Notes: generated by a model from the sequence alone, not told the origin. Positions 1 through 64,000 are shown, numbered from the stretch's first letter. The stretch is 64,000 bases of DNA from Desulfurococcaceae archaeon (GCA_038845865.1 JAWBQJ010000006.1:830-64829); one strand, 5' to 3'. A program made the numbers and translations.

Positions 1-1040
1 GAAATACGTGCCTGTAGAAGCCGTCTCTATCAGTTTTCTCACTCGACACGAGAAGCAATCAAAAAAGACTGAAAGATACACGAAAACGAATGCGCACTCA
101 ACGTTATCTCTAGTAATTATCTTGACTGAAGCAATCAAAAAAGACTGAAAGTCATCCACTCCACGAGAGAGTACTTGATATCAGCGTGCGTGGTCTACGC
201 GAAGCAATCAAAAAAGACTGAAAGAGTAGAGAAGTACGGATAGTTTCAGCGTCGAAGACGTACAGATCTGTCTTCGAAGCAATCAAAAAAGACTGAAAGT
301 TCTACATTGCTGGCGTTGACTTCGACGTACTTGGCGTCAATGCACACCTCTGAAGCAATCAAAAAAGACTGAAAGCTGCTTGAGCGAACACAGCGGATAA
401 CACCTCTATCCAAGCCTCCTCTACGCGGTCTGAAGCAATCAAAAAAGACTGAAAGTTCGGTTTTACTAGAGAGGAGGAAAGGCATGAGGATTGTTTAAAA
501 AATGTGAAGCAATCAAAAAAGACTGAAAGCCTGAACTATACAAATTCACCGACCTCTACCTCACTCCAAAGGGGTTCATGACCGTGAAGCAATCAAAAAA
601 GACTGAAAGCTGATCCTGTGTGGCGATAGCTCTACTCCAGCATATGTTTTTGTGTACCGAAGCAATCAAAAAAGACTGAAAGGTGTCGTAACCGTCGAAT
701 ACTCTTACTACAATGAGATCAAGGTGATTCGGTGAAGCAATCAAAAAAGACTGAAAGTGGAAAATATCATATATATCCACTATTAATCGTTAAATACAAG
801 AACATGTGAAGCAATCAAAAAAGACTGAAAGGTTGTGAGAATAGTGATTGCTAGTGGTTCAATGTCTGCTGGCGCATTGACGGCGAAGCAATCAAAAAAG
901 ACTGAAAGTCCATGCTACTTTGCGCATCATCTTGGGTAAGAGCAGACCGTGTCTCTTGGCGTGAAGCAATCAAAAAAGACTGAAAGTCATACCTGCGACG
1001 GTCTCAGTAGCTCGAAGAAGCAATTAAAAAAGGCTGAAAG
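1..1040 (+). CRISPR. CRISPR array, trailer end (14 repeats visible)
   Basis: Fourteen copies of a 24-bp repeat (GAAGCAATCAAAAA...CTGAAAG) begin at 52, 128, 201, 276, 352, 432, 506, 586, 659, 734, 808, 885, 963 and 1017. Thirteen are identical. The last (1017-1040) has two substitutions (C to T and A to G) and follows a 30-nt spacer. The other twelve spacers are 49-56 nt. Bases 1-51 look like one more spacer, so the array continues beyond the left edge. The CTGAAAG 3' end resembles the crenarchaeal ATTGAAAG handle, and the degenerate repeat marks the trailer, so transcription should run left to right from a leader outside the window. No cas gene is present here. Confidence 0.97.
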
Positions 1041-1156
1041 GTAAGATTACTATTTTATCACCGAGACGAGTATATTGGTCCCGTGGAGGATATCGTGAGC
1101 TTCACGCGATCTCGTTGAGGTGAGTTATCGGCATACACTTGGGTGTTTATGAGGGG

Positions 1157-1247
1157 TGGCGCCGGGGGCGGGATTTGAACCCGCGCGGGGAGTGATATCC
1201 CCACTGGCTCTCAAGGCCAGCCCCTTAGGCCGCTCGGGCACCCCGGC
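1157..1247 (-). tRNA. tRNA-Ser (anticodon UGA)
   Basis: On the minus strand the acceptor GCCGGGG (1247-1241) pairs with CCCCGGC (1167-1161), followed by discriminator G and an encoded CCA (1159-1157). The anticodon stem CTGGC/GCCAG encloses the loop CTTGAGA, giving UGA. A long variable arm (GTGGGGATATCACTCCCC) marks a class II tRNA, and the T arm contains GGTTCAAATCC. There is no intron. It lies just downstream of the methyltransferase gene that ends the ribosomal operon. Confidence 0.96.
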
Positions 1248-1260
1248 ACGTTTTCCCGGA

Positions 1261-1836
1261 TTATGGTTTTAAGTACAGGAGGATATAACCTTTTTTACTC
1301 ATAGCCTCCACGTAGCTGTATACTTTCTTTGCCCTTTCCGCGAGATACTTGCCTCCTTTAGCAATTACGAATTGTGCGAAACCATCTTTAGTGAGGTGTT
1401 CTTTTGCGCCAAGTACTATGTCTTCTACCACTTTCATACCGGCTGATAGCGGGGGGTTTGAGTATATTCCGTTGAAAAGTATACCTTTTACGGGGTCGTA
1501 TCTGTCACCTTCGAGCACTGTAACCCTCTCACCAACATTATTTATTTTAGCGTTAAGCTTGGAAACCCTAACCGCGAGGGGATTTATGTCGGTCATGTAC
1601 ACCCTTAGTTTCGAATTAAGCCTCGCAATCGTGATACCTATAATGCCGTAACCGCAACCAACATCCAGGACTACTCCTTCCTCAGGCATCTTTATGTTTT
1701 CGAGTAGAAGTAGTGTTCCCTCATCCACCGATGAGCCGGAGAATAGGCTTGTGTAAGATACGAACTGTAGTGAAACGCCGTGTATAACTAGTGGAATTAA
1801 AACTCGCTTACCCGGCGTCTTCTTGAAGTAGTGCAT
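1261..1836 (-). CDS. RsmC-type class I SAM-dependent methyltransferase
   Basis: A 191-residue protein with the SAM-binding motif I LDVGCGYGIIG (about residues 57-67), an acidic motif II residue in YMTDINPLA, and the catalytic-type motif IV SNPPLSAG (about 126-133). The NPP tetrad and short length match the 'small' domain of the RsmC/HemK group, which methylates guanine N2 in rRNA or glutamine in release factors. The exact substrate cannot be read from the sequence. It is the last protein gene of the ribosomal operon, 9 nt after cbf5, which makes an RNA or ribosome target likely. Confidence 0.8.
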   Translation of the reverse strand: MHYFKKTPGKRVLIPLVIHGVSLQFVSYTSLFSGSSVDEGTLLLLENIKMPEEGVVLDVGCGYGIIGITIARLNSKLRVYMTDINPLAVRVSKLNAKINNVGERVTVLEGDRYDPVKGILFNGIYSNPPLSAGMKVVEDIVLGAKEHLTKDGFAQFVIAKGGKYLAERAKKVYSYVEAMSKKGYILLYLKP

Positions 1837-1845
1837 TATGTGCCA

Positions 1846-2907
1846 CTAGTTAGCGTTTTTAGTCTTCCAGGTTTTAGGGTACACATTACGCGGCATTATC
1901 ACCCTAGTGGTCTTAGCGACGAGCCCCTTATCCATCTTAGCTATCTCCTCGGCGCTTCTAAGCGCCTTTCCAAGCGCTACGAGCTCTCCTTTAAGTGTAT
2001 ACATGGCGACGGTATTGTCCACTTCAACGTTCTTCGTTAGCATTGCAACTCCGGGCGCTGCCAAGTCTGCTCCGTGCGCAACAGCACCCACGGCCGTGTC
2101 TAGTATTATTATCTTGGGTAAGTGCGCTGTCGACACCTCAACGGGTAATACTATTTTCCTGAGGTACTTCTCGTTTCCCGAGGTCTTCCATAGGTAAACG
2201 GCCTCGCTCACCTCCTGGAGAGTCGTCAGTGTGTCGTCCTCCCTAAAGGGGCCTGTCCTGGTCCTCCTGAGCTCTCTCATATGTGCACCTATGCCCAATA
2301 CCAATCCAATATCGTGTGCGAGCTTCCTCATGTACGTTCCCGGATCGCAGACAACCCTCAATAGCAAGTACTTGTCCTGCACGTCGACAATTTCAATATC
2401 GTAAATGGTCTTGGTTCTTATTACCCTCTTAACGCTCGACCTCACGGGGGGCTTCTGGTATATACGGCCCTTGAATAGTTCCACCACCTCTTCGATCCTG
2501 CTTCTTGGAACGTTCTCGTGTAGTTGCGCAACCATTACATACTCTTTAACGCTGTGTATGACACTGCTAATTACCTTGGTACTGTGGACGAGACCTACCG
2601 GTAGCACGCCGGTTACTTTGGGGTTTCCCCGCCCTTAGGACCTGGGCTCTAGGGTACCCCCATGCCCGGCTCTGGGTACATTGAATATTCTTTTAACCCA
2701 TGCAACAACCTCGTGACTTGTAGGTCCAGGTGGTTTATCCAAGTTAATAACTCCGTGATTTATATGGTCTTCTATTTTCCTCTCGTACGGCAAAGTACCG
2801 TAGTCGGGGCTTGTTTCGGCTTCCCTTACCTTGACCCACTCGTTCATGTAACCGGCTTTTTCCGCAATCCTGTTCAAAAAAGCAATACCCCTGTCCTCGA
2901 GGCCCAT
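1846..2907 (-). CDS. cbf5: tRNA/rRNA pseudouridine synthase Cbf5, gene split by an intron
   Basis: This is the archaeal dyskerin homologue, the catalytic subunit of H/ACA guide RNPs. Exon 1 (2907-2649) encodes the N-terminal region up to GHGGTL; exon 2 (2624-1846) resumes at [11 protein letters not shown] and ends with the PUA domain. Unspliced, the reading frame stops at an in-frame TAA (2637-2635) right at the active site. Removing 24 nt restores GHGGTLDPKVTG, in which D is the catalytic aspartate, and gives 345 residues, the normal family length. It sits in the expected archaeal cluster after cmk and eL14. Introns at this point of cbf5 are known in crenarchaea, so a broken gene is unlikely. 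Confidence 0.92.
2625..2648 (-). other. 24-nt archaeal BHB intron within cbf5
   Basis: With exon 1 ending CCCTAG and exon 2 starting ACCCC, the catalytic Asp codon GAC is rebuilt. The RNA can fold as a bulge-helix-bulge: exon CCCU pairs with intron GGGG (one U-G wobble), giving bulges AG^A and AA^A. The inner helix GCCC/GGGC closes a 9-nt loop. The outer exon-exon helix is weak, so this looks like the relaxed HBh' form that crenarchaeal splicing endonuclease accepts. A cut one base later also gives Asp but makes no such fold. Confidence 0.82.
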
Positions 2908-2962
2908 AGGAGAACACCTGAATGGTGACCGGTTTCAAGGAAAAACCCGTGCATTGTATGCT

Positions 2963-3256
2963 CTATCTTAACGGCGAGAGCTTCGGCTTCACGACCTCCT
3001 TCATGAAGTCCACTAAGCCCGCTTCTTCGATCGCTTTCACCACTTCCTCGTCACTCACGCCTCTCGGTATCCTTATAACCTTGTCCGTCGGTTCAATGTG
3101 CTTTATGTTTACTCGCCGTCTTTTCACACCACTTAGCGCTTTAGGCCCTGTTATCAGTACGAAGTTTTCATCTACTATGTCCACAATTACGCACTTCCTG
3201 CCCGCTTCTCTACCCGCCACCTTTACGCATATCCTACCGATCTCCACTGCAGGCAT
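2963..3256 (-). CDS. rpl14e: Ribosomal protein eL14
   Basis: A 97-residue protein starting [19 protein letters not shown], the KOW-like beta barrel of archaeal eL14; the end of the protein is a short helix. It is an archaeal/eukaryotic-specific component of the 50S subunit. The gene sits between cmk (20 nt upstream) and cbf5, the usual archaeal order. Length matches the family. Confidence 0.95.
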
Positions 3257-3276
3257 GACGCACCCCCTGCGTGCTC

Positions 3277-3804
3277 TTATAGTCTATTTTCTAGGGCTTT
3301 TTTAATAATTTCGAATGTTTCTTTAATACCAATGCGCTTCGTGTTGATTACGAGGTCGAAAATTGATAAGTCATTCACGTCTATCCCGTAAAACTCCATG
3401 AACCTCCTCCTCTGAGTGTTCTCCCTAGTTACTGTTTCTTTTAGCGCTTTTTCCAAGGGGACGCCATCTCTGGACGCTATTCTGAGAACTCGTAGAATTA
3501 ATGGGGCTGTAACGTATATTCTGAAGTCCACGATATCGTCCACGATCCACGCCGCCAAGTGACCGTCTATAACGACGTTGTCCTCCCTAGCAGCCTCGTA
3601 GGTTCTCCTATCGACCTCTAAGTCTATTGAAGGGTCATTTAAAGCCACGACGCTTAGCTCCTCGATCGTTAAACCTCTTTGTTTAGCCACTTCTCGGAAT
3701 ATTCTCCCCGCAGAGAAGTGCTTTAGGTGGTAGTGCTCTGCGATGATGTTCGCTTGCGTGGTCTTACCGCTCCCCGGGGGACCACTAATGACTATTCTAA
3801 CCAA
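3277..3804 (-). CDS. cmk: Cytidylate kinase (archaeal type)
   Basis: A 175-residue P-loop nucleoside monophosphate kinase that phosphorylates CMP/dCMP in the cytoplasm. The Walker A is GPPGSGKTT (residues 8-16), followed by HFSAGRIFR, the DGHLAAW segment, and an arginine-rich LID (SRDGVPLEK...RENTQRRR). Archaeal Cmk is compact and lacks the bacterial insert, as here. The gene lies between eL34 and eL14, as in many archaea. Confidence 0.93.
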
Positions 3805-3858
3805 GTCAAGACCCCCTAGCAGAGGTTGTCTACGAAAAGTCTATTTAGTGGTTGAATG

Positions 3859-4137
3859 CTAGTGTTTCAATGAGGCCCTAACCGCCTCTCTGATCCCCCT
3901 TGCGAGGCAATTAGGGCAGATTACCCCCCCGTAGGGTCTTTCAGGCCTTTTCTCGGTTTTCGCTAGCTTGCCCATCTGATACGGTCTTAAGGCAGGTACT
4001 CCATGTAGTTCAGTAGCGCAAATTGCGCACTTTGCCTTACCGGCCTTTCTCTTTTCGTAGTGTAGCGTTAAGCTAGCTCCCGGTGTACGCTTCTTTATAC
4101 GCCTCCAAGTCCTTGCCCTATGCATGGGGCGCGGCAT
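3859..4137 (-). CDS. rpl34e: Ribosomal protein eL34
   Basis: Starts MPRPMHRARTWRR, the conserved eL34 N-terminus, which decides for the ATG at 4137 over a GTG three codons upstream. Two CxxC pairs (CAICA near residue 38 and CPNCL near 77) form the zinc site. About 92 residues. It follows a TATA box near 4190 and so may head a sub-operon with cmk, eL14 and cbf5. Confidence 0.94.
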   Translation of the reverse strand: MPRPMHRARTWRRIKKRTPGASLTLHYEKRKAGKAKCAICATELHGVPALRPYQMGKLAKTEKRPERPYGGVICPNCLARGIREAVRASLKH

Positions 4138-4185
4138 GGCGAACACGCCGAGCTCAGTATTCCCGGTCTTACTGCTCTAATGATG

Positions 4186-4200
4186 TAAAACCTTTAAATA
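4186..4200 (-). promoter_or_regulatory. TATA box upstream of eL34
   Basis: On the minus strand the sequence GGTATTTAAAGGTTTTA lies about 50-60 nt before the eL34 start, in the only sizeable gap (70 nt) between the EMC3-like gene and eL34. The match to the archaeal TATA consensus is good; its use as an internal promoter is inferred. Confidence 0.5.
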
Positions 4201-4207
4201 CCTCCAG

Positions 4208-4666
4208 CTATGAAGGCCTCCCCACCTTCATTTCCTTGGATATGGGGTAGCTCACCAGCGCGAGGGCCAGTAATAATAGCGCGTGTACGTAAACCTGCAC
4301 TTTCCCCTGCTCCTTGTCGTAAGCGCTGAAAAGAGGAATAGAAACTGGTGAGTCTATAGAGTATGTGGAAAGCGAGTTGATGATCGCGATCACCACCACG
4401 AGCATGCAGGCGTACGTGGCCATGAATATTGCCATGTTCAGCAACATTAGGGAAAACATTCTCCTCTTGAACATTTTGAGGTGGGGCTGGTACTTTTTAA
4501 GCCTCCTAACATCACCCTTGGTCTTGACCTTACTAGGAACTTTGAGGGCTTGCTCGTGTAATACCTCTATGTCCCGGTAAAAGCGGGTCCTCTTGATCAG
4601 TCTAAAAGTCGCGATGTAGAGGAAGGCAAACGCCACGACTATACCGACTATTAAAAGCGTTACCAT
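4208..4666 (-). CDS. EMC3/TMCO1-like membrane insertase (DUF106)
   Basis: A 152-residue membrane protein with a TM helix at residues 3-21, a positively charged cytoplasmic hairpin (FRLIKRTRFYRD... RRLKKYQPHLKMFKRR), a second TM at about 72-96 and a third at about 127-143. This topology is that of archaeal DUF106, a distant YidC/Get1/EMC3 relative that assists membrane-protein insertion. It lies directly after secY, which supports a role beside the Sec channel. The adenylate kinase gene often found here is absent. Confidence 0.82.
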   Translation of the reverse strand: MVTLLIVGIVVAFAFLYIATFRLIKRTRFYRDIEVLHEQALKVPSKVKTKGDVRRLKKYQPHLKMFKRRMFSLMLLNMAIFMATYACMLVVVIAIINSLSTYSIDSPVSIPLFSAYDKEQGKVQVYVHALLLLALALVSYPISKEMKVGRPS

Positions 4667-4669
4667 AGG

Positions 4670-6094
4670 CTACTCTCCGATAATCCTCCTTAGTAGCGGG
4701 TAGGATTCTAGCGTCCTCTCATATGCTATTAATGCGTAGTACTGTTGCAGGATTCCTACAGCTAGTAAGAGCCCCGTACCACTGCCATAGGCGCCGAGGA
4801 TGTCGGAGATTATTGCTATTAGCGCCACTATGATCGATGAAAGGACCGTTAAGGGGTATATGTACTTGGCGAGTATCTGTTCAAGTATCTTGGGGTTCTT
4901 TCTAAAGCCCGGGACCTCGAAGCCGCTTTCTATTAATTGCTGTGCTTGATTGGCAGGGTTTAAACCGGCCACCTCTACCCATAGCAAGCCGAAGATTATG
5001 GCGAGTACCAACACTAACACGCTGTATATGATCAGGTGCCTTGGATCCGAGAGTGCGTTGAGTAAGCCGTGTGGAGACGCCAGATAGTACGCTAATCCTC
5101 CCACCAGCCTGCCGTTCTCATCGTACACTGCTAGCATGTCAACGAGGCTACCTGGTACTATGCCGCTCAAGTAAGTCCTTATCATTGTTGCGAACACTAT
5201 CATGTTAGAGTAGAGTATTCCAATGAAAAGTACTGGTATATTGGTTACGTAGAGGAATTGTAATGGTATCTTGCTCTTAATCGTGTACAGCCTCGGAGAG
5301 GTTATCGGTATTTCTATTCTAATGCTACTCAAGTAAACTAGTATGAAGGCTACTGCAAACGTGGCTATTAAGCCCACTAAGTCCCTTCCACCAGGTCTGA
5401 CAACAATGTTAGATACGCCGCCATTATTTGCAATAACGTTTACTGCATAGGGTACGAAGCCTATGTACACGCCGTTGCTTTGCAAGGGGCTGAATATGTT
5501 CCAGAATACCGTTGTCGCGACGCCAGCCAAAATGAACAACGAAACCCCAGACCCCAGACCCCAACCCTTCTGGATCATCTCATCCAGCATTATTATGAAA
5601 ATAGACGCAACAAATAGTTGCAACGCCACGATGACCCTCAAGTGCCACCCGGCTGTGCAGTACGTTATCGGGTTGCCCCTGAACGGCCAGTACCTGCATG
5701 CTAGGACGTACATTGCTGCTTGCACAGCTGCGAGGACCAGTGCGAGGGTTTTCTGGGCTCCCGTGAAGATCTTCCTGTCCTCCGGGTCCGTCAAGTCTAG
5801 GTCTATGAGCTTAGCTCCGGCGAGGATCTGCATAACTAAGCCCGCCGTGACGATCGGCCCGATCCCAAGCTCCATTAACGTGCCGCTGTGCGCGGCAAAT
5901 ACTACTTGTAGAATCATGAATTGTTCAGGCGCGGTCTGGCTGATGCCATAGAGCGGGGTGTGCGCCATCAACAAGTATGCTATTAATGCTAGAAGAGTCC
6001 ATAGAAGCCTTTCGTGTAGTGGTACTCGCCGTGTGGGCCTTGGCGCGCTCGGGACGTACTTCGCCGCATCCGCCATGATTTTCAATAGTCCCAT
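4670..6094 (-). CDS. secY: Preprotein translocase subunit SecY
   Basis: A 474-residue integral membrane protein with about ten TM helices, the Sec61-alpha homologue forming the protein-conducting channel. The N-terminus (RRVPLHERLLWTLLALIAYLLM), the plug-region glycines (GTLMELGIGPIVTAGLVMQ) and the C-terminal ELLAYGS-like segment are recognisable. It follows uL15 in the super-operon. Its partners SecE (59685-59864) and Sec61-beta (37503-37688) are elsewhere in the window. Confidence 0.97.
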   Translation of the reverse strand: MGLLKIMADAAKYVPSAPRPTRRVPLHERLLWTLLALIAYLLMAHTPLYGISQTAPEQFMILQVVFAAHSGTLMELGIGPIVTAGLVMQILAGAKLIDLDLTDPEDRKIFTGAQKTLALVLAAVQAAMYVLACRYWPFRGNPITYCTAGWHLRVIVALQLFVASIFIIMLDEMIQKGWGLGSGVSLFILAGVATTVFWNIFSPLQSNGVYIGFVPYAVNVIANNGGVSNIVVRPGGRDLVGLIATFAVAFILVYLSSIRIEIPITSPRLYTIKSKIPLQFLYVTNIPVLFIGILYSNMIVFATMIRTYLSGIVPGSLVDMLAVYDENGRLVGGLAYYLASPHGLLNALSDPRHLIIYSVLVLVLAIIFGLLWVEVAGLNPANQAQQLIESGFEVPGFRKNPKILEQILAKYIYPLTVLSSIIVALIAIISDILGAYGSGTGLLLAVGILQQYYALIAYERTLESYPLLRRIIGE

Positions 6095-6214
6095 GCAATC
6101 ACACCTGTGCGCAGATTTTTAGGGGTTCCCGCAGTACTAGCGGCTGAATTATTAGAATGTTTAAGAGGTTAATTAAGTCGCAGAATAAGGCATCAGTACG
6201 AGAATGGATTAAGC

Positions 6215-6673
6215 CTATTTACTCGGTTCTCCAGATGAGACCACGACGCCGCCGGCAGCTTCAACCTTTCGCTTAGCCGTTTCTGAAATCTCTTTGACGA
6301 TCAGTTTCAGCGGCACTGTCACCCTACCCCTGCCCAGAACCTTATCGTAACCTAGCTCAATGGTGTTCATCACTACGAATCCTCCCTCTCTAATGGCAAC
6401 ATTTTTCGCAAGCATGTCTAGTGCAAGCTCATTTAATTCCCCAACGTTCACAGCTCTCGTTTTCCGCTTTAATTGCTGCACGCTTCGGAATCCGTGCTTG
6501 CCGTACCAGTTCGGGGCGTACTTGATCACCCATATCCATTTATGTTTGTGAAAACCAACAGCGCCAAACCCCCCTCTTGAACCGCTCTTCCTATGTTGGC
6601 TTACCCTACCCCAGCCCATTGTACGCGTTCTACCCCGTAATTTACGTGATTTCTTCTCTCTGCGTATGACCAT
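6215..6673 (-). CDS. rpl15: Ribosomal protein uL15
   Basis: About 152 residues; N-terminal [20 protein letters not shown] and the glycine-rich [20 protein letters not shown] are typical of archaeal uL15. I prefer the ATG at 6673, which has GGTGG six bases upstream, over an upstream GTG that overlaps this Shine-Dalgarno. It is separated from secY by 120 nt in which I see no gene. Confidence 0.95.
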
Positions 6674-6683
6674 GTAAACCACC

Positions 6684-7181
6684 TTAGAGCATGCGCTTAA
6701 TTAGGTCATTTATTGCGATCCCCCTATATCCTGTTTCCCCGTTCTGCTCGTAGAGCCTCCTAACGGATCCCTTGAACCCCCGTCTCGGGGGGTGTAATCT
6801 GAATACTGGTTTCACGATGTTATCTATCTTGTGTAGCATTACCTTGCCATATAAAATCGCATCTGCAAGCGCTGGTATGCCCCCCCTTATTCCCAGGTGT
6901 CCTAGTTTTTCATCTACATACTCATCAGTCAGTTTTCTATTCCTAGATGCACGCCCTCTAGCGTACAGTAGTTGTATTAAGGTATCCCTATTAACTTCAC
7001 CCCACGTAACCCAGTCCTTTACCTTTTTTAACATACCTTCAAGCCCCGGCATGCTTGCCGGGTATAGGACGCAGTGGTATTTCCTGTGTAGCCTCAGTAA
7101 CTTTAGCGTGTACTCTACATCGTATGGACAGTTAACCTGACCGCGTATTCTCACTATTGCATATATAGGCGCTGCACTCAC
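6684..7181 (-). CDS. rpl30: Ribosomal protein uL30
   Basis: A 165-residue archaeal-type long uL30: the N-terminal ferredoxin-like core ([20 protein letters not shown]) plus the archaeal C-terminal extension ending in the [13 protein letters not shown] segment. It lies 10 nt upstream of uL15 and 6 nt downstream of uS5. Confidence 0.95.
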
Positions 7182-7187
7182 GGCGGG

Positions 7188-7847
7188 TCACCGACTCCAG
7201 TCGGCCGGAGTTACGAACCTATAAGTGTTATGAAGGGCTTCTATGACTGCTTTTGCAAAGTTGAGCGTAGTTCTCGTCTCACCAAATGTTTCGGACCACA
7301 CATCTCTTATACCAGCTAAGCGTAAAACTACTTTAGCGATGTCACCAACTACTAGGCCCGTACCACGAGGTGCCGGTTTTAGTAATATCTTCACGCTACC
7401 AGACTTACCCATGACCATGAATGGGAGGGAATGCAGTTCACTACACCTGCATTCCCAGCTCCCGCAACCACGCCTTACGGGTGCGATGTTCAGCTTTGCA
7501 TCTCTTACTGCCTTAGCCAGCGCTTCTGTGTACTGTTTCGCCTTACCTATACCTATACCTACAAAACCGTTTTCGTCACCTACTACCACGACAACCTGAA
7601 ACTTAGACCTCCTACCAGCATCAGTCATTTTCTGCACGATTTTCGCGTCTATTCGAACATACTTGAGGCTTGGTAATAAGTAGTCGACGATCTCGGGCTC
7701 TAGTAGTGGCAGGTTCTTTTCAAACACATCACGTAGACTAGTCACCTTACCCTCTAAGACAAGCCTGCCGGTTTTCGTGCGTGGAACCCACTTTTCAAGT
7801 GCTTGTTTATCGATCGCGGGCATGGGCGAATAAGACATAAACCTCAC
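7188..7847 (-). CDS. rps5: Ribosomal protein uS5
   Basis: A 219-residue protein. The [23 protein letters not shown] stretch (about 80-102) is the dsRBD-like S5 signature, and [12 protein letters not shown] marks the second domain. The central cysteine-rich GCGSWECRC segment is common in archaeal S5. The start overlaps the uL18 stop by 4 nt, implying coupled translation. Confidence 0.96.
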
Positions 7848-8434
7848 CCACCATAAGCCTTAAGAATCGCGTTTTTTACTTCTTCAAAGTGTTCAGGTAG
7901 TTTCTCGGGGTCAAGGCCGCGTTTAAGGTATTCCGAAAATCTAGTCTCCAAGGCGCCTTTCTCCTTGAGCATGTGCGCGTACTCAGCTACGTGTTTACCA
8001 CATATCCTGTCAGGTGAAGGGGTAACGTTCCCGTTAACCGGGACTTTAAGCCCCGCGTCGTTAGCTGCTTTTATTGCTGCAAACACCACCGAGCCTTTAA
8101 CGGGCTTATGTAAACCGACATCCGGGACGGCGTATTTAATGCCTTTTTGAAGGGCTCTAAGAGCTGCAAGAAGACCCGTTAAGTAGGCTGCAGAAGTATT
8201 CGACGTCCCTCCTTTCCATGCGAACTTCGTGACAAGCTCCCTCGAGTGCGCGGCAGCCACCGTATGGTCTCCTTCGGGCCTGAATACCATTACCTGCACC
8301 CATATGTACTTGTTAGTTTTCCTTACTACGAACCTGGGATGGCCAGATAAAACCATCACGTACCTCTTATGGTAATTTGTTTTGCCTTCTCGTCTACGTC
8401 TTTTTGGAACCCTGTATCTAGGGCCTTTCGCCAT
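7844..8434 (-). CDS. rpl18: Ribosomal protein uL18
   Basis: A 196-residue 5S-rRNA-binding protein. N-terminal [19 protein letters not shown] and the Asn-Thr-Ser-Ala-Ala-Tyr-Leu-Thr-Gly motif are characteristic of archaeal/eukaryotic uL18 (L5e type). It lies between eL19 and uS5. Confidence 0.96.
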
Positions 8435-8449
8435 TCACGGTCACCGGCT

Positions 8450-8908
8450 TTACTTCAAGTCTTTAACTATTCCATGCTCTTTGAGGTATAACTTTAGCGA
8501 AGTAAAGGAGCTGAAGTGCCCTCCCTTGGTGAGCGCGTAAAGCCTCCTATAGGTCTTCCCGTCAATGATATTCTTGTCACGCAGGTACTTCAAGAAGGTC
8601 CTCATCTTTCTAATTCTATTAATCCATGATCTCTTCGAGGACGCTCTGGCATCCTTACTCCCTTCGCGCTTGCCTTGACCCCGTCTATGCCCTCTTTTCC
8701 TCTTGAGGTGCCTAATTTTGGAGCTATACCCGGTTAAGCCGTGCTCTGGTTCAACCCATATAGCACCTTCTTCTATCAACCTCTCCACATCCCTTCTCGT
8801 AATTGCTTGAGCTACGTCGTTAACTCTCTCCGGGTCTATCCTGATCCTCGAAATGCCGACTCCCAGCAACTTAGCCGCTAATTTTTTCTGTAACGATACA
8901 TCGGTCAC
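8450..8908 (-). CDS. rpl19e: Ribosomal protein eL19
   Basis: A 152-residue basic protein: LQKKLAAKLLGVGISRIRID at the N-terminus, then a long arginine/lysine helix with KRKRGHRRGQGKREG. Both are diagnostic of eL19, an archaeal/eukaryotic-specific 50S protein. Two bases separate it from eL32. Confidence 0.96.
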   Translation of the reverse strand: MTDVSLQKKLAAKLLGVGISRIRIDPERVNDVAQAITRRDVERLIEEGAIWVEPEHGLTGYSSKIRHLKRKRGHRRGQGKREGSKDARASSKRSWINRIRKMRTFLKYLRDKNIIDGKTYRRLYALTKGGHFSSFTSLKLYLKEHGIVKDLK

Positions 8909-8910
8909 CG

Positions 8911-9330
8911 TTAAGCACCCTTGACTAGTGGCTTGAATGGGTTAGCCACCCGAAATCCTCTTTCAGTAGCCACTTTATAGATTTCAAGTGCTTTTTTAAT
9001 ACCAACACTCCTACCGATGTATATGATGTGCTTTGCCGGATCGTATTTTGAGAGGTCGCTAACAGAGTTCACGACTACCGGCATCGCTCCCTGGGGGTGT
9101 AAACCACGTACTATCCTTGGTCCCCGATAGCCCACTTTCACTATTGGCGGATAACCTTTGAGTTGCAACCTCATCTTGTTATCTATACCTTTCGGTTTAC
9201 GCCACTTGGGCTCGTTCTTAAACTTTGGTTTTTTCCACCAGAGGTGCCTCAAGAACTCTGGTCTTCTTCGCTTCATTTCTTCTCTTAGTTTCAAGTACCA
9301 CTCGAAGTACTTATCCACCTGGGTGCTCAT
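8911..9330 (-). CDS. rpl32e: Ribosomal protein eL32
   Basis: A 139-residue protein. KKPKFKNEPKWRKPKGIDNKMR and the GYRGPR...GLHPQG core identify eL32. Its start overlaps the uL6 stop by 4 nt, which points to coupled translation in the operon. Confidence 0.96.
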   Translation of the reverse strand: MSTQVDKYFEWYLKLREEMKRRRPEFLRHLWWKKPKFKNEPKWRKPKGIDNKMRLQLKGYPPIVKVGYRGPRIVRGLHPQGAMPVVVNSVSDLSKYDPAKHIIYIGRSVGIKKALEIYKVATERGFRVANPFKPLVKGA

Positions 9331-9884
9331 TCCGTGACACCCCGCTCGTATATGTATATCCCATCGGCAAAGATCCTCCTATCGAGGTCCTTTATCTTAG
9401 TAGCACGTTCAATTGAGGCAGCCGTTAAGCCCACCTCTTCGATGTCTATGCCTTCGACGACTACGTCGTTCCCCTCTACTCGTACGCTTACGTTACCGTG
9501 TATTCTGGCGATCCGGTCTGCCCTTTCCCCGAGGAAGTTCCTAATCCGCACTACCCTGTTCTTCTCGTCGACGATGATGGTGATTGGAAAGTGCGAGTAC
9601 ACGATTTTCAGCTTATACCTGAAGCCCTTTGTTACGCCAACAATCATGTTTTCTATGTGCGCAGCCGTCGTTCCGACCAAGGCTTTGAGCTTTCTATCCG
9701 CTCTATGAGCCTCAACGACGATCTCGTTATCTTCTCTAACCATAATTAGAATTCCTCTCGCGTGGCTAAAGTCTTTTTCAAGTTCTCCTTTAGGTCCCTT
9801 TACCTTAACATGTAAACCGTTCACCTCAACGCTTACTCCCGGAGGTATTTTAACGGTTTTACTAACGTGCAGAGCCTTGACCAT
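9327..9884 (-). CDS. rpl6: Ribosomal protein uL6
   Basis: A 185-residue protein with two tandem L6 domains. The first starts IPPGVSVEVNGLHVKVKGPKG; the second contains VEGNDVVVEGIDIEEVG. It binds near the sarcin-ricin loop region of the 50S subunit. It lies 13 nt after uS8. Confidence 0.96.
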   Translation of the reverse strand: MVKALHVSKTVKIPPGVSVEVNGLHVKVKGPKGELEKDFSHARGILIMVREDNEIVVEAHRADRKLKALVGTTAAHIENMIVGVTKGFRYKLKIVYSHFPITIIVDEKNRVVRIRNFLGERADRIARIHGNVSVRVEGNDVVVEGIDIEEVGLTAASIERATKIKDLDRRIFADGIYIYERGVTE

Positions 9885-9897
9885 GAACTACACCTGC

Positions 9898-10299
9898 TTA
9901 GTAACAGTACGCTAAGAGAATACCACCTATTTTCCTCTGAATAGCCTCTCTGTGGGATAGGACGCCTTGAGGAGTCGATATTATTAGGATTCCAATGTTG
10001 TAGGCAGGCAGGTACTTTCTTAGCCAGTGCGGTGGGTTCACGAGGTCCTTGTACTTTACTGGGAACCTAGGCTTGATCACCCCTACCTTGTTTATTCGCC
10101 CTAGTAGCTGTATCCGTATCTTACCCCATCTACCGTCGTCGATGTACTCAAACTCTCCGATATAACCTTCTTTCTGTAGGACTTTGAGTACATTTAGTAT
10201 TAGCTTGGATGCAGGCCATGTTATTACCTCCTTCTTGGCTCTTGACTCGGCATTGTATATTGCTGAGAGCAGGTTTGCAAGTGTATCCATGACCACCAT
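9898..10299 (-). CDS. rps8: Ribosomal protein uS8
   Basis: A 133-residue protein starting [18 protein letters not shown] with the C-terminal [12 protein letters not shown] signature of uS8. An ATG three codons later is also possible; the upstream one has GGGGAT just before it. It lies 9 nt after uS14. Confidence 0.95.
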
Positions 10300-10308
10300 G
10301 GTATCCCC

Positions 10309-10473
10309 TTAGTTATATTTTCTAAAGCCCATAGTGTGCGCGATTTCTCTAAAACACTGTCTACAGAGGTAAAGGTTGTATGCTTGTATTACGGCGTCCT
10401 TTGACCCGCACCTTTGGCATTCTTGTACTCCGCGTCCATGCCTATACACTTTAGGTGGCTTGAATTTAGCCAT
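10309..10473 (-). CDS. rps14: Ribosomal protein uS14 (zinc type)
   Basis: A short gene of 54 residues starting MAKFKPPKVYRHGRGVQ. Two pairs, CQRCG and CRQCF, make the zinc site, and the C-terminus REIAHTMGFRKYN is the conserved S14 tail. It fills the expected place between uL5 and uS8. Confidence 0.96.
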   Translation of the reverse strand: MAKFKPPKVYRHGRGVQECQRCGSKDAVIQAYNLYLCRQCFREIAHTMGFRKYN

Positions 10474-10484
10474 AAGCACGCACC

Positions 10485-11048
10485 CTACGATTCAACTATT
10501 TCAACTCCAAAAAGCTTTTTAAGCAAAACCATCGCTTCTGCCTTGTTTACCCTGTGCCTTCGAGGTATATGGGACCTTGCTCGGCGCCTTCTCATTACCC
10601 GGTAACCGGGCCTCTCGATGGTTATGCATACGTCCATTCCGAATATTCCAACCTCCGGATCGTACTTAACTCCCGGGATTCGAATGTGCTCCTCTACGCC
10701 AAAACACACGTTCCCCAACTCGTCAAAGCTACTCGCCTTTAACCTAAAGCCCACAGCGTCTAGGACCTTTTTCAGGAAGGCTTCAGCGGGCTCCTTCCTA
10801 AGCGTTACCTTAACAGCTATGTACTCTCCTTTCTTAATACCGAATTCCTTTATTGTCCTCTTGGCTCTTCGAAAAGACGGCTTCTGTCCCGTTAATTCTT
10901 CGAGAGTGCTTGCTATTTTCTTTAACCTCTCGATGTCCGAGCCCACGCTCACGTTAACGGTTACCTTGGCGAGTCTAGGCGCTAGCATGGGGTTTTCTTC
11001 CCACTTCTTGAGGATCTCGTTCTCGGTTTCGAGTTGGAGGGCGAGCAT
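10485..11048 (-). CDS. rpl5: Ribosomal protein uL5
   Basis: A 187-residue protein that holds 5S rRNA. The stretch LAKVTVNVSVGSDIERLKK and the FGVEEHIRIPGVKYDPEVGIFGMD block are the two family signatures. The ATG at 11048 is one base beyond the eS4 stop. Confidence 0.96.
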   Translation of the reverse strand: MLALQLETENEILKKWEENPMLAPRLAKVTVNVSVGSDIERLKKIASTLEELTGQKPSFRRAKRTIKEFGIKKGEYIAVKVTLRKEPAEAFLKKVLDAVGFRLKASSFDELGNVCFGVEEHIRIPGVKYDPEVGIFGMDVCITIERPGYRVMRRRRARSHIPRRHRVNKAEAMVLLKKLFGVEIVES

Positions 11049-11049
11049 T

Positions 11050-11817
11050 TCACCATGCCCCTTCAGGTAATGTTATTACAGGCTTTTCTCTGCCTATGGG
11101 GAAAACGTATTCTAGGCTTGTCTGGAAGAGGTTGCCAAACCTGTCTTCGAGTGTTACAATATACTTTCTTTTCTTCAAAGCACCCGGGATAATCTCCACG
11201 ACTCTACCAACTCTACCAACGTTCCTACCGCCCGATACTATGGCGATCACGCCCTTTTCCAGCGGAATGTACTCGAGTATTCTATTATCCTCTAGTGAGA
11301 GGACCACCACGCCGAGCGGCTCATAGATGTCCTCCACGGGGTTTTTAGGATCCGATACTTTAACTAGGACATTTCTACCGTCGTGGAGATTTAACTGAAT
11401 GTGCCCCCCTTTCACCGTGACTTTGTTCTCTATTCTGCAAGGCTTAGTCTTAGCTTCCTCAGGGGTTATTCTGACTAGTCCTAAAACCTTGGTGGGAACC
11501 GGTACTAACCGGAATGACTCCCCCGTTTTCGGGATCTCCACTACGTCCATTAGTCCAACTGGAAACTTGTAGTTTCTTCGAACCTTCCCATCAACTTTAA
11601 AATGGCCCTCGGCAACCAGCTTCCGTACTTCGCGCCCCGTTTTAGCGTACTTCAACACATCACGTACGAGGATTAATAGTGGAATGCACCTCTCAATGGG
11701 GTGTGGTCCTGGCGACGGTTTAACTGCCCATTTATATTCCTTTCTGAGAATGGGCCAGAACGCCGGCGCTACCAGCGCCTTTAAGTGCCTACTACTGCCC
11801 ATCCTAGCCACGGTCAC
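11050..11817 (-). CDS. rps4e: Ribosomal protein eS4
   Basis: A 255-residue protein. The N-terminus [19 protein letters not shown] is diagnostic. An S4-like RNA-binding domain (about 45-110) is followed by a KOW segment ([15 protein letters not shown]). A GTG start overlaps the uL24 stop by 4 nt. Confidence 0.96.
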
Positions 11818-12230
11818 TCACCGCCCTCCTTTGTGCCTTCTTCGAGAGCGCTCACCACTTGAGACTTCTTCCGCCTTTCAATGATTTTTAATCTATGCTT
11901 ATCGGAGGTGTCGAGCTTGACGATCATGACCTTGCTTGGGTGTACCGGGTAGTACACCGGTGTTCCATCAGCTTTCTTCATCTGTACGCCTTCTACGAAT
12001 ATCCTCACGCGTTTTAAGTTTACTTTCACGACTTTACCTTCATGTCCCGTAAAATCACCTCTTGTAATTCTCACAACATCGCCAACTCTCACTGGAAGCC
12101 GCTTAATACCGTACTTTTCCTCCAGCTCCTTTGAAAGCCTTGCATTGAATAACTTATGTCTAAGATGTAAAGGCATGCTGTAAAGCTGTTTTCTCTGAAG
12201 GGAAGGTTTAGTGGAAACCCTTAAAGGCAT
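11814..12230 (-). CDS. rpl24: Ribosomal protein uL24
   Basis: A 138-residue KOW-domain protein. [23 protein letters not shown] (about 47-69) is the KOW motif; the N-terminal [18 protein letters not shown] is the archaeal/eukaryotic extension. It is an early 50S assembly protein. Confidence 0.96.
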
Positions 12231-12248
12231 GACATCTCGCCCGATAAG

Positions 12249-12677
12249 CTATATTATTATCGATGCCAGGTTCGCGACTGGAGGCCACCGTTCAGCCGCT
12301 TCTCTAGCCACGGGACCTCGTATTTCCGTGCCCTTAGGCGTGCCTTCAGGCGTCAGTATTACCACGGCATTGTCCTCAAATGCTACCCACGTACCATCAG
12401 GCCTCCTGTACGGTCTTCTCTGCCTAATGATAATTGCCTTGAACACCTTCTTCCTCATCTCAGGAGTGCCTTTCTTTACGCTTACAACAACTAGGTCTCC
12501 GACGCCAGCGCACGGCACTCTCCTCAGCTTACCTTTGTACCCCGGAACGCCAACGATCATTACTTCTTTCGCGCCGCTATTATCGGCTACTTTTACTGTA
12601 GAAGATACCTGTAGCCCCGTGTTTATGTGTCTCCTCGAGTAAGCAGGCTTACCCGCTACGGCGCGCTTTGCACCCAT
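12249..12677 (-). CDS. rpl14: Ribosomal protein uL14
   Basis: A 142-residue beta-barrel protein. [20 protein letters not shown] (about 31-50) and the central [21 protein letters not shown] block are the L14 signature. It shares one base with the uS17 stop. Confidence 0.96.
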
Positions 12678-13048
12678 TACCCACCACCCCCACCGCTCCT
12701 TTTAACGACACCGAGCACCACAAAAGATATTGTCTTAGCTAAGGGTCTGGTCTCCCCGATTATTACCTCGTCACCTTCTTTGATGTCAATGCACGGGGGT
12801 AGCCTTGCGCGTATGTTTCTTCTTCTACGTTCATACCTCATGTACTTTGGAATGTAGTGTAGGTACTCGTGCCTTACAACAACGGCCCTTTGCATTCTCC
12901 TTTTCACGACTACGCCTCTTAGTATGGTACCTCTTATTTTCAAATGCCCGTGCCACGGACACTTCGGGTCATTACACTCCCTCTCCGGCGGGTTGATTCC
13001 CGGTATACCTATGTTTTTGACCCTTCCAGGTACACTCACGAAGCTCAC
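12677..13048 (-). CDS. rps17: Ribosomal protein uS17
   Basis: A 123-residue OB-fold 16S-binding protein. [15 protein letters not shown] and the end [21 protein letters not shown] match archaeal uS17. A poly-glycine tail (RSGGGGG) closes it. The start overlaps the Rpp29 stop by 4 nt. Confidence 0.95.
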
Positions 13049-13341
13049 CTTCTTCTAGCTGAAAGCACCTTCTTGAGCCTATCCCATGGTCTCCCAATAA
13101 TGTCAATACCCTTAATAACTACTTTTCCGCCACTGGGAAGCGTGACCTCGAATACGGCGTTGGCCTTAAAGACCCTCACCCTTTCACGGTTACGTTTCTC
13201 TATTACAAGCGTTTTAAGGGTTTCATCCACTATCAGTCCCTCTAAACCTATCAATGCAGTATCGCTGTACTGTAAAATCTTAACTCTAAGCCCTATCAAT
13301 TCATGGAAGTATATGTTGTGTTCGTTGATCCCGATGTTCAA
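13045..13341 (-). CDS. rnp1: RNase P protein component 1 (Rpp29/Pop4)
   Basis: A 98-residue protein with the Sm-like barrel of archaeal Rpp29: HELIGLRVKILQYSD, then GLEGLIVDETLKTLVIE and a C-terminal basic tail. It activates the RNase P RNA for tRNA 5' processing. Its place between uL29 and uS17 is the normal archaeal one. A second RNase P subunit, Rpp21, lies at the right edge of the window. Confidence 0.93.
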   Translation of the reverse strand: MNIGINEHNIYFHELIGLRVKILQYSDTALIGLEGLIVDETLKTLVIEKRNRERVRVFKANAVFEVTLPSGGKVVIKGIDIIGRPWDRLKKVLSARRR

Positions 13342-13538
13342 CGCGGTGCTCTCCTTCTCTCTTCATTCATTACTGTGAATATTCTCGCGATGTCTTTCCG
13401 GGTGTTTCTTATTTTAGAGGTGTCTTTGAGTAATCCCATTTTAGCTTGTAATCTCAACTTAACAAGTTCTAGTCTCAGCTCTTCGAGTTTTTTCAACCTG
13501 TCTTCCACGCTCATTCTACGTATTTCATCTGCCTTCAA
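13338..13538 (-). CDS. rpl29: Ribosomal protein uL29
   Basis: A 66-residue two-helix protein (MSVEDRLKKLEELRLELVKL... IRNTRKDIARIFTVMNE) at the tunnel exit near the SRP docking site. It overlaps both neighbours by 4 nt (uS3 and Rpp29). Confidence 0.95.
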   Translation of the reverse strand: MKADEIRRMSVEDRLKKLEELRLELVKLRLQAKMGLLKDTSKIRNTRKDIARIFTVMNEERRRAPR

Positions 13539-14194
13539 CCGGCTACACCCACCTCCTGCTTTATTCTCTCCACTTCGGCTGGTGAAAGCTCCTTTGTCTC
13601 GACCTGATCGGGTAGCCTAACACCCGGCTTAACGATCACGACCTCCACGCCGTACACGCCCGGCTTTAATAAGGCCCTTGCGACTGCCCTATCAACAATA
13701 TAGTCTACTGGGTCGCCCGCCTTGTACACTTTACCGGCTTTTAGCTTCTCGTAGGTTGCCCTCTCGCCGCGTAGCTTCCCGCTAATAATGATCTCGCAAC
13801 CCAGGGCGCCGGCCTCCATCACTCTACGGATCATGAACATTATGACCCTTCTAAACGGTATGCCCTTTTCAAGCGCTCTAACGATCCTAAACGCCACAAC
13901 CCTCGCGTTTAGGTCGGGATCGGTGACGGGCGAGACTGTTATGTTGACGTTCTCAAGCCTGAACCTAGTCTGCAAGATCGTCGCTATCTTCTTGAGGATG
14001 GTGCCGCCTCTACCAATGAGCCTGCCGGGATACTCGGCATATATTACGACTCTGTGACCTAGTGGGGTTTTGTAGAGTTCTACGTCAGCGTAGCCGGAGT
14101 CTTTAAAGTAGTTGGCTAAGAACTCGTCAATGACTACCTTCTTTAAGCCGTATGAGAGGAAATACTGCTTTATACGGGGACCCACGCCTACCAC
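13535..14194 (-). CDS. rps3: Ribosomal protein uS3
   Basis: A 219-residue protein. The KH domain contains GRLIGRGGTILKKIATIL (the GxxG loop, about 57-74); the C-terminal S3 domain contains GALGCEIIISGKLRGERA. It forms part of the mRNA entry site. Confidence 0.96.
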   Translation of the reverse strand: MVGVGPRIKQYFLSYGLKKVVIDEFLANYFKDSGYADVELYKTPLGHRVVIYAEYPGRLIGRGGTILKKIATILQTRFRLENVNITVSPVTDPDLNARVVAFRIVRALEKGIPFRRVIMFMIRRVMEAGALGCEIIISGKLRGERATYEKLKAGKVYKAGDPVDYIVDRAVARALLKPGVYGVEVVIVKPGVRLPDQVETKELSPAEVERIKQEVGVAG

Positions 14195-14196
14195 GT

Positions 14197-14670
14197 TTAA
14201 GTCACCTCCTTTACAATTACTTCTACGTGGCTGGTTCTCCTGTACTTGGGAGTTGCACGTCCAAACGCCCTTGGCATATACCTCTTAATGGTTATGCCTC
14301 GATGCGCAGCCACGTGCACTATCACCAGCTTACTCGCATCAAGGCCCTTGTTTTCAGCATTTGCTTTCACGTTTTTCAGCAGTTCTAGTACATACTTCGC
14401 GCCTTTCACGGGGTATCTGCCAGCAGGCCACTTGAACCTGTCAGCTAATCCCCGTTTATGACTAACTTTACCATGATACCTCCTAAATGGCACGGGTTGC
14501 TTAAGCTTGCTTACGTCCTCTAGAAACCTGATCGCCTCGAGAAGCTTCATGCCCTTAATGGTACTTGCTATCTCGCGCATGTACTTTATTGATACGGGGA
14601 CGTCAAATGTCACCGCCTTCGCGATCTTAGATTCATCGGCGTACTTGACGGAGTAGTGCCAGGTCGGCAT
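14197..14670 (-). CDS. rpl22: Ribosomal protein uL22
   Basis: A 157-residue protein with the archaeal/eukaryotic N-terminus (WHYSVKYADESKIAKAV), the VSHKRGL segment and the hairpin loop RGITIKRYMPRAFGRATPKYRRTSH that lines the exit tunnel. Confidence 0.96.
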   Translation of the reverse strand: MPTWHYSVKYADESKIAKAVTFDVPVSIKYMREIASTIKGMKLLEAIRFLEDVSKLKQPVPFRRYHGKVSHKRGLADRFKWPAGRYPVKGAKYVLELLKNVKANAENKGLDASKLVIVHVAAHRGITIKRYMPRAFGRATPKYRRTSHVEVIVKEVT

Positions 14671-14678
14671 GATCGCAC

Positions 14679-15170
14679 CTACTTTACCGCCACGAATCTA
14701 CTGCTCTTAGTAGCCTTTAAGCCCGGCTCGCCGTGAGTAACCCGCTTCACCGTAGGGCTGAACTCTCCGAGACGGCGTCCAATCATTTCTGGCGTTACTT
14801 TAAACTGCACGTACTCTTTACCATTGTAAACAGCAAATGTTAAGCCGATCATTTCCGGCAAAATAATCATGTCGCGCACGTGAGTTTTAATTACAGCCTT
14901 CTTGGCTAGTTCCGGGTTCTTAATTGTTTCTCTCACCCTCGCTAAGAGCTTTATTTGCGCTTTAGTAAAGCCCCTTAACAAGCTACGTCTTTGTCTAGCG
15001 GGTAGTAGTTGCGCAAATTCATCAAGAGACATGTTAAGTATTTCTTCGAGGGCCTTACCCTTGTATTTAAACTTTCTCCACTCCGGTGGCATATCTTGTA
15101 AGTGCGGGGGTAAGCCGTACTGCCTAGATTGCTGTTGAGACGCCTGTGACACCTTCCCACCCAAAAGCAC
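14679..15170 (-). CDS. rps19: Ribosomal protein uS19
   Basis: A 163-residue protein. The LPARQRRSL segment, [24 protein letters not shown] and [14 protein letters not shown] are the S19 signature. The glutamine-rich N-terminus ([12 protein letters not shown]) is an extension. A 54-nt gap to uL2 is the widest inside the first half of the operon. Confidence 0.95.
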
Positions 15171-15224
15171 ATTACTGGAAGATATCTAGCATTATACGCC
15201 TAAAAAGCATGCTGGGAGACACGG

Positions 15225-15941
15225 CTACTTACCCTTCCTTCTACCGGTTCTTTTAGCGGCAATGTGCCCGACCTTACGACCAGGTGGAGTCGTTTTAGCG
15301 ACTGTTGTCGGCCTTCCTACATGCCTACCTCCGCCATGCGGGTGCGATACAGGGTTCATAGCCACTCCTCTAACTCTAGGCCACCAGTAGCTCTTCGCTC
15401 TCCACTTGTAGAACGCGGCGCCGGCCTTTAGTAAAGGTTTTTCGAGCCTGCCACCACCAGCTACTACGCCTATGGTTGCTCTGGCATTACTCGAAACTTC
15501 TACAACCTTCCCACTAGGTAGTTGTACCTTCACCTTATCACCTGTTTTACTTAGTACGATAGCATACGTTCCACTAGACCTGGCATACCTGCCTCCATCT
15601 CCAGGAACCCTCTCCACGTTCGCCACTTGGGTACCCTCGGGTACAAGCCCTAGAGGCAGTATATTTCCATTGGCGATCGTGGCATTTGGACCAACGTGTA
15701 CTACTTGCCCCTTGTACAAGCCCTCTACAGCAGGAATATAGAATACCTGTCCAGATTCCAGCTCAACTTCGGCAATTGGAACCCATCTACCTGGATCGTG
15801 AATGAGGTTTCTGACAACTCCTCTATAGGTTTTACCGGGATCTAGTGCGGGGTATCTTGCCGGTGCGGTGTGCAGGTGATCTGGCGTCCTCCAGGTGGGC
15901 GACCCCCTTCCGCGTCTTTGAGTTATAATCCTCTTACCCAT
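15225..15941 (-). CDS. rpl2: Ribosomal protein uL2
   Basis: A 238-residue peptidyl-transferase-centre protein. The N-terminus GKRIITQRRGRGSPTWRTP and the C-terminal VRGVAMNPVSHPHGGGRHVG (with the functionally important histidine) are unmistakable. Confidence 0.97.
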   Translation of the reverse strand: MGKRIITQRRGRGSPTWRTPDHLHTAPARYPALDPGKTYRGVVRNLIHDPGRWVPIAEVELESGQVFYIPAVEGLYKGQVVHVGPNATIANGNILPLGLVPEGTQVANVERVPGDGGRYARSSGTYAIVLSKTGDKVKVQLPSGKVVEVSSNARATIGVVAGGGRLEKPLLKAGAAFYKWRAKSYWWPRVRGVAMNPVSHPHGGGRHVGRPTTVAKTTPPGRKVGHIAAKRTGRRKGK

Positions 15942-15959
15942 AATGACACCTCTTCATAC

Positions 15960-16238
15960 CTACATTATACCAAGTCTTGTTGCAACTTCTGTGGCCTTGT
16001 ACTCGGGGTGCAATTTCACATACGCCTTCTTCTCGCCTTTAGGGGTTATCAGCGTTTTGACTTCGGCTACCTTGACATTAAGCAAGTACTCCACGGCACG
16101 CTTTATATCATGCTTTGTAGCATTAATGTCGGTAATGAATGTCAAGGTGTTCTGCTTATCTATAAGTGATAGGGCCTTTTCACTTTGTACCGGTCGTTTT
16201 ATTAGCTTTGCTAAGTATTCCAGCTCATCGCCGCTCAT
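15960..16238 (-). CDS. rpl23: Ribosomal protein uL23
   Basis: A 92-residue tunnel-exit protein: [21 protein letters not shown] at the start and [22 protein letters not shown] at the end. It overlaps the uL4 stop by 4 nt. Confidence 0.96.
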
Positions 16239-17089
16239 ATGTACATCACCTTATACTTGTTTAGGAGCTCTTCGAGGGCCCTCTTCGTGATCACCGTTAA
16301 CCTACCCGGAATACCTCCCGGAGCTAGGTGTAGAATGCTCAGGTTACCTGGTGTCGCTATATCCACTCCAGGGAAGTTCCTCACGGACTTGGCGAAGGGG
16401 CAGCGATAGCTAGTTAGTATAAAGAGCACGCTTCGAGGCTCTACATATCTCCTACCCCGCATTTTGCCCTTTCCAGCCCTAATCCTTACCTTCTCATAGC
16501 TTCTCTTGATATCGTCCCATACGCCGACTTTCTCGAGGAAGATCTTCGAGTCTTTTGCCTTAGAGTACGCATCCTCGACCTCGTTAACCACCACTACAGG
16601 GAGCTTTTCAGTATTAAATACGTGCCCTCTAGCCTTGACTAGTTCGATCCTGGAGGTTGCAGCGAGCGCCGATACTATCGCCATGTACCGTTCATTCTTA
16701 TTCACCTCTTCGTGTATTCTACGGTCAGTTCTCGGCGGAAACGCGGCATGGCCTTTCCTAGCTGATACTACAAACCTAGCTACACCACTAGGCAGTCTCG
16801 GGACCCTCGCCAACCCGTAGCCCACGCCCCAGTACCTCGCAGTTGTCCTCTTGCCGGCTAAGGGGTCTCTGCCTTTGGGCTGTATCATAGCTGTGAATGC
16901 CGATAAGAACGCTCTATTAATAATGTCCTTTCTTATGGGGTAGTAGAAAAGCTCTGGTAGTTCCATCTCACCGACTACATCCCCTAAAACTCCGTATACT
17001 GGTACCGTTAACCTCGCCCCCTCTAAGTGTGGATCCCTGGTACCTGTAAGAACGCGCGTCACGGCTTCATGCACCTTGTTTACTCTCAA
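16235..17089 (-). CDS. rpl4: Ribosomal protein uL4
   Basis: A 284-residue archaeal L4. The tunnel loop region carries [23 protein letters not shown]; the C-terminal [26 protein letters not shown] is the archaeal/eukaryotic part. The GTG/ATG start lies 23 nt inside the end of uL3. Confidence 0.96.
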
Positions 17090-18260
17090 GACTAATGTAC
17101 GTTATCCTAGGGGCGGAGAGCGGTATCCACTCGAGTCTGGGTCTTATAGGGTGCCTGAGTACGAGTAACCTTTTTGTAGGTCCTATAACTGATCCTCTAA
17201 GTAAAATGCACGGCCCATATACAAGTCCGTAGTGCAAGAATCCGCCTTTAACCACGACTTCGAGGCCGCTCGTATTCATTTTGAGTATTCTCTTGTTAAA
17301 CTCGGTTCTTCTGTGGAAACCCGTTTGTCCTGCTTGAGGAGTCTCGCTCATGGAGTACGTGAATGCGGGGCCGCGAGTACCTATTTTTCTACTGCCTTTT
17401 CTATGCTTATGCCACCTTGGTAATTCCTTAACACCGAACCTCTTTACTACGCCTTGAAAGCCGTGTCCCTTAGTGACGCCTATAACGTCGACGAGCTGGC
17501 CCTCTACGAACACGTCAAAGGGTGTTAAGTACGATCCAAGTATTCTCTTAGCGTATTCTAGTTTCTCGTTGATGTCCTTCCCGTGAATCTTTATTTCAAG
17601 CACCTCTACCTTCTTCTTGCCGATTCCCGATAACACGGGTATGGTCGTCACGATCGCGTGGACGTCAACCACATTGCCGCTGAACACTCTCTTGAAGTCA
17701 TCCTCCTTGAATTCGGGTACAAATTTGAACCCGTATTCGCCGTTGGGATCGGGCTTAACGAGTCCATGGTTAGCCTTTCGGAGTCCAAGGAGGTACTTCT
17801 TAACGACTTCTTTCGGTTCCATGCCCCACAGGGGGTTCCGGGCATAGAACTGTTCCGTTGCCTTAAGCACGGAGTCTACGGGGCTTGTCCAAACTTCGCC
17901 TACGGCTTTTAAGTAGCCATCGTAATTTGTGGTGTAGGCCCTAACCCCGATCACCACTATTGGCGGCGCGTCTAGTATGGTCACGGGCGTAATTACCTCT
18001 TTGCCCGTAAACGGCGTGTTAGGCCTGTCCTCTACTATGAGTGCGTGCGTCATTCCGGCTTTATAAGCCGGGTAAGCGAGTAGTACTGGTTTCGACGCTA
18101 TTCCTTTTTTAGAAGCATCCACGCCGTACTTCTCCAACAATATGTCGAACCAGCTTTTCTCGGGCCAAGACTTTATTCTAGGGGTCAGCTCTTCGGCTCT
18201 TTTTCTAGGCCTTACACCGAGACTTCCATGTCTTGGCGCGCTCAGCTTCCTGTGACCCAA
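17067..18260 (-). CDS. rpl3: Ribosomal protein uL3
   Basis: A 397-residue protein, first gene of the operon. [21 protein letters not shown] starts the archaeal L3; the core [31 protein letters not shown] reaches the peptidyl-transferase centre. It is longer than most archaeal L3 proteins I know of, mainly from insertions in the first half (about residues 110-180). Confidence 0.96.
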
Positions 18261-18312
18261 TTCCCTTCACCCACTTCAACTAGGTAAGCACTCCCATGCG
18301 CTCTATTTACTC

Positions 18313-18336
18313 TTAATTTATAACCTTTTATACTTC
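18313..18336 (-). promoter_or_regulatory. Promoter of the main ribosomal operon
   Basis: On the minus strand GAAGTATAAAAGGTTATAAATTAAG lies 53-76 nt before the uL3 start, with two overlapping TATA-like elements. The 90-nt gap to the SPOUT gene upstream and the tight gene packing below it make this the likely main promoter. This is inferred from sequence only. Confidence 0.6.
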
Positions 18337-18350
18337 AATCAGTACGCGAG

Positions 18351-19193
18351 TTAAATACCTCTTAAAAAGGCATTTACTATGCCTAGGGTTATGATGAGAG
18401 CTTCTTCCGTCCTAACGGTAACGACTTTCTGGCGTGGCACGGTGTTCCACACGTAGTCCACATAGCGGCGCAGGGCAAACCCTTCTTGGCTAGCTATCTC
18501 GAAGAGGTCGTGTTGAGGGCTACCAAATAATAGCATAATGTCACAGCCACGCATGCTTTCCACGAGCTCTGTGCTGGGGTATTCACCCTTCCTATCAGTT
18601 GCTATTAGGTGCTTTGATACCTTTCTATACCTTTCTAACAGCTCTTTAAGGCAATTAGCGAATGCTAGCCGCGGGCCCACATACACCGGTTCACTAGAGC
18701 ACTCTACGATGCGTTCTTTTTCGCTTCTCACAATGACTGGTAGTATCCCGGCGTCTTGTTTACAATTACCCAATACTACGTAGGGCTCGTTATCCCCAAC
18801 TAGCGCTTTAACTTCACCGTCTACATCCCTGAACACGTAGCCTAGTCGCAGCTCTCCAGCTCTGGGTCTTTGACTTACACTGAATATCTCAAGCCTTATT
18901 GGGGGCAAGATACCAACGTGCTTTAATGTAGGCTTAAAGGGTACTAGCTGCTTCCTTAAATAAGGCGGTGTGAAGAAGTATTTCCAGTGGTCCTCTATTA
19001 TAGCCTTGTGCTCTTTAAACTCCCTGCTAGTTGTTGAAGGCTCCTTGTAGAAGACTACTTCATAGACCCCGAAAATGGATGACCAGCGTGCAACTTGGTG
19101 TATTCTTATGGATTTTAACGCGAGGGCGTGTTCAACCGAGAGAATGCTTGTAGGTAGGGCGACGCGCAGAACTGTTGTGATTTCACCCACCAT
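18351..19193 (-). CDS. SPOUT-family RNA methyltransferase (DUF171)
   Basis: A 280-residue protein related to human SPOUT1/CENP-32 and yeast YMR310c. Visible are a central OB-like insert (GELRLGYVFRDVDGEVKALVGD, about 113-134) and the knotted SAM site near the C-terminus (MLLFGSPQHDLFEIASQEG and TVRTEEALIITLGIVNAFL). The family methylates N3 of uridine in 28S rRNA in humans. Its position next to uL3 is conserved in archaea and suggests an rRNA target. Confidence 0.82.
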   Translation of the reverse strand: MVGEITTVLRVALPTSILSVEHALALKSIRIHQVARWSSIFGVYEVVFYKEPSTTSREFKEHKAIIEDHWKYFFTPPYLRKQLVPFKPTLKHVGILPPIRLEIFSVSQRPRAGELRLGYVFRDVDGEVKALVGDNEPYVVLGNCKQDAGILPVIVRSEKERIVECSSEPVYVGPRLAFANCLKELLERYRKVSKHLIATDRKGEYPSTELVESMRGCDIMLLFGSPQHDLFEIASQEGFALRRYVDYVWNTVPRQKVVTVRTEEALIITLGIVNAFLRGI

Positions 19194-19236
19194 TAATTAC
19201 GCACTTTACCCTCACTTTTAATACTTAGTTTTCATT

Positions 19237-19341
19237 TTACTTCTTTTTCGTTTCCTTAGCTTCCTTGGTTTTACTCTCTCCCTTTTCCTTTTTCACCGTT
19301 TCCTTGATCAAAAATATAGTCGTCCTCTGCCTACCACCCAT
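19237..19341 (-). CDS. Possible small lysine-rich protein
   Basis: An open frame of 34 residues (MGGRQRTTIFLIKETVKKEK, then a Lys/Glu-rich tail) lies in the 256-nt gap between cedB and the SPOUT gene. A GTG four codons upstream could also start it. The upstream codons, open as far as a TAA, read like protein (GIELKVNVHMGG). I do not recognise the family, and the low complexity of the tail makes the call weak. Confidence 0.3.
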   Translation of the reverse strand: MGGRQRTTIFLIKETVKKEKGESKTKEAKETKKK

Positions 19342-19449
19342 ATGTACGTTCACCTTAAGCTCTATTCCGTGTAACCTAAAAGGCCGTTAAAAGCTTTAAG
19401 CGGGCACCCGCTTACGTGCTTACCGTAATTCGAAGCGTATATTCGCATA

Positions 19450-21111
19450 CTAGCTACTGCTACGACTTGCTTGGTATGTATTTCGTAGCGTTGTTGGGGG
19501 GTAGGTCTTTATTACCTTGACCTCCTTCTTCAGGGCGTTAACGTAGAGCGCTTCCCCAATACTGAGTTTTGTCAGCAGGGTAGCAAGATCTCCCTTTACA
19601 CCAATAAGCTTTTCGGCCTTTTCAAGGTATTCCTTGCTTCTTGAACCAAATAGCACCACGTTATACGTGTTCTCTGCGATCTCGTCGGGGAGGTCGCCAG
19701 GACTCTGAGTCGAAATTATAACACCCAGTTCTTTGCTCCTACCTTCTCTGACTATTTCCGTGAGCGTCTTTAACTGCAAGATACGCCATGCGTCATCTAT
19801 GGCGAGTATCATTTGTAATTTCTCCTTTTTGTTAAGCAGTAAATACCTGATTAAACCAATGCACATAGACACGTATGCGTTTTGAAAAACAGTACCGTAA
19901 CCACCCACATCTACTAAAGTGCTTTTACCGAGCTGGCTAATCAGCAGGCTGTGATCGGCCCTATTCCTCAAGAACTCGATGAAAGGTAGTAAAACGGAAA
20001 CATGGTAGTGGTTGATAAAGCCACGCTTACCTTCACTTTCAATCGTCAGTAGCGCCTTCAATACCGCTTCCCTGGAAGCCCCACTCGCGTACGCCAAGGC
20101 CTCCACCACTAACGCCCTCCAATCGGCGTTTTCCATCTCGGCGGGCTTCTCGAGGATGTTTATTGGAGCCTTATCCGGTGTCAGCGAGTCCAACACCTTA
20201 CCGGGAAGGTACTTCTTTAAGTCCCCTTTGAAGTCCATCACAACGACATTAACTAAGTTCTCGGCGACGATCTGCTCGATGATGCTAGATAGTAGTGTCG
20301 TCTTGCCCCGTCCCGTCGGCCCTATAATGGCAACGTGCCTGTACAGGTCTTCGATCTTCACCCCTACCGGGTGGGAGCTCGTCTTTTCGAAGCCAAGTAT
20401 GATAAGCCTGTCTAGTGATGGTGCTTCGTCCACGTTCATAGGTTGCATGTACGCTATTCTTTCCACTTCCACTTCGACCTTGCTGATAGAGGGCTTATCC
20501 ATGAGACCAATAGTGCTTAAAAGGATCTGCACGATATCGTTTCGCGCGGCTCTACTCAACCGGAGCCCATAATGTTTGCTAAAGCTACTCACTATTAGGG
20601 ACTCGTAGTAATCAGCAACGCTTTTAGCGGAATCTTTATTTCGTGATTTAACGCGGTAAGACACCACGAGCGATATCCTGGTAAACGGCTTACCATCCAG
20701 TAGAGCAGTGTAAAGAGCTTTTAGCCTGTCAAGTTTTATGTTGAGCCTTACCTTAGTGGACTCCTCTAGGACATTGTGGAGGTCCGCTTGGACGTTCAAG
20801 ATCTCGTTAGCGATCCTGTGGAGGAGGCCGCTCGTATCCAGCTCTTCTTTCACTAAGTGTAAGTGTACTCCTTGGGGTAGGGAATTTAATAGTGCTATGT
20901 AGGATTCTACGAGTTCTTTCAAAGCGCCTTCAGAGAACTCGTGTACCGAGTAGTCGACTTCTCTGCACACGAGGAATCTCGCTAATAAGACATCGTTAGA
21001 TTTGTAGATGACGAGGTCGGGAGGCTCTATTTCTACTTTTTTAACGCCACTTAGCATTACACTAGGCTCAATCGTGCTGAGTAGAGATACTACTTTACTC
21101 AGAACTTTCAT
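19450..21111 (-). CDS. cedB: CedB-like DNA-import ATPase (HerA/VirB4 family)
   Basis: A 553-residue ATPase. Walker A is IIGPTGRGKTTLL (about 263-275), followed by VVMDFKGDL, Walker B MILAIDDAWR (about 430-440), and the glutamine motif ISTQSPGD. This is the HerA/VirB4 central domain, expected to form a hexamer at the membrane. No TM helix is visible. It is the last gene of an operon with cedA1, cedA and cedA2. In Sulfolobus, CedB powers DNA uptake from neighbouring cells after DNA damage. The assignment as CedB rests on the fold plus the gene neighbours; a generic HerA ATPase is the alternative. Confidence 0.8.
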   Translation of the reverse strand: MKVLSKVVSLLSTIEPSVMLSGVKKVEIEPPDLVIYKSNDVLLARFLVCREVDYSVHEFSEGALKELVESYIALLNSLPQGVHLHLVKEELDTSGLLHRIANEILNVQADLHNVLEESTKVRLNIKLDRLKALYTALLDGKPFTRISLVVSYRVKSRNKDSAKSVADYYESLIVSSFSKHYGLRLSRAARNDIVQILLSTIGLMDKPSISKVEVEVERIAYMQPMNVDEAPSLDRLIILGFEKTSSHPVGVKIEDLYRHVAIIGPTGRGKTTLLSSIIEQIVAENLVNVVVMDFKGDLKKYLPGKVLDSLTPDKAPINILEKPAEMENADWRALVVEALAYASGASREAVLKALLTIESEGKRGFINHYHVSVLLPFIEFLRNRADHSLLISQLGKSTLVDVGGYGTVFQNAYVSMCIGLIRYLLLNKKEKLQMILAIDDAWRILQLKTLTEIVREGRSKELGVIISTQSPGDLPDEIAENTYNVVLFGSRSKEYLEKAEKLIGVKGDLATLLTKLSIGEALYVNALKKEVKVIKTYPPTTLRNTYQASRSSS

Positions 21112-21259
21112 TATGTTTATACACCTTGGTAACCAACGTAACGACGCAGATTAAGGCCAGTGACAAGAATACATGAGCGAGCTCTCCCGTGAAGGCGTAC
21201 TGGAGTATGCAGTTTAAAGCAAGAATTATTAGGACCAGTCCACTGACCCGGGGCCTCAT
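21095..21259 (-). CDS. cedA2: CedA2-like two-helix membrane protein
   Basis: A 54-residue frame starting directly after the cedA stop (TAG then ATG) and overlapping the cedB start by 17 nt. It encodes two hydrophobic helices, VSGLVLIILALNCILQ (about 5-20) and VFLSLALICVVTLVTKVY (about 30-47), joined by a short loop (YAFTGELAH). In Sulfolobus the small CedA2 protein accompanies CedA and has two TM helices. The tight overlap with both flanking genes and the hydrophobic pattern support a real gene. Confidence 0.75.
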   Translation of the reverse strand: MRPRVSGLVLIILALNCILQYAFTGELAHVFLSLALICVVTLVTKVYKHNESSE

Positions 21260-22618
21260 CTAGTAGTTCACCACGATCCTCGCTATGGAGGTGGACGCTC
21301 CACCCAGAAGCCTGGCTACGTTGAGGGTAATCGCACCAAGCATGGTTATATACACGAGTGGAAGGACAGTCAATTCGATGAACATCCGAGTTACGTAAAA
21401 CAATAAGTTTTCCGGTGCAAGGGGGTCTAACCCAAGCGCGGCGATCGTGTAAGGGTATAAATCCACGTTGATGGGTGTCGTGGAGTAATAGCTTAAGTAC
21501 ACCTCCACACGGTGATTACCAGGCTTAAGGATGTAGGTGTACACCGTGTAACGTATACCATACCAATCCAGCGACTCTACGCCTAGGGGCGTCACGGTCT
21601 CGCTGTCAATGTATACTTGTAACACGTCATTGGATTCCGTGTAGAGCTTGAAACCCGATGACTCCGTGGACGCGTTTAAAATGAGTACCACTCCATCGCT
21701 GCTTCTAAGCACCTCTTTAACTTCGATAGACCCGTTGAATAGCATGAAGCGATTAGCGGCTATTGCTAGTATGTTGGGAATGCTTATAGCTAAGTTCCAG
21801 TTTCTACCGGTAACGCCACTTAGCGTCACTAAATACCCATTACCAGCAATATCGAATCTCGCCACGTGATCGGTACACGGGAATCCGTGCACCTCGTCAA
21901 CTACGAGAACACCCTTACCATCAACTTTGTACCGGTAAACTAGTGCATCCTCAATATAGCCTTCGATAACGGCTTGCCCAAAGGGAGTGCCCGACGCATC
22001 CACGAGCATTATTGTCGCCGTGCAGAGGTTCTTTGATGTAATGAGGGACCCTGACATGTTGGAAAACGTGCTCACAAACAGGGGCATTAAGGGCATTCCC
22101 ACGGAGAATACAAGCGTGATGGCGATTATAGTCGCCCCGATGTTCCTGGTTAGTTTAAAGGGCACGGCGTGTAGTACTATTCCGAGTGCTATGAGAAACG
22201 GGGAAGCGGAGTATATGATCGTGTAGACAATAGACGTCGCTATGAGGGTTGTCAGAGAAGTCGTCATGAGGCCCGTTACTTGGCTAATGAAGCCTTGGGC
22301 AAAGAAACCAAGCCCTAGCTTACTTAGGAGCACTCCAACGGCCTTTAAAACCGCGATAAGGGCTAGGAGCACGCCTACCCTCTCGGTAAGCCATGTGGTG
22401 TAAAGAGCTAGGTCTGATCCCAGGAGACGGCTGAAGAAGTCTATTGAGTACAAGAGGGTCCTGTACGAAAAGGTGAGTATGCAGGAAAACACGCCTTCTG
22501 TAACTAGAGACCTGCCAAGCCTCTTAATAGCAAGGAAGGGTACCGGTAACGCCCTTATAGCTAGACCAGTACAGTACGATAACACGGACAGGTAAAACGA
22601 GAGTGCCAGCAAGTCCAT
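21260..22618 (-). CDS. cedA: CedA-like DNA-import channel protein
   Basis: A 452-residue polytopic membrane protein. I chose the ATG at 22618 (MDLLALSFYL), because an upstream frame start would overlap cedA1 by 106 nt and adds non-membrane sequence. About six TM helices fill residues 1-190, an extracellular beta-rich domain runs from about 195 to 395, and two TM helices close the protein. The first 55 residues resemble CedA1: ALPVPFLAIKRLG matches GLPIPFLRIKKLG. In Sulfolobus CedA forms the membrane part of the DNA importer. The sequence varies fast, so context carries much of the call. Confidence 0.78.
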   Translation of the reverse strand: MDLLALSFYLSVLSYCTGLAIRALPVPFLAIKRLGRSLVTEGVFSCILTFSYRTLLYSIDFFSRLLGSDLALYTTWLTERVGVLLALIAVLKAVGVLLSKLGLGFFAQGFISQVTGLMTTSLTTLIATSIVYTIIYSASPFLIALGIVLHAVPFKLTRNIGATIIAITLVFSVGMPLMPLFVSTFSNMSGSLITSKNLCTATIMLVDASGTPFGQAVIEGYIEDALVYRYKVDGKGVLVVDEVHGFPCTDHVARFDIAGNGYLVTLSGVTGRNWNLAISIPNILAIAANRFMLFNGSIEVKEVLRSSDGVVLILNASTESSGFKLYTESNDVLQVYIDSETVTPLGVESLDWYGIRYTVYTYILKPGNHRVEVYLSYYSTTPINVDLYPYTIAALGLDPLAPENLLFYVTRMFIELTVLPLVYITMLGAITLNVARLLGGASTSIARIVVNY

Positions 22619-22629
22619 GTTGCCCACAT

Positions 22630-22896
22630 TCACGGCATTTGAGGGGGCTGAGGCATAGGTGCTTGAAATGATGATGTGATGTAGGCTATTATTGCGAAAA
22701 CGGTGGTTCCCATTGCAAGCCAGAATGCAGCCCATACAGCATCTTCAATGAACCTTCCACCCAGCTTCTTAATTCTTAGAAACGGTATAGGAAGCCCCTT
22801 GATCAGCCAGCCCACAGCCCATGCTAATAGGAAAATGAACCAGGCTACTATGACGGTGATCGTAATAAGGCCCTTCACAAACTCCACGAGGTCCAT
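22630..22896 (-). CDS. cedA1: CedA1-like pilin subunit of the Ced system
   Basis: An 88-residue protein with two TM helices (about 8-32 and 49-72) joined by the short charged loop KGLPIPFLRIKKLGGRFIED. This is the architecture of CedA1, shown in Aeropyrum to form a VirB2-like conjugative pilus. The tail is proline-rich (QAPMPQPPQMP). First gene of the operon; GGGTG precedes the ATG at a suitable distance. Confidence 0.78.
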   Translation of the reverse strand: MDLVEFVKGLITITVIVAWFIFLLAWAVGWLIKGLPIPFLRIKKLGGRFIEDAVWAAFWLAMGTTVFAIIAYITSSFQAPMPQPPQMP

Positions 22897-22968
22897 TTAA
22901 AACACCCTAAGAATACATATGCTCGATAAGTAAGGGGGATTAGCGAAACTGTTTCATAGGGTTTTAAA

Positions 22969-24903
22969 ATGAGGTGGGCATGGCCGCGGACAGTTAAGAT
23001 ATACTGGGATCCATGGAATAACGTCCCGGTAATTAAACCTAGACAGGAGGAAATAGATCTCCTATATCAACTTAGACTAGGTGAGCCGGGAGATGCCCGT
23101 CCCGCATTTCGTGGTGACTTAGAAAAGTTAAAGGCAGCGGTAAAATACGAGTTCGGGGACGAGAAACTGTACTTTAGGCTTATTGAAGGGAAATTTGTGC
23201 TGTTGAATAAGATACCCCACTGGGACGTAATGTATGAAGTTGTGAGTTCGGGCAATGTGGTGGGCCAGCTATACTACGATCCTTACTCATCCATGTGGAG
23301 GTTTAGGCTAACTTATCAAGGAGCGTGCATAGCTGTTCAAGAAAACATCATAGATACAATTAAATGTAAGCCCCCCATCTATACGGGTAAGGTACTGGCA
23401 CCTCGAATAAGTACGAGTAGTAGGCAGGTCGTGGTAGTTGATGAGAAGTATGATATACGGGGAATCGGAGAAGTAAGTAGTGATGGAGTTGTACTTGTGA
23501 AGGCGTTTCACGACCGGTCCTTACCCGTCGAAACAAGCAATAAGCCCGCTACTATACATGATGTACTTAACCGCAATAGTGAAGGGCTAGAGCTTATGGA
23601 GGAAAAGGCAATAAGGTATTTAAAGAGGCTTCAGAGCAGATTTGGTGGGGCATCGAAACCCGTAGTCTCATATTCAGGCGGTAAAGACAGCCTGGTAGCA
23701 CTAGACCTAGCACACAGGGCTTACGGCGACCTTGACATGGTTTTCAATGATACGGGGTTGGAGTTACCGGAGACTTTGAAAAACGTAAAGGAAGTGGCTG
23801 AATTTTACGGCTACAAATTACACATTGCATCAGCGGGCGATATATTCTGGAAGGCAGTTGAAGTTTTCGGGCCTCCGGGCAAGGACTATCGTTGGTGTTG
23901 TAAAGTAGCTAAGCTTGTACCCATAGCTAAGCTGACTAAAACCCTGTGGCCTGGTGGCGCGTTCAATATCGTGGGGCAACGTGCCTACGAGTCCTTGGAT
24001 AGAGCGAAGAGCCCCCTGATTTGGCGCAATAGGTGGATACCCCACATGGTGAGTACCTCACCGGTTCAGTACTGGAGCCAGCTTGCGTGCTGGCTATACG
24101 TGTTCAAGTACAAGTTACCCTATAACAAGCTTTACGAGGAGGGTTTTAATAGGCTTGGATGCTACCTTTGCCCCTCGTGCGCTCTGGCCGAGTTCGAAGA
24201 CACCAAGAGGATTTACCCAGACCTGTGGAGTACTTGGGAAGCCGTGCTCGAAAGGTGGAGGGAGAAACTAAACATGCCGCCAGAATGGATTAGACTGGGT
24301 CTTTGGAGATGGCTTAGCCCGGCAACGGCTAAGACGAGGGTGGCCCATCGCCTGCCCGGCTACATCATTAACTGGAAAGAGGAGTATTCGAAGAGGCTAG
24401 AAGAAAACAGCATAGGGTTAAAGCCCGTGGAAGCCGTTGTTACTGGCAATTCACTGCTGGTTAAATTTAGCCGTGACCTCTTCTCGGAGAAGTTAGGTGA
24501 CATGCTCATCGAGAACTTAATTAGCATGGGCTTTAAACGAGTGTGCGAAAATCCACTTACATTCGAGAAAAATAACGCCGTGTTCGAGATCCAGGGCAAC
24601 TACATTAAGGTATTGCCCTACAACGAGCACTCCTTTGAAGATCTCGTAGATGTGATTAAAATTGTGTATAGAATGAAGGGTTGCGTGTTCTGTGGTAGTT
24701 GCGTATTATGGACTGGAAGGGGGTTAGTAAAGTTAACTTTGAAAGGCCCTATAGCACTTAGTACACTCGATGATAAAAACGCAAGAGTCTACATAGAGGT
24801 CTGTCCTATAAGTGACCAACTAGTGGAGAAGGTCGTTGCCCCCTTGATCACTAACGATCACAAGTCGTTTAAAAGAAAGACACGTAGAAAACCACTTCTT
24901 TAA
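22969..24903 (+). CDS. PAPS-reductase-family PP-loop protein with ferredoxin-like tail
   Basis: A 644-residue protein. The centre is a PP-loop ATPase: VVSYSGGKDSLVALDLA (about 227-243), then FNDTGLELPETL and the paired cysteines of RWCCKVAKL. Further cysteines (GCYLCPSC, about 400) and a C-terminal GCVFCGSC plus VCP (about 563-610) could hold an Fe-S cluster or zinc. The N-terminal 200 residues are an archaeal-specific region. Family members reduce PAPS or APS, or transfer sulfur to other targets; no sulfate-assimilation genes lie nearby, so the substrate is open. Divergent from cedA1. Confidence 0.75.
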   Translation: MRWAWPRTVKIYWDPWNNVPVIKPRQEEIDLLYQLRLGEPGDARPAFRGDLEKLKAAVKYEFGDEKLYFRLIEGKFVLLNKIPHWDVMYEVVSSGNVVGQLYYDPYSSMWRFRLTYQGACIAVQENIIDTIKCKPPIYTGKVLAPRISTSSRQVVVVDEKYDIRGIGEVSSDGVVLVKAFHDRSLPVETSNKPATIHDVLNRNSEGLELMEEKAIRYLKRLQSRFGGASKPVVSYSGGKDSLVALDLAHRAYGDLDMVFNDTGLELPETLKNVKEVAEFYGYKLHIASAGDIFWKAVEVFGPPGKDYRWCCKVAKLVPIAKLTKTLWPGGAFNIVGQRAYESLDRAKSPLIWRNRWIPHMVSTSPVQYWSQLACWLYVFKYKLPYNKLYEEGFNRLGCYLCPSCALAEFEDTKRIYPDLWSTWEAVLERWREKLNMPPEWIRLGLWRWLSPATAKTRVAHRLPGYIINWKEEYSKRLEENSIGLKPVEAVVTGNSLLVKFSRDLFSEKLGDMLIENLISMGFKRVCENPLTFEKNNAVFEIQGNYIKVLPYNEHSFEDLVDVIKIVYRMKGCVFCGSCVLWTGRGLVKLTLKGPIALSTLDDKNARVYIEVCPISDQLVEKVVAPLITNDHKSFKRKTRRKPLL

Positions 24904-27746
24904 TCACTCACCGTCCCCCCTTTCTCCTTCAGATACTTCTTTACCCTAAGAAACCTCTTCTCGCACTCGTAAAGTTCAGTCACGAGGTCTGCACCGCTTA
25001 AAACCCTATTGATGATCCTGATTGCTTCCTGCGTTCCTACACCCAGAGCGGATAATGCTAAGACAGCCTTGTCACCGTACCTGTAGAGTAGAATTGCCCT
25101 TTCTACGAGGTCTTTACGTAGTTTCTGCTCTTCGGGAGTGAGCTTCTCTCCACGTCTGAGCTTCTTAACGAGTTCAAGTTCCCTACTGGCATCTCCTTTA
25201 ACCAATGTCAAAGTCGCAAGACCGCATTTAGGGCACGAGAACTCGTTTAGTTCAACGATCTCCCTGGCCCGGGCTTCTCTGTGATAACCACACCTTAGGC
25301 ATATTACTGATACGCGCCTATTAAGTAATCGCTCTAGAAAGCTATTAGTATCGAGCGATGGCCACTCTTTAATGAGCGGGGTTTCAATGTAGCGCAGTAG
25401 GGTTATATGGTGCTCTTGTAGTTTACTATAACGTCTTAGCACTACGTTTACTTTTCCCTCAGCAACACGCTCTGCCAGCTCTATGAACGAATCTATATCA
25501 TAATCTCGAAAGAACACCTCTTTAAGGGCCTCTTTACCTATGATGGTGTCACTAAATGCTTCGAGGAGTTTTCTACTTACATAGGTTGAATCGGGTGATA
25601 TCGCCCCGAACCTCTGAGCTACCTGGTATATCCTCCACAAGTATGCAGAGCTGTCCTTAGCAATTCTTTCTAGGAGTGACCTATTCGCATAGGTCTTCAG
25701 GTTCTTAATGACCTCATACACCGCGTGTACTGGGCCTTTAACCGGGCCGGGTACGTGTATGCCCGCCAGCTGTATGTAGACAGCATAAGGCGTTGAATAG
25801 GCCTGGACCTTTATATAGGGGTAGGACGTCTTCAAGGTGTACTTTACAAGATCCTTTATAAGGGCGTTAACCTTACTTCCGCCATATACGTTAACTACAA
25901 CTAATCCGTACTCCTCCAGGTGATCGATGTATATGTTCTCGCTATCCCCGAGCTCTCTAACATGCCTTAAGCAGTCGATGGGCTCTTCTAGTATTAGGAG
26001 TTCTCTTAGGTCCTCGGGAAGGTCTCCGTGCTCCTTTATGTACTTCACGACTTCGCCAACTTCTTGCGCAACCGAGAACTCTACGGGGATATTTTCCCCT
26101 TCCCAATGGGGTATGATTACTTCTTCCGCAGACGTCTTTGCTGGTTCTACGTAGAGCTTGCGCTCCCTCTCGTCGTAACTAACGACTCTCCACGGCCTCC
26201 CGGCAAGTACTATCACACTATCTGGGTCTAAGTTTGTTACAACGTATTCTTCGTCGAGGACGCCCACTTTACCCCCCGAACCAGCATCTACTACGTGCAC
26301 GTCCCTCGTGGCCGGTATCATAGACGTCTTGTAAACGTATAGTTTAGTCTTCCTAGTTGGAATTATGACATTGTTTTCCCCCTTCACTCTTACTATTCTC
26401 GTATACAATAGGTAATCTACGATTTCGTTGAACTCCTCAAACGACAGGTCAGAGTATAGGGGGTGCCTCTTAACTTCATTGTACAGCTTATCGAGAGGTA
26501 CGCCGTCGGAATGCAAGAGCGTGTACAATGCGATGGCGTACGCCAGAACATCAAGGGGTTTGGGTATTATAACCTCCCGTTCGAGGAGGCCGTTACGGGC
26601 TCTTCGAGCTATTACGAGCGCTTCCAGTAGGTGTAAAATATTACTGGAAGTTATGATCAGCCCCCTACTTACATCGCCGAGTCTATGCCTGCTCCTACCT
26701 ACTCGTTGAATAAGCCTAGCTGCTTGGCGTGGAGACATGTACTGCATTACGTATTCGACATGCCCAATATCGATTCCAAGTTCCAGGCTTGAAGTTGAAA
26801 CGAGCATGTTAAGCTTTTTTTCACGGAAACACGTTTCCACCTTTTCTCTGTGCGACCTGGAGAGGCTTCCGTGGTGCACATCGAGCTTCAATTCCAATCC
26901 AAGCTCCTCTATTTGTTTTCTAAGTAGTGTACTCAGGCTCTCAGCTAGGGATCGCGTGTTTGTGAACACTATTACGGACTTTTCCTCTAATGCTTTTTCG
27001 ACAATCTTCTCCAGCCTGGCCGCAAGCGCTTCATCGTCAACGTGCGTAAGTATTTTCTTACATACTTCCGTCCTGCAAGCCGGAACCATAACCCTTAGTT
27101 CGAGATCTCTGGTAGAAGGGTCTTTGAGCATCACTACAGGTAGCGCACTTCCTGGTGAAATCAGTTTTAACGCCTTATCCTCTTCTTGAAGAGTTGCAGT
27201 AAGCGCTACCTTCACGAGACTTTTGTTTAAGTAAGATTCTAAAAGGTACAGCACGGTTAGAAGTAGCAGTCCCCGCTTACTTTCAAGCATGTCACGGTAC
27301 TCGTCAATTATAACATATTCAAGGTTCCCTAGGTAGGGGCGTATTTCCTCGTTTATAATAATGTAGTTGAACGTTTCCGGCGTAGTTATCAGAATGTGTG
27401 GCGGCGACTTCGCTATGCTTCTCCTTATGGAAGAGGGGGTGTCGCCGTGCCTGACCGCGACATCGAGTTCAAAGCAAGTGCCTATTCTTTTAAGCCTTCT
27501 TTCAATGTCCCGATTTAGTGCTCTAAGAGGAGTTACGTATATAGCGGTTATAGCTCGTTTACTCTGAGACGCTGTCTTGAGCATTATTGGGAAAACAGCT
27601 GCTTCCGTCTTCCCGCTTCCCGTGGGTGCTACAACTACAAGCGACCTGTCTCCTTTGCTTAACTCAATTAAGCTCTTTCTCTGAATTTCCGTTAACTTCT
27701 GGTAACCAAGTTCTTTGAGGCAGGTCGCGATCTTGTTAAGATCCAT
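24900..27746 (-). CDS. Lhr-type large DEAD/H-box helicase
   Basis: A 948-residue superfamily 2 helicase. Walker A VVVAPTGSGKTEAAVFP (about 37-53), Ib ITTPETF, motif II IIDEYRDM, motif III LTATL, and motif VI QRVGRSRHR are in order. The winged-helix and Lhr C-terminal parts follow, with a zinc-ribbon inserted near residue 805 (CLRCGYH...CPKCG). Motif II reads DEYR, not DEAH or DEVH. Lhr proteins unwind RNA:DNA or DNA duplexes in repair. It converges on the PP-loop gene with a 4-nt overlap. Confidence 0.88.
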   Translation of the reverse strand: MDLNKIATCLKELGYQKLTEIQRKSLIELSKGDRSLVVVAPTGSGKTEAAVFPIMLKTASQSKRAITAIYVTPLRALNRDIERRLKRIGTCFELDVAVRHGDTPSSIRRSIAKSPPHILITTPETFNYIIINEEIRPYLGNLEYVIIDEYRDMLESKRGLLLLTVLYLLESYLNKSLVKVALTATLQEEDKALKLISPGSALPVVMLKDPSTRDLELRVMVPACRTEVCKKILTHVDDEALAARLEKIVEKALEEKSVIVFTNTRSLAESLSTLLRKQIEELGLELKLDVHHGSLSRSHREKVETCFREKKLNMLVSTSSLELGIDIGHVEYVMQYMSPRQAARLIQRVGRSRHRLGDVSRGLIITSSNILHLLEALVIARRARNGLLEREVIIPKPLDVLAYAIALYTLLHSDGVPLDKLYNEVKRHPLYSDLSFEEFNEIVDYLLYTRIVRVKGENNVIIPTRKTKLYVYKTSMIPATRDVHVVDAGSGGKVGVLDEEYVVTNLDPDSVIVLAGRPWRVVSYDERERKLYVEPAKTSAEEVIIPHWEGENIPVEFSVAQEVGEVVKYIKEHGDLPEDLRELLILEEPIDCLRHVRELGDSENIYIDHLEEYGLVVVNVYGGSKVNALIKDLVKYTLKTSYPYIKVQAYSTPYAVYIQLAGIHVPGPVKGPVHAVYEVIKNLKTYANRSLLERIAKDSSAYLWRIYQVAQRFGAISPDSTYVSRKLLEAFSDTIIGKEALKEVFFRDYDIDSFIELAERVAEGKVNVVLRRYSKLQEHHITLLRYIETPLIKEWPSLDTNSFLERLLNRRVSVICLRCGYHREARAREIVELNEFSCPKCGLATLTLVKGDASRELELVKKLRRGEKLTPEEQKLRKDLVERAILLYRYGDKAVLALSALGVGTQEAIRIINRVLSGADLVTELYECEKRFLRVKKYLKEKGGTVSD

Positions 27747-27826
27747 GGGCCTCCTGAACCGAAGTTATAAGTAGAGCTAGTTTACTATAAATTTTCAGGA
27801 ATGCGTGGTTTTGCGTGTAGTACTAG

Positions 27827-29698
27827 ATGGTGGAAATGGGGATTAGTGCGTTAAACTTGATTAAAGTGCTGGCGTCGAGTTTATGCAATCTTTTACTAGT
27901 TCTCCTGCTCACGGTGCAGGGCCCAGCTGAGGCAGCCTTCTCCGCGTCACTGGGTATTATAACGCCGTGGTTGGACATAATTGTTTCCGCGGTGCACATA
28001 GCGGTATCGTTCATATTACTAAACAATGCTCTCTCAGCCTTGCTCAACAGGACGTTCTTCATAGTGTACCTCGTCTCCATGGGTTATGAGCATGTGAACA
28101 ACGCGTTGCTCTTCAGGGAAATGGCGGGGTTAATGTTATCCCTGCCTCTAATTGTCATCGTAAAACACGTGACCGGTTTACCGAGCACTGCACTAGAGTT
28201 CAAGAGGCTCGTGAAGAGTCGTGTAGGGTTTAAAGTAGGTGCCAACGAGCTGTTCGTTCTCCTGATCCCCCACATTGGGGGGGTGATATCCGTACTCGCC
28301 ACCTCGTTCTCGGCGTACTCAACGGATATTTACGTGATCGTGGTGAACAATGCACTGGTACCGGTAATCCTCCTCTTTATGGTAATGCTCGTGAGTGAGG
28401 AGTTATCGGGTACCGCCGACCGCGCTATAATGGGCTTTACTTCGGGGCTTGGAGTTCTTGGATTAGCGCCACTGATTTCGCTAATGGCCATGGAAAGAAC
28501 CAGTGGCGCCTTATACCCATCAAGGGCGCTCTATGCCAGTAAACGCGGGTTATACTTGGGGAAGGCTGTTGCCACTCTAACCTATGGGTATCCTAGCAAC
28601 GCGTACAGAAAACTCAGAAAAAGTGCCAGGTTCTCAGGAGAGGGCAGGAGAGCCTGGTACTGGCGGGCAGTACAACACTCTCTGTATGTTGACCTCAACG
28701 AGCTGAACACTCCACATATAATCGTTATAGGCTCGTCGGGCTCTGGAAAGACAACACTTGTCAAGCATATAGTGCTGGAATCCAGTAGAGTTTACGGGCA
28801 CAACGTGCTGATCATAGACCAGCACGGGGAGTATAAAGACCTCGCTAGTTTTATTAAGTGCAAAATAATAGATGCTTCCAGGTGCTCGTTAAACCCATTG
28901 GTTTTAGCGAACACATCTCCTCGTGAAAGAGCGCTCCAACTCGCACACGCGGTATCAGTAACATTTAGGCTAGGCTTATTGCAGAGGAAAATGCTCGAAG
29001 AGGTGATAATGAAGACCTATGAGCTGAAAGGCATTACCTCGGGGGATCCGGCTACGTGGAGGAGGGATCCACCCACGTTACAAGACCTCGTAGGGGTTTG
29101 TAAGGAACTCGGTAAGGAGATCCCGGAGTACAACAGGCTACTTCCATACATAGTTCTACTGAGTGAACATATAAGCGGGGGCGAGTGGCTTAGCGTAGAG
29201 GAGTTGCTCTTAGAAAGCGCCATTATAGACATGACTGGTCTATCGAGCGACTTCGCACGAGCGCTATTCCTGGATACGTTAATGTACACATTAATAAATA
29301 AGATGTACACTACTAGGTTAACTAAGAAAGTGATGCTCGTAATTGAGGAGGCGAGAGGTCTATTACCGAGATCTCTCGCGAGGGAGCTTCTATCGAGACT
29401 TTTTGCAGAGAGTAGGAAGTTCGGTTTTTCAATAGTCGTCGTTTCTCAAGAGATAAGGAGAATTCCTAAAGTGCTGGTGGATAACGCGGGGCTTAGGGTA
29501 TTCTTTGTACTAAATGAACCTAGAAGCGTCGAAGAAGCCTCAAAGATCATTGCTGGCTTAGATGTGAAAGAGAAATCGCTAGTTGTGGCAGAGGCCATCC
29601 GAACGCTCGCACCCCACACATTTATGATACACGCGACAGGCGTAGATGCGATCTTCGTCGTTAAATCGCCCTTCTTAACGAGGAGCAAGTCCGCCTAG
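27827..29698 (+). CDS. Membrane-anchored HerA-like ATPase
   Basis: A 623-residue protein of two halves. Residues 1-230 are largely hydrophobic with about six TM helices (such as SLCNLLLVLLLTVQG, VSAVHIAVSFILLNNALSAL and VVNNALVPVILLFMVMLV). Residues 290-610 form a HerA/FtsK-like motor: Walker A VIGSSGSGKTTLVKH (about 304-318), IDQHGEYKDL, Walker B VMLVIEEARGLLP and VVSQEIRRIPK. The layout recalls conjugative coupling proteins such as VirD4, but with more TM segments. The cargo is unknown. A short space separates it from the divergent Lhr gene. Confidence 0.78.
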   Translation: MVEMGISALNLIKVLASSLCNLLLVLLLTVQGPAEAAFSASLGIITPWLDIIVSAVHIAVSFILLNNALSALLNRTFFIVYLVSMGYEHVNNALLFREMAGLMLSLPLIVIVKHVTGLPSTALEFKRLVKSRVGFKVGANELFVLLIPHIGGVISVLATSFSAYSTDIYVIVVNNALVPVILLFMVMLVSEELSGTADRAIMGFTSGLGVLGLAPLISLMAMERTSGALYPSRALYASKRGLYLGKAVATLTYGYPSNAYRKLRKSARFSGEGRRAWYWRAVQHSLYVDLNELNTPHIIVIGSSGSGKTTLVKHIVLESSRVYGHNVLIIDQHGEYKDLASFIKCKIIDASRCSLNPLVLANTSPRERALQLAHAVSVTFRLGLLQRKMLEEVIMKTYELKGITSGDPATWRRDPPTLQDLVGVCKELGKEIPEYNRLLPYIVLLSEHISGGEWLSVEELLLESAIIDMTGLSSDFARALFLDTLMYTLINKMYTTRLTKKVMLVIEEARGLLPRSLARELLSRLFAESRKFGFSIVVVSQEIRRIPKVLVDNAGLRVFFVLNEPRSVEEASKIIAGLDVKEKSLVVAEAIRTLAPHTFMIHATGVDAIFVVKSPFLTRSKSA

Positions 29699-29754
29699 CG
29701 GTCGGCTCGGTATTTAAGTCTCAAAGAGCCTAATGTTGCGTAGGTGCATGTTTT

Positions 29755-30054
29755 ATGCCAGGTGGAGAAGAGGAAGAAGTGGAAACAGAAGTGGGAAGGG
29801 GGAAAGAGGCGGAGGAAGAAACGGGAGAGATACTAATAGATCAGCTAAGGCTACTTCTCGACATTACGAAGCTATGGCATAGAATTCTTCATGGTGAGGC
29901 ATCAATAGAGGACCTTAAATCAATGGTCACGGTGAAGCCCTCAAGAAAACCAGAAGAGGCGGAAGGGAAGAAGACAACTAAACGTAGGGCGAAGACGGCC
30001 AAAGTCAAGGAGAAGAAGGCACGAAAATCGCGTAGAAAAGTGGGTAGTAAGTAG
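29755..30054 (+). CDS. Unknown protein with acidic head and basic tail
   Basis: A 99-residue protein I do not recognise. Residues 1-28 are strongly acidic (GEEEEVETE...), the middle holds one amphipathic helix (ILIDQLRLLLDITKLWHRIL, about 29-48), and residues 62-99 are almost all Lys/Arg/Ala, like a nucleic-acid-binding tail. A TATA-like GGTATTTAAG (29707-29716) precedes it, so it may have its own promoter and not belong to the ATPase gene. Confidence 0.6.
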   Translation: MPGGEEEEVETEVGRGKEAEEETGEILIDQLRLLLDITKLWHRILHGEASIEDLKSMVTVKPSRKPEEAEGKKTTKRRAKTAKVKEKKARKSRRKVGSK

Positions 30055-30066
30055 AAGAGCAACTGC

Positions 30067-30441
30067 CTATATACTGGTGAACTCCACCTCGGTAAATCCT
30101 AGTTCCTCCAGAGACGATATGATCAGTTCTCTCGGGGCCCTCCTGTCTAGTATGAGCTCTACGATCTTTTTACCGTGCTCAGTTAATAACTTAACCTTAT
30201 GTACGATAACCCTTCCGCGCAGGGAATCAGCGGGGTCTTTTATTACTACTAGATACCCATTAGACTTCTTGTGTGCTATGCTGTAGTACTCATCAAAGCC
30301 TAGTATTATTCTTTTAGCCTCTTCAAGATCCCTCGTACTACCGTGCTTTCTCATTATAACTTCAATGAACCTTAATGCGTAATCACGCTCTAAGCTGATG
30401 TGCGGGTACCTTGCCAGGTCTAACACTATGGTGATCTTCAT
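30067..30441 (-). CDS. Conserved-looking protein of unknown function beside PCNA
   Basis: A 124-residue soluble protein, not recognised. It is predicted alpha/beta (MKITIVLDLARYPHISLERD, then a basic helical region, ending in SSLEELGFTEVEFTSI). It is divergent from the PCNA gene with only 60 nt between the two starts, so they share a promoter region. A link to replication is a guess based on position only. Confidence 0.6.
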   Translation of the reverse strand: MKITIVLDLARYPHISLERDYALRFIEVIMRKHGSTRDLEEAKRIILGFDEYYSIAHKKSNGYLVVIKDPADSLRGRVIVHKVKLLTEHGKKIVELILDRRAPRELIISSLEELGFTEVEFTSI

Positions 30442-30455
30442 GTGTTAAAACCCGG

Positions 30456-30465
30456 TTTTTTTATA
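30456..30465 (+). promoter_or_regulatory. TATA box for the PCNA gene
   Basis: TTTTTTATAT lies 37-46 nt before the PCNA ATG at 30502, leaving a leader of about 15-20 nt that contains GGGGAT. The divergent gene starts at 30441, so the whole promoter is packed into 60 nt. Confidence 0.5.
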
Positions 30466-30501
30466 TCTGACTCTCGTCTCATAGATAACTCTGGGGATAC
30501 G

Positions 30502-31254
30502 ATGTTTAAAGTTCTTTATCCAAACGCGAGTAAGCTTAAAAAAGCAGTGCAGGCGCTCTCAAAACTCAGTGACGAATTCCCGTTGTACGTAACGGGCAAC
30601 GGTATGGACATAAAGGTACTTAGTCCCGACAAGACGATGTTAGCAGTACTAACGCTTCCAAGCCTCGTATTCGAAGAATTTTCCGTTGACGAGGAGACGA
30701 CTATCATTACCTCGGCAACGGAGCTGAGAAAGATCATCCGTAGAGCGAGTAGAAATGACGCCCTCCTTCTAACTATTAGCAAAGAGACAGACGAGCTAGT
30801 CCTCGTGTTGAAGGACAGAAAAACGGGCATTGAGCGCGAATTCGGAGTCCCCTTGATACCAAGGCCGCCCGAACCTGTCCCAGAACTACAGCTTGACCTC
30901 CCAATCTCGTTCACTATGCTATCAAAAGACTTCAAGGACCTCGTAGGAGACCTAAAACTCGTGGGAGAAGAAGCGCTATTTAGTTACGAGGATGGAAAAG
31001 TGATAATACGGTCGGTTGAGCAGCAGAAAGAATACGTTTGTGAACTGAGAGAAGGAAACCCCCTCATACTCCTGGCGTCGACTGTTGAGAAGGCCAGGGT
31101 CTCGTATAGTATTGAAATGCTAATGGTGGCTGCCGGAGCCGCGGAGGCATCCAAGCACGTTATCATATCCTTCGATACCGGTAAGCCGTTGAAAATAGAG
31201 TATGAACTAGCTGGTGGAGGGAAACTGACGTATTGGATCGTGCCAAGAATGTAG
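30502..31254 (+). CDS. pcn: DNA polymerase sliding clamp (PCNA)
   Basis: A 250-residue clamp subunit. The ATG at 30502 (MFKVLYPNASKLKKAVQAL) with GGGGAT upstream is chosen over a frame start 20 codons earlier, as it matches the family N-terminus and length. The centre holds the interdomain connector (REFGVPLIPRPPEPVPEL), and the end KIEYELAGGGKLTYWIVPRM is the typical PCNA C-terminus. Crenarchaea often carry two or three PCNAs that form heterotrimers; this window shows one. Confidence 0.95.
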   Translation: MFKVLYPNASKLKKAVQALSKLSDEFPLYVTGNGMDIKVLSPDKTMLAVLTLPSLVFEEFSVDEETTIITSATELRKIIRRASRNDALLLTISKETDELVLVLKDRKTGIEREFGVPLIPRPPEPVPELQLDLPISFTMLSKDFKDLVGDLKLVGEEALFSYEDGKVIIRSVEQQKEYVCELREGNPLILLASTVEKARVSYSIEMLMVAAGAAEASKHVIISFDTGKPLKIEYELAGGGKLTYWIVPRM

Positions 31255-31273
31255 GGCTTAAACATACCCACTG

Positions 31274-31525
31274 TTAGCCCTCTTTGAGTAGCGAGGTCAG
31301 CTCCTTGAGTAGCCTCTCTTTCTCTTCACTACTTAATGCCCTCCTCCTGGTGGCAGAGGCCATTAATGGCGCTTCGACTTTCCATGCTGGCGTCTTGCAT
31401 CTATCCATCCACAGGGGGCAAGAAACACAGCAATGTATGTCAACTGAAATATCTGGTACAATACTACATTTTTTAACGGGCCTGTGTTGCCCGCAGAAAT
31501 CGCATCTCTCCCAGTAAATTGTCAT
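31274..31525 (-). CDS. Small cysteine-rich protein
   Basis: An 83-residue protein with seven cysteines: CDFCGQ near the N-terminus, a single C at 20, then CCVSC and C about ten residues later. The spacing suggests one or two zinc sites. The C-terminal third is a charged helix (SSEEKERLLKELTSLLKEG). It converges on the PCNA gene (19 nt between stops). A TATA-like GAAATATATATCTC precedes it. I do not recognise a family. Confidence 0.65.
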   Translation of the reverse strand: MTIYWERCDFCGQHRPVKKCSIVPDISVDIHCCVSCPLWMDRCKTPAWKVEAPLMASATRRRALSSEEKERLLKELTSLLKEG

Positions 31526-31620
31526 AGTCCCGCCTAGTGAGATATATATTTCATGCTTAGATTATTAATGTCAAGGCTTTGAAAAATGCGAGAACTAGCG
31601 CGGTAGTTGGGATGCTAGAC

Positions 31621-31632
31621 TGTATATATAAA
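31621..31632 (+). promoter_or_regulatory. TATA box of the porGDAB operon
   Basis: TGTATATATAAA lies 37-48 nt before the TTG start of porG. Start of transcription would fall near 31655, leaving a leader of about 14 nt that includes AGGTG. Confidence 0.55.
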
Positions 31633-31668
31633 CTCTCTATTCTTACATATGATACATAGGTGTAATTA

Positions 31669-32247
31669 TTGCTTCATGAAATAATATTCTTAGGTAGAGG
31701 TGGGCAGGGAGCAGTAACAGCTTCAAATATACTAGTCCAGGCGGCAATATACGAAAATAAGTATGGACAGGGTTTTCCTTTCTTCGGTGCAGAGCGTAGA
31801 GGAGCGCCAGTAACAGCGTACGCCAGAATAAGTGATAAGCCAGTATTGAAACATGGAATGTTTAATGAGGCGGACGTTTTAGTGGTTTTCGACGACAGCT
31901 TGCTAAAACTAGGAATAACTAAGCGATTTAGGCTTAGAAACAACGCTGTTCTTATTGTGAACACTGCGCTTAGACATATAGATAAAGAACAGTTAACGGT
32001 TGCGGGCGCCGTCAAGGTGTATACCGTTAATGCTACTAGAATTGCACGCGATCTCGGCCTAGTGATCGCGGGATGGCCCCTGGTGAACACTGCGATCTTG
32101 GGATCGCTGGCGGCGGCGACAAGGATCGTTTCCGTGCAGAGCATCGAGAAAGCTATATTAGACTACCTCGGGTCAAGACTGGGTGAAAAGAATGTTAAAG
32201 CAGCGCGTTCCGCGTACGAGGAAACAGCGTTTCTAGGCGAGGTGTAA
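31669..32247 (+). CDS. porG: Pyruvate:ferredoxin oxidoreductase, gamma subunit
   Basis: A 192-residue subunit starting at a TTG (HEIIFLGRGGQGAVTASNIL), preceded by AGGTG. The GRGGQG loop and the FPFFGAERRGAPV block are the POR gamma-domain signature. With porD, porA and porB it makes the four-subunit enzyme that converts pyruvate and CoA to acetyl-CoA, CO2 and reduced ferredoxin. The family also covers 2-oxoacid enzymes of related specificity. Confidence 0.9.
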   Translation: MLHEIIFLGRGGQGAVTASNILVQAAIYENKYGQGFPFFGAERRGAPVTAYARISDKPVLKHGMFNEADVLVVFDDSLLKLGITKRFRLRNNAVLIVNTALRHIDKEQLTVAGAVKVYTVNATRIARDLGLVIAGWPLVNTAILGSLAAATRIVSVQSIEKAILDYLGSRLGEKNVKAARSAYEETAFLGEV

Positions 32248-32252
32248 GCCCT

Positions 32253-32534
32253 GTGAGGGTTATAAAACCTCTTGGTAATCATAAGCTACCGCTCACGAAG
32301 CCCATGATCGGCGTAGCGGGGAAAACCGGGCTGTGGAGGAACTTAAGGCCTGTAGTTAGCGTAGAAAAATGCACTAGGTGTTACCAGTGCGAAATATTCT
32401 GCCCAGTTAGCACCATAGAGGTTGAACCCGAAACAGGCGCGGTAGTTGACTATGAATACTGCAAGGGGTGTGGAGTATGCGCGGATATCTGTCCTGCAAG
32501 ATCCATAACAATGGTACCCGAAACGGGTGAATAG
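32253..32534 (+). CDS. porD: Pyruvate:ferredoxin oxidoreductase, delta subunit
   Basis: A 93-residue ferredoxin with two [4Fe-4S] sites: CTRCYQCEIFCP (about 41-52) and CKGCGVCADICP (about 71-82). It passes electrons from the TPP site to free ferredoxin. The GTG start is 5 nt after porG. The 2-nt gap to porA suggests coupled translation. Confidence 0.93.
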   Translation: MRVIKPLGNHKLPLTKPMIGVAGKTGLWRNLRPVVSVEKCTRCYQCEIFCPVSTIEVEPETGAVVDYEYCKGCGVCADICPARSITMVPETGE

Positions 32535-32536
32535 CC

Positions 32537-33721
32537 GTGGGCTTGAAAGTAGCTTTAACAGGGAATTACGCTGTCGCGTACGCGGTTAAGTTGGCGAAGC
32601 CTGGGGTCATAGCCGCGTATCCCATAACACCACAAACACCCGTAGTTGAGAAACTAGCGGAAATGGTAGAACAGGGAGAATTGAACGCACGCATGATAAG
32701 AGTAGAGTCGGAGCACTCGGCCCTTGCAGCGTGCTTCGGTGCGGCCGTAGCCGGTGTAAGGACCTTTACAGCCACCAGTAGTCAGGGATTGCTATATATG
32801 CACGAGTTCGTTCACTGGGTATCACGCGCCAGGATACCGGTTGTCATGGTCATAGTATCCAGAACCATCAATACCCCGTGGAACATCTGGCCTGATCACA
32901 GCGATTTCGTGGATCAGAGAGATGCGGGCTGGATCATGGCATACGCCATGGATAACCAAGAGGCATTTGACTTAACGCTCCAGGCATTCAAGATAGGAGA
33001 GGACCCCGCTGTTTACTTACCAGTAATGATCGGCATAGAGGGCTTCATCATAGGCCACACCACCATGCCCGTGGAAATACCTGATGAGCAGTTGGTAGAT
33101 CAGTGGCTGGGGGAGCGAAAACAGCCCTACGTGATCGACGGATCAGAGCCGCTGGGGCTAGGCGGCCTAACTTTCCCGGAAGACACCGAGGACATGTTTT
33201 ACGGTATACAAGAGGCCATGGAAAACGCCAAGGAAGTCATAAAGAGAGTTGATGATGAGTATGGCAAACTATTCGGTAGAAAGTACGGAGGCCTTATATC
33301 CTGTTACGAGTGTAACGATGCTAAATACATAGCAGTAATCATGGGTGCCTGGAGCGGTGATTTGATAGAGGCGATATACAAGCTAAGGGATGACGGCTAC
33401 CCCGTTGGAGCCCTGAGAATAAGATTCTATAGGCCCTTCCCCGTGGAAGACGTGTGGGAGATCGTGAGGGGCGTTAAAGGAGTAGTGGTGTTTGACAGGG
33501 CTATCAGCTTTGGTGCTTGGGGCCAGATCTACACTGACATGGTTACAGGGCTATCCCTGTATACTAGAAACCTACCACACATGGCGAACATTGTCGCGGG
33601 GATAGCTGGCGTCAACGTCGTATCCGAAGACTTCTACAACATGATTAAGTCCTACGTAGACATGGTTGAAGCCGGTAAGATGGAAAGAAACTTCTTCAGG
33701 TGGGAGCGTATTAGAAGGTGA
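32537..33721 (+). CDS. porA: Pyruvate:ferredoxin oxidoreductase, alpha subunit
   Basis: A 394-residue subunit. YPITPQTPVVEKLAEM (about 29-44) with the RVESEHSALAACFGAAVAG block is the pyrimidine-binding region; TATSSQGLLYMHE follows. The C-terminal VKGVVVFDRAISFGAWG segment is typical of POR alpha chains. The stop overlaps the porB frame. Confidence 0.94.
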   Translation: MGLKVALTGNYAVAYAVKLAKPGVIAAYPITPQTPVVEKLAEMVEQGELNARMIRVESEHSALAACFGAAVAGVRTFTATSSQGLLYMHEFVHWVSRARIPVVMVIVSRTINTPWNIWPDHSDFVDQRDAGWIMAYAMDNQEAFDLTLQAFKIGEDPAVYLPVMIGIEGFIIGHTTMPVEIPDEQLVDQWLGERKQPYVIDGSEPLGLGGLTFPEDTEDMFYGIQEAMENAKEVIKRVDDEYGKLFGRKYGGLISCYECNDAKYIAVIMGAWSGDLIEAIYKLRDDGYPVGALRIRFYRPFPVEDVWEIVRGVKGVVVFDRAISFGAWGQIYTDMVTGLSLYTRNLPHMANIVAGIAGVNVVSEDFYNMIKSYVDMVEAGKMERNFFRWERIRR

Positions 33722-33726
33722 AGTCT

Positions 33727-34638
33727 ATGAGTAGCGTGGAGCCTAAAAGAAGGCCGCCGCTACCTTACGATGCGAGAGGGGGTGTACTACCGGGAGATGC
33801 CGCGTGTCCGGGGTGCCCGATACCAATAGCTTTAAAGGTAGTATCAGCCGTATTCGGCGAGAAAGCAATACTATCGATACCAGCTTGTTGCACATCGGTA
33901 ATTCTAGGTACGTATCCCGGACACTCTATTAGAATGAGCGTTGTTCACGTGCCTTTCGCGTCCGCAGCCGCTGTTGCATCCGGCATCGCCCAGGCCCTCA
34001 AGGCGAGGAATATAAATGACGTATACGTCATAGCGTGGGCAGGTGACGGAGGTACAGCAGATATCGGCATGGCGACCTTAAGCGGTGCAGCTGAAAGAAA
34101 CGAAGACATTATCTACATAATGTACGATAACGAGGCCTACATGAATACCGGAATACAGAGGAGTTCTTCTACCCCTAGGGGCGCCTGGACTACTACCACG
34201 CCTACTGGTAAGGTGGAAAACAAGAAAGATATTGCAAGGATAATGATGGCGCACGGAGTGCCTTATGTCGCCACGGCGAGTATTGGATACCCTCATGACC
34301 TATACAGTAAACTTCAAAGAGCTAAAAGCATAGAGGGCTTTAGGTTCATACACATACACGCCCCCTGTCCCACGGGCTGGAGGTTCGAGCCGCAGTACAC
34401 GGTTAGAATAGCAAAGCTAGCCGTTGAGACGGGCCTGTGGATCCTCTACGAATACCACAACGGCAAGTTAGTTATATCTGGTCCTAGCAAGCCATATATT
34501 GATCCTGCCAAAAGAAAGCCCGTTGAAGATTACATTAGGCTACAAGGTAGGTTTAGGGCGATTACCAGCGAGCTAATTAGTGAAATAAGGAAGTACGTTG
34601 AAGATAACTGGAACTGGATTAAGAAACTCTCAGGGTAA
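33727..34638 (+). CDS. porB: Pyruvate:ferredoxin oxidoreductase, beta subunit
   Basis: About 303 residues; carries the thiamine diphosphate site: AWAGDGGTADIGMATL... with the metal-binding IMYDNEAYMNTGIQRS (about 104-140). Cysteines in CPGCP near the N-terminus and C...CPTGW near residue 217 bind a [4Fe-4S] cluster. I chose the ATG at 33727 with AGAAGGTGA before it; a GTG at 33718 overlapping the porA stop is possible. Confidence 0.94.
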   Translation: MSSVEPKRRPPLPYDARGGVLPGDAACPGCPIPIALKVVSAVFGEKAILSIPACCTSVILGTYPGHSIRMSVVHVPFASAAAVASGIAQALKARNINDVYVIAWAGDGGTADIGMATLSGAAERNEDIIYIMYDNEAYMNTGIQRSSSTPRGAWTTTTPTGKVENKKDIARIMMAHGVPYVATASIGYPHDLYSKLQRAKSIEGFRFIHIHAPCPTGWRFEPQYTVRIAKLAVETGLWILYEYHNGKLVISGPSKPYIDPAKRKPVEDYIRLQGRFRAITSELISEIRKYVEDNWNWIKKLSG

Positions 34639-34649
34639 TTTTGGGGGCT

Positions 34650-35144
34650 ATGAAGCTGAACATCTTAGTAGATTTTACGAGTGAGCTTGGTAAGACCTCA
34701 AGACTGGTTAAAGTGCTAAGAGAAAATGGGTTTTCACCTCAGTTACTATCGTACGACGTAGTTAGGCTAAAAACAGAGTTTCACCTTGCCGAAAACAACG
34801 TAATAAGAAATATTTTGAACGGCGTGCACAACCTCGGTGAACTAGTGGCTAGCTGGAAAGGCTTTTGGGAAGCAGTTTGTCTAGAGGCATGGATAGAGGA
34901 AAAGGGTGGAAAGGTCCAGAACACCCTACTAGAAGTGGATGATATATGCGTGTACGTAAGACGTGGAAAGGGGGTTATCCTTACCAAAAAACTAGTATGG
35001 ACAAAGCCGTGCAAGTGGATGGGCGGAGGCCCCATACCCGAAAGTATAACTAGGAAGTGTCTCGACTCCGTAGAGGGCTTAAACGCGGCATTCAACCAGA
35101 TAGCCAGGTTCATTACTATACTATTAGCAACGGTTCAAAAGTAA
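34650..35144 (+). CDS. Unknown protein following porB
   Basis: A 164-residue protein I do not recognise. The ATG at 34650 has GGGGG five bases before it. It seems soluble and alpha/beta: KLNILVDFTSELGKTSRLVK at the start, later DDICVYVRRGKGVILTKKL and a cysteine-bearing KPCKWMGGG. It lies 11 nt after porB on the same strand, so it is probably cotranscribed with the por genes. Confidence 0.6.
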   Translation: MKLNILVDFTSELGKTSRLVKVLRENGFSPQLLSYDVVRLKTEFHLAENNVIRNILNGVHNLGELVASWKGFWEAVCLEAWIEEKGGKVQNTLLEVDDICVYVRRGKGVILTKKLVWTKPCKWMGGGPIPESITRKCLDSVEGLNAAFNQIARFITILLATVQK

Positions 35145-35175
35145 CCGACACTCGCCGGCTCGGCGCGTAGACATC

Positions 35176-35364
35176 GTGGTGGTGGAATTCCGCAACAGAC
35201 TTACTAGGTTCGGCTTCGATCACCTTGCACGGTTCTTCGAGTCACATGGTGTTAGAGTAGAGGTTGTAGAGGAGAGTGAGAAGGGATACATGGATGAACT
35301 AGTGGAGGACTTCGTAGCAATAGTAACATCGTTCGCCGCCAGAATATACGGTAAGCGATCCTAG
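35176..35364 (+). pseudogene. Remnant of an IS607-family serine recombinase (TnpA)
   Basis: Sixty-two codons matching the end of the catalytic domain of IS607-type resolvases: NRLTRFGFDHLARFFESHGV, then a gap and ELVEDFVAIVTSFAARIYGKRS. The N-terminal helix-turn-helix and the catalytic serine region are absent, and the open frame upstream is not clearly homologous beyond VDIVVVE. No matching tnpB follows directly. It is the relic of an insertion between the por operon and tRNA-Pro. Confidence 0.8.
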
Positions 35365-35553
35365 AAGTTCAGGAAGATAAAAACAATAAAAGGGGTGGTA
35401 GAGAACGGTTACCGTGCCTCTCGATAACTTTTCTAACGCCGTGGCGGTAATACCCATGCTATTCAAAAACACCTAAGCAAACCTAAATAAACAACACAGG
35501 CAACCACTTAATTAAGCAATATATTTTACTCCTCATTTTCTATTAAATAAGTA
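35365..35553. other. Gene-free spacer upstream of tRNA-Pro
   Basis: No credible frame was found in these 189 nt. It is AT-rich toward the right, with CAATATATTTTACTCC (35516-35531) placed as a TATA element for the tRNA. The left part probably derives from the decayed insertion sequence. Confidence 0.4.
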
Positions 35554-35643
35554 GGGCCCGTCGTCTAGCCTGGTTAGGATGCGGGGTTCGGGTCCACGGC
35601 GCGAAAATCCCCGTGACCCGGGGTTCAAATCCCCGCGGGCCCA
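35554..35643 (+). tRNA. tRNA-Pro (anticodon CGG) with a 15-nt intron
   Basis: The acceptor GGGCCCG (35554-35560) pairs with CGGGCCC (35636-35642); discriminator A follows, CCA is not encoded. The anticodon stem CGGGG/CCCCG encloses 22 nt. A 15-nt intron (35593-35607) sits at the canonical 37/38 position; exon UUCG pairs with intron CGAA with bulges GG^U and AA^U, a proper bulge-helix-bulge. Spliced loop is UUCGGGU, anticodon CGG. T arm: GGGGTTCAAATCCCC. Confidence 0.95.
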
Positions 35644-35663
35644 TTCATACATGGTGCTATCTA

Positions 35664-36044
35664 TTGTCTGTTAGAGAAACGAAAAATGCATTAGCTAGGC
35701 TCCTTGAACGAGAAAGTGAGTCCATAATGCCTGCTGTTTACGAACTGAGATTCATTAAGCTCGCTATACGAGTAGGTAGTTACACGCAAAGCCTCTGGGT
35801 GTACCTTGGCAGAGAATCGGACTACTTGATTATCCCTGGTGTATTTTGTAGTTGCAAGGACTTCATAATGAGAACCGTAATAAACAAAACATCAAGCTAC
35901 TGTAAACACCAAGCAGGAGTCTATATGGCATCTAAGAGGAATAAGTACTTGACTCTCAGCGTGACGCCCGAAGAGGCATATGATATCGTGTTCGAGATTT
36001 TAAATGAAGGCATGTCACTGAAGCTCAGAAGAAGGGCGAGGTGA
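35664..36044 (+). CDS. SWIM zinc-finger protein
   Basis: About 126 residues from a TTG start (or about 105 from the ATG at 35727). FCSCKDFIMR...SSYCKHQAG fits the SWIM pattern CxC-x(n)-CxH (about 61-83). Archaeal SWIM proteins are related to the Sws1 partner of Rad51 paralogs, and RadA is in this window at 40764, but a direct link is only inference. A longer open frame runs into the tRNA and is not its start. Confidence 0.75.
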   Translation: MSVRETKNALARLLERESESIMPAVYELRFIKLAIRVGSYTQSLWVYLGRESDYLIIPGVFCSCKDFIMRTVINKTSSYCKHQAGVYMASKRNKYLTLSVTPEEAYDIVFEILNEGMSLKLRRRAR

Positions 36045-36150
36045 ACTGTAGCTACTCTAACAATGCCGTGCAGGCTAGTTAGATATTTTTGCTAAATATT
36101 ATTTCACATTGCATAATATATTACTATGTGGTGTATGCACGGGGGTAAGC

Positions 36151-36423
36151 TTGGGGCGTAGGAGGAAGAAGAGGGGAAAGGTCGTTAAAAGAGTTGTTAG
36201 AATTCCGGCGGTATTTGAATGTCCACGGTGCGCTGCGCGCACGTTGAGTATAATTGTGAAGAAAAAAAGCGAAGACAGGGCCTATGCAGTTATATCGTGT
36301 GGCACATGTGGCTTGCTTGACGAAGAAGACTTCGCCGATATACCAGCTATCTACCAGACAGTAGACGTTTACGCGAAGTTCATTGACTTATATAATAGTG
36401 GAAGGGCTAAAATAAAGCTCTAG
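36151..36423 (+). CDS. Elf1-like transcription elongation factor
   Basis: A 90-residue zinc-ribbon protein: GRRRKKRGKVVKRVVR at the N-terminus, then CPRCAA and CGTCG (two CxxC pairs about 25 residues apart). This is the archaeal Elf1 pattern. I chose the TTG at 36151 with GGGGG five to nine bases before; an ATG-like frame start upstream adds a non-conserved leader. In Sulfolobus Elf1 rides on elongating RNA polymerase. Confidence 0.85.
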   Translation: MGRRRKKRGKVVKRVVRIPAVFECPRCAARTLSIIVKKKSEDRAYAVISCGTCGLLDEEDFADIPAIYQTVDVYAKFIDLYNSGRAKIKL

Positions 36424-36430
36424 CTGACCG

Positions 36431-37213
36431 GTGCGCAAATTGGGTAGAGTACACGACTACATAGTGTCTAAAATACTAAGCGGGGAAAAGCTTCACTTCA
36501 CGCTAGTCGATCCAGAGCGCGTGGAAGACCTTGACAGGCTGATAGATGTAACAGACAAGGTAGTCAGTGCAGGCACGGACGGATTTCTCATCGGTGGTAG
36601 CCTCGCAGTAACGCCCGAAGAAGCGGATGCTACCGTGAAAACCCTTAAAAAGTACGGACTGCCCGTAGTGATCTTCCCCGGAAACGTTAATTGCCTGACG
36701 CCGAACGCCGATGCCGTGCTTTTCATGGTCCTAATGAACACTCTCGAACCTTACTACTTAATGCAGGTGCAGGTCCTCGCGGCGCCTATAATAGTTAAAT
36801 ACGGCCTTGAAGCCCTTCCCACGGGATACGTTGTAGTTGATCAAGACTCCGCGGTCGCGCACGTAGGAAGGGCATACCCAGTTCCGAGGAATAAGCCGGA
36901 AATAATTGCTGCATATGCTATGGCAGCTCAGATGCTCGGATTCAAGTACATGTACATTGAGGCTGGAAGCGGTGCACAACAACCAGTACCTTCAGAATTC
37001 CCATATTTCGCTAAGAAGTATGCAGCAAGCCTCGTGATAATGGTAGGGGGCGGTATAAGGTCCCCTGAAGTAGCCAAGAAGCTCGCAGAGTCAGGTGCAG
37101 ATATAATCGTAACAGGAACGGTAGTCGAAAAAGACCCCCAGCTGGCGGCGAGAATAGTTAAATCTATTAAAGGGATCCAAGGAAGCCCTTCCCGGTCAGA
37201 TATTTCTTCTTAA
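36431..37213 (+). CDS. Geranylgeranylglyceryl phosphate synthase
   Basis: A 260-residue TIM barrel that makes the first ether bond of archaeal membrane lipids from sn-glycerol 1-phosphate and GGPP. FTLVDPERV (about 24-32), DGFLIGGSLAVTPEE, IEAGSGAQQPVP and VGGGIRSPEVAKKLAESGAD mark the phosphate and GGPP sites. GTG start, 7 nt after Elf1. Its last 47 nt overlap the convergent mazG-like gene. Confidence 0.93.
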   Translation: MRKLGRVHDYIVSKILSGEKLHFTLVDPERVEDLDRLIDVTDKVVSAGTDGFLIGGSLAVTPEEADATVKTLKKYGLPVVIFPGNVNCLTPNADAVLFMVLMNTLEPYYLMQVQVLAAPIIVKYGLEALPTGYVVVDQDSAVAHVGRAYPVPRNKPEIIAAYAMAAQMLGFKYMYIEAGSGAQQPVPSEFPYFAKKYAASLVIMVGGGIRSPEVAKKLAESGADIIVTGTVVEKDPQLAARIVKSIKGIQGSPSRSDISS

Positions 37214-37436
37214 ACGCTTCCTCCAAATCTACTCCAACTAGGTTTGCAACGCTCAATAACCACGCAAAAACGTCGGCGATTTCCTCTTCTAGCGCTTCCT
37301 TGTCCATTTTTATCAACGCTTCTGCAAGCTCGCCGACCTCTTCCACGAACCACGTGAAAGTGGAATAAACGCCTCTTGAGGAGTCCCTTTCGTAGTAGGT
37401 TTGCTTGATGAACTTCTGTGCAGTCTTGATGTCCAC
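37167..37436 (-). CDS. MazG-like nucleotide pyrophosphohydrolase
   Basis: An 89-residue protein with the MazG metal site EEVGELAEALIKM and EEEIADVFAWLLSVANLVG (EExxE...ExxD). It resembles small house-cleaning NTP pyrophosphatases. It is convergent with the GGGP synthase gene, with a 47-nt overlap at the 3' ends. Confidence 0.88.
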   Translation of the reverse strand: MDIKTAQKFIKQTYYERDSSRGVYSTFTWFVEEVGELAEALIKMDKEALEEEIADVFAWLLSVANLVGVDLEEAFKKKYLTGKGFLGSL

Positions 37437-37502
37437 GCATGTTCACCAAAGGAATAGTATTAAATAGGCTTAGCAATATATGTGACTCGGTGGCATGGCT
37501 AC

Positions 37503-37688
37503 ATGAGTAGCAAAAAAAGCAAGAAGAGGAGAGAAACACCATCTATAACGTCAGCAGCAGGGCTCATAAGGTTCTTCGAAGAGAGTGAATTAAAGGTAGC
37601 TTTAAAACCCCAACTAATCATACTGGTGTCGCTGATCTTCGTTGCGCTGGTAATAATACTCTCCAAGCTCCTTCCCCCAAGTATATAA
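37503..37688 (+). CDS. secG: Preprotein translocase subunit Sec61-beta
   Basis: A 61-residue single-pass protein: basic N-terminus SSKKSKKRRETPS, the motif SAAGLIRFFEE, then one C-terminal TM helix (KPQLIILVSLIFVALVIILS, about 36-55). It is the archaeal Sec61-beta/SecG that joins SecY and SecE. An in-frame start 7 codons upstream is less likely; GGTGG lies before the chosen ATG. Confidence 0.92.
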   Translation: MSSKKSKKRRETPSITSAAGLIRFFEESELKVALKPQLIILVSLIFVALVIILSKLLPPSI

Positions 37689-37796
37689 GAGCTCGGTTGG
37701 GGATAACCTCTTCACCCTTTAATCCGACTCCCATCGGTCTTCATCGCCTAGCGTAACTGTTTTGGTTTTTATATGGGTGGTTTATATTGCTTGTTG

Positions 37797-37940
37797 TTAT
37801 TCTTCAGCTATGATCAGCGCGTAGACTTCTTTTCCGTGTAGGGGCTTTATCTTCTCCTTGTCTTTGCCAAGTGGGTAGAGGACGTAGTCCCCTCTCCTGT
37901 ACTTTATAACGCTACACTTGATGATTTCAACTCTAGCCAT
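37797..37940 (-). CDS. Small basic protein of unknown function upstream of tnpB
   Basis: A 47-residue frame: MARVEIIKCSVIKYRRGDYV, YPLGKDKEKIKPLHG and EVYALIIAEE. GGTGG lies about 8 nt before the ATG. The regular beta-strand-like pattern suggests a real small barrel protein. It diverges from the tnpB remnant and accounts for most of the otherwise gene-free stretch 37689-38006; left of it I see nothing else. Confidence 0.55.
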   Translation of the reverse strand: MARVEIIKCSVIKYRRGDYVLYPLGKDKEKIKPLHGKEVYALIIAEE

Positions 37941-38006
37941 ATATATCCACCTATACGGATACTGGAGAGAAGGGATTATAAGCTCTACTCTATAGTTCTA
38001 GATGGG

Positions 38007-38734
38007 GTGAGCTACTCGGTGAGGGAGGGGGAGCTTGTTGAAATCCTCAAGATAAGGGCTCTCCCCGAGGGTAGCAATGACCACGGTGCATTAATTGAGT
38101 TCCTGAAGCTCTACCGTGATGCAGTTCAACTAGTAGTGAACAGGCTGTGGAACCTGGATGGGTTTCCTTCGATTAGCACTTTGCACAGAATGTTCTACTC
38201 AAAACTTAGGGAGTTAAAGAAGCCATTGAGAAGCACGGTGAGAGAATAAATAGCATAGCTTGGGATCACGCTCACAAGCTGGGTGATAGAGTAGCAGAGA
38301 TAGCTAGTAGGTATGGAGCTGTTGTAGTGCTGGAAGACTTGAACCATCTAAGGGATAGAGTCAACGGCGGTAGCTCACTCAGCAAGAAGCTATCCCTATG
38401 GTTCTACAGAAAGATGCAGTTCACTATAGAATACGAAGCACTGGAGAGAGGGCTTGAGACCAGGTATGTGAACCAGATGAGAACTTCATCTGCTTGTCCG
38501 AGTTGTGGAAGCAGATTAAAGGATAACGGTGGTAGAGTACTGAGATGCGGTAGGTGTGGATTCAGAGGTGATAGAGACGTGATCGCATGCATCAACTTGT
38601 TCTACAGGTACTCAAGATGTGGGGGTCCAGGGGCACCTCCGAACGCCCCTAAGGGTGATGCAAACCCAAGACCGATGCAGGGGAACAGAGATGAAGCGAT
38701 GACATCAACTGATAGAAACCTATATCAGAGCTGA
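38007..38734 (+). pseudogene. Internally deleted TnpB (IS200/IS605/IS607 family)
   Basis: The N-terminal part (38007-38212, GTG start) matches the start of TnpB: LKLYRDAVQLVVNRLWNL and STLHRMFYSKLREL. Homology then jumps, in another frame from about 38210, to EKHGERINSIAWDHAHKLGDRVAEIASRYG, VVVLEDLNHLRDRV (RuvC II), the zinc finger CPSCGSRL...CGRCGFRGDRDVIA (RuvC III). The middle, with the RuvC I aspartate, is missing. Guided cleavage is therefore not possible. No transposition ends were found by eye. Confidence 0.85.
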
Positions 38735-38765
38735 ACCCCGTTTAAGCGCACTAGGCATCCTTGAC

Positions 38766-38822
38766 GATCTCAGAAACACGGACCCTCGTCACGGATCTGT
38801 AAAGTGGCGATTCATCACCTAG
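38766..38822 (-). ncRNA. C/D-box sRNA guiding 23S rRNA 2'-O-methylation
   Basis: Read on the minus strand: C box GTGATGA (38818-38812), a 12-nt guide ATCGCCACTTTA, D' box CAGA (38799-38796), TCC, C' box GTGACGA (38792-38786), a 12-nt guide GGGTCCGTGTTT, and D box CTGA (38773-38770). The 12/12 spacing is the canonical archaeal form. The D guide is complementary to AAACACGGACC, a highly conserved 23S/28S segment (GAAACACGGACCAAGGAG). The target match is from memory. Confidence 0.82.
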
Positions 38823-38925
38823 TATAGATTAGGCTTACAGCGCTTATATAGGCGTATTCTAGGAGAGGGGTAAAATAGCAGATTTAATACTTTTAGTGAC
38901 ACTCTCACTTAGTGGGGTAGAACTG

Positions 38926-39636
38926 ATGAATAGCAACAGGAAATTAACGCCGGTGGTTATTCAAGTTGCAACTGTAATAATGTTTGCACTCGTATCTGCA
39001 GCAATACCGGAATATACGTGGATATTCTTCATACTATACTTCGTTGTGCTAACGGTAATTATGATGAGAACAGCTGGAAAGGGCATGAGAAAAGTAGCAG
39101 AGGTTAAAGGCTCCCCGCTATTTAAGGAGGAAAATGCAGCATCGATCATGGCTAGTGACGCAGCCTTGTTTAAGGAGATAAGAGAACAATTTAAGCTGGC
39201 GTTCTTACCGATGGTTTCGCTAGTAGTTGTCATATTTATTTACCCGGTATACTGGCAGTACCTAGATCCGTTGGTGAGGGACGCCTTGCACAGTATCACA
39301 GATAATGCATTCATTACGAGGTTTGTAGAGTTCCTAGCGTTCTACGCGTTTTTAATAGCCGTTATGTCATTACCGCGAATGCTCATTACGCGTAGATCAC
39401 AGCAGAAGAAGCAACTATACATCCCGCGGACATTTTCCGTGTATAGAGATGGTATTTACCTGGAAGGAAGAATGATCGAGTACTCGAAAGACGCATGCTA
39501 CAAGGTGGACTCTAAGCGGAGATTTGTTGAAATTCATAGCCCTAAAGTGCCCTTTGTGATACGGCTATACACGCTTGAGGTCTCTAAACTAGCTGACCGG
39601 TTAAAGGAGGTGGGGCTGTACGAGTGTAGAGTCTAG
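38926..39636 (+). CDS. Membrane protein, DUF2208-like
   Basis: A 236-residue protein with two N-terminal TM helices (about 10-45), two more near 97-118 and 138-158, and a soluble C-terminal domain of about 70 residues starting RTFSVYRDGIYLEGRMIEYS, which looks PH-like. The ATG at 38926 follows GTGGGGT. The shape resembles crenarchaeal DUF2208; function unknown. Confidence 0.65.
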   Translation: MNSNRKLTPVVIQVATVIMFALVSAAIPEYTWIFFILYFVVLTVIMMRTAGKGMRKVAEVKGSPLFKEENAASIMASDAALFKEIREQFKLAFLPMVSLVVVIFIYPVYWQYLDPLVRDALHSITDNAFITRFVEFLAFYAFLIAVMSLPRMLITRRSQQKKQLYIPRTFSVYRDGIYLEGRMIEYSKDACYKVDSKRRFVEIHSPKVPFVIRLYTLEVSKLADRLKEVGLYECRV

Positions 39637-39874
39637 TGGGAAACGTAAGTGCATCGTATGTGGTAGGGTGTTTCCGCAAGGTCAGGGTGTTGTAATAAGA
39701 CTCGGGGATGAGGTGTTGGAATTTCACAGTTCAAGGTGTTTTTCGAAATTCGCAAAAACGCTCCTGGAGAGAATACCGTTTGATAGTATTAAGGGTTATG
39801 TGAAAAAAGTCCGCAGTGAATATGAAGAGCTAGTCACCGAGAAGCAGAAACTCAGAGCCAAGCGAATAGCTTAA
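39620..39874 (+). CDS. Small TRASH/L24e-like zinc protein with a non-standard start
   Basis: The frame GKRKCIVCGRVFPQGQGVV... EFHSSRCFSKF is a treble-clef zinc site (CxxC...RC). No ATG, GTG or TTG precedes the CxxC pair in this frame; the first is a GTG at 39668, which would cut off both first cysteines. Upstream, AGGAGGTGG (39605-39613) is followed 6 nt later by ACG at 39620, giving xSVESSGKRKC. The C-terminus is a charged helix (KKVRSEYEELVTEKQKLRAKR). It overlaps the DUF2208-like stop. Confidence 0.65.
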   Translation, partial: TSVESSGKRKCIVCGRVFPQGQGVVIRLGDEVLEFHSSRCFSKFAKTLLERIPFDSIKGYVKKVRSEYEELVTEKQKLRAKRIA

Positions 39875-39909
39875 AACCTAATTAGGCATGTAAACAATAG
39901 TGATTTTGG

Positions 39910-39972
39910 GAGATGATGATACTTGTCCCCATTAGACTGCGAAGGATGAAGACATTACCGCGGCCTGATGAT
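39910..39972 (+). ncRNA. C/D-box sRNA guiding 16S rRNA (530-loop region)
   Basis: C box ATGATGA (39913-39919), C'-like AGGATGA (39943-39949), guide AGACATTACCGCGGC (39950-39964), D box CTGA (39965-39968). The guide is complementary to GCCGCGGTAAT, the universal 16S segment read by the 515F primer. The D' box is poor (CTGC, 39937-39940), and the guide is longer than usual. By the box-D-plus-five rule the target is a C within GCCGCGG. Confidence 0.7.
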
Positions 39973-40193
39973 CAGCACTTCGCCTTGTCTCCCACGATCT
40001 TTCTGAGCTTTTCGAGGGATTCATCGTCTAATCCAGCTTGAACCAGGATGCCTATTGCTTTTTCAAACGCGTCCTCCTCGCTCGCCGCGTTTACGTTCAC
40101 TAGTATGTTAGTGCCTTTAACGCATATGCGGTACCTCACTTCACCTAGTAATTCGTAAACTTCGACTACCTTTAAGTCGCTCTTAGAGACCAT
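39972..40193 (-). CDS. Small conserved-looking protein, unknown
   Basis: A 73-residue frame: start ATG at 40193 overlaps the HIT stop as TAATG, implying coupling; a longer start would run into the HIT gene. It reads VSKSDLKVVEVYELLGEVRY, then ASEEDAFEKAIGILVQAGL and a short charged helix. It has the beta-beta-alpha look of small archaeal regulators of ferredoxin-like fold. I cannot name it. Confidence 0.65.
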   Translation of the reverse strand: MVSKSDLKVVEVYELLGEVRYRICVKGTNILVNVNAASEEDAFEKAIGILVQAGLDDESLEKLRKIVGDKAKC

Positions 40194-40696
40194 TAAGGAT
40201 CCACCTCGTGCCACAACATCTTAACCGTTTCATACACTTCGCGCAGTCCTATAGGCAGGGGCTTCGTCCCTGCGATGATCGCCATGAAGTTGGCATCGCC
40301 TACCCATCTGGGCACTACGTGTACGTGAAAGTGATCGGGTACCCCCGCTCCAGCTGCCCGCCCAATATTAGCACCTATATTGAATCCATCCGGGTTGAAA
40401 GCCCTTCTCAGCACTTTAACGGACTTCCTGATTAGTAGTACCATTTCCGTAGATGTACTATCATCTAGTTTAGTTAAGTCGGCTACGTGCGCGTACGGGG
40501 CGATCATCAGGTGACCGCTATTATATGGGTACGCGTTAAGGACCACGAAAGCGTGATTTCCCTTATAAACTACAAGTGCTTCGTCCTCTTTCATTCTTTG
40601 TAGTGCGCAAAACAGGCAGTCCTTCCCCCCTTCATCCTGCTTTATACTGAACTGCTTTATGTAGTCATATCTCCACGGATTCCACAGTATTCTCAT
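40193..40696 (-). CDS. HIT-family nucleotide hydrolase
   Basis: A 167-residue protein with the histidine triad HFHVHVVPRW (about 127-136) and the CLFCALQ zinc-type pair at 27-33. GHLMIAPYAHV is the nucleotide-binding beta hairpin. These enzymes cleave AMP from dinucleoside polyphosphates, ADP-ribose or adenylylated substrates. Between RadA (upstream, 67 nt) and the small unknown gene. Confidence 0.9.
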   Translation of the reverse strand: MRILWNPWRYDYIKQFSIKQDEGGKDCLFCALQRMKEDEALVVYKGNHAFVVLNAYPYNSGHLMIAPYAHVADLTKLDDSTSTEMVLLIRKSVKVLRRAFNPDGFNIGANIGRAAGAGVPDHFHVHVVPRWVGDANFMAIIAGTKPLPIGLREVYETVKMLWHEVDP

Positions 40697-40763
40697 GTAA
40701 CGACCCCGAGTAACAGCGATGCCATGGTTTTAAGCACCTTCACGGATCGATCGTCAAGAGAAC

Positions 40764-41741
40764 CTACTCCTCGGCATCGCGTATGCCTTCTTCGGTGATC
40801 GCGAACACCGCTTCCCCTTCAGGTAAGTGAGGAGCATCAACTACGCGGGCTATTCTCTTGCTTCCCCTAGCCTTCTTCAAGTATACTCTCACACCTGGCA
40901 CATGTGCCAGTACGTGGCCCCCCACGGCAACTGTGGGGTCGCCGTAGAATACATCAGGACGCGCCATTACCTGGTTTGTGACAACGACCGCTATATTGTA
41001 CGCTTCAGCGAGTCTAAGTAATTGGTGTAGGTGAGCGTTTAGTTTCTGCTGTCTTTCAGCCAGGTGCTCTCGACCGGGATACTCTGCTCTAAAGTGGCTC
41101 GTCACGCTGTCTATAACGACTAGTTTAACCTCGTTTTTAGGTACGAATGAGAATAGTTCATCTATGGTGGACATCTGATGATCACTGTTATACGCCCTCA
41201 CATAATAGATGTTTTCCATCGTCGCATCGGGGTCCAAGCCCACTGCCCTGGCCATGGCCTCTACTCTCTCCCACCTGAAAGTTCCCTCAGTATCTATGTA
41301 CACAGCTCTGCCTGAGAGGCCTCCTTTCTCGTAAGGTAGTTGTACGTTTACGCTTAGTTGATGGCATAACTGTGTCTTACCGCTACCATACTCGCCGTAG
41401 AATTCTGTTATAGTCTTCGTTTCTATACCCCCTCCTAGGAGCTCGTCTAGGGCCCTACTACCTGTCGTTACCTTCCTTACGTTTAACCTCTCTTGCTTAA
41501 CCTCCCTCGCAGTCTTAAACTTTATACCAAGTAACCGTCTGGCGTTTTCAATGATTTTCTGCATGGTGACGGCCGGTATGCCCGTCTTTTCGGCAACTTC
41601 CTCTGCCTTGGCGACCGCGATCGTCCACGCTGACACGTAACCAGCGGCTTCTAGCTTCTCGGCTATTGCTGGGTTTACTCCGGGAATTTCCCTAATCGAT
41701 ATGAAACCTGGTTCGCCGGGGTGCTTCTGTTCCTTGGACAC
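40764..41741 (-). CDS. radA: DNA repair and recombination protein RadA
   Basis: A 325-residue archaeal Rad51/RecA homologue. N-terminal HhH domain ([19 protein letters not shown], about 19-37), Walker [18 protein letters not shown] (about 113-129), Walker [17 protein letters not shown], and L2/Mg sites following. It forms filaments on ssDNA for strand exchange. The gene is divergent from thrS with about 95 nt between starts. Confidence 0.97.
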
Positions 41742-41762
41742 GACAGGTCCCCCTAGTTATAG

Positions 41763-41790
41763 GATAATTTTTAAAACGTTTATTATACCA
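41763..41790. promoter_or_regulatory. Divergent promoter region radA/thrS
   Basis: The AT-rich block ATAATTTTTAAAACGTTTATTATACC lies between the two starts. TTTTAAAAATTATCC on the minus strand fits radA, about 30 nt before its ATG; TTTAAAACG or TTTATTATACC on the plus strand fits thrS. Confidence 0.45.
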
Positions 41791-41835
41791 GAGTGTTTTA
41801 AGTGTACTAAAACGGGTACGATGGGAGAGCGCGGA

Positions 41836-43662
41836 ATGAGGATTCTAGCTATCCACGCCAAGCACTTCTCCTATGAGGTAATTGAGCCGGCTATAGATGA
41901 ACCCGAACGCGTAACGGGGGAATTGAAGAAGACGTTTGAGAACGTCTTGGTGCTGTTCACGAGTGTAGAGGTCGTCGATGACCTGGACATCGTTGATGAC
42001 GTTGTATTAGAAGCAGGTAGGCTGGTCGAGCAAATTAAGCCGTCCGAGGTGCTGATCTACCCGTATGCACACTTATCACAGAACCTCGCACCCCCCGGCA
42101 AAGCAGTGGAGATCCTGAATAAACTACTTGCAGAGGCATCCCGCCAGCTTAAAGTACCAGTTTACAAGGCCCCCTTCGGGTGGTACAAGGCATTTAGGTT
42201 GGAGTGTTACGGGCACCCGTTAAGCGAGCTCTCACGAACGATCACTAAAAAGGGGGCTACACAGCAGAAAGTCGTTATCGAGAAGAAATACTACGTAATG
42301 ACCCCCGAGGGGTCAATATTCAGGCCCGAGGAGTTTGACTACTCAAGGTACCCTGAATTGAGAATCCTGGTTGACAAAGAAGTTTATGGAAAGGAACTTG
42401 AAGGAGGGGAGAACAGGGTAAATAGCTACTGTAAGAAGTTTGGCTTCGAGTGGGAGACCATGAGCGATCACGGGCACATGAGGTACAGCCCGCCGGCAGC
42501 AGTCATCATGGAGGCTGTGTCGAAGTATTCGTGGCAGGTTGCAAAGAGCCTGGGCATACCTGTGTTCAGGGTTATGGGAACCAACATGTTCAGTCTAAGG
42601 GAAAGGCCAGTATACGAGCATGCTCTTCTCTTTGGAGATCGACTGTACGAAGTCGAAGTGGACAACGAAAGGTACGTTTTACGCTACGCGGCGTGCCATC
42701 AGCAGTTTGCGATGCTAAAAGACTGGATTATAAGTTACAGGGACTTACCTTTCGGCGTGTTCGAAGTCGCAGATAGTTATAGGCTTGAGCAGAGAGGTGA
42801 AGTAAGCTTATGCTTCAGGCTTAGAAAGTTCTACATGCCGGACCTCCACATTCTCACTAGAGATCTAAAAGAAGCGGTGGAAGTCGCTAAAAAAGTTCAG
42901 GTGAGGATCCACGAAGAGGCGAAAGCGCTTGGAAGAAGATACATCGCACTATACAACGTTACGGAGGACTTCTTAATGAACCACAAAGAAGACTTGTTAG
43001 AATTCGTAAAGAACGAGAATATGCCAGTACTGCTGGCTGTAATTCCGCCCGGAATATATTACTGGGTTATAAACGTAGAGTACCACATAATTGACAACAT
43101 CGGTAGACCGAGGGAAATAGCAACGTTTCAAATAGACGTAGGGAATAGTAAAAGGTTTGGTATAACTTACGTAGATGAGAAAGGCGAGAAAAAGCACCCT
43201 ATAATAATACACACGGCAATAATCGGTAGCATTGAGAGATACATATACATGGTCCTCGATACGGCGGCAATAATGGAGAAAGAGGGTAGGACCCCCCATT
43301 TACCGACGTGGCTAGCACCGGTACAGGTAAGAGTTATACCGGTGTCAAGGGAATTCTTAGATTACGCGGTGGAAGTCGCGGAAGAAGTTTCAAGACAGGG
43401 TTTTAGAGTGGACCTCGATGACAGAGACCTTTCACTAGGTAAGAAGGTAAGAGAGGCTGCAATGAGCTGGGTTCCATACATAGTCGTCATAGGACGGCGC
43501 GAAGTGGAGACGCACACTATTAACGTTAAAATCAGGAGAACGAACGAGCAGAGATCAATGGGGGTGAAGGAACTAATAAAGCTACTAATAGACGAGGTGA
43601 AAGCATACCCTCAAGTGGATGCAGCCATGCCCACTAGACTAAGCATGAGGCCCGTATTCTAG
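41836..43662 (+). CDS. thrS: Threonyl-tRNA synthetase, full-length archaeal type
   Basis: A 608-residue enzyme. Residues 1-140 are the archaeal editing domain (MRILAIHAKHFSYEV, related to D-Tyr deacylase). The class II catalytic core follows, with HGHMRYSPPAA, the zinc/threonine pocket residues around FSLRERPVYEHALLFG, and YRLEQRGEVSLCFRLRKF; the C-terminal anticodon domain ends RLSMRPVF. ATG at 41836 with GGAGAG upstream is chosen over earlier frame starts. Many crenarchaea split editing and catalytic parts into two genes; here both are joined. Confidence 0.93.
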   Translation: MRILAIHAKHFSYEVIEPAIDEPERVTGELKKTFENVLVLFTSVEVVDDLDIVDDVVLEAGRLVEQIKPSEVLIYPYAHLSQNLAPPGKAVEILNKLLAEASRQLKVPVYKAPFGWYKAFRLECYGHPLSELSRTITKKGATQQKVVIEKKYYVMTPEGSIFRPEEFDYSRYPELRILVDKEVYGKELEGGENRVNSYCKKFGFEWETMSDHGHMRYSPPAAVIMEAVSKYSWQVAKSLGIPVFRVMGTNMFSLRERPVYEHALLFGDRLYEVEVDNERYVLRYAACHQQFAMLKDWIISYRDLPFGVFEVADSYRLEQRGEVSLCFRLRKFYMPDLHILTRDLKEAVEVAKKVQVRIHEEAKALGRRYIALYNVTEDFLMNHKEDLLEFVKNENMPVLLAVIPPGIYYWVINVEYHIIDNIGRPREIATFQIDVGNSKRFGITYVDEKGEKKHPIIIHTAIIGSIERYIYMVLDTAAIMEKEGRTPHLPTWLAPVQVRVIPVSREFLDYAVEVAEEVSRQGFRVDLDDRDLSLGKKVREAAMSWVPYIVVIGRREVETHTINVKIRRTNEQRSMGVKELIKLLIDEVKAYPQVDAAMPTRLSMRPVF

Positions 43663-43725
43663 TTGTCGGCCTTCTCGGCCTAGACGAGTCCATTGGTTTA
43701 AACTCCTTAATGGTGCGATGAAAGC

Positions 43726-44412
43726 ATGGTGAAGCCGAAAATAAGGTTTCTCGGAAGGCACCTGATGATGAAGGGTACATATGTCGAGAAGCTTCTCCGT
43801 AGTGAAAAGAAAGCCACGATCAGGAAAGGCATCTTCAAGCCAAAGTACGATGAAGTGATCATACACGCAGGCGGTAAGCCCGTTGCAAAGGCCAAAATTA
43901 AGAGAGTTTACTACAAGAAGCTAAAAGAGCTGGGCGAATATGAGGCGCAGATAGAGGGGTATACAGACGTAGACGGCTTAATAAGTGAGTTAAAGCGCGT
44001 TTATGGACACGTGCACGATGACGACTACTTCACGATAATAGAGCTTGAAGTAACGCAACGGCTCGACGAACTGGTAGCTGGGGATCCGTACTGCGGGCTC
44101 AAACCGGCTGATATAGCGAGAATAGCCTTAAGGTACCTAGATACCGAGCTAACGGAGCTGGAGAAGCGGGTTTTACTGAGTCTGACCAGGACAAACAGTA
44201 TTAGAAAAACAGCAGTAGTTGTGTTCAAAGACATTAATAAACGGGGCACGGTTAGAAGGATACTGAAAAAAGCGCTTCAAACCCTAGTTGAAAGGCGGCT
44301 TTTACGCATAAGGGCGACTCCAAGTACAGGTGCACTAGGAGAAGGTGAGCGGAGTACATGGGGCACTGGGTACTCAAGTGTAGAGAATGCGGAAGAGAGT
44401 GGATACTCTTAG
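43726..44412 (+). CDS. ASCH-domain protein
   Basis: A 228-residue protein with an N-terminal ASCH (PUA-like) domain: FLGRHLMMKG, LRSEKKATIRKG, KPVAKAKIKRVYY and TIIELEVTQR (about 8-110). The C-terminal half is helical and basic, with a winged-helix look (SLTRTNSIRKTAVVVFKD). ASCH domains bind RNA or act as amidohydrolases. Its last 54 nt overlap a small zinc-ribbon gene in another frame. Confidence 0.75.
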   Translation: MVKPKIRFLGRHLMMKGTYVEKLLRSEKKATIRKGIFKPKYDEVIIHAGGKPVAKAKIKRVYYKKLKELGEYEAQIEGYTDVDGLISELKRVYGHVHDDDYFTIIELEVTQRLDELVAGDPYCGLKPADIARIALRYLDTELTELEKRVLLSLTRTNSIRKTAVVVFKDINKRGTVRRILKKALQTLVERRLLRIRATPSTGALGEGERSTWGTGYSSVENAEESGYS

Positions 44413-44558
44413 TTAGCTTTCCTCTAAAACGGGAATTCGGCCAACTCTACCATTACTGTGAGAATTGCGGTAGAAACACCTTTCACGATATCATTGAATA
44501 CAGCGAAGATGAACCTGGCTCGCAGCCACGGTCGCGCGAACCACACAACCTTAATTAG
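44358..44558 (+). CDS. Small zinc-ribbon protein
   Basis: A 66-residue protein with CRECGRE and CENCGRN (two CxxC pairs 24 residues apart), WVLKCRECGREWILLVSFPL then YHYCENCGRNTFHDII. It begins inside the end of the ASCH gene (54-nt overlap, other frame). The paired cysteines in a short frame make chance unlikely. No function can be named. Confidence 0.65.
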   Translation: MGHWVLKCRECGREWILLVSFPLKREFGQLYHYCENCGRNTFHDIIEYSEDEPGSQPRSREPHNLN

Positions 44559-44582
44559 GAGGTAGTCATTTATTCGTAATAG

Positions 44583-44637
44583 GTGATGAGTCCCCATAAA
44601 TTGAGTTGAGTAGTGAAGAAACCTGTCTCAGCTGATC
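44583..44637 (+). ncRNA. C/D-box sRNA guiding 23S rRNA near the sarcin-ricin loop
   Basis: C box GTGATGA (44583-44589), guide GTCCCCATAAA, D'-like TTGA (44601-44604), C' box TGAAGA (44614-44619), guide AACCTGTCTCAG (44620-44631), D box CTGA (44632-44635). The D guide complements TGAGACAGGTT, which I recall from archaeal 23S (CGUGAGACAGGUU), just before the sarcin-ricin loop. The rest of 44638-44847 holds no gene, only a small hairpin (GAGTG...CACTC, 44683-44699). Confidence 0.75.
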
Positions 44638-44847
44638 GGGACCGTGAGTGCTTCAGATCTACGATTACGTGGTATAGTTTAAGAGTGCCTTAAACACTCG
44701 TAATACCCACATGGCGTCAGTATATCGTAGCTATAGAGGGAGCGGCGGTAAAGCGCTTAATGGATAGGTTACTAAGTACTTACTTTCAAATCGAGTCTTG
44801 AATGGACTTGGTTAAATGCTGAATCGATGTGATGTTTCGACTCGAAA

Positions 44848-47601
44848 TTAATCTATCCAGTCACCAGTAGAGATCTTCTCGGGGATGTACCTGTCAGCCA
44901 GGAACTTTAGGCCCTTGCTCGCTAGGGCCTCTATTTCCAGCTTACTTAAGGTGTTAAAGAATATGCAGAGCTCCCTGATCCACTCAGGAGCCGAGAACCA
45001 CGGATAACCCGTTAGACCTTCTTTTTTCTTAATTTTACTCTTAGCTTCCCTATCCTCGATGCAGATCTCCGCCACTTTGTAGCCTACGAGCTCGACGGCG
45101 CGCTCTAAATCCCTGGTCTTGGTCTTAATGATGAAGTTAGTCCTTTCCGAGTCGCTTAGGTAAGGAGCTTTCGGCTTTAAGCCACTTATACCTGGGGTTA
45201 TCTCCTCGAGCACTCTCCTAGCCTCCTTGTTTTTGAGTATTTTTCTAAATGCTTCATCGCCGAAGATATCAGTCATCATGACTCCAATGAACTTCGCGGA
45301 AGGGGTCGCTAGGCGCTCGCTCTCGTAAGACAGCGTAATACTTCCAGCCTTGAAGACGCTGTAGATGTAGAACCCGTAGGGGTCGCTATTATGGTATACA
45401 ATGCCGAACCCCCCAATGAAGGAGTTACCGGTGGGCACGGCGAAGTCGTAAACATAGCCTTCGTACTCTTCCTCCTCAACGGATTCCACCTCGGCTAGTA
45501 GTGCCTCACCGTATACTACAGGAGCGTGGTCCCCCAGATCCTTTAATAGCTCACCTTCTGCGATATCGCGTAACTTTACCTTGAATACGGCTCCATCTAC
45601 TACGGGACAGGCCACCCCTTCCCCGTCCGCGGGCTTTGTCAATTGTTTTTCAATGCTTCTCGTCAGCGAGAGACCATAAACTGCATCGGTGGAGGGGCGC
45701 CCCTGTTCACGTAGCCCGGCATCCTCGCTGGTCAGGTACTCGTATACTTCGGGTGGGGTCCGGCGAATATCACGGGTGATTTTCACGTGGACAGCGTTGC
45801 CGTCCTCCACGACGGCAGGGGTTACACCAAGCATTTGTAGTAGTAGAAATACCTGTCGCGCTAGTACAGGGTTGCTGGTTGAATACACCACGTCTTCGTG
45901 CTCGTTGACTCGACCCGCACTATCTATTAAGCCCTTCAGATAGGCCAAGATCACGTTTTTCGCCGAGTTGATTATGATGGCCGGAACACGCTTGTCTCCC
46001 TGCTCGCCAACTAATCCCAGCTCTTTGAAGAACGTAAATAGCGTCCGCGATGCCACTATAACCCTCGCTCCGTCTCTGCGCGTTGTGAACATTAATAACG
46101 GCTTTACGTTAAACCTTTCCCCGATTACCCTAATCACTTTTAGTACTCTATCGTAGTTCTTCGAGTCCAGGTGAAAGGCCAGGAACCCTGACCCGATCTC
46201 ACATCCTCCCGCGGTGTAAAGCCCCATTAGCCAAGCCAGGTCCTCGTCAAGTTCTACCCCGCCCGGTATAACGCGCTTTGATCTAGATAGCGCGAATTCT
46301 ACGGTCTCGTGAACCCCTCCACCGGACGGGTGTCCCCACCCGATCGTTTCACTGTTTGCAAGCAATTTAACGGAGTCTTTTAGCTTAACTTTTTCTCTAA
46401 CAATGAGAAGACTCGTTGTACTCTCTTTCGATGCTTCTTCGATGGATGGTGATGGCGCGTGGGAGCTTTGAGGTAAAGGCAGCTTCTTGGCCACTACGAT
46501 GTAGTCCCCAGGCCTAATGTACTTCGCGGGCACAACCTTTACCTCCCCATCATGGAAAACGAAGAGGGAATGCCCTTTAGTGACTTTCACGGTCCCTCGT
46601 TCCTTGGTTCTAATTTTCAGGATCCGGTCTTTGATTTTATGCCTATAGATGTACGATATGGGGGACCAGGTTATTTTGCCTGTTGCCGGGTCCCAAGAGA
46701 GGACTTCTAGTGGTGCTTTTACATACTCCCTATCAGCGCCGGAGAAGTACTTTCCCACGAGCTCTTCCACAGGCCCGATCGCAACCTCTCCACTACGCGA
46801 GTCTCTGACGGCAACGACTTCCTCTGCTGGAATGCTATCAGCTAATATGTAAACGGGTAATTTGTATTCGTCACTAAGTCTTCTAACAAACCTCCTCGTT
46901 GCGCGATCAGGTTGTCCCGCACTTGTGATCAGTACTGCTTTGTGTTTTTTCCAGAAACCATACCTGTGAAGCTGCTGAAAAACAGCGTCCTTTTCCACTA
47001 CGAGAATGTATTCTGCGTCTAGGTCGAGAAACTCTATAAGGTCAGGGGTGGGTTCTATTGCATATGCTCCGTGACCCATTTTACCTAGATCTATGGTATC
47101 GTCACCGCTTCGAATAACCATGTTACCAACGACTTTACCCTTCTCTTTGCTTAGTATTAGGAGGTCTTCGCGGAGAATAGATAAGTACACTTCCAGGTCC
47201 CTTATAACGCTATCAGACTCCCGTTGCTCATCCCAAGTATTTTCACTAACCTTCTTCCCTGTAATAGACCTAAAGCTAATTGTGTGCTTGCCTCTATAGT
47301 ACAGGTCACGTATAGTTGGGTACTCGTTGTTTTTAAGTGCTTCAAATATAATTGAAGCCATCAATATTGTCTGCATAAATTTCTTCGACTCGTTGACATC
47401 GGTAAAGGATCTTTGTTGAACCTCGGGGCCTAGAAGGAGGATCTTGTTATTTAGATCATATATGGTGTTAGAAAGCGTTCTTTTAGGGATGACAAGTACG
47501 GGTTTCTCACCCCTATGAATCTGATCTAGGAGGCTTTTCACGGAGCTTTTGATTATCTCTAAGGCCCTGCTCCTTGCTAGTAAGTCTGCTTGTGAGGGCA
47601 T
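44848..47601 (-). CDS. top6A: Type II topoisomerase VI subunit A with an intein
   Basis: A 917-residue precursor; the mature subunit would be 434 residues. ATG at 47601 with GAGGTG before it is chosen over a GTG three codons upstream. The active tyrosine lies in TIRDLYYRG (about residue 102); TOPRIM begins at ILVVEKDAVF (about 200). The TOPRIM DxD motif AD-SDPYGF is interrupted: residues 256-738 are a 483-residue intein. Topo VI relaxes and decatenates DNA and is the Spo11 relative. It overlaps nothing; 12 nt after top6B. Confidence 0.95.
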   Translation of the reverse strand: MPSQADLLARSRALEIIKSSVKSLLDQIHRGEKPVLVIPKRTLSNTIYDLNNKILLLGPEVQQRSFTDVNESKKFMQTILMASIIFEALKNNEYPTIRDLYYRGKHTISFRSITGKKVSENTWDEQRESDSVIRDLEVYLSILREDLLILSKEKGKVVGNMVIRSGDDTIDLGKMGHGAYAIEPTPDLIEFLDLDAEYILVVEKDAVFQQLHRYGFWKKHKAVLITSAGQPDRATRRFVRRLSDEYKLPVYILADSIPAEEVVAVRDSRSGEVAIGPVEELVGKYFSGADREYVKAPLEVLSWDPATGKITWSPISYIYRHKIKDRILKIRTKERGTVKVTKGHSLFVFHDGEVKVVPAKYIRPGDYIVVAKKLPLPQSSHAPSPSIEEASKESTTSLLIVREKVKLKDSVKLLANSETIGWGHPSGGGVHETVEFALSRSKRVIPGGVELDEDLAWLMGLYTAGGCEIGSGFLAFHLDSKNYDRVLKVIRVIGERFNVKPLLMFTTRRDGARVIVASRTLFTFFKELGLVGEQGDKRVPAIIINSAKNVILAYLKGLIDSAGRVNEHEDVVYSTSNPVLARQVFLLLQMLGVTPAVVEDGNAVHVKITRDIRRTPPEVYEYLTSEDAGLREQGRPSTDAVYGLSLTRSIEKQLTKPADGEGVACPVVDGAVFKVKLRDIAEGELLKDLGDHAPVVYGEALLAEVESVEEEEYEGYVYDFAVPTGNSFIGGFGIVYHNSDPYGFYIYSVFKAGSITLSYESERLATPSAKFIGVMMTDIFGDEAFRKILKNKEARRVLEEITPGISGLKPKAPYLSDSERTNFIIKTKTRDLERAVELVGYKVAEICIEDREAKSKIKKKEGLTGYPWFSAPEWIRELCIFFNTLSKLEIEALASKGLKFLADRYIPEKISTGDWID
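45388..46836 (-). mobile_element. Intein in the TOPRIM motif of top6A, decayed homing endonuclease
   Basis: Starts with Ser (SIPAEEVVAVRDS), has block B VTKGHSLFVF with Thr and His, and ends FIGGFGIVYHN followed by extein Ser, so all splicing residues are present. Two LAGLIDADG-like helices, LMGLYTAGG (precursor residues 458-466) and LKGLIDSAG (555-563), lie about 95 residues apart. At the catalytic eighth position, where an acid is expected, they have G and A. Splicing is likely intact and the nuclease likely dead. Confidence 0.93.
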
Positions 47602-47612
47602 TGAAAGCACCT

Positions 47613-49208
47613 CTAAGCCTCCGCTTCAACGGACTTTACAACGGTCTCAACCAAGCTGATCGGCATGCCGGTTTTCTTTGAAACTATTGATACGAGCTTC
47701 TCCCTAATACTGTTTTTCAAAGCAGTGAACTGCATCTCTTTCTCGGCTAGTATCAGTGCCAGGCTCCTAGCCACCTCTGGCACGTACTTAGCTACGGATT
47801 CCGCCCTCCTCATAGCCTCTTCCTCCTTAGCTTTCTTTGACAAGTACTGCTTAAGGCCTCTAGCAACCTCCATCACCGCAAGTTTTATCTCTTTTCTAAG
47901 TTCAGGCACATCTGCAATGCTTTCCTTACCAACGCCCTTAAATGGTACCTTCGTGCTACACACGTGGACAAGGATAACCAAGGGAGCTGGGAAACTTATC
48001 GCGTAGTGCTCCCAGCTAATGTCCTCCCGTACTACATCGGTCACGACGTCTGTTCCCTCATCATACAGGAGGGGTATCTTATTGGCGTACCTAAGAATAA
48101 CCGGCTTATCCTCGCCTATCGGGGCTTTACCTCCATAGGCTATTCCGGCTTCAACTATGAATGGATGGCCGTTGTACGCTCCCGGCCTCCTGACGACTGC
48201 GTTTACGTATTCGGGGTTAAATGCCCGCTTCAAGCCAGCGGTGATGATCTCCTCGCCCAGAGGTGATAAAGCTCGTGGTGAAGGAGGCCGATACCTATCA
48301 TAGGATTTCATGGTGTTTACCAATGCCAAGAGCTCTTCCTCGGTTAACTCGTTGGGGCTTTTAGCAGGATCTATATTCGCCTTCGTGAGGATGAGCTTGG
48401 CTGTCGCCTCGCCGATACCTTGAAAACTCTCCACGAGCAACTGCTCTACTGTCTTGGAATTTCCGTTCTTCACCATGTTGTTTATTAGCTCTAGATCCGC
48501 GCCTTGGGGGTGCGGCTTTGTTTCAACTGGTGGTCTTGGTAATGTGTTGATTATGCGATGGTAGTACACAACCTCGTTCTCGGGCGTTATGAGCACGATG
48601 TTCGCGTAAGGTAACACGATCGCCGTCCTGTATAAGTACTCTAGCACCCTGTGCCTGGCCCGATTCCAGTCGCCTTCAATAGTTACCGACACCACCGTAC
48701 CATGCCAGTCTCTGCTCTTTCTCCAACTACCGGCTTCTATCACTACTGGTTCGTTCTTATCCACGTCTATCCTAAGCTTGAAGAAGTATATTCTCCTGTA
48801 CCCCGCCTTGCTGGTGATCACCTCTACGGGCCTGCCAGTTGTCATTTGAGCGTAGAGCACGACCATTTTCACTCCTAAACCGTACATGCCCCGTGATTGC
48901 CTCAAGATGTACTTACTGCTGAAAAGCACCTTCCCGAAAGCGCTAGGTACGATATTAGGCGGTATTCCAATACCATTGTCTTCCACGGTTATTTTGTAAA
49001 AGTCCTGCGTTTCATCAGCTTTCTTGATGGAAACCTTTACATCCGGCAAAATACCATGGACATCTGCAGCGTCAAGGGCGTTTTCCACGAGCTCCCTTAC
49101 AGTCTGATACACTGCCTTAGCGGGGTTTGAAAAGCCCGTTACCTCTCTATACTTATAGAAGAACTCCGCGGGGCTTAACGATCTGTATACTTCCTCAACA
49201 CCGCTCAT
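47613..49208 (-). CDS. top6B: Type II topoisomerase VI subunit B
   Basis: A 531-residue GHKL ATPase subunit. VENALDAADVHG, the DNGIGIPP motif and GMYGLGVKMVVLYAQM form the ATP site; the H2TH and transducer domains follow. I chose the ATG at 49208 (MSGVEEVYRSLSPAEFF) because a TATA-like TTATAACG near 49255 would place the transcription start past an earlier ATG at 49241. Confidence 0.95.
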   Translation of the reverse strand: MSGVEEVYRSLSPAEFFYKYREVTGFSNPAKAVYQTVRELVENALDAADVHGILPDVKVSIKKADETQDFYKITVEDNGIGIPPNIVPSAFGKVLFSSKYILRQSRGMYGLGVKMVVLYAQMTTGRPVEVITSKAGYRRIYFFKLRIDVDKNEPVVIEAGSWRKSRDWHGTVVSVTIEGDWNRARHRVLEYLYRTAIVLPYANIVLITPENEVVYYHRIINTLPRPPVETKPHPQGADLELINNMVKNGNSKTVEQLLVESFQGIGEATAKLILTKANIDPAKSPNELTEEELLALVNTMKSYDRYRPPSPRALSPLGEEIITAGLKRAFNPEYVNAVVRRPGAYNGHPFIVEAGIAYGGKAPIGEDKPVILRYANKIPLLYDEGTDVVTDVVREDISWEHYAISFPAPLVILVHVCSTKVPFKGVGKESIADVPELRKEIKLAVMEVARGLKQYLSKKAKEEEAMRRAESVAKYVPEVARSLALILAEKEMQFTALKNSIREKLVSIVSKKTGMPISLVETVVKSVEAEA

Positions 49209-49294
49209 CGCGACACCGTTCTGCAGTGTTAATATCATCATGTATTGCGTTATAAGCGCTTAGGAATACTTTCGCTTAACCCTATCCAAGTACG

Positions 49295-49308
49295 TTTTTA
49301 TACTTTTA
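49295..49308 (+). promoter_or_regulatory. TATA box of the pilus operon
   Basis: TTTTTATACTTTTA lies 47-60 nt before the pilin ATG. Pilin, ATPase and platform genes follow with gaps of 20 and 27 nt, so one transcript is likely. Confidence 0.5.
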
Positions 49309-49354
49309 CAGAGTGACCGCTAAAATCCCTCTGCTATAATCTGGGTGCCCGTGC

Positions 49355-49750
49355 ATGAAGGGCATATCCGGAATAGTCGCAACAGCGATATTACTAGCGC
49401 TGACCATAGCAGGGGGCGTTCTGATGTACACTTATGTGACAAGCTACCTGAACACGGCCGTGGATACGGGGAAAATAGTGGTTGAAAACGCCTACTACAT
49501 AACACCGCTTAAGAGGCTCACTATAGAGGTTAGAAATGTAGGAACGCGCGAAGTAAAAGTCAACGGCGTTGACATGATCCTCTCGGGTACTGCGCGCAGT
49601 GACACTAGAAACATTACCCCTCCTCTATCAATTTCGCCTGGGGAAGCGAGGCAAATTGTGTTATACGATGTTAACGAAGCTCCTCAATACGTAATCATAG
49701 TGTACGGTAACGGCTCGATGACAGAGCCCGTTCCCGTGAGGGTGCACTAA
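49355..49750 (+). CDS. Archaeal type IV pilin-like protein
   Basis: A 131-residue protein with a class III signal: MKG then a hydrophobic helix ISGIVATAILLALTIAGGVL (4-23). A prepilin peptidase would cut after KG or KGISG. The rest is a beta domain (LTIEVRNVGTREVKVNGVDM, ISPGEARQIVLYDV). It is followed by the ATPase and platform genes of the same machine. No prepilin peptidase is in the window. Confidence 0.82.
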   Translation: MKGISGIVATAILLALTIAGGVLMYTYVTSYLNTAVDTGKIVVENAYYITPLKRLTIEVRNVGTREVKVNGVDMILSGTARSDTRNITPPLSISPGEARQIVLYDVNEAPQYVIIVYGNGSMTEPVPVRVH

Positions 49751-49770
49751 ACACGCTGGGTTAGAAATAC

Positions 49771-51291
49771 ATGTTAAAATCACTTATCAAGGCTTTTTTC
49801 ACTCTCCCCCATGTACTAGGTCGTACTTTACCCGGAGATGACCTATATCGGAGGGATCGGTTTTTAAAAGACATTGTAGAAACGCTCGTAAACTCCTACG
49901 TTAAGAGATATAGGCTAGAGGATGTGCAATTAGATAATACGTTGTTGACGTACAGTTTGAGGGGTTTACTCAGCATACATGTTGGGCTTCTCGGAGAGGA
50001 ACTGTACTACGTCATCCAGGAACCCCCAACCACGGAAACAGAATTGGGTGGCGTCATAGACAGATTCATAGTTAACATCACGAGTAACAGGGATCAGGGT
50101 GAAGACTATAGATTTAAGGGAGAAGACGTAGCGGGGGACATGGACAAGATCACGTATAATTTCATCAAAATAACCAGTGGATGGGGGCCGTTAACGCCGT
50201 TCATTCTCGATCCCTACGTAGAGGACATTTCCCTTAGCAAAAGCACTGGCAGAGTGTACGTTGTTCATAACAAGTTTTCGTGGATGGGGTGGCTAAAATC
50301 AAACATGGTGCTAGAACCCGAGCTCGTAGACAGATTAGTCGTATCGCTATCACGTAGAATTAAAAAGCACATCTCGTTTGTAAATCCTCTCGCCGAGGGT
50401 GCTTGTGGAGACGGCTTCAGAGTAAGCTTACTTTATGGAGATGCTGTGTCTCCCCACGGCAGTAGCCTAGTTGTAAGAAAGCGTAGCGGCATTACTTGGA
50501 CTATTACAAAGCTCATAAATGAGGGCTTTTTAACATCGATCATAACATCCTACTTGTGGCTCGTCCTCGAGAACAAGGGCTGGATCATAATAGCCGGGCA
50601 CGTGGGATCGGGTAAAACAACGCTACTTCAAGCACTCCTATCGTTAATACCACCATACAAAAAAGTAATTACAATTGAGGATACGCCCGAGATATCGGGT
50701 ACTACTGGTCTGTGGGAGCCCTTAGTTGAGAAGAGCGAGGTTTTCACACAGACTTCACAAATAGACTCTTTCACTCTATTGAAATTCGCTCTAAGAAGAA
50801 GACCTGACTACATCGTTATCGGGGAAGTACGAGGAGTCGAAGCTAGATTGCTCGTTCAAGCATCGCGGTTAGGGCACGGCGTGCTGAACACAATACATGC
50901 CGATAGTCCTGAGTCCGTACTAAAGAGGCTAATAGCGCCGCCTATTTCGATTCCAAGGAACTTGCTTAACAACATATGGACCATAGTACTCACAGGCGTG
51001 CAAGGCAGTAAGAGAAAGGTCGTTTCGCTCTCCGAGATAGGTGACGACACTTCGCCGGCGGAGGTGTGCTCTAATACGGATGAGAGTTGCGCCATAGAAA
51101 GGGTCGTGAGCTCCTCCACGAGGTTGGGGCGGCTCTACTCCTCTAAGGACGAGCTGTACGGAGAAATAATTAGGAGAGCGGTTTTTCTCGAAAGGCTAGT
51201 TTCCAAAGGGATATTTACGATCAGCGATCTAGCGGTCAAGTTGCTCGAGTTCTACGGCAAGGTAGAGGAGGCTGTAAGGGAGTATCGGTGA
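49771..51291 (+). CDS. Type II/IV secretion-type ATPase (pilus assembly)
   Basis: A 506-residue ATPase of the GspE/PilB/VirB11 superfamily. Walker A IIAGHVGSGKTTLLQALLSL (about 272-291), Asp box ITIEDTPEI, Walker B RPDYIVIGEVRGVEA and the His box GHGVLNTIHADSPES are in order. The N-terminal 200 residues form the typical N1/N2 domains (GWGPLTPFILDPYVEDIS). It should power pilus extension using the membrane protein next to it. Confidence 0.93.
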   Translation: MLKSLIKAFFTLPHVLGRTLPGDDLYRRDRFLKDIVETLVNSYVKRYRLEDVQLDNTLLTYSLRGLLSIHVGLLGEELYYVIQEPPTTETELGGVIDRFIVNITSNRDQGEDYRFKGEDVAGDMDKITYNFIKITSGWGPLTPFILDPYVEDISLSKSTGRVYVVHNKFSWMGWLKSNMVLEPELVDRLVVSLSRRIKKHISFVNPLAEGACGDGFRVSLLYGDAVSPHGSSLVVRKRSGITWTITKLINEGFLTSIITSYLWLVLENKGWIIIAGHVGSGKTTLLQALLSLIPPYKKVITIEDTPEISGTTGLWEPLVEKSEVFTQTSQIDSFTLLKFALRRRPDYIVIGEVRGVEARLLVQASRLGHGVLNTIHADSPESVLKRLIAPPISIPRNLLNNIWTIVLTGVQGSKRKVVSLSEIGDDTSPAEVCSNTDESCAIERVVSSSTRLGRLYSSKDELYGEIIRRAVFLERLVSKGIFTISDLAVKLLEFYGKVEEAVREYR

Positions 51292-51318
51292 CCCAAGCCG
51301 GTAGCCGGGTGTAAAAAG

Positions 51319-52569
51319 GTGAAGCTGAGTAGATGTCTAGATGAGAGCTACTTGGACTTCTTAATGCACCTGCACGGGCTCGAGATCAACGGCTTAAAGG
51401 CTTACGATTTATTTAGCGCTATTCGCAAAGAAGAGGTGGAAATAGCAGATTGCTACAAGGTCTTAGCGAGACTGTATGGTTTGTTGGAAACCGCACTTGG
51501 TGATCCGCAGTTAGCTCTATATAAACTAAGCGATATTGCTTCAGGCTCTAAGCTCACGAGTTTTTTAAGAGGGTATGGAAGTGTGCTCTTGACGAGTGGT
51601 GATACACGGACATACGTATCAGCGGCGCTCAGAACGGAGTTCGCAGCGCTTAGAGCTAAAATTGGTGAAAAGCTCAAGTTCATTGAGGTTCTCTATGAAG
51701 CGATATTAGTGGCGGTACTAAGTATTTCTATCCTCTCGGTACTGCCGTTATGGCCTTTACCGCTCGTTGTAGGCATTTTCATTCTACAACTCGTAGGGTT
51801 AACGAGTTACATCACGGCTGTTTACGTGACCAAGTGGATGTACTATAACACGAGTGCCCTTTCAGCTGCGTTGGAGGTGTTTTTCATTTTAGCGTCGAAC
51901 CTACTATTAGTATCGGTACTATACGGTCTCGTAGTGCACTTACTAGTATTTGGTGTGCTATGCGTAATTGTAATGAAGCCCGTGAAACGCAGAGTAGCGA
52001 TTGAAGGTGAGTCGTTAAAAATACTGAACGATACGTACTCTCAAATAATGCTTGGAGAGCCGGCGGATATAGCCCTACTGAACTCTTTGAAGAGGTCTCC
52101 GCTACTAGAGTTTAGACTACTTCTGCATAGCTTATTAAGCGGCTTTAGGGCAGCGGAGATCATTCGTAAACTGAAATTTCCCGTACTGGCCTTCAAGGTG
52201 ATGTCGGGGCTAGTGACCTTAATGCATTACAGCCCCCCGAACAGTACCCACGTGACTTCGATAATTCAGTTTGTAGATGAGGTCAGTAACCTTAGGAAAT
52301 ACGTTGAGGAGAAGGCAAAACATTACTTACTCTACTCCGGGATCGTCGTTTTACTAATCGTTGCGTCTTACGTGATGATCGCGAGGATGCCAGCAGTCGT
52401 GAACGCCAATGCAAGAGTTCTCGGGGTTTATGCATATGTTAGTGCAATTCTAACGGCCATGCCCGCGTGTCTCTTAAAAGACCGTACTTTCATAGGCTCG
52501 AAACTGGCCGTACCGGCAACAATCCTAGCATCCATGACATTAGTACTCCTATACACTGGCATATTTTAG
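51319..52569 (+). CDS. Pilus assembly platform protein (TadC/GspF-like)
   Basis: A 416-residue membrane protein. A soluble N-terminal region (about 1-115) leads to TM helices (about 132-155, 159-170 and 185-215), a second cytoplasmic domain, then a C-terminal group of TM helices ending LVLLYTGIF. This is the archaeal TadC/FlaJ/GspF plan. It follows the ATPase by 27 nt, as usual for such pairs. Confidence 0.82.
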   Translation: MKLSRCLDESYLDFLMHLHGLEINGLKAYDLFSAIRKEEVEIADCYKVLARLYGLLETALGDPQLALYKLSDIASGSKLTSFLRGYGSVLLTSGDTRTYVSAALRTEFAALRAKIGEKLKFIEVLYEAILVAVLSISILSVLPLWPLPLVVGIFILQLVGLTSYITAVYVTKWMYYNTSALSAALEVFFILASNLLLVSVLYGLVVHLLVFGVLCVIVMKPVKRRVAIEGESLKILNDTYSQIMLGEPADIALLNSLKRSPLLEFRLLLHSLLSGFRAAEIIRKLKFPVLAFKVMSGLVTLMHYSPPNSTHVTSIIQFVDEVSNLRKYVEEKAKHYLLYSGIVVLLIVASYVMIARMPAVVNANARVLGVYAYVSAILTAMPACLLKDRTFIGSKLAVPATILASMTLVLLYTGIF

Positions 52570-52760
52570 GTAAGTCAAGAATACGATGCGATAACTCGTT
52601 GAAACGATAGATCCTCGAGGTGCTCACGGCTTACTACAGTACATGGCATTTACATTTCTTTAATGGTATTAGTGCGTGTTAATGGAAATAGCTTCGTGGA
52701 AATCTTAATGTGAAGCTATTTTAGGGGGGTCCTCGGATATTACGGATCGTGGGGAACGCC

Positions 52761-53510
52761 ATGTCTACGGGGTCTCTTGCAGAGCACTACATTGCAGAGA
52801 TGAGGAGAATTTCAAGGGAGGCGGCAGAAACGGACTATGTAATGCCGATCTGGCTACCCTTCATACCCATGATACTCATTCTCATAGGACTCCTCGCATC
52901 TATCCCAGCACTATTAGGGGGTGAAGGGGCCCTCGCAGGCCTGGGAGCCTTCACTGTGCTAATATTTATAGGTGCTATAATCAACATATACGTGCTGTAC
53001 AAGTGGATTTCTAGGAGGAACAATCACTTCCGTAGAACGGCAAGCCTTTACGGAAACCTAGTATCTGCCCTGGAATCGCTGAAATTAACCGATGCCGAGG
53101 TCGCGCAAATTAGGAGTAGTGTACAGGAAATGCAGTACGAAGAGCGGGAGAAAAGCGCGGCGTTGTGGATCATACTATCACTCATCGTAGGAATAGTCAT
53201 ACTCTATGTGTATCACTTCTTAAACAAGGACTTCCACAAGCACGAGCGGCGAGAGGTGGCGATCTACGAAAACCTGGCAAGAATCTTAGAGAGGAGAGGT
53301 ATAGCCGTTTCAAGGCTCGAACCACGCATACCTAGTAGAAGTACGATACTGTACATTGTGTTGTCAATAATAACGCTCGGCATATTTGGGTTATACTGGA
53401 TCTACACCCTCACAAGGGATCCGAACGAGCACTTCAGGGCCCACCACTTAGTTGAGGAAAATGCTATAAGGGCGCTAGAACAGCTCGCTCGCACTCCGGC
53501 GAGACCTTAG
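52761..53510 (+). CDS. Four-helix membrane protein of unknown function
   Basis: A 249-residue protein. TM helices at about 31-50 and 59-79 form one pair, separated from another at about 137-155 and 200-220 by charged segments. The two halves look alike: RNNHFRRTASLYGNLVSALE and NKDFHKHERREVAIYENLARILE follow the first and second sections, and a third DPNEHFRAHHLVEE occurs near the end, so the fold is an internal repeat (DUF4234-like). It lies 190 nt after the pilus operon; a link to pili is not shown. Confidence 0.65.
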   Translation: MSTGSLAEHYIAEMRRISREAAETDYVMPIWLPFIPMILILIGLLASIPALLGGEGALAGLGAFTVLIFIGAIINIYVLYKWISRRNNHFRRTASLYGNLVSALESLKLTDAEVAQIRSSVQEMQYEEREKSAALWIILSLIVGIVILYVYHFLNKDFHKHERREVAIYENLARILERRGIAVSRLEPRIPSRSTILYIVLSIITLGIFGLYWIYTLTRDPNEHFRAHHLVEENAIRALEQLARTPARP

Positions 53511-53608
53511 ATCCAGTCCCAAATACATTTTTAATTAAACCACCTACTCCTCGTTTACGTGGCCCCGCGTGAACACGCGCTTTTCACGCCTAATCAGGTA
53601 GAGGATCG

Positions 53609-53683
53609 CGGGCCCGCCGGGATTTGAACCCGGGTCCTCCGGCTTAGAAGGCCGGCGCCCTATCCTGGCTAGGCGACGGGCCC
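53609..53683 (-). tRNA. tRNA-Arg (anticodon UCU)
   Basis: The acceptor GGGCCCG (53683-53677) pairs with CGGGCCC (53616-53610); the discriminator is G and CCA is not encoded. Anticodon stem CCGGC/GCCGG encloses CTTCTAA, so anticodon UCU. The T arm is CCGGGTTCAAATCCCGG. There is no intron. It sits between a membrane-protein gene and alaS. Confidence 0.96.
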
Positions 53684-53741
53684 TCGCGTACTAATAATGA
53701 GTTTAATGGGGGTTATTTTTATACATTTTCCTACACCGCTC

Positions 53742-56462
53742 TTACTGTAGCACGCACATTGTGCTTTTGAGCGCCTCTAAAATTAAATTGATGTTGACGT
53801 TCTGGCCTCTTAGAACCACATGATCCTCTTTACCCCCTCCTTTAAAGCCTTGTTTTGACAAGTACTGTACTGCCTTTCTCAAATCAATCCGCTGTTCACG
53901 CGCTTTTAGGGGGTCTATGGAGATCTCCACTACGTTTTCGAACGCTATGGCGGTGAGAACTTTACGTTTAAATGCCAGTTCCTCCACTAATGATCTGATC
54001 AGCTTCTCGTCCGTAACGGGTAACTCTATATAAGTGAAGGGAACGTTACATATAGTAGTAACTTCTTTGAGGGCTTTCTCGAGAAGCGCGCTTTTAACCA
54101 GTTCCCTGTACTTGCTGGTTACTTGCAACTGTTTCTGGTACTCTTCGTAAAGCTTCTTCACCGCCACTACGACATCCTGATCCTTAGCACCAATTGCAGC
54201 GAGCACGGCACCTCTCTGCTCTTCGAGGCTCCTACTGTAATCTACGAGCCTGGTTCCGGCGATGAATTCAAATCGAACTACGCCGTCCTGTATTCTCTCG
54301 AAGTTTATCACCTTAATTCCACCTACTTCTGACGTATTGTATACGTGTGTACCATAGCATGCCTGGGCGTCCCAGCCAGGTATTTCAACTATTCTGAGAA
54401 CAGGAGCATATATAGCTCCTCCCTGGTGTATTCCGAGACCATACTTTTCCTCTGCTTTGAACCTATCAATGAGGTGAAACTTCAGGTCTAATCTACTGTT
54501 CACAACGCTGTTAGCTAGATCTTCTATTTTCCTCACCTCATCGGGCGTTACCGGCTTGTGATGCGTAATATCTAAACGTGCTTTTTCAAGCGTTTTTTCA
54601 GCACCAGCCTGCCACACGTGCTCTCCGAGAACCCTTCTCGCTGCCGCTAGCATTATGTGTGTGGCGGTGTGATGCTTCATCAACTTGTACCGTCTATCCC
54701 AATCTATCTCTACGATTACCTTATCGCCCGGCTTGAACGGTGGGGCTCTGTCGAGTACGTGTACAATAGTATCTCCTACCTTGCCCACGTAAACTAACCT
54801 GAACGCATCGCCGCCGAACCGTATGACGCCCTCGTCGTGATCCTGCCCTCCGGCCCACGGATACGCTATGGTAGCGTCAAGTACGACGTAGTTGCCCTTG
54901 ACCCCGATAACGGTGGCCTCTAAACTCGTAATGTAAGGGTCTTCGTGGAAGATCTTCCGGGTTTCTCCGAACCGGGAAGCCCACTCGGTAACATCTACTG
55001 GAAGCTCGCGCTCCTTTGCCTTAACCAGGGTGCTCGGCGTAGCGTGCCTTTGCGCTATTTTCGAGTAGAAGTCTTGAGGTACTTCCACGAGTACCCCACT
55101 TGCAGATGCCCGCTCAGCAATAAACTCCGGGGGTATTCCATGCGAATCGTATAATTCGACTAGGTCCTCTACCGTTATAGCTTTCTTTCTCTTAATTAGC
55201 TTGTCTACTATTTCCACCCCCTTTAAAACGGTACTGATGAACTTGTTTGCCTCGACTTCGAGGACCTCTAAGATGTAATCTCGGTGTTTACTGAACTTCC
55301 CATAAATGTAATCGCCATTCCAGAACACTATTTGCCGGTCCGCGAGCTCCACGAGAACCTCCGGTAGCTTGTGGTACTCTACCCCGAGCTTTACGAGGCT
55401 TCTCAGTAGCCTCCTAATTATGAGCCTGGCTAAGTAGCCTTCACCAGCGTTCGAAGGTACGATGCCATCGGATAGCATTAGAGAGGCTGTCCGTATATGA
55501 TCAAGAGTGCTGTGCAGGTATACGGCGTTTACAACGTCTCGGACGTATTCCGCGTACCTGCTTTGCCCCACTTGCTTTACGAGGTCGTCAATCCCCGCTA
55601 TCTCCCTATCACTCAGTAGGTAAACGATCTCCTTGAACACGTGGTGAGGCGGCTCCTCGACTCCCAAGATATTCCTGTAATCTTCAATAAGCCTGCCGTA
55701 TACGGCATGAAAGCCTGTAGGCGTTCTCTGGGTGAACCACGCGATTCTTTCGATCCCATACCCGCAGTCTACGACCAAAACGGGGTTAGGCTCGTACTTG
55801 CCGTTAACAACTTTGTAAGCCATGTGTACTAGAGTTGCGAGCTCCATGCCGTCTACCAGGACCTCGGGTGCTGGTCCTGCATTGCCTCCACCCTCCCACC
55901 AGCCCTCTTTAAACACCAAGTCATCGGCATCAACACCTATCTCCTTCACGAAGAAATCCATAGTATTGTCTATTATGCCTTCCGACCAGTAAACACTCTT
56001 CTCCTTTTTATTAAACGCGTGCATACCGCCCATTTCGAAACTGGAAAGGTGCCTTCCGAAAGTTAGTCCTACGTTATCTATATCTGCGAGCCTGATAGAA
56101 GGCTGAATTATTACGAGCGGGTTATGGGGTGGATCGGTTATGCCGTCTGTGGCCTCCGGTTGAAACACCACTATCGAAGCTATTGTAAGGTAGAGGTCAT
56201 TCCTCCACTTTGCGAGAACAGGATAGGGATGGACCACTCCGTGACCTCGTTTTCTCAAGAACTCTATAAACCTTTTTCTGACCTCCTCAATACTTAAAGG
56301 AGTAACGTTCTTGTACTCCTTAAAGAGTAATTCATATTTACTGCAGGGGCGGTCAGGGCACTTATCTCTTGGAACCCTGCTCCAGAAATAACTACCACAC
56401 ACTTTACATTTATATCTCTCATAGCTATACTTTTCCTTCAAGTACTTGTAATTGACGTCCAT
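53742..56462 (-). CDS. alaS: Alanyl-tRNA synthetase
   Basis: About 906 residues. N-terminal zinc-ribbon CKVCGSYF...CPDRPC (archaeal extension), class II catalytic domain with motif 2 (WSEGIIDNTMDFF nearby), editing domain with HHTATHIMLAAARRVLG and CYGTHVYNTSEVGG (zinc/His-Cys site), then the C-Ala domain. I choose MDVNYKYLKEKYSYER over an ATG two codons upstream. It follows the L12 gene with 149 nt between. Confidence 0.96.
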   Translation of the reverse strand: MDVNYKYLKEKYSYERYKCKVCGSYFWSRVPRDKCPDRPCSKYELLFKEYKNVTPLSIEEVRKRFIEFLRKRGHGVVHPYPVLAKWRNDLYLTIASIVVFQPEATDGITDPPHNPLVIIQPSIRLADIDNVGLTFGRHLSSFEMGGMHAFNKKEKSVYWSEGIIDNTMDFFVKEIGVDADDLVFKEGWWEGGGNAGPAPEVLVDGMELATLVHMAYKVVNGKYEPNPVLVVDCGYGIERIAWFTQRTPTGFHAVYGRLIEDYRNILGVEEPPHHVFKEIVYLLSDREIAGIDDLVKQVGQSRYAEYVRDVVNAVYLHSTLDHIRTASLMLSDGIVPSNAGEGYLARLIIRRLLRSLVKLGVEYHKLPEVLVELADRQIVFWNGDYIYGKFSKHRDYILEVLEVEANKFISTVLKGVEIVDKLIKRKKAITVEDLVELYDSHGIPPEFIAERASASGVLVEVPQDFYSKIAQRHATPSTLVKAKERELPVDVTEWASRFGETRKIFHEDPYITSLEATVIGVKGNYVVLDATIAYPWAGGQDHDEGVIRFGGDAFRLVYVGKVGDTIVHVLDRAPPFKPGDKVIVEIDWDRRYKLMKHHTATHIMLAAARRVLGEHVWQAGAEKTLEKARLDITHHKPVTPDEVRKIEDLANSVVNSRLDLKFHLIDRFKAEEKYGLGIHQGGAIYAPVLRIVEIPGWDAQACYGTHVYNTSEVGGIKVINFERIQDGVVRFEFIAGTRLVDYSRSLEEQRGAVLAAIGAKDQDVVVAVKKLYEEYQKQLQVTSKYRELVKSALLEKALKEVTTICNVPFTYIELPVTDEKLIRSLVEELAFKRKVLTAIAFENVVEISIDPLKAREQRIDLRKAVQYLSKQGFKGGGKEDHVVLRGQNVNINLILEALKSTMCVLQ

Positions 56463-56500
56463 TTCCACCGCTTATCACGCTATGTGTTTAGATTAACGAA

Positions 56501-56515
56501 TGAGGTATTTATTTC
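56501..56515 (-). promoter_or_regulatory. TATA box of alaS
   Basis: On the minus strand GGAAATAAATACCTCA lies 33-47 nt before the alaS start. It is the best match in the 149-nt space separating alaS from L12. Confidence 0.45.
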
Positions 56516-56611
56516 CATGATGCTGGTGACTGGGGTGGAGGCCGGTTACGTGCTATTTCAAGCTTAGTAAAAATGATCCTTCGGGAAGCAGATTATACAG
56601 CAACTAGGACC

Positions 56612-56950
56612 TTACCCAAATAATGCGGCAAACCCTTCACTGAGGGCTTCTTCGCTGAGCTCCTTGGATTCCTCCTTCTCTTCCTCCTCTTCCTTCTTCT
56701 CGCTAGTTTCGGGCTGTGGCTGGGCTGCCGGAGCAGCCGTTGCTGGGGCTGCACTTACGGGTGCTACTAGTGCTTGTTCAAGTACCTTGGCTATGTCCAC
56801 GTTTTTAAGCGCTGCTACTAGCGACTTCACCCTATACTCATCTACGTCAATACCGGCTGCTTTCAACACGTTTGTTAAGTTCTCTTCGCTAATCTCTTTA
56901 CCAGCCTTGTAAAGCAGTAACGCAGCATATACGTACTCGATAACTACCAC
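56612..56950 (-). CDS. rpl12: Ribosomal stalk protein P1 (archaeal L12)
   Basis: A 112-residue stalk protein. EYVYAALLLYKAGKEISEENL at the N-terminus dimerises and binds L10; an Ala/Pro hinge and Glu/Lys run lead to the GTPase-recruiting tail SEEALSEGFAALFG, which is also the tail of L10 (57003). The start is unsettled: the GTG at 56950 adds VVI to the family N-terminus; the SD-like GAGGTGG overlaps that GTG. Confidence 0.93.
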   Translation of the reverse strand: MVVIEYVYAALLLYKAGKEISEENLTNVLKAAGIDVDEYRVKSLVAALKNVDIAKVLEQALVAPVSAAPATAAPAAQPQPETSEKKEEEEEKEESKELSEEALSEGFAALFG

Positions 56951-56984
56951 CTCTTACTAGCCTCTAGGTTAGGATGTGTTAAAA

Positions 56985-57000
56985 GGTTTTTAAATACTCC
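56985..57000 (-). promoter_or_regulatory. TATA box of rpl12
   Basis: GGAGTATTTAAAAACC on the minus strand lies 35-50 nt before the L12 start, in the 52-nt space between L10 and L12. It suggests a separate promoter giving extra L12, which is needed in several copies per ribosome. Confidence 0.5.
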
Positions 57001-57002
57001 CA

Positions 57003-58028
57003 TTATCCAAATAGTGCGGTAAACCCTTCGGCGAGAGCGTCCTCACCGGGCTCCTTAGTTTCTTCTGCCTTCTCCTTCTTCCCGCCTTGCTTTTCTTCGT
57101 GCTTAACCTGCTGTACCTGTTGAGCTTGCTGACCAGGTAGCTTTACACATGGTTTAAGCTCAGGTATGTATTTTGAAAGCTCAGTAGCTAGTGCCAGTGC
57201 TTTTAAGTAAGCCGTTTTAAGTACGTGTTCGGCCGTCTCCGGCGTTATGAAGCCAGTCTCAGATAACAGTGCAAGGGCCTGTTTCTCGGCTTTAACAATA
57301 GCCAGTTGTAGTACGGTTGGTTCCGGAATTAAAAGCTCCAACGCCAACTTCAGAGCATCTATAGTAGCGGCTCTAATCATTTCCTCGTACTCTGCGATGT
57401 TCAGCTTTAACTTATCGCCTGGTATTACTAGGTTTCCGTCGCGAGCACATTTAACCCTTATTCTAATCTCCTTGAGGGCGAGACCTAGTTTTTGCAGAAG
57501 AGCAGCTAAATCGGCTGATACTACATTACCCGGCTTGGCGATAACTGTGTCTTTAACTACGTAAACTACATTCCCCTCTACCTTGGTCGGGATCTTTAAC
57601 CTGCCAAACACGCTCAATATTGGACCGGCAGGTAGCCCCGTATTACCCTCCGGTATGACTACTTCTCTATCTACTACTTCTCCCGGCGCATAGTAGTCTT
57701 TGGTAACGAAGTTTTCTACCATGCTTGCTAGTTCAAAGGCGTTAATGTTTGAAAATATGAACATTACCTGGCCCGTCATGTAAGGCTTAAAATACTCGGT
57801 CTGGAGAGCGAGGGATTCAAGCGCCTTCAACGCTACTTTTGGCTTTACCACTTTCAAAATAGCCACTTTGTCGAGCTTTTTACGTAACATCTGAACGTGC
57901 TTAGCCGGCACTCCAGATAGGTCTGCTACTAGGATCGTTCGGTGCTCGTTAGCTAACTTAGCGATCTCCGATGCAAGGCCTAATTTCCATTCCTGCACTT
58001 TCTTAGTGCGCAGACCAGACATGCTCAT
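57003..58028 (-). CDS. rpl10: Ribosomal protein uL10 (P0)
   Basis: A 341-residue stalk base. rRNA-binding domain starts KVQEWKLGLASEIAKLANEH; the archaeal insertion domain is in the middle; long helices for L12 dimers (ALALLSETGFITPETAEHVL and later) follow. The last residues GEDALAEGFTALFG match L12. A glutamine-rich linker (QQAQQVQQVKHEEKQ) is present. Confidence 0.95.
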   Translation of the reverse strand: MSMSGLRTKKVQEWKLGLASEIAKLANEHRTILVADLSGVPAKHVQMLRKKLDKVAILKVVKPKVALKALESLALQTEYFKPYMTGQVMFIFSNINAFELASMVENFVTKDYYAPGEVVDREVVIPEGNTGLPAGPILSVFGRLKIPTKVEGNVVYVVKDTVIAKPGNVVSADLAALLQKLGLALKEIRIRVKCARDGNLVIPGDKLKLNIAEYEEMIRAATIDALKLALELLIPEPTVLQLAIVKAEKQALALLSETGFITPETAEHVLKTAYLKALALATELSKYIPELKPCVKLPGQQAQQVQQVKHEEKQGGKKEKAEETKEPGEDALAEGFTALFG

Positions 58029-58040
58029 TTCCCTGTCACC

Positions 58041-58694
58041 TCAGCGGCCTATGGGAACTTCTATCGGCATGCCCATTGTAGTTTTAACAATGACTTTACC
58101 TATGTTTGCAGAACGCGCAGGCAGCTTGCTCTCAATGGATGAAAGTATTGTAACAGCATTTTCTGCCAGGTCTTCAGCCTTCATGTCCTCTGTGCCTATG
58201 GCCACCATTATTACGGGCTGGTCCTTGATCCTTGCCAGCACCGTGTTCTTGTACCTCGTCACCAGGGCCTTAATGGCGCTACCAGAGGGTATAGGGACGG
58301 GGATTTTACCCCTCGGGCCAAGCGCTGGCCCAAGAACCTTTCCAACAATACCCATTAACTCGGGTTTTACTAGTATCCAGTCGCACACGGATACCACCTT
58401 TCTTGCCTGCTTTTTGCTCATATCACGTAGTTCAGTGCTCAGTATTACCTTGTAGGCGCCAGCCTCTTTGGCGCTCTCGGCGATGTCCGCGTCTCCCACC
58501 ACGCACACTCTGAGGTCCTTCCCCCTACCCCTAGGTAGGGGTACGGCTTCTCTAATCTTAAGTTGTGGGGATTTTATGTCAACGTCTTTTAGCACAACTA
58601 TTAGTTCAACGCTTTGTTTAAAACCACGTCCCTTGCCAAGCTCTATAGCCCTTTCTATTGCATGAACAAGTACCTCCCTATTCACAGCTGACAC
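58041..58694 (-). CDS. rpl1: Ribosomal protein uL1
   Basis: A 217-residue protein of the L1 stalk. GTG at 58694 with GGGGTGAT before it is chosen; an ATG 11 codons upstream would overlap uL11. Signature GKVLGPALGPRGKIPVPI (about 121-138) and the end TTMGMPIEVPIG. In archaea L1 can also bind its own mRNA to repress it. Confidence 0.94.
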   Translation of the reverse strand: MSAVNREVLVHAIERAIELGKGRGFKQSVELIVVLKDVDIKSPQLKIREAVPLPRGRGKDLRVCVVGDADIAESAKEAGAYKVILSTELRDMSKKQARKVVSVCDWILVKPELMGIVGKVLGPALGPRGKIPVPIPSGSAIKALVTRYKNTVLARIKDQPVIMVAIGTEDMKAEDLAENAVTILSSIESKLPARSANIGKVIVKTTMGMPIEVPIGR

Positions 58695-58698
58695 CGGA

Positions 58699-59217
58699 TC
58701 ACCCCAGTTTCCTCCACTCCTCTTCATATTTCGAGATTACCTCATCGTAATAGCCTTGATCCACAAGCTTGATGACTTCTTTGGGATCTTTACTTTCAAC
58801 CGTTATACCAATAGCGCGAGCTGTACCTAGAATAATTTTTACGGCTGTTTTTAATGTCTTTGCCGTAAGCTGGTCCTTTTTAATGATAGCTACCCTTATG
58901 ATGTCCTCGATAGACACATCACCTATTTTTTTGTGCGCTGGGTCTCCTGAAGGTTCGCGGGCACCTGCCGCTTTCATTAGTAATGCTGTCGTGGTTGGAA
59001 TGCCGACTTTTACCTCGAATTTACGTGTATCTGTATCGATTACGACTTCTACGGGCACGGACAACCCTTCGTAATCTTTTGTTGCATTGTTTATTGCATT
59101 AACGACCTCCATTATGTTCACCTTGTATGGAGATAGCGTGGGCCCTATTGGTGGGCCCGGCGTTACTTTGCCCCCTTCCACTATGAACCTTAAAGTCTTT
59201 TTGACCGTATCAACCAC
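58699..59217 (-). CDS. rpl11: Ribosomal protein uL11
   Basis: A 172-residue GTPase-centre protein: [27 protein letters not shown], then [17 protein letters not shown], and an archaeal-length C-terminus. The start overlaps Spt5 by 8 nt. Confidence 0.95.
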
Positions 59218-59680
59218 CCTTCTTCTTCACGTAGTTAATTGGTATTGTTATGGGTATTGAAAAAGTCGCCTCTAATAAGTTAACTGTAACTGTGCTTTTG
59301 TTCTTATCTATTGAAACGATCCGGGCCCTCATACCACGGAAAGGCCCTCTAGCGATTTCTACCTCGTCTCCAACAGCGATTTCTTCTACGAGAGTTTTCG
59401 GTCTAAGCATCGTGAGTATGTCTGCTAATGATACCTTTAGGAGTCTACTGCTTGATGCGTATTTGATGTTTGAAATGAGCTTGTAAAGCTCAGTTGGCTT
59501 CGTGGTTTCAACGAACACAAATCCCCTGACACCAGGAGCTACTAAGATGCTGGAAACCCCGGGTTCTTCCCCCTTACTTAGCTTCTCTAGTACCCTCCTC
59601 TCCACTATGAAGGCGACATCGAGCTCCCTACCAGCCGTCGTCTTAACGGCGAATATTGATAGCTCTGGTTCCCCGCTCAT
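59210..59680 (-). CDS. spt5: Transcription elongation factor Spt5 (NusG)
   Basis: A 156-residue protein: NGN domain ([20 protein letters not shown], about 6-25) and a C-terminal KOW ([21 protein letters not shown], about 110-130). ATG at 59680 with GGGGTGAT is chosen over an upstream in-frame ATG that overlaps secE. With Spt4 it closes the RNA polymerase clamp. Confidence 0.95.
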
Positions 59681-59684
59681 GATA

Positions 59685-59864
59685 TCACCCCGCATATGGG
59701 AATAGAAGCGTGTAGAAGATTACCCTTACGACGAAGGCTATCAGACCCACTAAAACCAGACCTAGCACTGTTATCTTAAGAACAGCTAGGTACTCGTCTC
59801 TATCGGGCTTAGTCGCTATTTGAAGTATCTTCCTCCACGAATCAACGAGCTCTCTTAGATTCAT
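59685..59864 (-). CDS. secE: Preprotein translocase subunit SecE
   Basis: A 59-residue protein: amphipathic helix MNLRELVDSWRKILQIATKP, the loop DRDEYLAVLKI and one TM helix VLGLVLVGLIAFVVRVIFY (about 33-51). It clamps SecY. It is just upstream of spt5 and 1 nt before ftsY's stop, the conserved archaeal order secE-spt5-L11-L1-L10-L12. Confidence 0.94.
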   Translation of the reverse strand: MNLRELVDSWRKILQIATKPDRDEYLAVLKITVLGLVLVGLIAFVVRVIFYTLLFPYAG

Positions 59865-60797
59865 CTACGGTCCCCACTCCTCGACTGGAAGCACCTTATC
59901 TACGTAATCTAAGGGATTAAAAAGCTTTAAATCCCTGTAGTCCTGACCCGTACCCACGAACACTATGGGCTTCTTCGCAACGTAAACAAGTGAAAGGGGG
60001 ACCCCGCCCTCTTCGTAGGCATCGAGCTTCGTTACGATAAAGCCGTCCACGCCGACAGCTTTGTTAAAAAACCTTGCCTGCTCCACTGCATCGTTTCCCG
60101 TTAGAGCGTCGACCACTAATAGCTTCAAGTCGGGTTTAACAACCCTCACAATCTTCTGCAGTTCATTCACTAGATCAACATCCGTGTGCATTCTACCAGC
60201 TGTATCGACTAACAGCACGTCGAACCCCCGCGAAGAGGCATACGCTATTCCATCGTATGCCACGGCGGCTGGATCCGCTCCGTACTTACCCATAAATACT
60301 GGTATTTGCGTCCTCTCGGAGTGCTTTTTCAGCTGTTCCTGGGCAGCTGCCCTAAAGGTATCAGCGGCAATCATCAGCGGCCGCAAGCCGCGATCCCTTA
60401 AATAGACGGCAACTTTGGCGATCGTGGTTGTCTTACCGACGCCGTTCACGCCCATGAACAAGATTTTAAAGGGTTTTTTAGTCCTAGCAAGCGCCTCTAC
60501 ATCTACCGTTCCCGCCTCCTTGAAGTAGACTAGGAGTATTTCACGAAGACTTGCTATGAGGCGCTTCTTATCCCTGACACTTCCCTCATTTATTAGCGTG
60601 CTGAGTCTATTGGCAATATCCTCGGCAACCTCGTAGGCAACATCCCGGCTAACTAGTTCAAGCTTCAGCTCTTCTACAGCCTCCAGTAGCTTCTCCTTAG
60701 ATGCGAAAATAGCCGATGCCGTGTCAATAAAATTTCTAAATACTTGCCTGAGCTTTGAAAGCAATTTAAGGTCACTTTGATTCCTTCTGCGATTCAA
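59865..60797 (-). CDS. ftsY: Signal recognition particle receptor FtsY
   Basis: A 310-residue SRP GTPase. N domain (about 1-100), then G1 LFMGVNGVGKTTTIAKVAVYL, DTFRAAAQEQL (IBD region), G3 LVDTAGRMHTD and G4 VTKLDAYEEGG. It lacks an acidic A domain, as usual in archaea. Confidence 0.95.
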   Translation of the reverse strand: MNRRRNQSDLKLLSKLRQVFRNFIDTASAIFASKEKLLEAVEELKLELVSRDVAYEVAEDIANRLSTLINEGSVRDKKRLIASLREILLVYFKEAGTVDVEALARTKKPFKILFMGVNGVGKTTTIAKVAVYLRDRGLRPLMIAADTFRAAAQEQLKKHSERTQIPVFMGKYGADPAAVAYDGIAYASSRGFDVLLVDTAGRMHTDVDLVNELQKIVRVVKPDLKLLVVDALTGNDAVEQARFFNKAVGVDGFIVTKLDAYEEGGVPLSLVYVAKKPIVFVGTGQDYRDLKLFNPLDYVDKVLPVEEWGP

Positions 60798-61233
60798 TGA
60801 TCTGACTAATTAACCTCTGCAATCCTAGGTACTCCTCTACGGCTACTCTGCGCTGTGATTGTAGAGTGTTTATTGCCTTTTCGAGTTCTCTGAGCCTCCT
60901 TGTAAGTATTTCAACGGCCTTGTCCCTGTTTGTCTTGAGGTAGTACCCCAGGCCTAGATTTACCAGGACATTGCTAGGCCAGCCCTCGAGTACGCTCACC
61001 GGTAACATTACACTGGATAGCCTGTCCAGGATCATGTAGCCTTGAACAGGCGCCTCTGGAAGGCCTTTTAAGGTGTCAAACGCTAGCTGGACTTCTCTAT
61101 ATTGGTTTAAGTGTACGTTGATCGTCGTCTCGAGGATGTTAATGTGTTCTTTAAGCTCGGTCGCCCTCGCGACGAGCTCATCTAAGGTTACTACCCTCTT
61201 GGTTTCCTTACCGGACTGAGCGGTGTTCATCAC
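60772..61233 (-). CDS. pfdA: Prefoldin alpha subunit
   Basis: A 153-residue protein: an N-terminal coiled coil (DELVARATELKEHINILETT), a beta hairpin (about 60-105, QGYMILDRLSSVMLPVSVLEG) and a C-terminal coiled coil ending IIESQKESK. It overlaps ftsY by 26 nt. It joins prefoldin beta to hold unfolded proteins. Confidence 0.9.
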   Translation of the reverse strand: MMNTAQSGKETKRVVTLDELVARATELKEHINILETTINVHLNQYREVQLAFDTLKGLPEAPVQGYMILDRLSSVMLPVSVLEGWPSNVLVNLGLGYYLKTNRDKAVEILTRRLRELEKAINTLQSQRRVAVEEYLGLQRLISQIIESQKESK

Positions 61234-61493
61234 TTAACAAGCCTCTCGAGTTTTAATATTTGAAGTATATAGGGTTTCGATGCCTCCTCCGGGCTTATTT
61301 CCTTAACTTCTATGATCTTTATGTGACGCCTTTTTAATTTATGCCTACTACCAAGGAGTGAATAGACCTTTTCAAGGGCGTCTTTTTCATTTAGTGCCCT
61401 TATTTCTTGTACGAATTTCTGCCACGTTGGAAGCCTGTCGTGGCTAACTAGCATGCGCCCGGTTATTCTATATATTTTTATTTCACCGCCCAT
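61230..61493 (-). CDS. rplX: Ribosomal protein L18a / LX (eL20)
   Basis: An 87-residue protein: GGEIKIYRITGRML, QKFVQEIRALNEKDALEKVYS and RHIKIIEVKEISPEE. The ATG at 61493 follows GGGGGTAGGA; a longer frame start lies inside aIF6. It overlaps pfdA by 4 nt and the aIF6 end by 11 nt. Confidence 0.88.
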   Translation of the reverse strand: MGGEIKIYRITGRMLVSHDRLPTWQKFVQEIRALNEKDALEKVYSLLGSRHKLKRRHIKIIEVKEISPEEASKPYILQILKLERLVK

Positions 61494-62181
61494 TCCTACC
61501 CCCTTCAAACCCGGCTTTAATGCGAAGCATTTCCGGACCCGTGGTATTTCCACCTATAACTACTCCTTTATTATTTGCTATTAGCCCGCTTCTAACGAAG
61601 GGCACGCCTCCATTAACGGTTGCGTACTCCACCGAAACCTTAGCTATTTCCTTAACTATTCTTAAGTCGTCTTCACTTGCGTCGGGGTGTATTACACCGC
61701 CATGATCAGATATGGCGGCCACACTCCCCGGCACATCCATGTTTACGAGCCGTGCTTTGAAAACCTCTACCCCGAGAATGTCGGCTACGCGCTTTATCTC
61801 TTGCTCTTCGATCAAGGGACTTACAATACACCCGTGGTTATTGCAGAGAAGGATATTGCCTAAGGCCGTGTACTTGCTCTCTAAGACAGCAACTTCTAGG
61901 TCTAGTCCACTTTCAGCTATGGCTTTCCTGATGCCCTCTAGCTCTTCCTCAAATACTATGTGAGGTAGTAGAACCGCGTTGCTGTTTCCAGCTACAAACA
62001 CTCCATTCAGAATAGTACCGGCAATTCTTGCCTCTACTACTACCACCTCGAGGACGCTCGTCATCTCTTCGATGTCGTCTTTTCCAAGTCCCGGAGGTAG
62101 TACGAGTAGCTTGTCATTTGCATACGCATACACTCCGATGTTCGGGTTACCGAAAAAACTCATCCTGGTGATCTCCACCAT
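61483..62181 (-). CDS. eif6: Translation initiation factor aIF6
   Basis: A 232-residue pentein-fold protein with five repeats, each with a GN-type turn (FGNPNIGVYAYAND, VFVAGNSNAVLLP, ALGNILLCNNHGCIVSP, VIGGNTTGPEML). It binds the 50S subunit and prevents early 70S formation. It follows eL31 by 15 nt. Confidence 0.95.
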   Translation of the reverse strand: MVEITRMSFFGNPNIGVYAYANDKLLVLPPGLGKDDIEEMTSVLEVVVVEARIAGTILNGVFVAGNSNAVLLPHIVFEEELEGIRKAIAESGLDLEVAVLESKYTALGNILLCNNHGCIVSPLIEEQEIKRVADILGVEVFKARLVNMDVPGSVAAISDHGGVIHPDASEDDLRIVKEIAKVSVEYATVNGGVPFVRSGLIANNKGVVIGGNTTGPEMLRIKAGFEGGRNGR

Positions 62182-62196
62182 TGGAACACCACGACG

Positions 62197-62499
62197 TCAC
62201 TTGCGTCTCCACTTACTAGGCCTTACTAGTAAAACACGGAGAGTTTTACTCTCTTTATCAAACCTTACTTCAACTACTACTTTTCTAGGAGGCTTTTCTC
62301 GTCCACGCGACCACACGTAGTTGTTAAGAGCGGGGTCTACAGCGATCTTCTCCGCTTCCTTATAGTGCCTTGCAAGGTACTTTTTTACGAGTCTAATAGC
62401 CCTGTCGGCCCTATTCTTCCTGCGCCCGAAGTATACTCTCCTAAGGGGTATGATGTGTAGGGTCACATCTAAGCTACGGCTTTCACTCACAACACACAC
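62197..62499 (-). CDS. rpl31e: Ribosomal protein eL31
   Basis: A 100-residue tunnel-exit protein: DVTLHIIPLRRVYFGRRKNRADRAIRLVKKYLA, then VDPALNNYVWSRGREKPPRKV. It sits between eL39 and aIF6 as in other crenarchaea. Confidence 0.95.
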   Translation of the reverse strand: MCVVSESRSLDVTLHIIPLRRVYFGRRKNRADRAIRLVKKYLARHYKEAEKIAVDPALNNYVWSRGREKPPRKVVVEVRFDKESKTLRVLLVRPSKWRRK

Positions 62500-62501
62500 C
62501 T

Positions 62502-62660
62502 CTAAATGTTCTTAAGCTTGTTTCTTCTCCAGTGCCTTAGCCTAAACGGCCTTCTAACTCTAAGCCTCGTCTTTACCGTAACCCAAACCGGTACGGGTTT
62601 ATTACTGTTATGAGCGGCAGCCAGTCTCAACTTACGGGCTACGTGCTTGGCCCTAGCCAC
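62502..62660 (-). CDS. rpl39e: Ribosomal protein eL39
   Basis: A 52-residue protein: ARAKHVARKLRLAAAHNSNKPVPVW... RPFRLRHWRRNKLKNI, typical eL39. The GTG at 62660 with GAGGGGGC before it is chosen; the frame remains open for 19 codons upstream into PDCD5. Confidence 0.92.
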   Translation of the reverse strand: MARAKHVARKLRLAAAHNSNKPVPVWVTVKTRLRVRRPFRLRHWRRNKLKNI

Positions 62661-62670
62661 TTTTGCCCCC

Positions 62671-63006
62671 TCATTTCCTTTTGAATGTGATTCTCGTCTC
62701 CCGTCTACTCTGCTCATATAGTTCTGATAGTATCCGCTTTAAAAGCTCATCTGTTATAGGGATGGGGACTTTTCCGCTCTGAGCAAGCAGGATTAACTGT
62801 TCTTCGAGACTACTCGCCAGTTCGGGCTTTACGAGCCTCAGATTGTTAAGCCTTTCCCTGGCCTCCGGCGTGAGGATCTGCCTTAGAACGGCCTCTATGC
62901 GCGCTCTTCTCTCCTTCTCCTCTTCAAGGCGCCGTTTCAACTCGGCTAGCTTGCGCATTCTAATGGCTTCAAGCTCTTCGTCGTATCCCGAGTATTCGTT
63001 GCTCAT
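62671..63006 (-). CDS. PDCD5-family DNA-binding protein
   Basis: A 111-residue helical protein: [46 protein letters not shown] and [17 protein letters not shown]. It matches the archaeal homologues of human PDCD5/TFAR19. Usually next to eS19, as here (4-nt overlap). Confidence 0.92.
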
Positions 63007-63506
63007 GTAACACCACTCCGACTTAAAAACTTAAGCCTAACAAGCGGTGGGAGGTACTTAACAAGCTCCGGCCGCTCTTTGGTAAGTTCTTCTAGGATTT
63101 CAAACGCCATTCTGTCGAGTAGTGCTTTCCCCTGGGGTGAGAGCACTCTACCCTCTCTTGTTTTCCTAACTAGCTGAGCCTGTTCTAGTTGCTGGAGAAT
63201 CCTCCTAATAGCGTTTCCGGGGGCCTTATAGGCTCTTTCAGGTGCTACTCCACGGCGTTTTCTCCCGCCATACTCTCTTCTGAGCTCACTTAAGCCCACG
63301 GGCCTTCCCGCCTTGTATAGCTTTCTGAGAATACTGGCTGCCCTGTAGTACCACCAGTCGGGATTTTGAGGAGGCTTTTCTCTAAAGCACCCAGTTTTAG
63401 CGAATTTAGTCCAGGATGGTGGCCTAATCTCTGGTATGTTTTCCTTAATGTACGCGGCCAATTTCGCGATCAGCGCGTCTGCGGGAACTTCTAACGCAGT
63501 AACCAT
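63003..63506 (-). CDS. rps19e: Ribosomal protein eS19
   Basis: A 167-residue protein: [69 protein letters not shown]. Needed for 30S assembly. Confidence 0.95.
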
Positions 63507-63547
63507 GCTTAAGCACCGCTCAACGCATTCTACCTAGTTCCATAAGT

Positions 63548-63847
63548 TTATTTTTCCTTTATAAGTATGATTGCAAAGCCCCTAATCTCATACACGCGTG
63601 AACGGGTCTTCTCGGCCAGGGTAACGGCTACGGCGTTAACGTCATCCGTGTACGTTTTCCTAAAGGACCCGAGCACTCGCACTTTGACGATACCGTGCTT
63701 CTCAAGCCTATTTTTAAGCTCCCTTAAGAAACCCTCTGTAATGCCGTTCTTACCCAGCTGTACGTCTACTTTTCCAGTAATCCTCTCCTTAATCTTCTTC
63801 TCGAACCTTTTACCACGAACCTTCTTATCCACCCGCAAAGAAGACAC
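63548..63847 (-). CDS. YhbY/CRS1-YhbY RNA-binding protein
   Basis: A 99-residue IF3-C-like domain: VQLGKNGITEGFLRELKNRLEKHGIVKVRVLG (about 29-60) holds the GKxG motif. Family members bind pre-50S particles. GTG start at 63847; its first 82 nt overlap the end of the Rpp21 gene in another frame. Confidence 0.9.
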   Translation of the reverse strand: MSSLRVDKKVRGKRFEKKIKERITGKVDVQLGKNGITEGFLRELKNRLEKHGIVKVRVLGSFRKTYTDDVNAVAVTLAEKTRSRVYEIRGFAIILIKEK

Positions 63848-64000
63848 CTGTACACTACTCTAGACTCCTTTCCACTGCTCTTAATTCTAACACTAAGCGT
63901 TAATCCCGGTATCAGCGGTACGAAGCAGTTTCTGCAATAGCTCCTTTTAAGCGTTCTTGGAAGCCTCAGTCTAGCCTTGCTCGCAACCCGTAGTGCTATT
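63766..64000 (-). CDS. rnp4: RNase P protein component 4 (Rpp21), 3' part
   Basis: Only the C-terminal 77 codons are in the window. Reading from 63999: VASKARLRLPRTLKRSYCRNCF, PLIPGLTLSVRIKS, then YRCLLCGWIRRF and a basic tail. CRNC and CLLC form the zinc ribbon of Rpp21/Rpr2. Order S19e-YhbY-Rpp21 is conserved. Confidence 0.9.
   Translation of the reverse strand, partial: IALRVASKARLRLPRTLKRSYCRNCFVPLIPGLTLSVRIKSSGKESRVVYRCLLCGWIRRFVVKGSRRRLRRGLLEK

Follow-up and report, generated by a model that had tools for sequence, protein, structure and literature searches.

A Ced DNA-import operon in a Desulfurococcaceae archaeon and a candidate damage-response element that it shares with an Ups-like pilus cluster

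Does a tight cluster of four genes in a Desulfurococcaceae archaeon encode the crenarchaeal Ced system, which takes up DNA from other cells, and if so, what would switch it on? The window considered here is a stretch of 64,000 nucleotides (GCA_038845865.1, JAWBQJ010000006.1:830-64829), and its source genome shares a GTDB genus with a Thermosphaera sp. MAG. An earlier note on this DNA had proposed that a two-helix pilin-like protein, a polytopic protein, a second two-helix protein, and a HerA/VirB4 ATPase form a complete Ced set in one tight operon. The minus strand does hold all four genes, between positions 22896 and 19450, in the order cedA1-cedA-cedA2-cedB:

22630..22896, minus strand: cedA1, VirB2/CedA1-type pilin of 88 aa with two hydrophobic helices
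21260..22618, minus strand: cedA, VirB6-like membrane channel of 452 aa
21491..22027, minus strand: CedA ectodomain (residues 198-376), beta domains between membrane helices, absent from Sulfolobaceae CedA
21095..21259, minus strand: cedA2, 54 aa with two hydrophobic membrane helices
19450..21111, minus strand: cedB, VirB4/HerA-like ATPase of 553 aa with Walker A at residues 264-271

The genes are separated by 11 nt (cedA1-cedA) and 0 nt (cedA-cedA2, the cedA2 start directly following the cedA stop), and cedA2 and cedB overlap by 17 nt, a spacing that fits a single transcript. The cedA start was corrected to 22618, the ATG 11 nt past cedA1, and a 491-aa open reading frame was rejected as cedA because it is too long and its start falls inside cedA1. 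The locus is truly a Ced operon and, by layout, an ordinary one. It is not a chance assembly, since CedA1 exceeds its curated cut-off, the gene set recurs across the class, and the position of cedA2 is conserved. The curated CedA1 model, the solved CedA1 pilin, the CedA and CedB profiles, a three-clade ATPase tree, the structure models, and the CedA2 profile agree on the Ced identity, and the profile searches that the note had suggested as a check matched all four components, with the small proteins resembling CedA1 and CedA2. The word "complete" went too far, as the newer component CedD lies on contig C3, outside the window. RadA (40764-41741) and the A and B subunits of topo VI (44848-49241), also named in the note, are indeed in the window. 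Four features escaped the note: the ectodomain of CedA, a CedD encoded far away, a damage-response element in the promoter, and, also within the window, an Ups-like pilus cluster.

Against the NCBIfam model Ced_CedA1, CedA1 reaches 106.5 bits and passes the curated cut-off of 100; it also matches the solved Aeropyrum pernix pilin (PDB 8dfu) with an E value of 3e-22. CedA reaches 113 bits against Ced_CedA (E 1.5e-32), far under the equivalog cut-off of 330, and aligns with its relatives over the membrane part. Its AlphaFold2 model (pLDDT 90.8) has helices at residues 2-193, beta strands at 198-376, and a helix at 402-437, giving a polytopic, channel-like protein of seven helices plus a C-terminal helix. 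By model match, alignment, and structure model, the gene at 21260..22618 is CedA. The N terminus of a CedA profile built from 46 relatives matches the CedA1 pilin (E 8e-11), which reproduces the published relation between the two proteins (PMC9905601). The link of CedA to VirB6 is taken from the same source (PMC9905601), and no direct similarity to VirB6 was seen in our PDB fold search.

CedA measures 260 to 266 aa in all 5 Sulfolobaceae sampled and about 450 to 500 aa in the other members of the alignment, including Aeropyrum-like genomes, owing to an insert of about 180 residues that precedes the last membrane helix. A structure search with the model relates the first half of this ectodomain to transthyretin, CnaB-type, and carboxypeptidase-regulatory domains, and the detection of CarboxypepD_reg in 2 of 46 CedA relatives (E 8e-6) supports this likeness of fold. 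By its presumed topology, the ectodomain would face outwards. We found no description of this CedA variant in the papers that we consulted.

A small two-helix open reading frame stands immediately after cedA in 39 of 59 loci, compared with 15 of 647 control genes, about half of these 15 being cedA1 itself. The CedA2 profiles of Desulfurococcaceae and Sulfolobaceae match each other over 51 columns with 86% probability (E 5e-6); no other pair of two-helix sets in this comparison reached 10%. As CedA2 evolves quickly, its identification depends on position and a moderate profile score. Most families keep a cedA2 at this place, but f2, f3, and f4 do not, in agreement with the reported lack of CedA2 in A. 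pernix (PMC11868833). The conserved position qualifies published claims that CedA2 is not conserved (PMC9905601). Two other identities for the protein were unsupported. One is an N-terminal hairpin detached from CedB, but deep families and Sulfolobaceae have both CedA2 and a CedB with membrane helices; the other is a VirB3 equivalent, and probabilities were low in profile comparisons that did not include VirB3 itself.

The ATPase matches DNA_import_CedB with an E value of 9e-23 and 81 bits, far under the equivalog cut-off of 700. Only Sulfolobaceae (f9) genomes in the sample pass this cut-off, which therefore appears tuned to that family. A tree of 93 ATPases separates CedB and CedD from each other and from a third clade of membrane-bound proteins (support, 1.0), and the protein of the window groups with Sulfolobaceae CedB (support, 0.98). 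Its structure model (pLDDT 86.9) matches the R388 VirB4 over most of its length, with Foldseek TM-scores by query of about 0.45 to 0.50 to VirB4 versus 0.38 to 0.45 to HerA. The gene at 19450..21111 is CedB, distinct from CedD. CedD itself is encoded at G000:C3:145788-146771; it scores 255 bits, below the cut-off of 600, and falls in the CedD clade. A split of a VirB4 N-terminal domain between CedB and CedD has been proposed (PMC11868833). As CedB of Desulfurococcaceae has no membrane helix, and CedD here is only 378 aa long and seems to miss the N-terminal part said to complement CedB, this model may not apply unchanged.

The membrane-bound ATPase at 27827-29698 was considered as CedD and rejected, because it belongs to a tree clade of its own and the true CedD lies on contig C3. 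This third ATPase might still be a new Ced component, as it is single-copy in 94 of 229 genomes, often lies less than 15 kb from ced, and in one family (L085/L289) stands directly upstream of ced on the same strand. Against its being a Ced component, the entire neighborhood is conserved anyway. At the threshold used, it was not found in the Aeropyrum-like family, although ced is present there, and the damage element is absent from its promoter in most relatives.

With the genes identified, the control of the operon can be considered from two features that precede cedA1:

22945..22950, minus strand: DNA-damage response element (UV box/DDRE) AGTTTC, 54 nt upstream of the cedA1 start codon
22926..22933, minus strand: TATA-like box TTACTTAT of the cedA1 promoter, assigned by eye from aligned promoters and its position relative to the element

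Le et al. (2017) reported that UV-responsive ups promoters require ANTTTC upstream of the TATA box, and that the ced loci of S. acidocaldarius lack the element (PMC5817253). Orc1-2 binds ANTTTC in Sa. islandicus, and a cedA1 reporter answers NQO through Orc1-2 (PMC9738581). The literature that we found describes the damage element in Sulfolobus-type archaea or Sulfolobaceae only. Using the published motif and the published window (-80 to -30), we found ANTTTC in 16 of 19 Desulfurococcaceae cedA1 promoters, compared with 11 of 290 control genes taken from these loci; the p value (5e-17) overstates the strength because related genomes are not independent. A stricter form of the element at a fixed position separates the two sets further (16/19 versus 0/290), a figure that is partly post hoc since the motif was first spotted by eye. 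The element is carried by most Desulfurococcaceae genera sampled, and its spacing is that of Sulfolobus ups promoters (PMC5817253). It also lies at about -54 of cedA1 in 7/7 genomes of the Sulfolobaceae genus g69 and at -62 in some f8 genomes; other families taken singly give weak or no enrichment, and the element is missing in several. The genome encodes two Orc1/Cdc6 proteins, one of which, from the gene around 247492-247773 on contig C1 of G000 (locus L321), groups with Sulfolobaceae Orc1-2 (support, 0.995). These comparisons suggest that ced is probably switched on by DNA damage via ANTTTC and the Orc1-2 ortholog.

A second element stands before a type IV pilus cluster (pilin, secretion ATPase, and seven-segment membrane protein) at 49355-52569 on the plus strand:

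49268..49273, plus strand: second DDRE, ACTTTC, 87 nt upstream of the UpsA-like pilin
49355..49750, plus strand: UpsA-like type IV pilin of 131 aa with a type IV pilin N terminus (NCBIfam UpsA, E 1.5e-10, 41 bits)
49771..51291, plus strand: pilus assembly ATPase of the UpsE/ArlI type, 506 aa (T2SSE, E 2e-27)
51319..52569, plus strand: probable pilus membrane platform of 416 aa, assigned from seven hydrophobic segments and position

UpsA is the best curated match for five pilins, that of the window and those of four relatives (E 2e-7 to 3e-11), at 31 to 44 bits and so short of the curated cut-off of 130. An archaellin of the same genome reaches only E 0.1 against this model, which indicates that the model is no general attractor of pilins. 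We call the cluster Ups-like, not Ups, because the pilin is below the UpsA cut-off and the orthology of the ATPase and platform to UpsE and UpsF is only putative. In 21 of 25 relatives, ANTTTC lies 86 to 97 nt before the pilin start, a distance counted from the start codon that exceeds the -80 to -30 window of Le et al. (2017), and the other 4 have a one-base variant at this place. In most relatives, the element is followed by a similar C-rich stretch in the pilin and cedA1 promoters. The pilus ATPase occurs in 33 of the 40 genomes of the family; it is missing in the g2 and g9 genomes (G070-072 and G086-087), where CedA1 and the third ATPase are missing too. G085 and G108, two nearly complete genomes that lack CedA1, retain the pilus cluster, so ced and the pilus are not strictly linked.

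The alternative that survives best holds that ANTTTC is an ordinary core-promoter feature and that Ced is constitutive in Desulfurococcaceae. It would fit a motif of only six bases, as well as the absence of the element from the orc1-2 and cedD promoters of this genome (Sulfolobaceae orc1-2 promoters have it in 3/3 genomes) and a match in one of its archaellin promoters. We regard it as unlikely, though deserving to be kept in mind, given how rarely control genes carry the motif at this distance compared with cedA1 promoters and given the recurrence of the element, mostly with its C-rich continuation, before the UpsA-like pilin. A wider regulon was not definable, as C-rich-extended patterns gave few sites in the genome, fewer than the reversed control.

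Taken as a whole, the gene identities, the operon layout, and the conserved element are best explained by a Ced DNA-import operon that is probably damage-induced together with an Ups-like type IV pilus, a reading in which we have considerable confidence. DNA damage, acting via the Orc1-2 ortholog and ANTTTC, would induce both ced and the pilus, and the pilus would bring cells into contact. CedA1 would then build a hollow conjugation-type pilus serving as the DNA conduit, with CedA as a VirB6-like membrane channel at its base, its beta ectodomain facing outwards, and CedA2 as a small membrane partner. CedB, probably with the distant CedD, would be the VirB4-like motor pulling in the DNA used for recombinational repair. 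By homology, the imported DNA would be chromosomal.

A Ced-derived apparatus might instead serve mainly another use, for instance to secrete proteins or to adhere, in which case the CedA ectodomain would be an adhesin on the cell surface. The resemblance of the ectodomain to surface Ig-like/CnaB domains of pilins and adhesins would suit such a role, as would a CedB without a membrane helix and a short CedD in Desulfurococcaceae. We consider this improbable, because CedA1, CedA, CedA2, and CedB are kept together with the damage-response element and an Orc1-2 ortholog, and because Aeropyrum-like genomes share the long CedA and have a CedA1 that assembles into a conjugation-type pilus (PMC9905601).

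The distribution of the genes bears on a last alternative. Across about 60 loci in all, cedB comes next after cedA, either directly or behind cedA2, in f1, f3, f4, f8, and f10 to f14; in f9 (Sulfolobaceae), f7, and f2, it lies elsewhere in the genome. The earlier note had contrasted the adjacency seen here with Sulfolobus; cedB does lie apart in Sulfolobaceae, but cedA-cedB adjacency is the common arrangement outside that family, including Aeropyrum-like genomes such as L079, which encodes a near-identical counterpart of the Aeropyrum pilin and has the order cedA1-cedA-cedB. Its VirB2, VirB4, and VirB6 homologs resemble a minimal conjugation set and might suggest that the operon belongs to an integrated plasmid or another mobile element as its module for conjugation. 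This is scarcely credible for a locus flanked by ribosomal protein genes and PCNA/Lhr in a neighborhood conserved across several families without integrase or attachment sites, with CedA1 in 177 of 229 genomes of the class.

A broader version of the damage-induced import reading is plausible but more tentative. The Orc1-2/ANTTTC circuit over Ced and an Ups-like pilus may predate the Sulfolobaceae and operate in Desulfurococcaceae as an ancestral, SOS-like program of contact-dependent exchange in archaea, and we hypothesize that the CedA ectodomain aids cell-cell docking and was lost in Sulfolobaceae. Genetic work on Ced has been done in Sulfolobaceae. No species outside the Sulfolobales was reported to have the ups cluster (PMC3892339). 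The most valuable result is the putative damage element common to ced and an Ups-like pilus outside Sulfolobaceae, which predicts their joint induction by damage and makes an older damage-triggered exchange program testable, with the CedA ectodomain as a defined, removable part.

Compared with known systems, the locus has the same four components and the same cedA1-cedA-cedA2 order as the Ced system of Sulfolobaceae (CedA, CedA1, CedA2, CedB, and CedD, with CedE in Saccharolobus), and the genus g69 has the promoter element at the same distance from cedA1. It differs in its adjacent cedB, a CedA with an ectodomain, a CedB without a membrane helix, and a short CedD. A separate CedE was not found within the window, where the CedE model matches CedA and CedA1 only. 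The Ced pilus of Aeropyrum pernix (PDB 8dfu, PMC9905601) is built from a homologous CedA1 pilin, and the Aeropyrum-like L079 shares the long CedA and the adjacent cedB; unlike here, cedA2 is absent between cedA and cedB in Aeropyrum-like genomes, where CedB carries a single membrane helix at its N terminus. The Ted system of Thermoproteales is an analogous VirB2/VirB4/VirB6 set for DNA exchange (PMC9905601), published as lacking recognizable sequence similarity to Ced components. Relative to the Ups pili of Sulfolobales, the cluster here is far below the UpsA cut-off and has the order pilin-ATPase-platform, and it resembles them in a pilin closest to UpsA, a pilus ATPase, a probable platform, and a candidate damage element in the promoter.

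A third membrane-bound VirB4/HerA-like ATPase is encoded near the ced operon and falls in a clade separate from both CedB and CedD. The features on that side of the operon are as follows.
22969-24903, + strand, PAPS-reductase-domain protein
24900-27746, - strand, Lhr-type helicase
27827-29698, + strand, third membrane-bound VirB4/HerA-like ATPase, 623 aa
29755-30054, + strand, small acidic protein, 99 aa, immediately 3′ of the third ATPase
30442-31254, + strand, PCNA
The third ATPase carries about six helices at its N-terminus and occurs as one copy each in 94 of the 229 class genomes, often less than 15 kb from ced. At another locus, L289, cedA1 is immediately preceded by the gene for this ATPase, in the same orientation, and the position matching the 99-aa protein holds an ORF of 103 aa that is likewise acidic.

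The neighbourhood of ced, the PAPS-reductase-domain protein, the Lhr-type helicase, and PCNA is retained in several families. Further genes in the window include the following.
18351-19193, - strand, RNA methyltransferase gene, adjoining the ced operon
14679-18260, - strand, ribosomal protein genes, adjoining the ced operon
44848-47610, - strand, topoisomerase VI subunit A gene
An intein that contains a LAGLIDADG domain interrupts the last of these, spanning about residues 262 to 745.

Elsewhere in the genome that contains the window, three loci were recorded.
Contig C6 89521-89538, - strand, archaellin gene with the AGTTTC element (L319)
Contig C1 57249-57266, + strand, promoter-like sequence (L298)
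Contig C3 145788-146921, - strand, CedD-clade ATPase of only 378 aa (L282)
AGTTTC lies 58 nt upstream of the archaellin start codon, and the promoter-like sequence combines the same element with a C-rich stretch and a TATA-like box, although the 140 nt downstream of it contain no clear gene. CedD-clade ATPases about as short as the L282 copy also occur in another family of the class (f7).

In the L282 ATPase, the membrane part seen in Sulfolobaceae CedD is apparently missing, as is the greater part of that protein's N-terminal domain. The Sulfolobaceae ced genes lie near other genes from the same ribosomal/SecY/adenylate kinase region as the neighbours of ced in the window.
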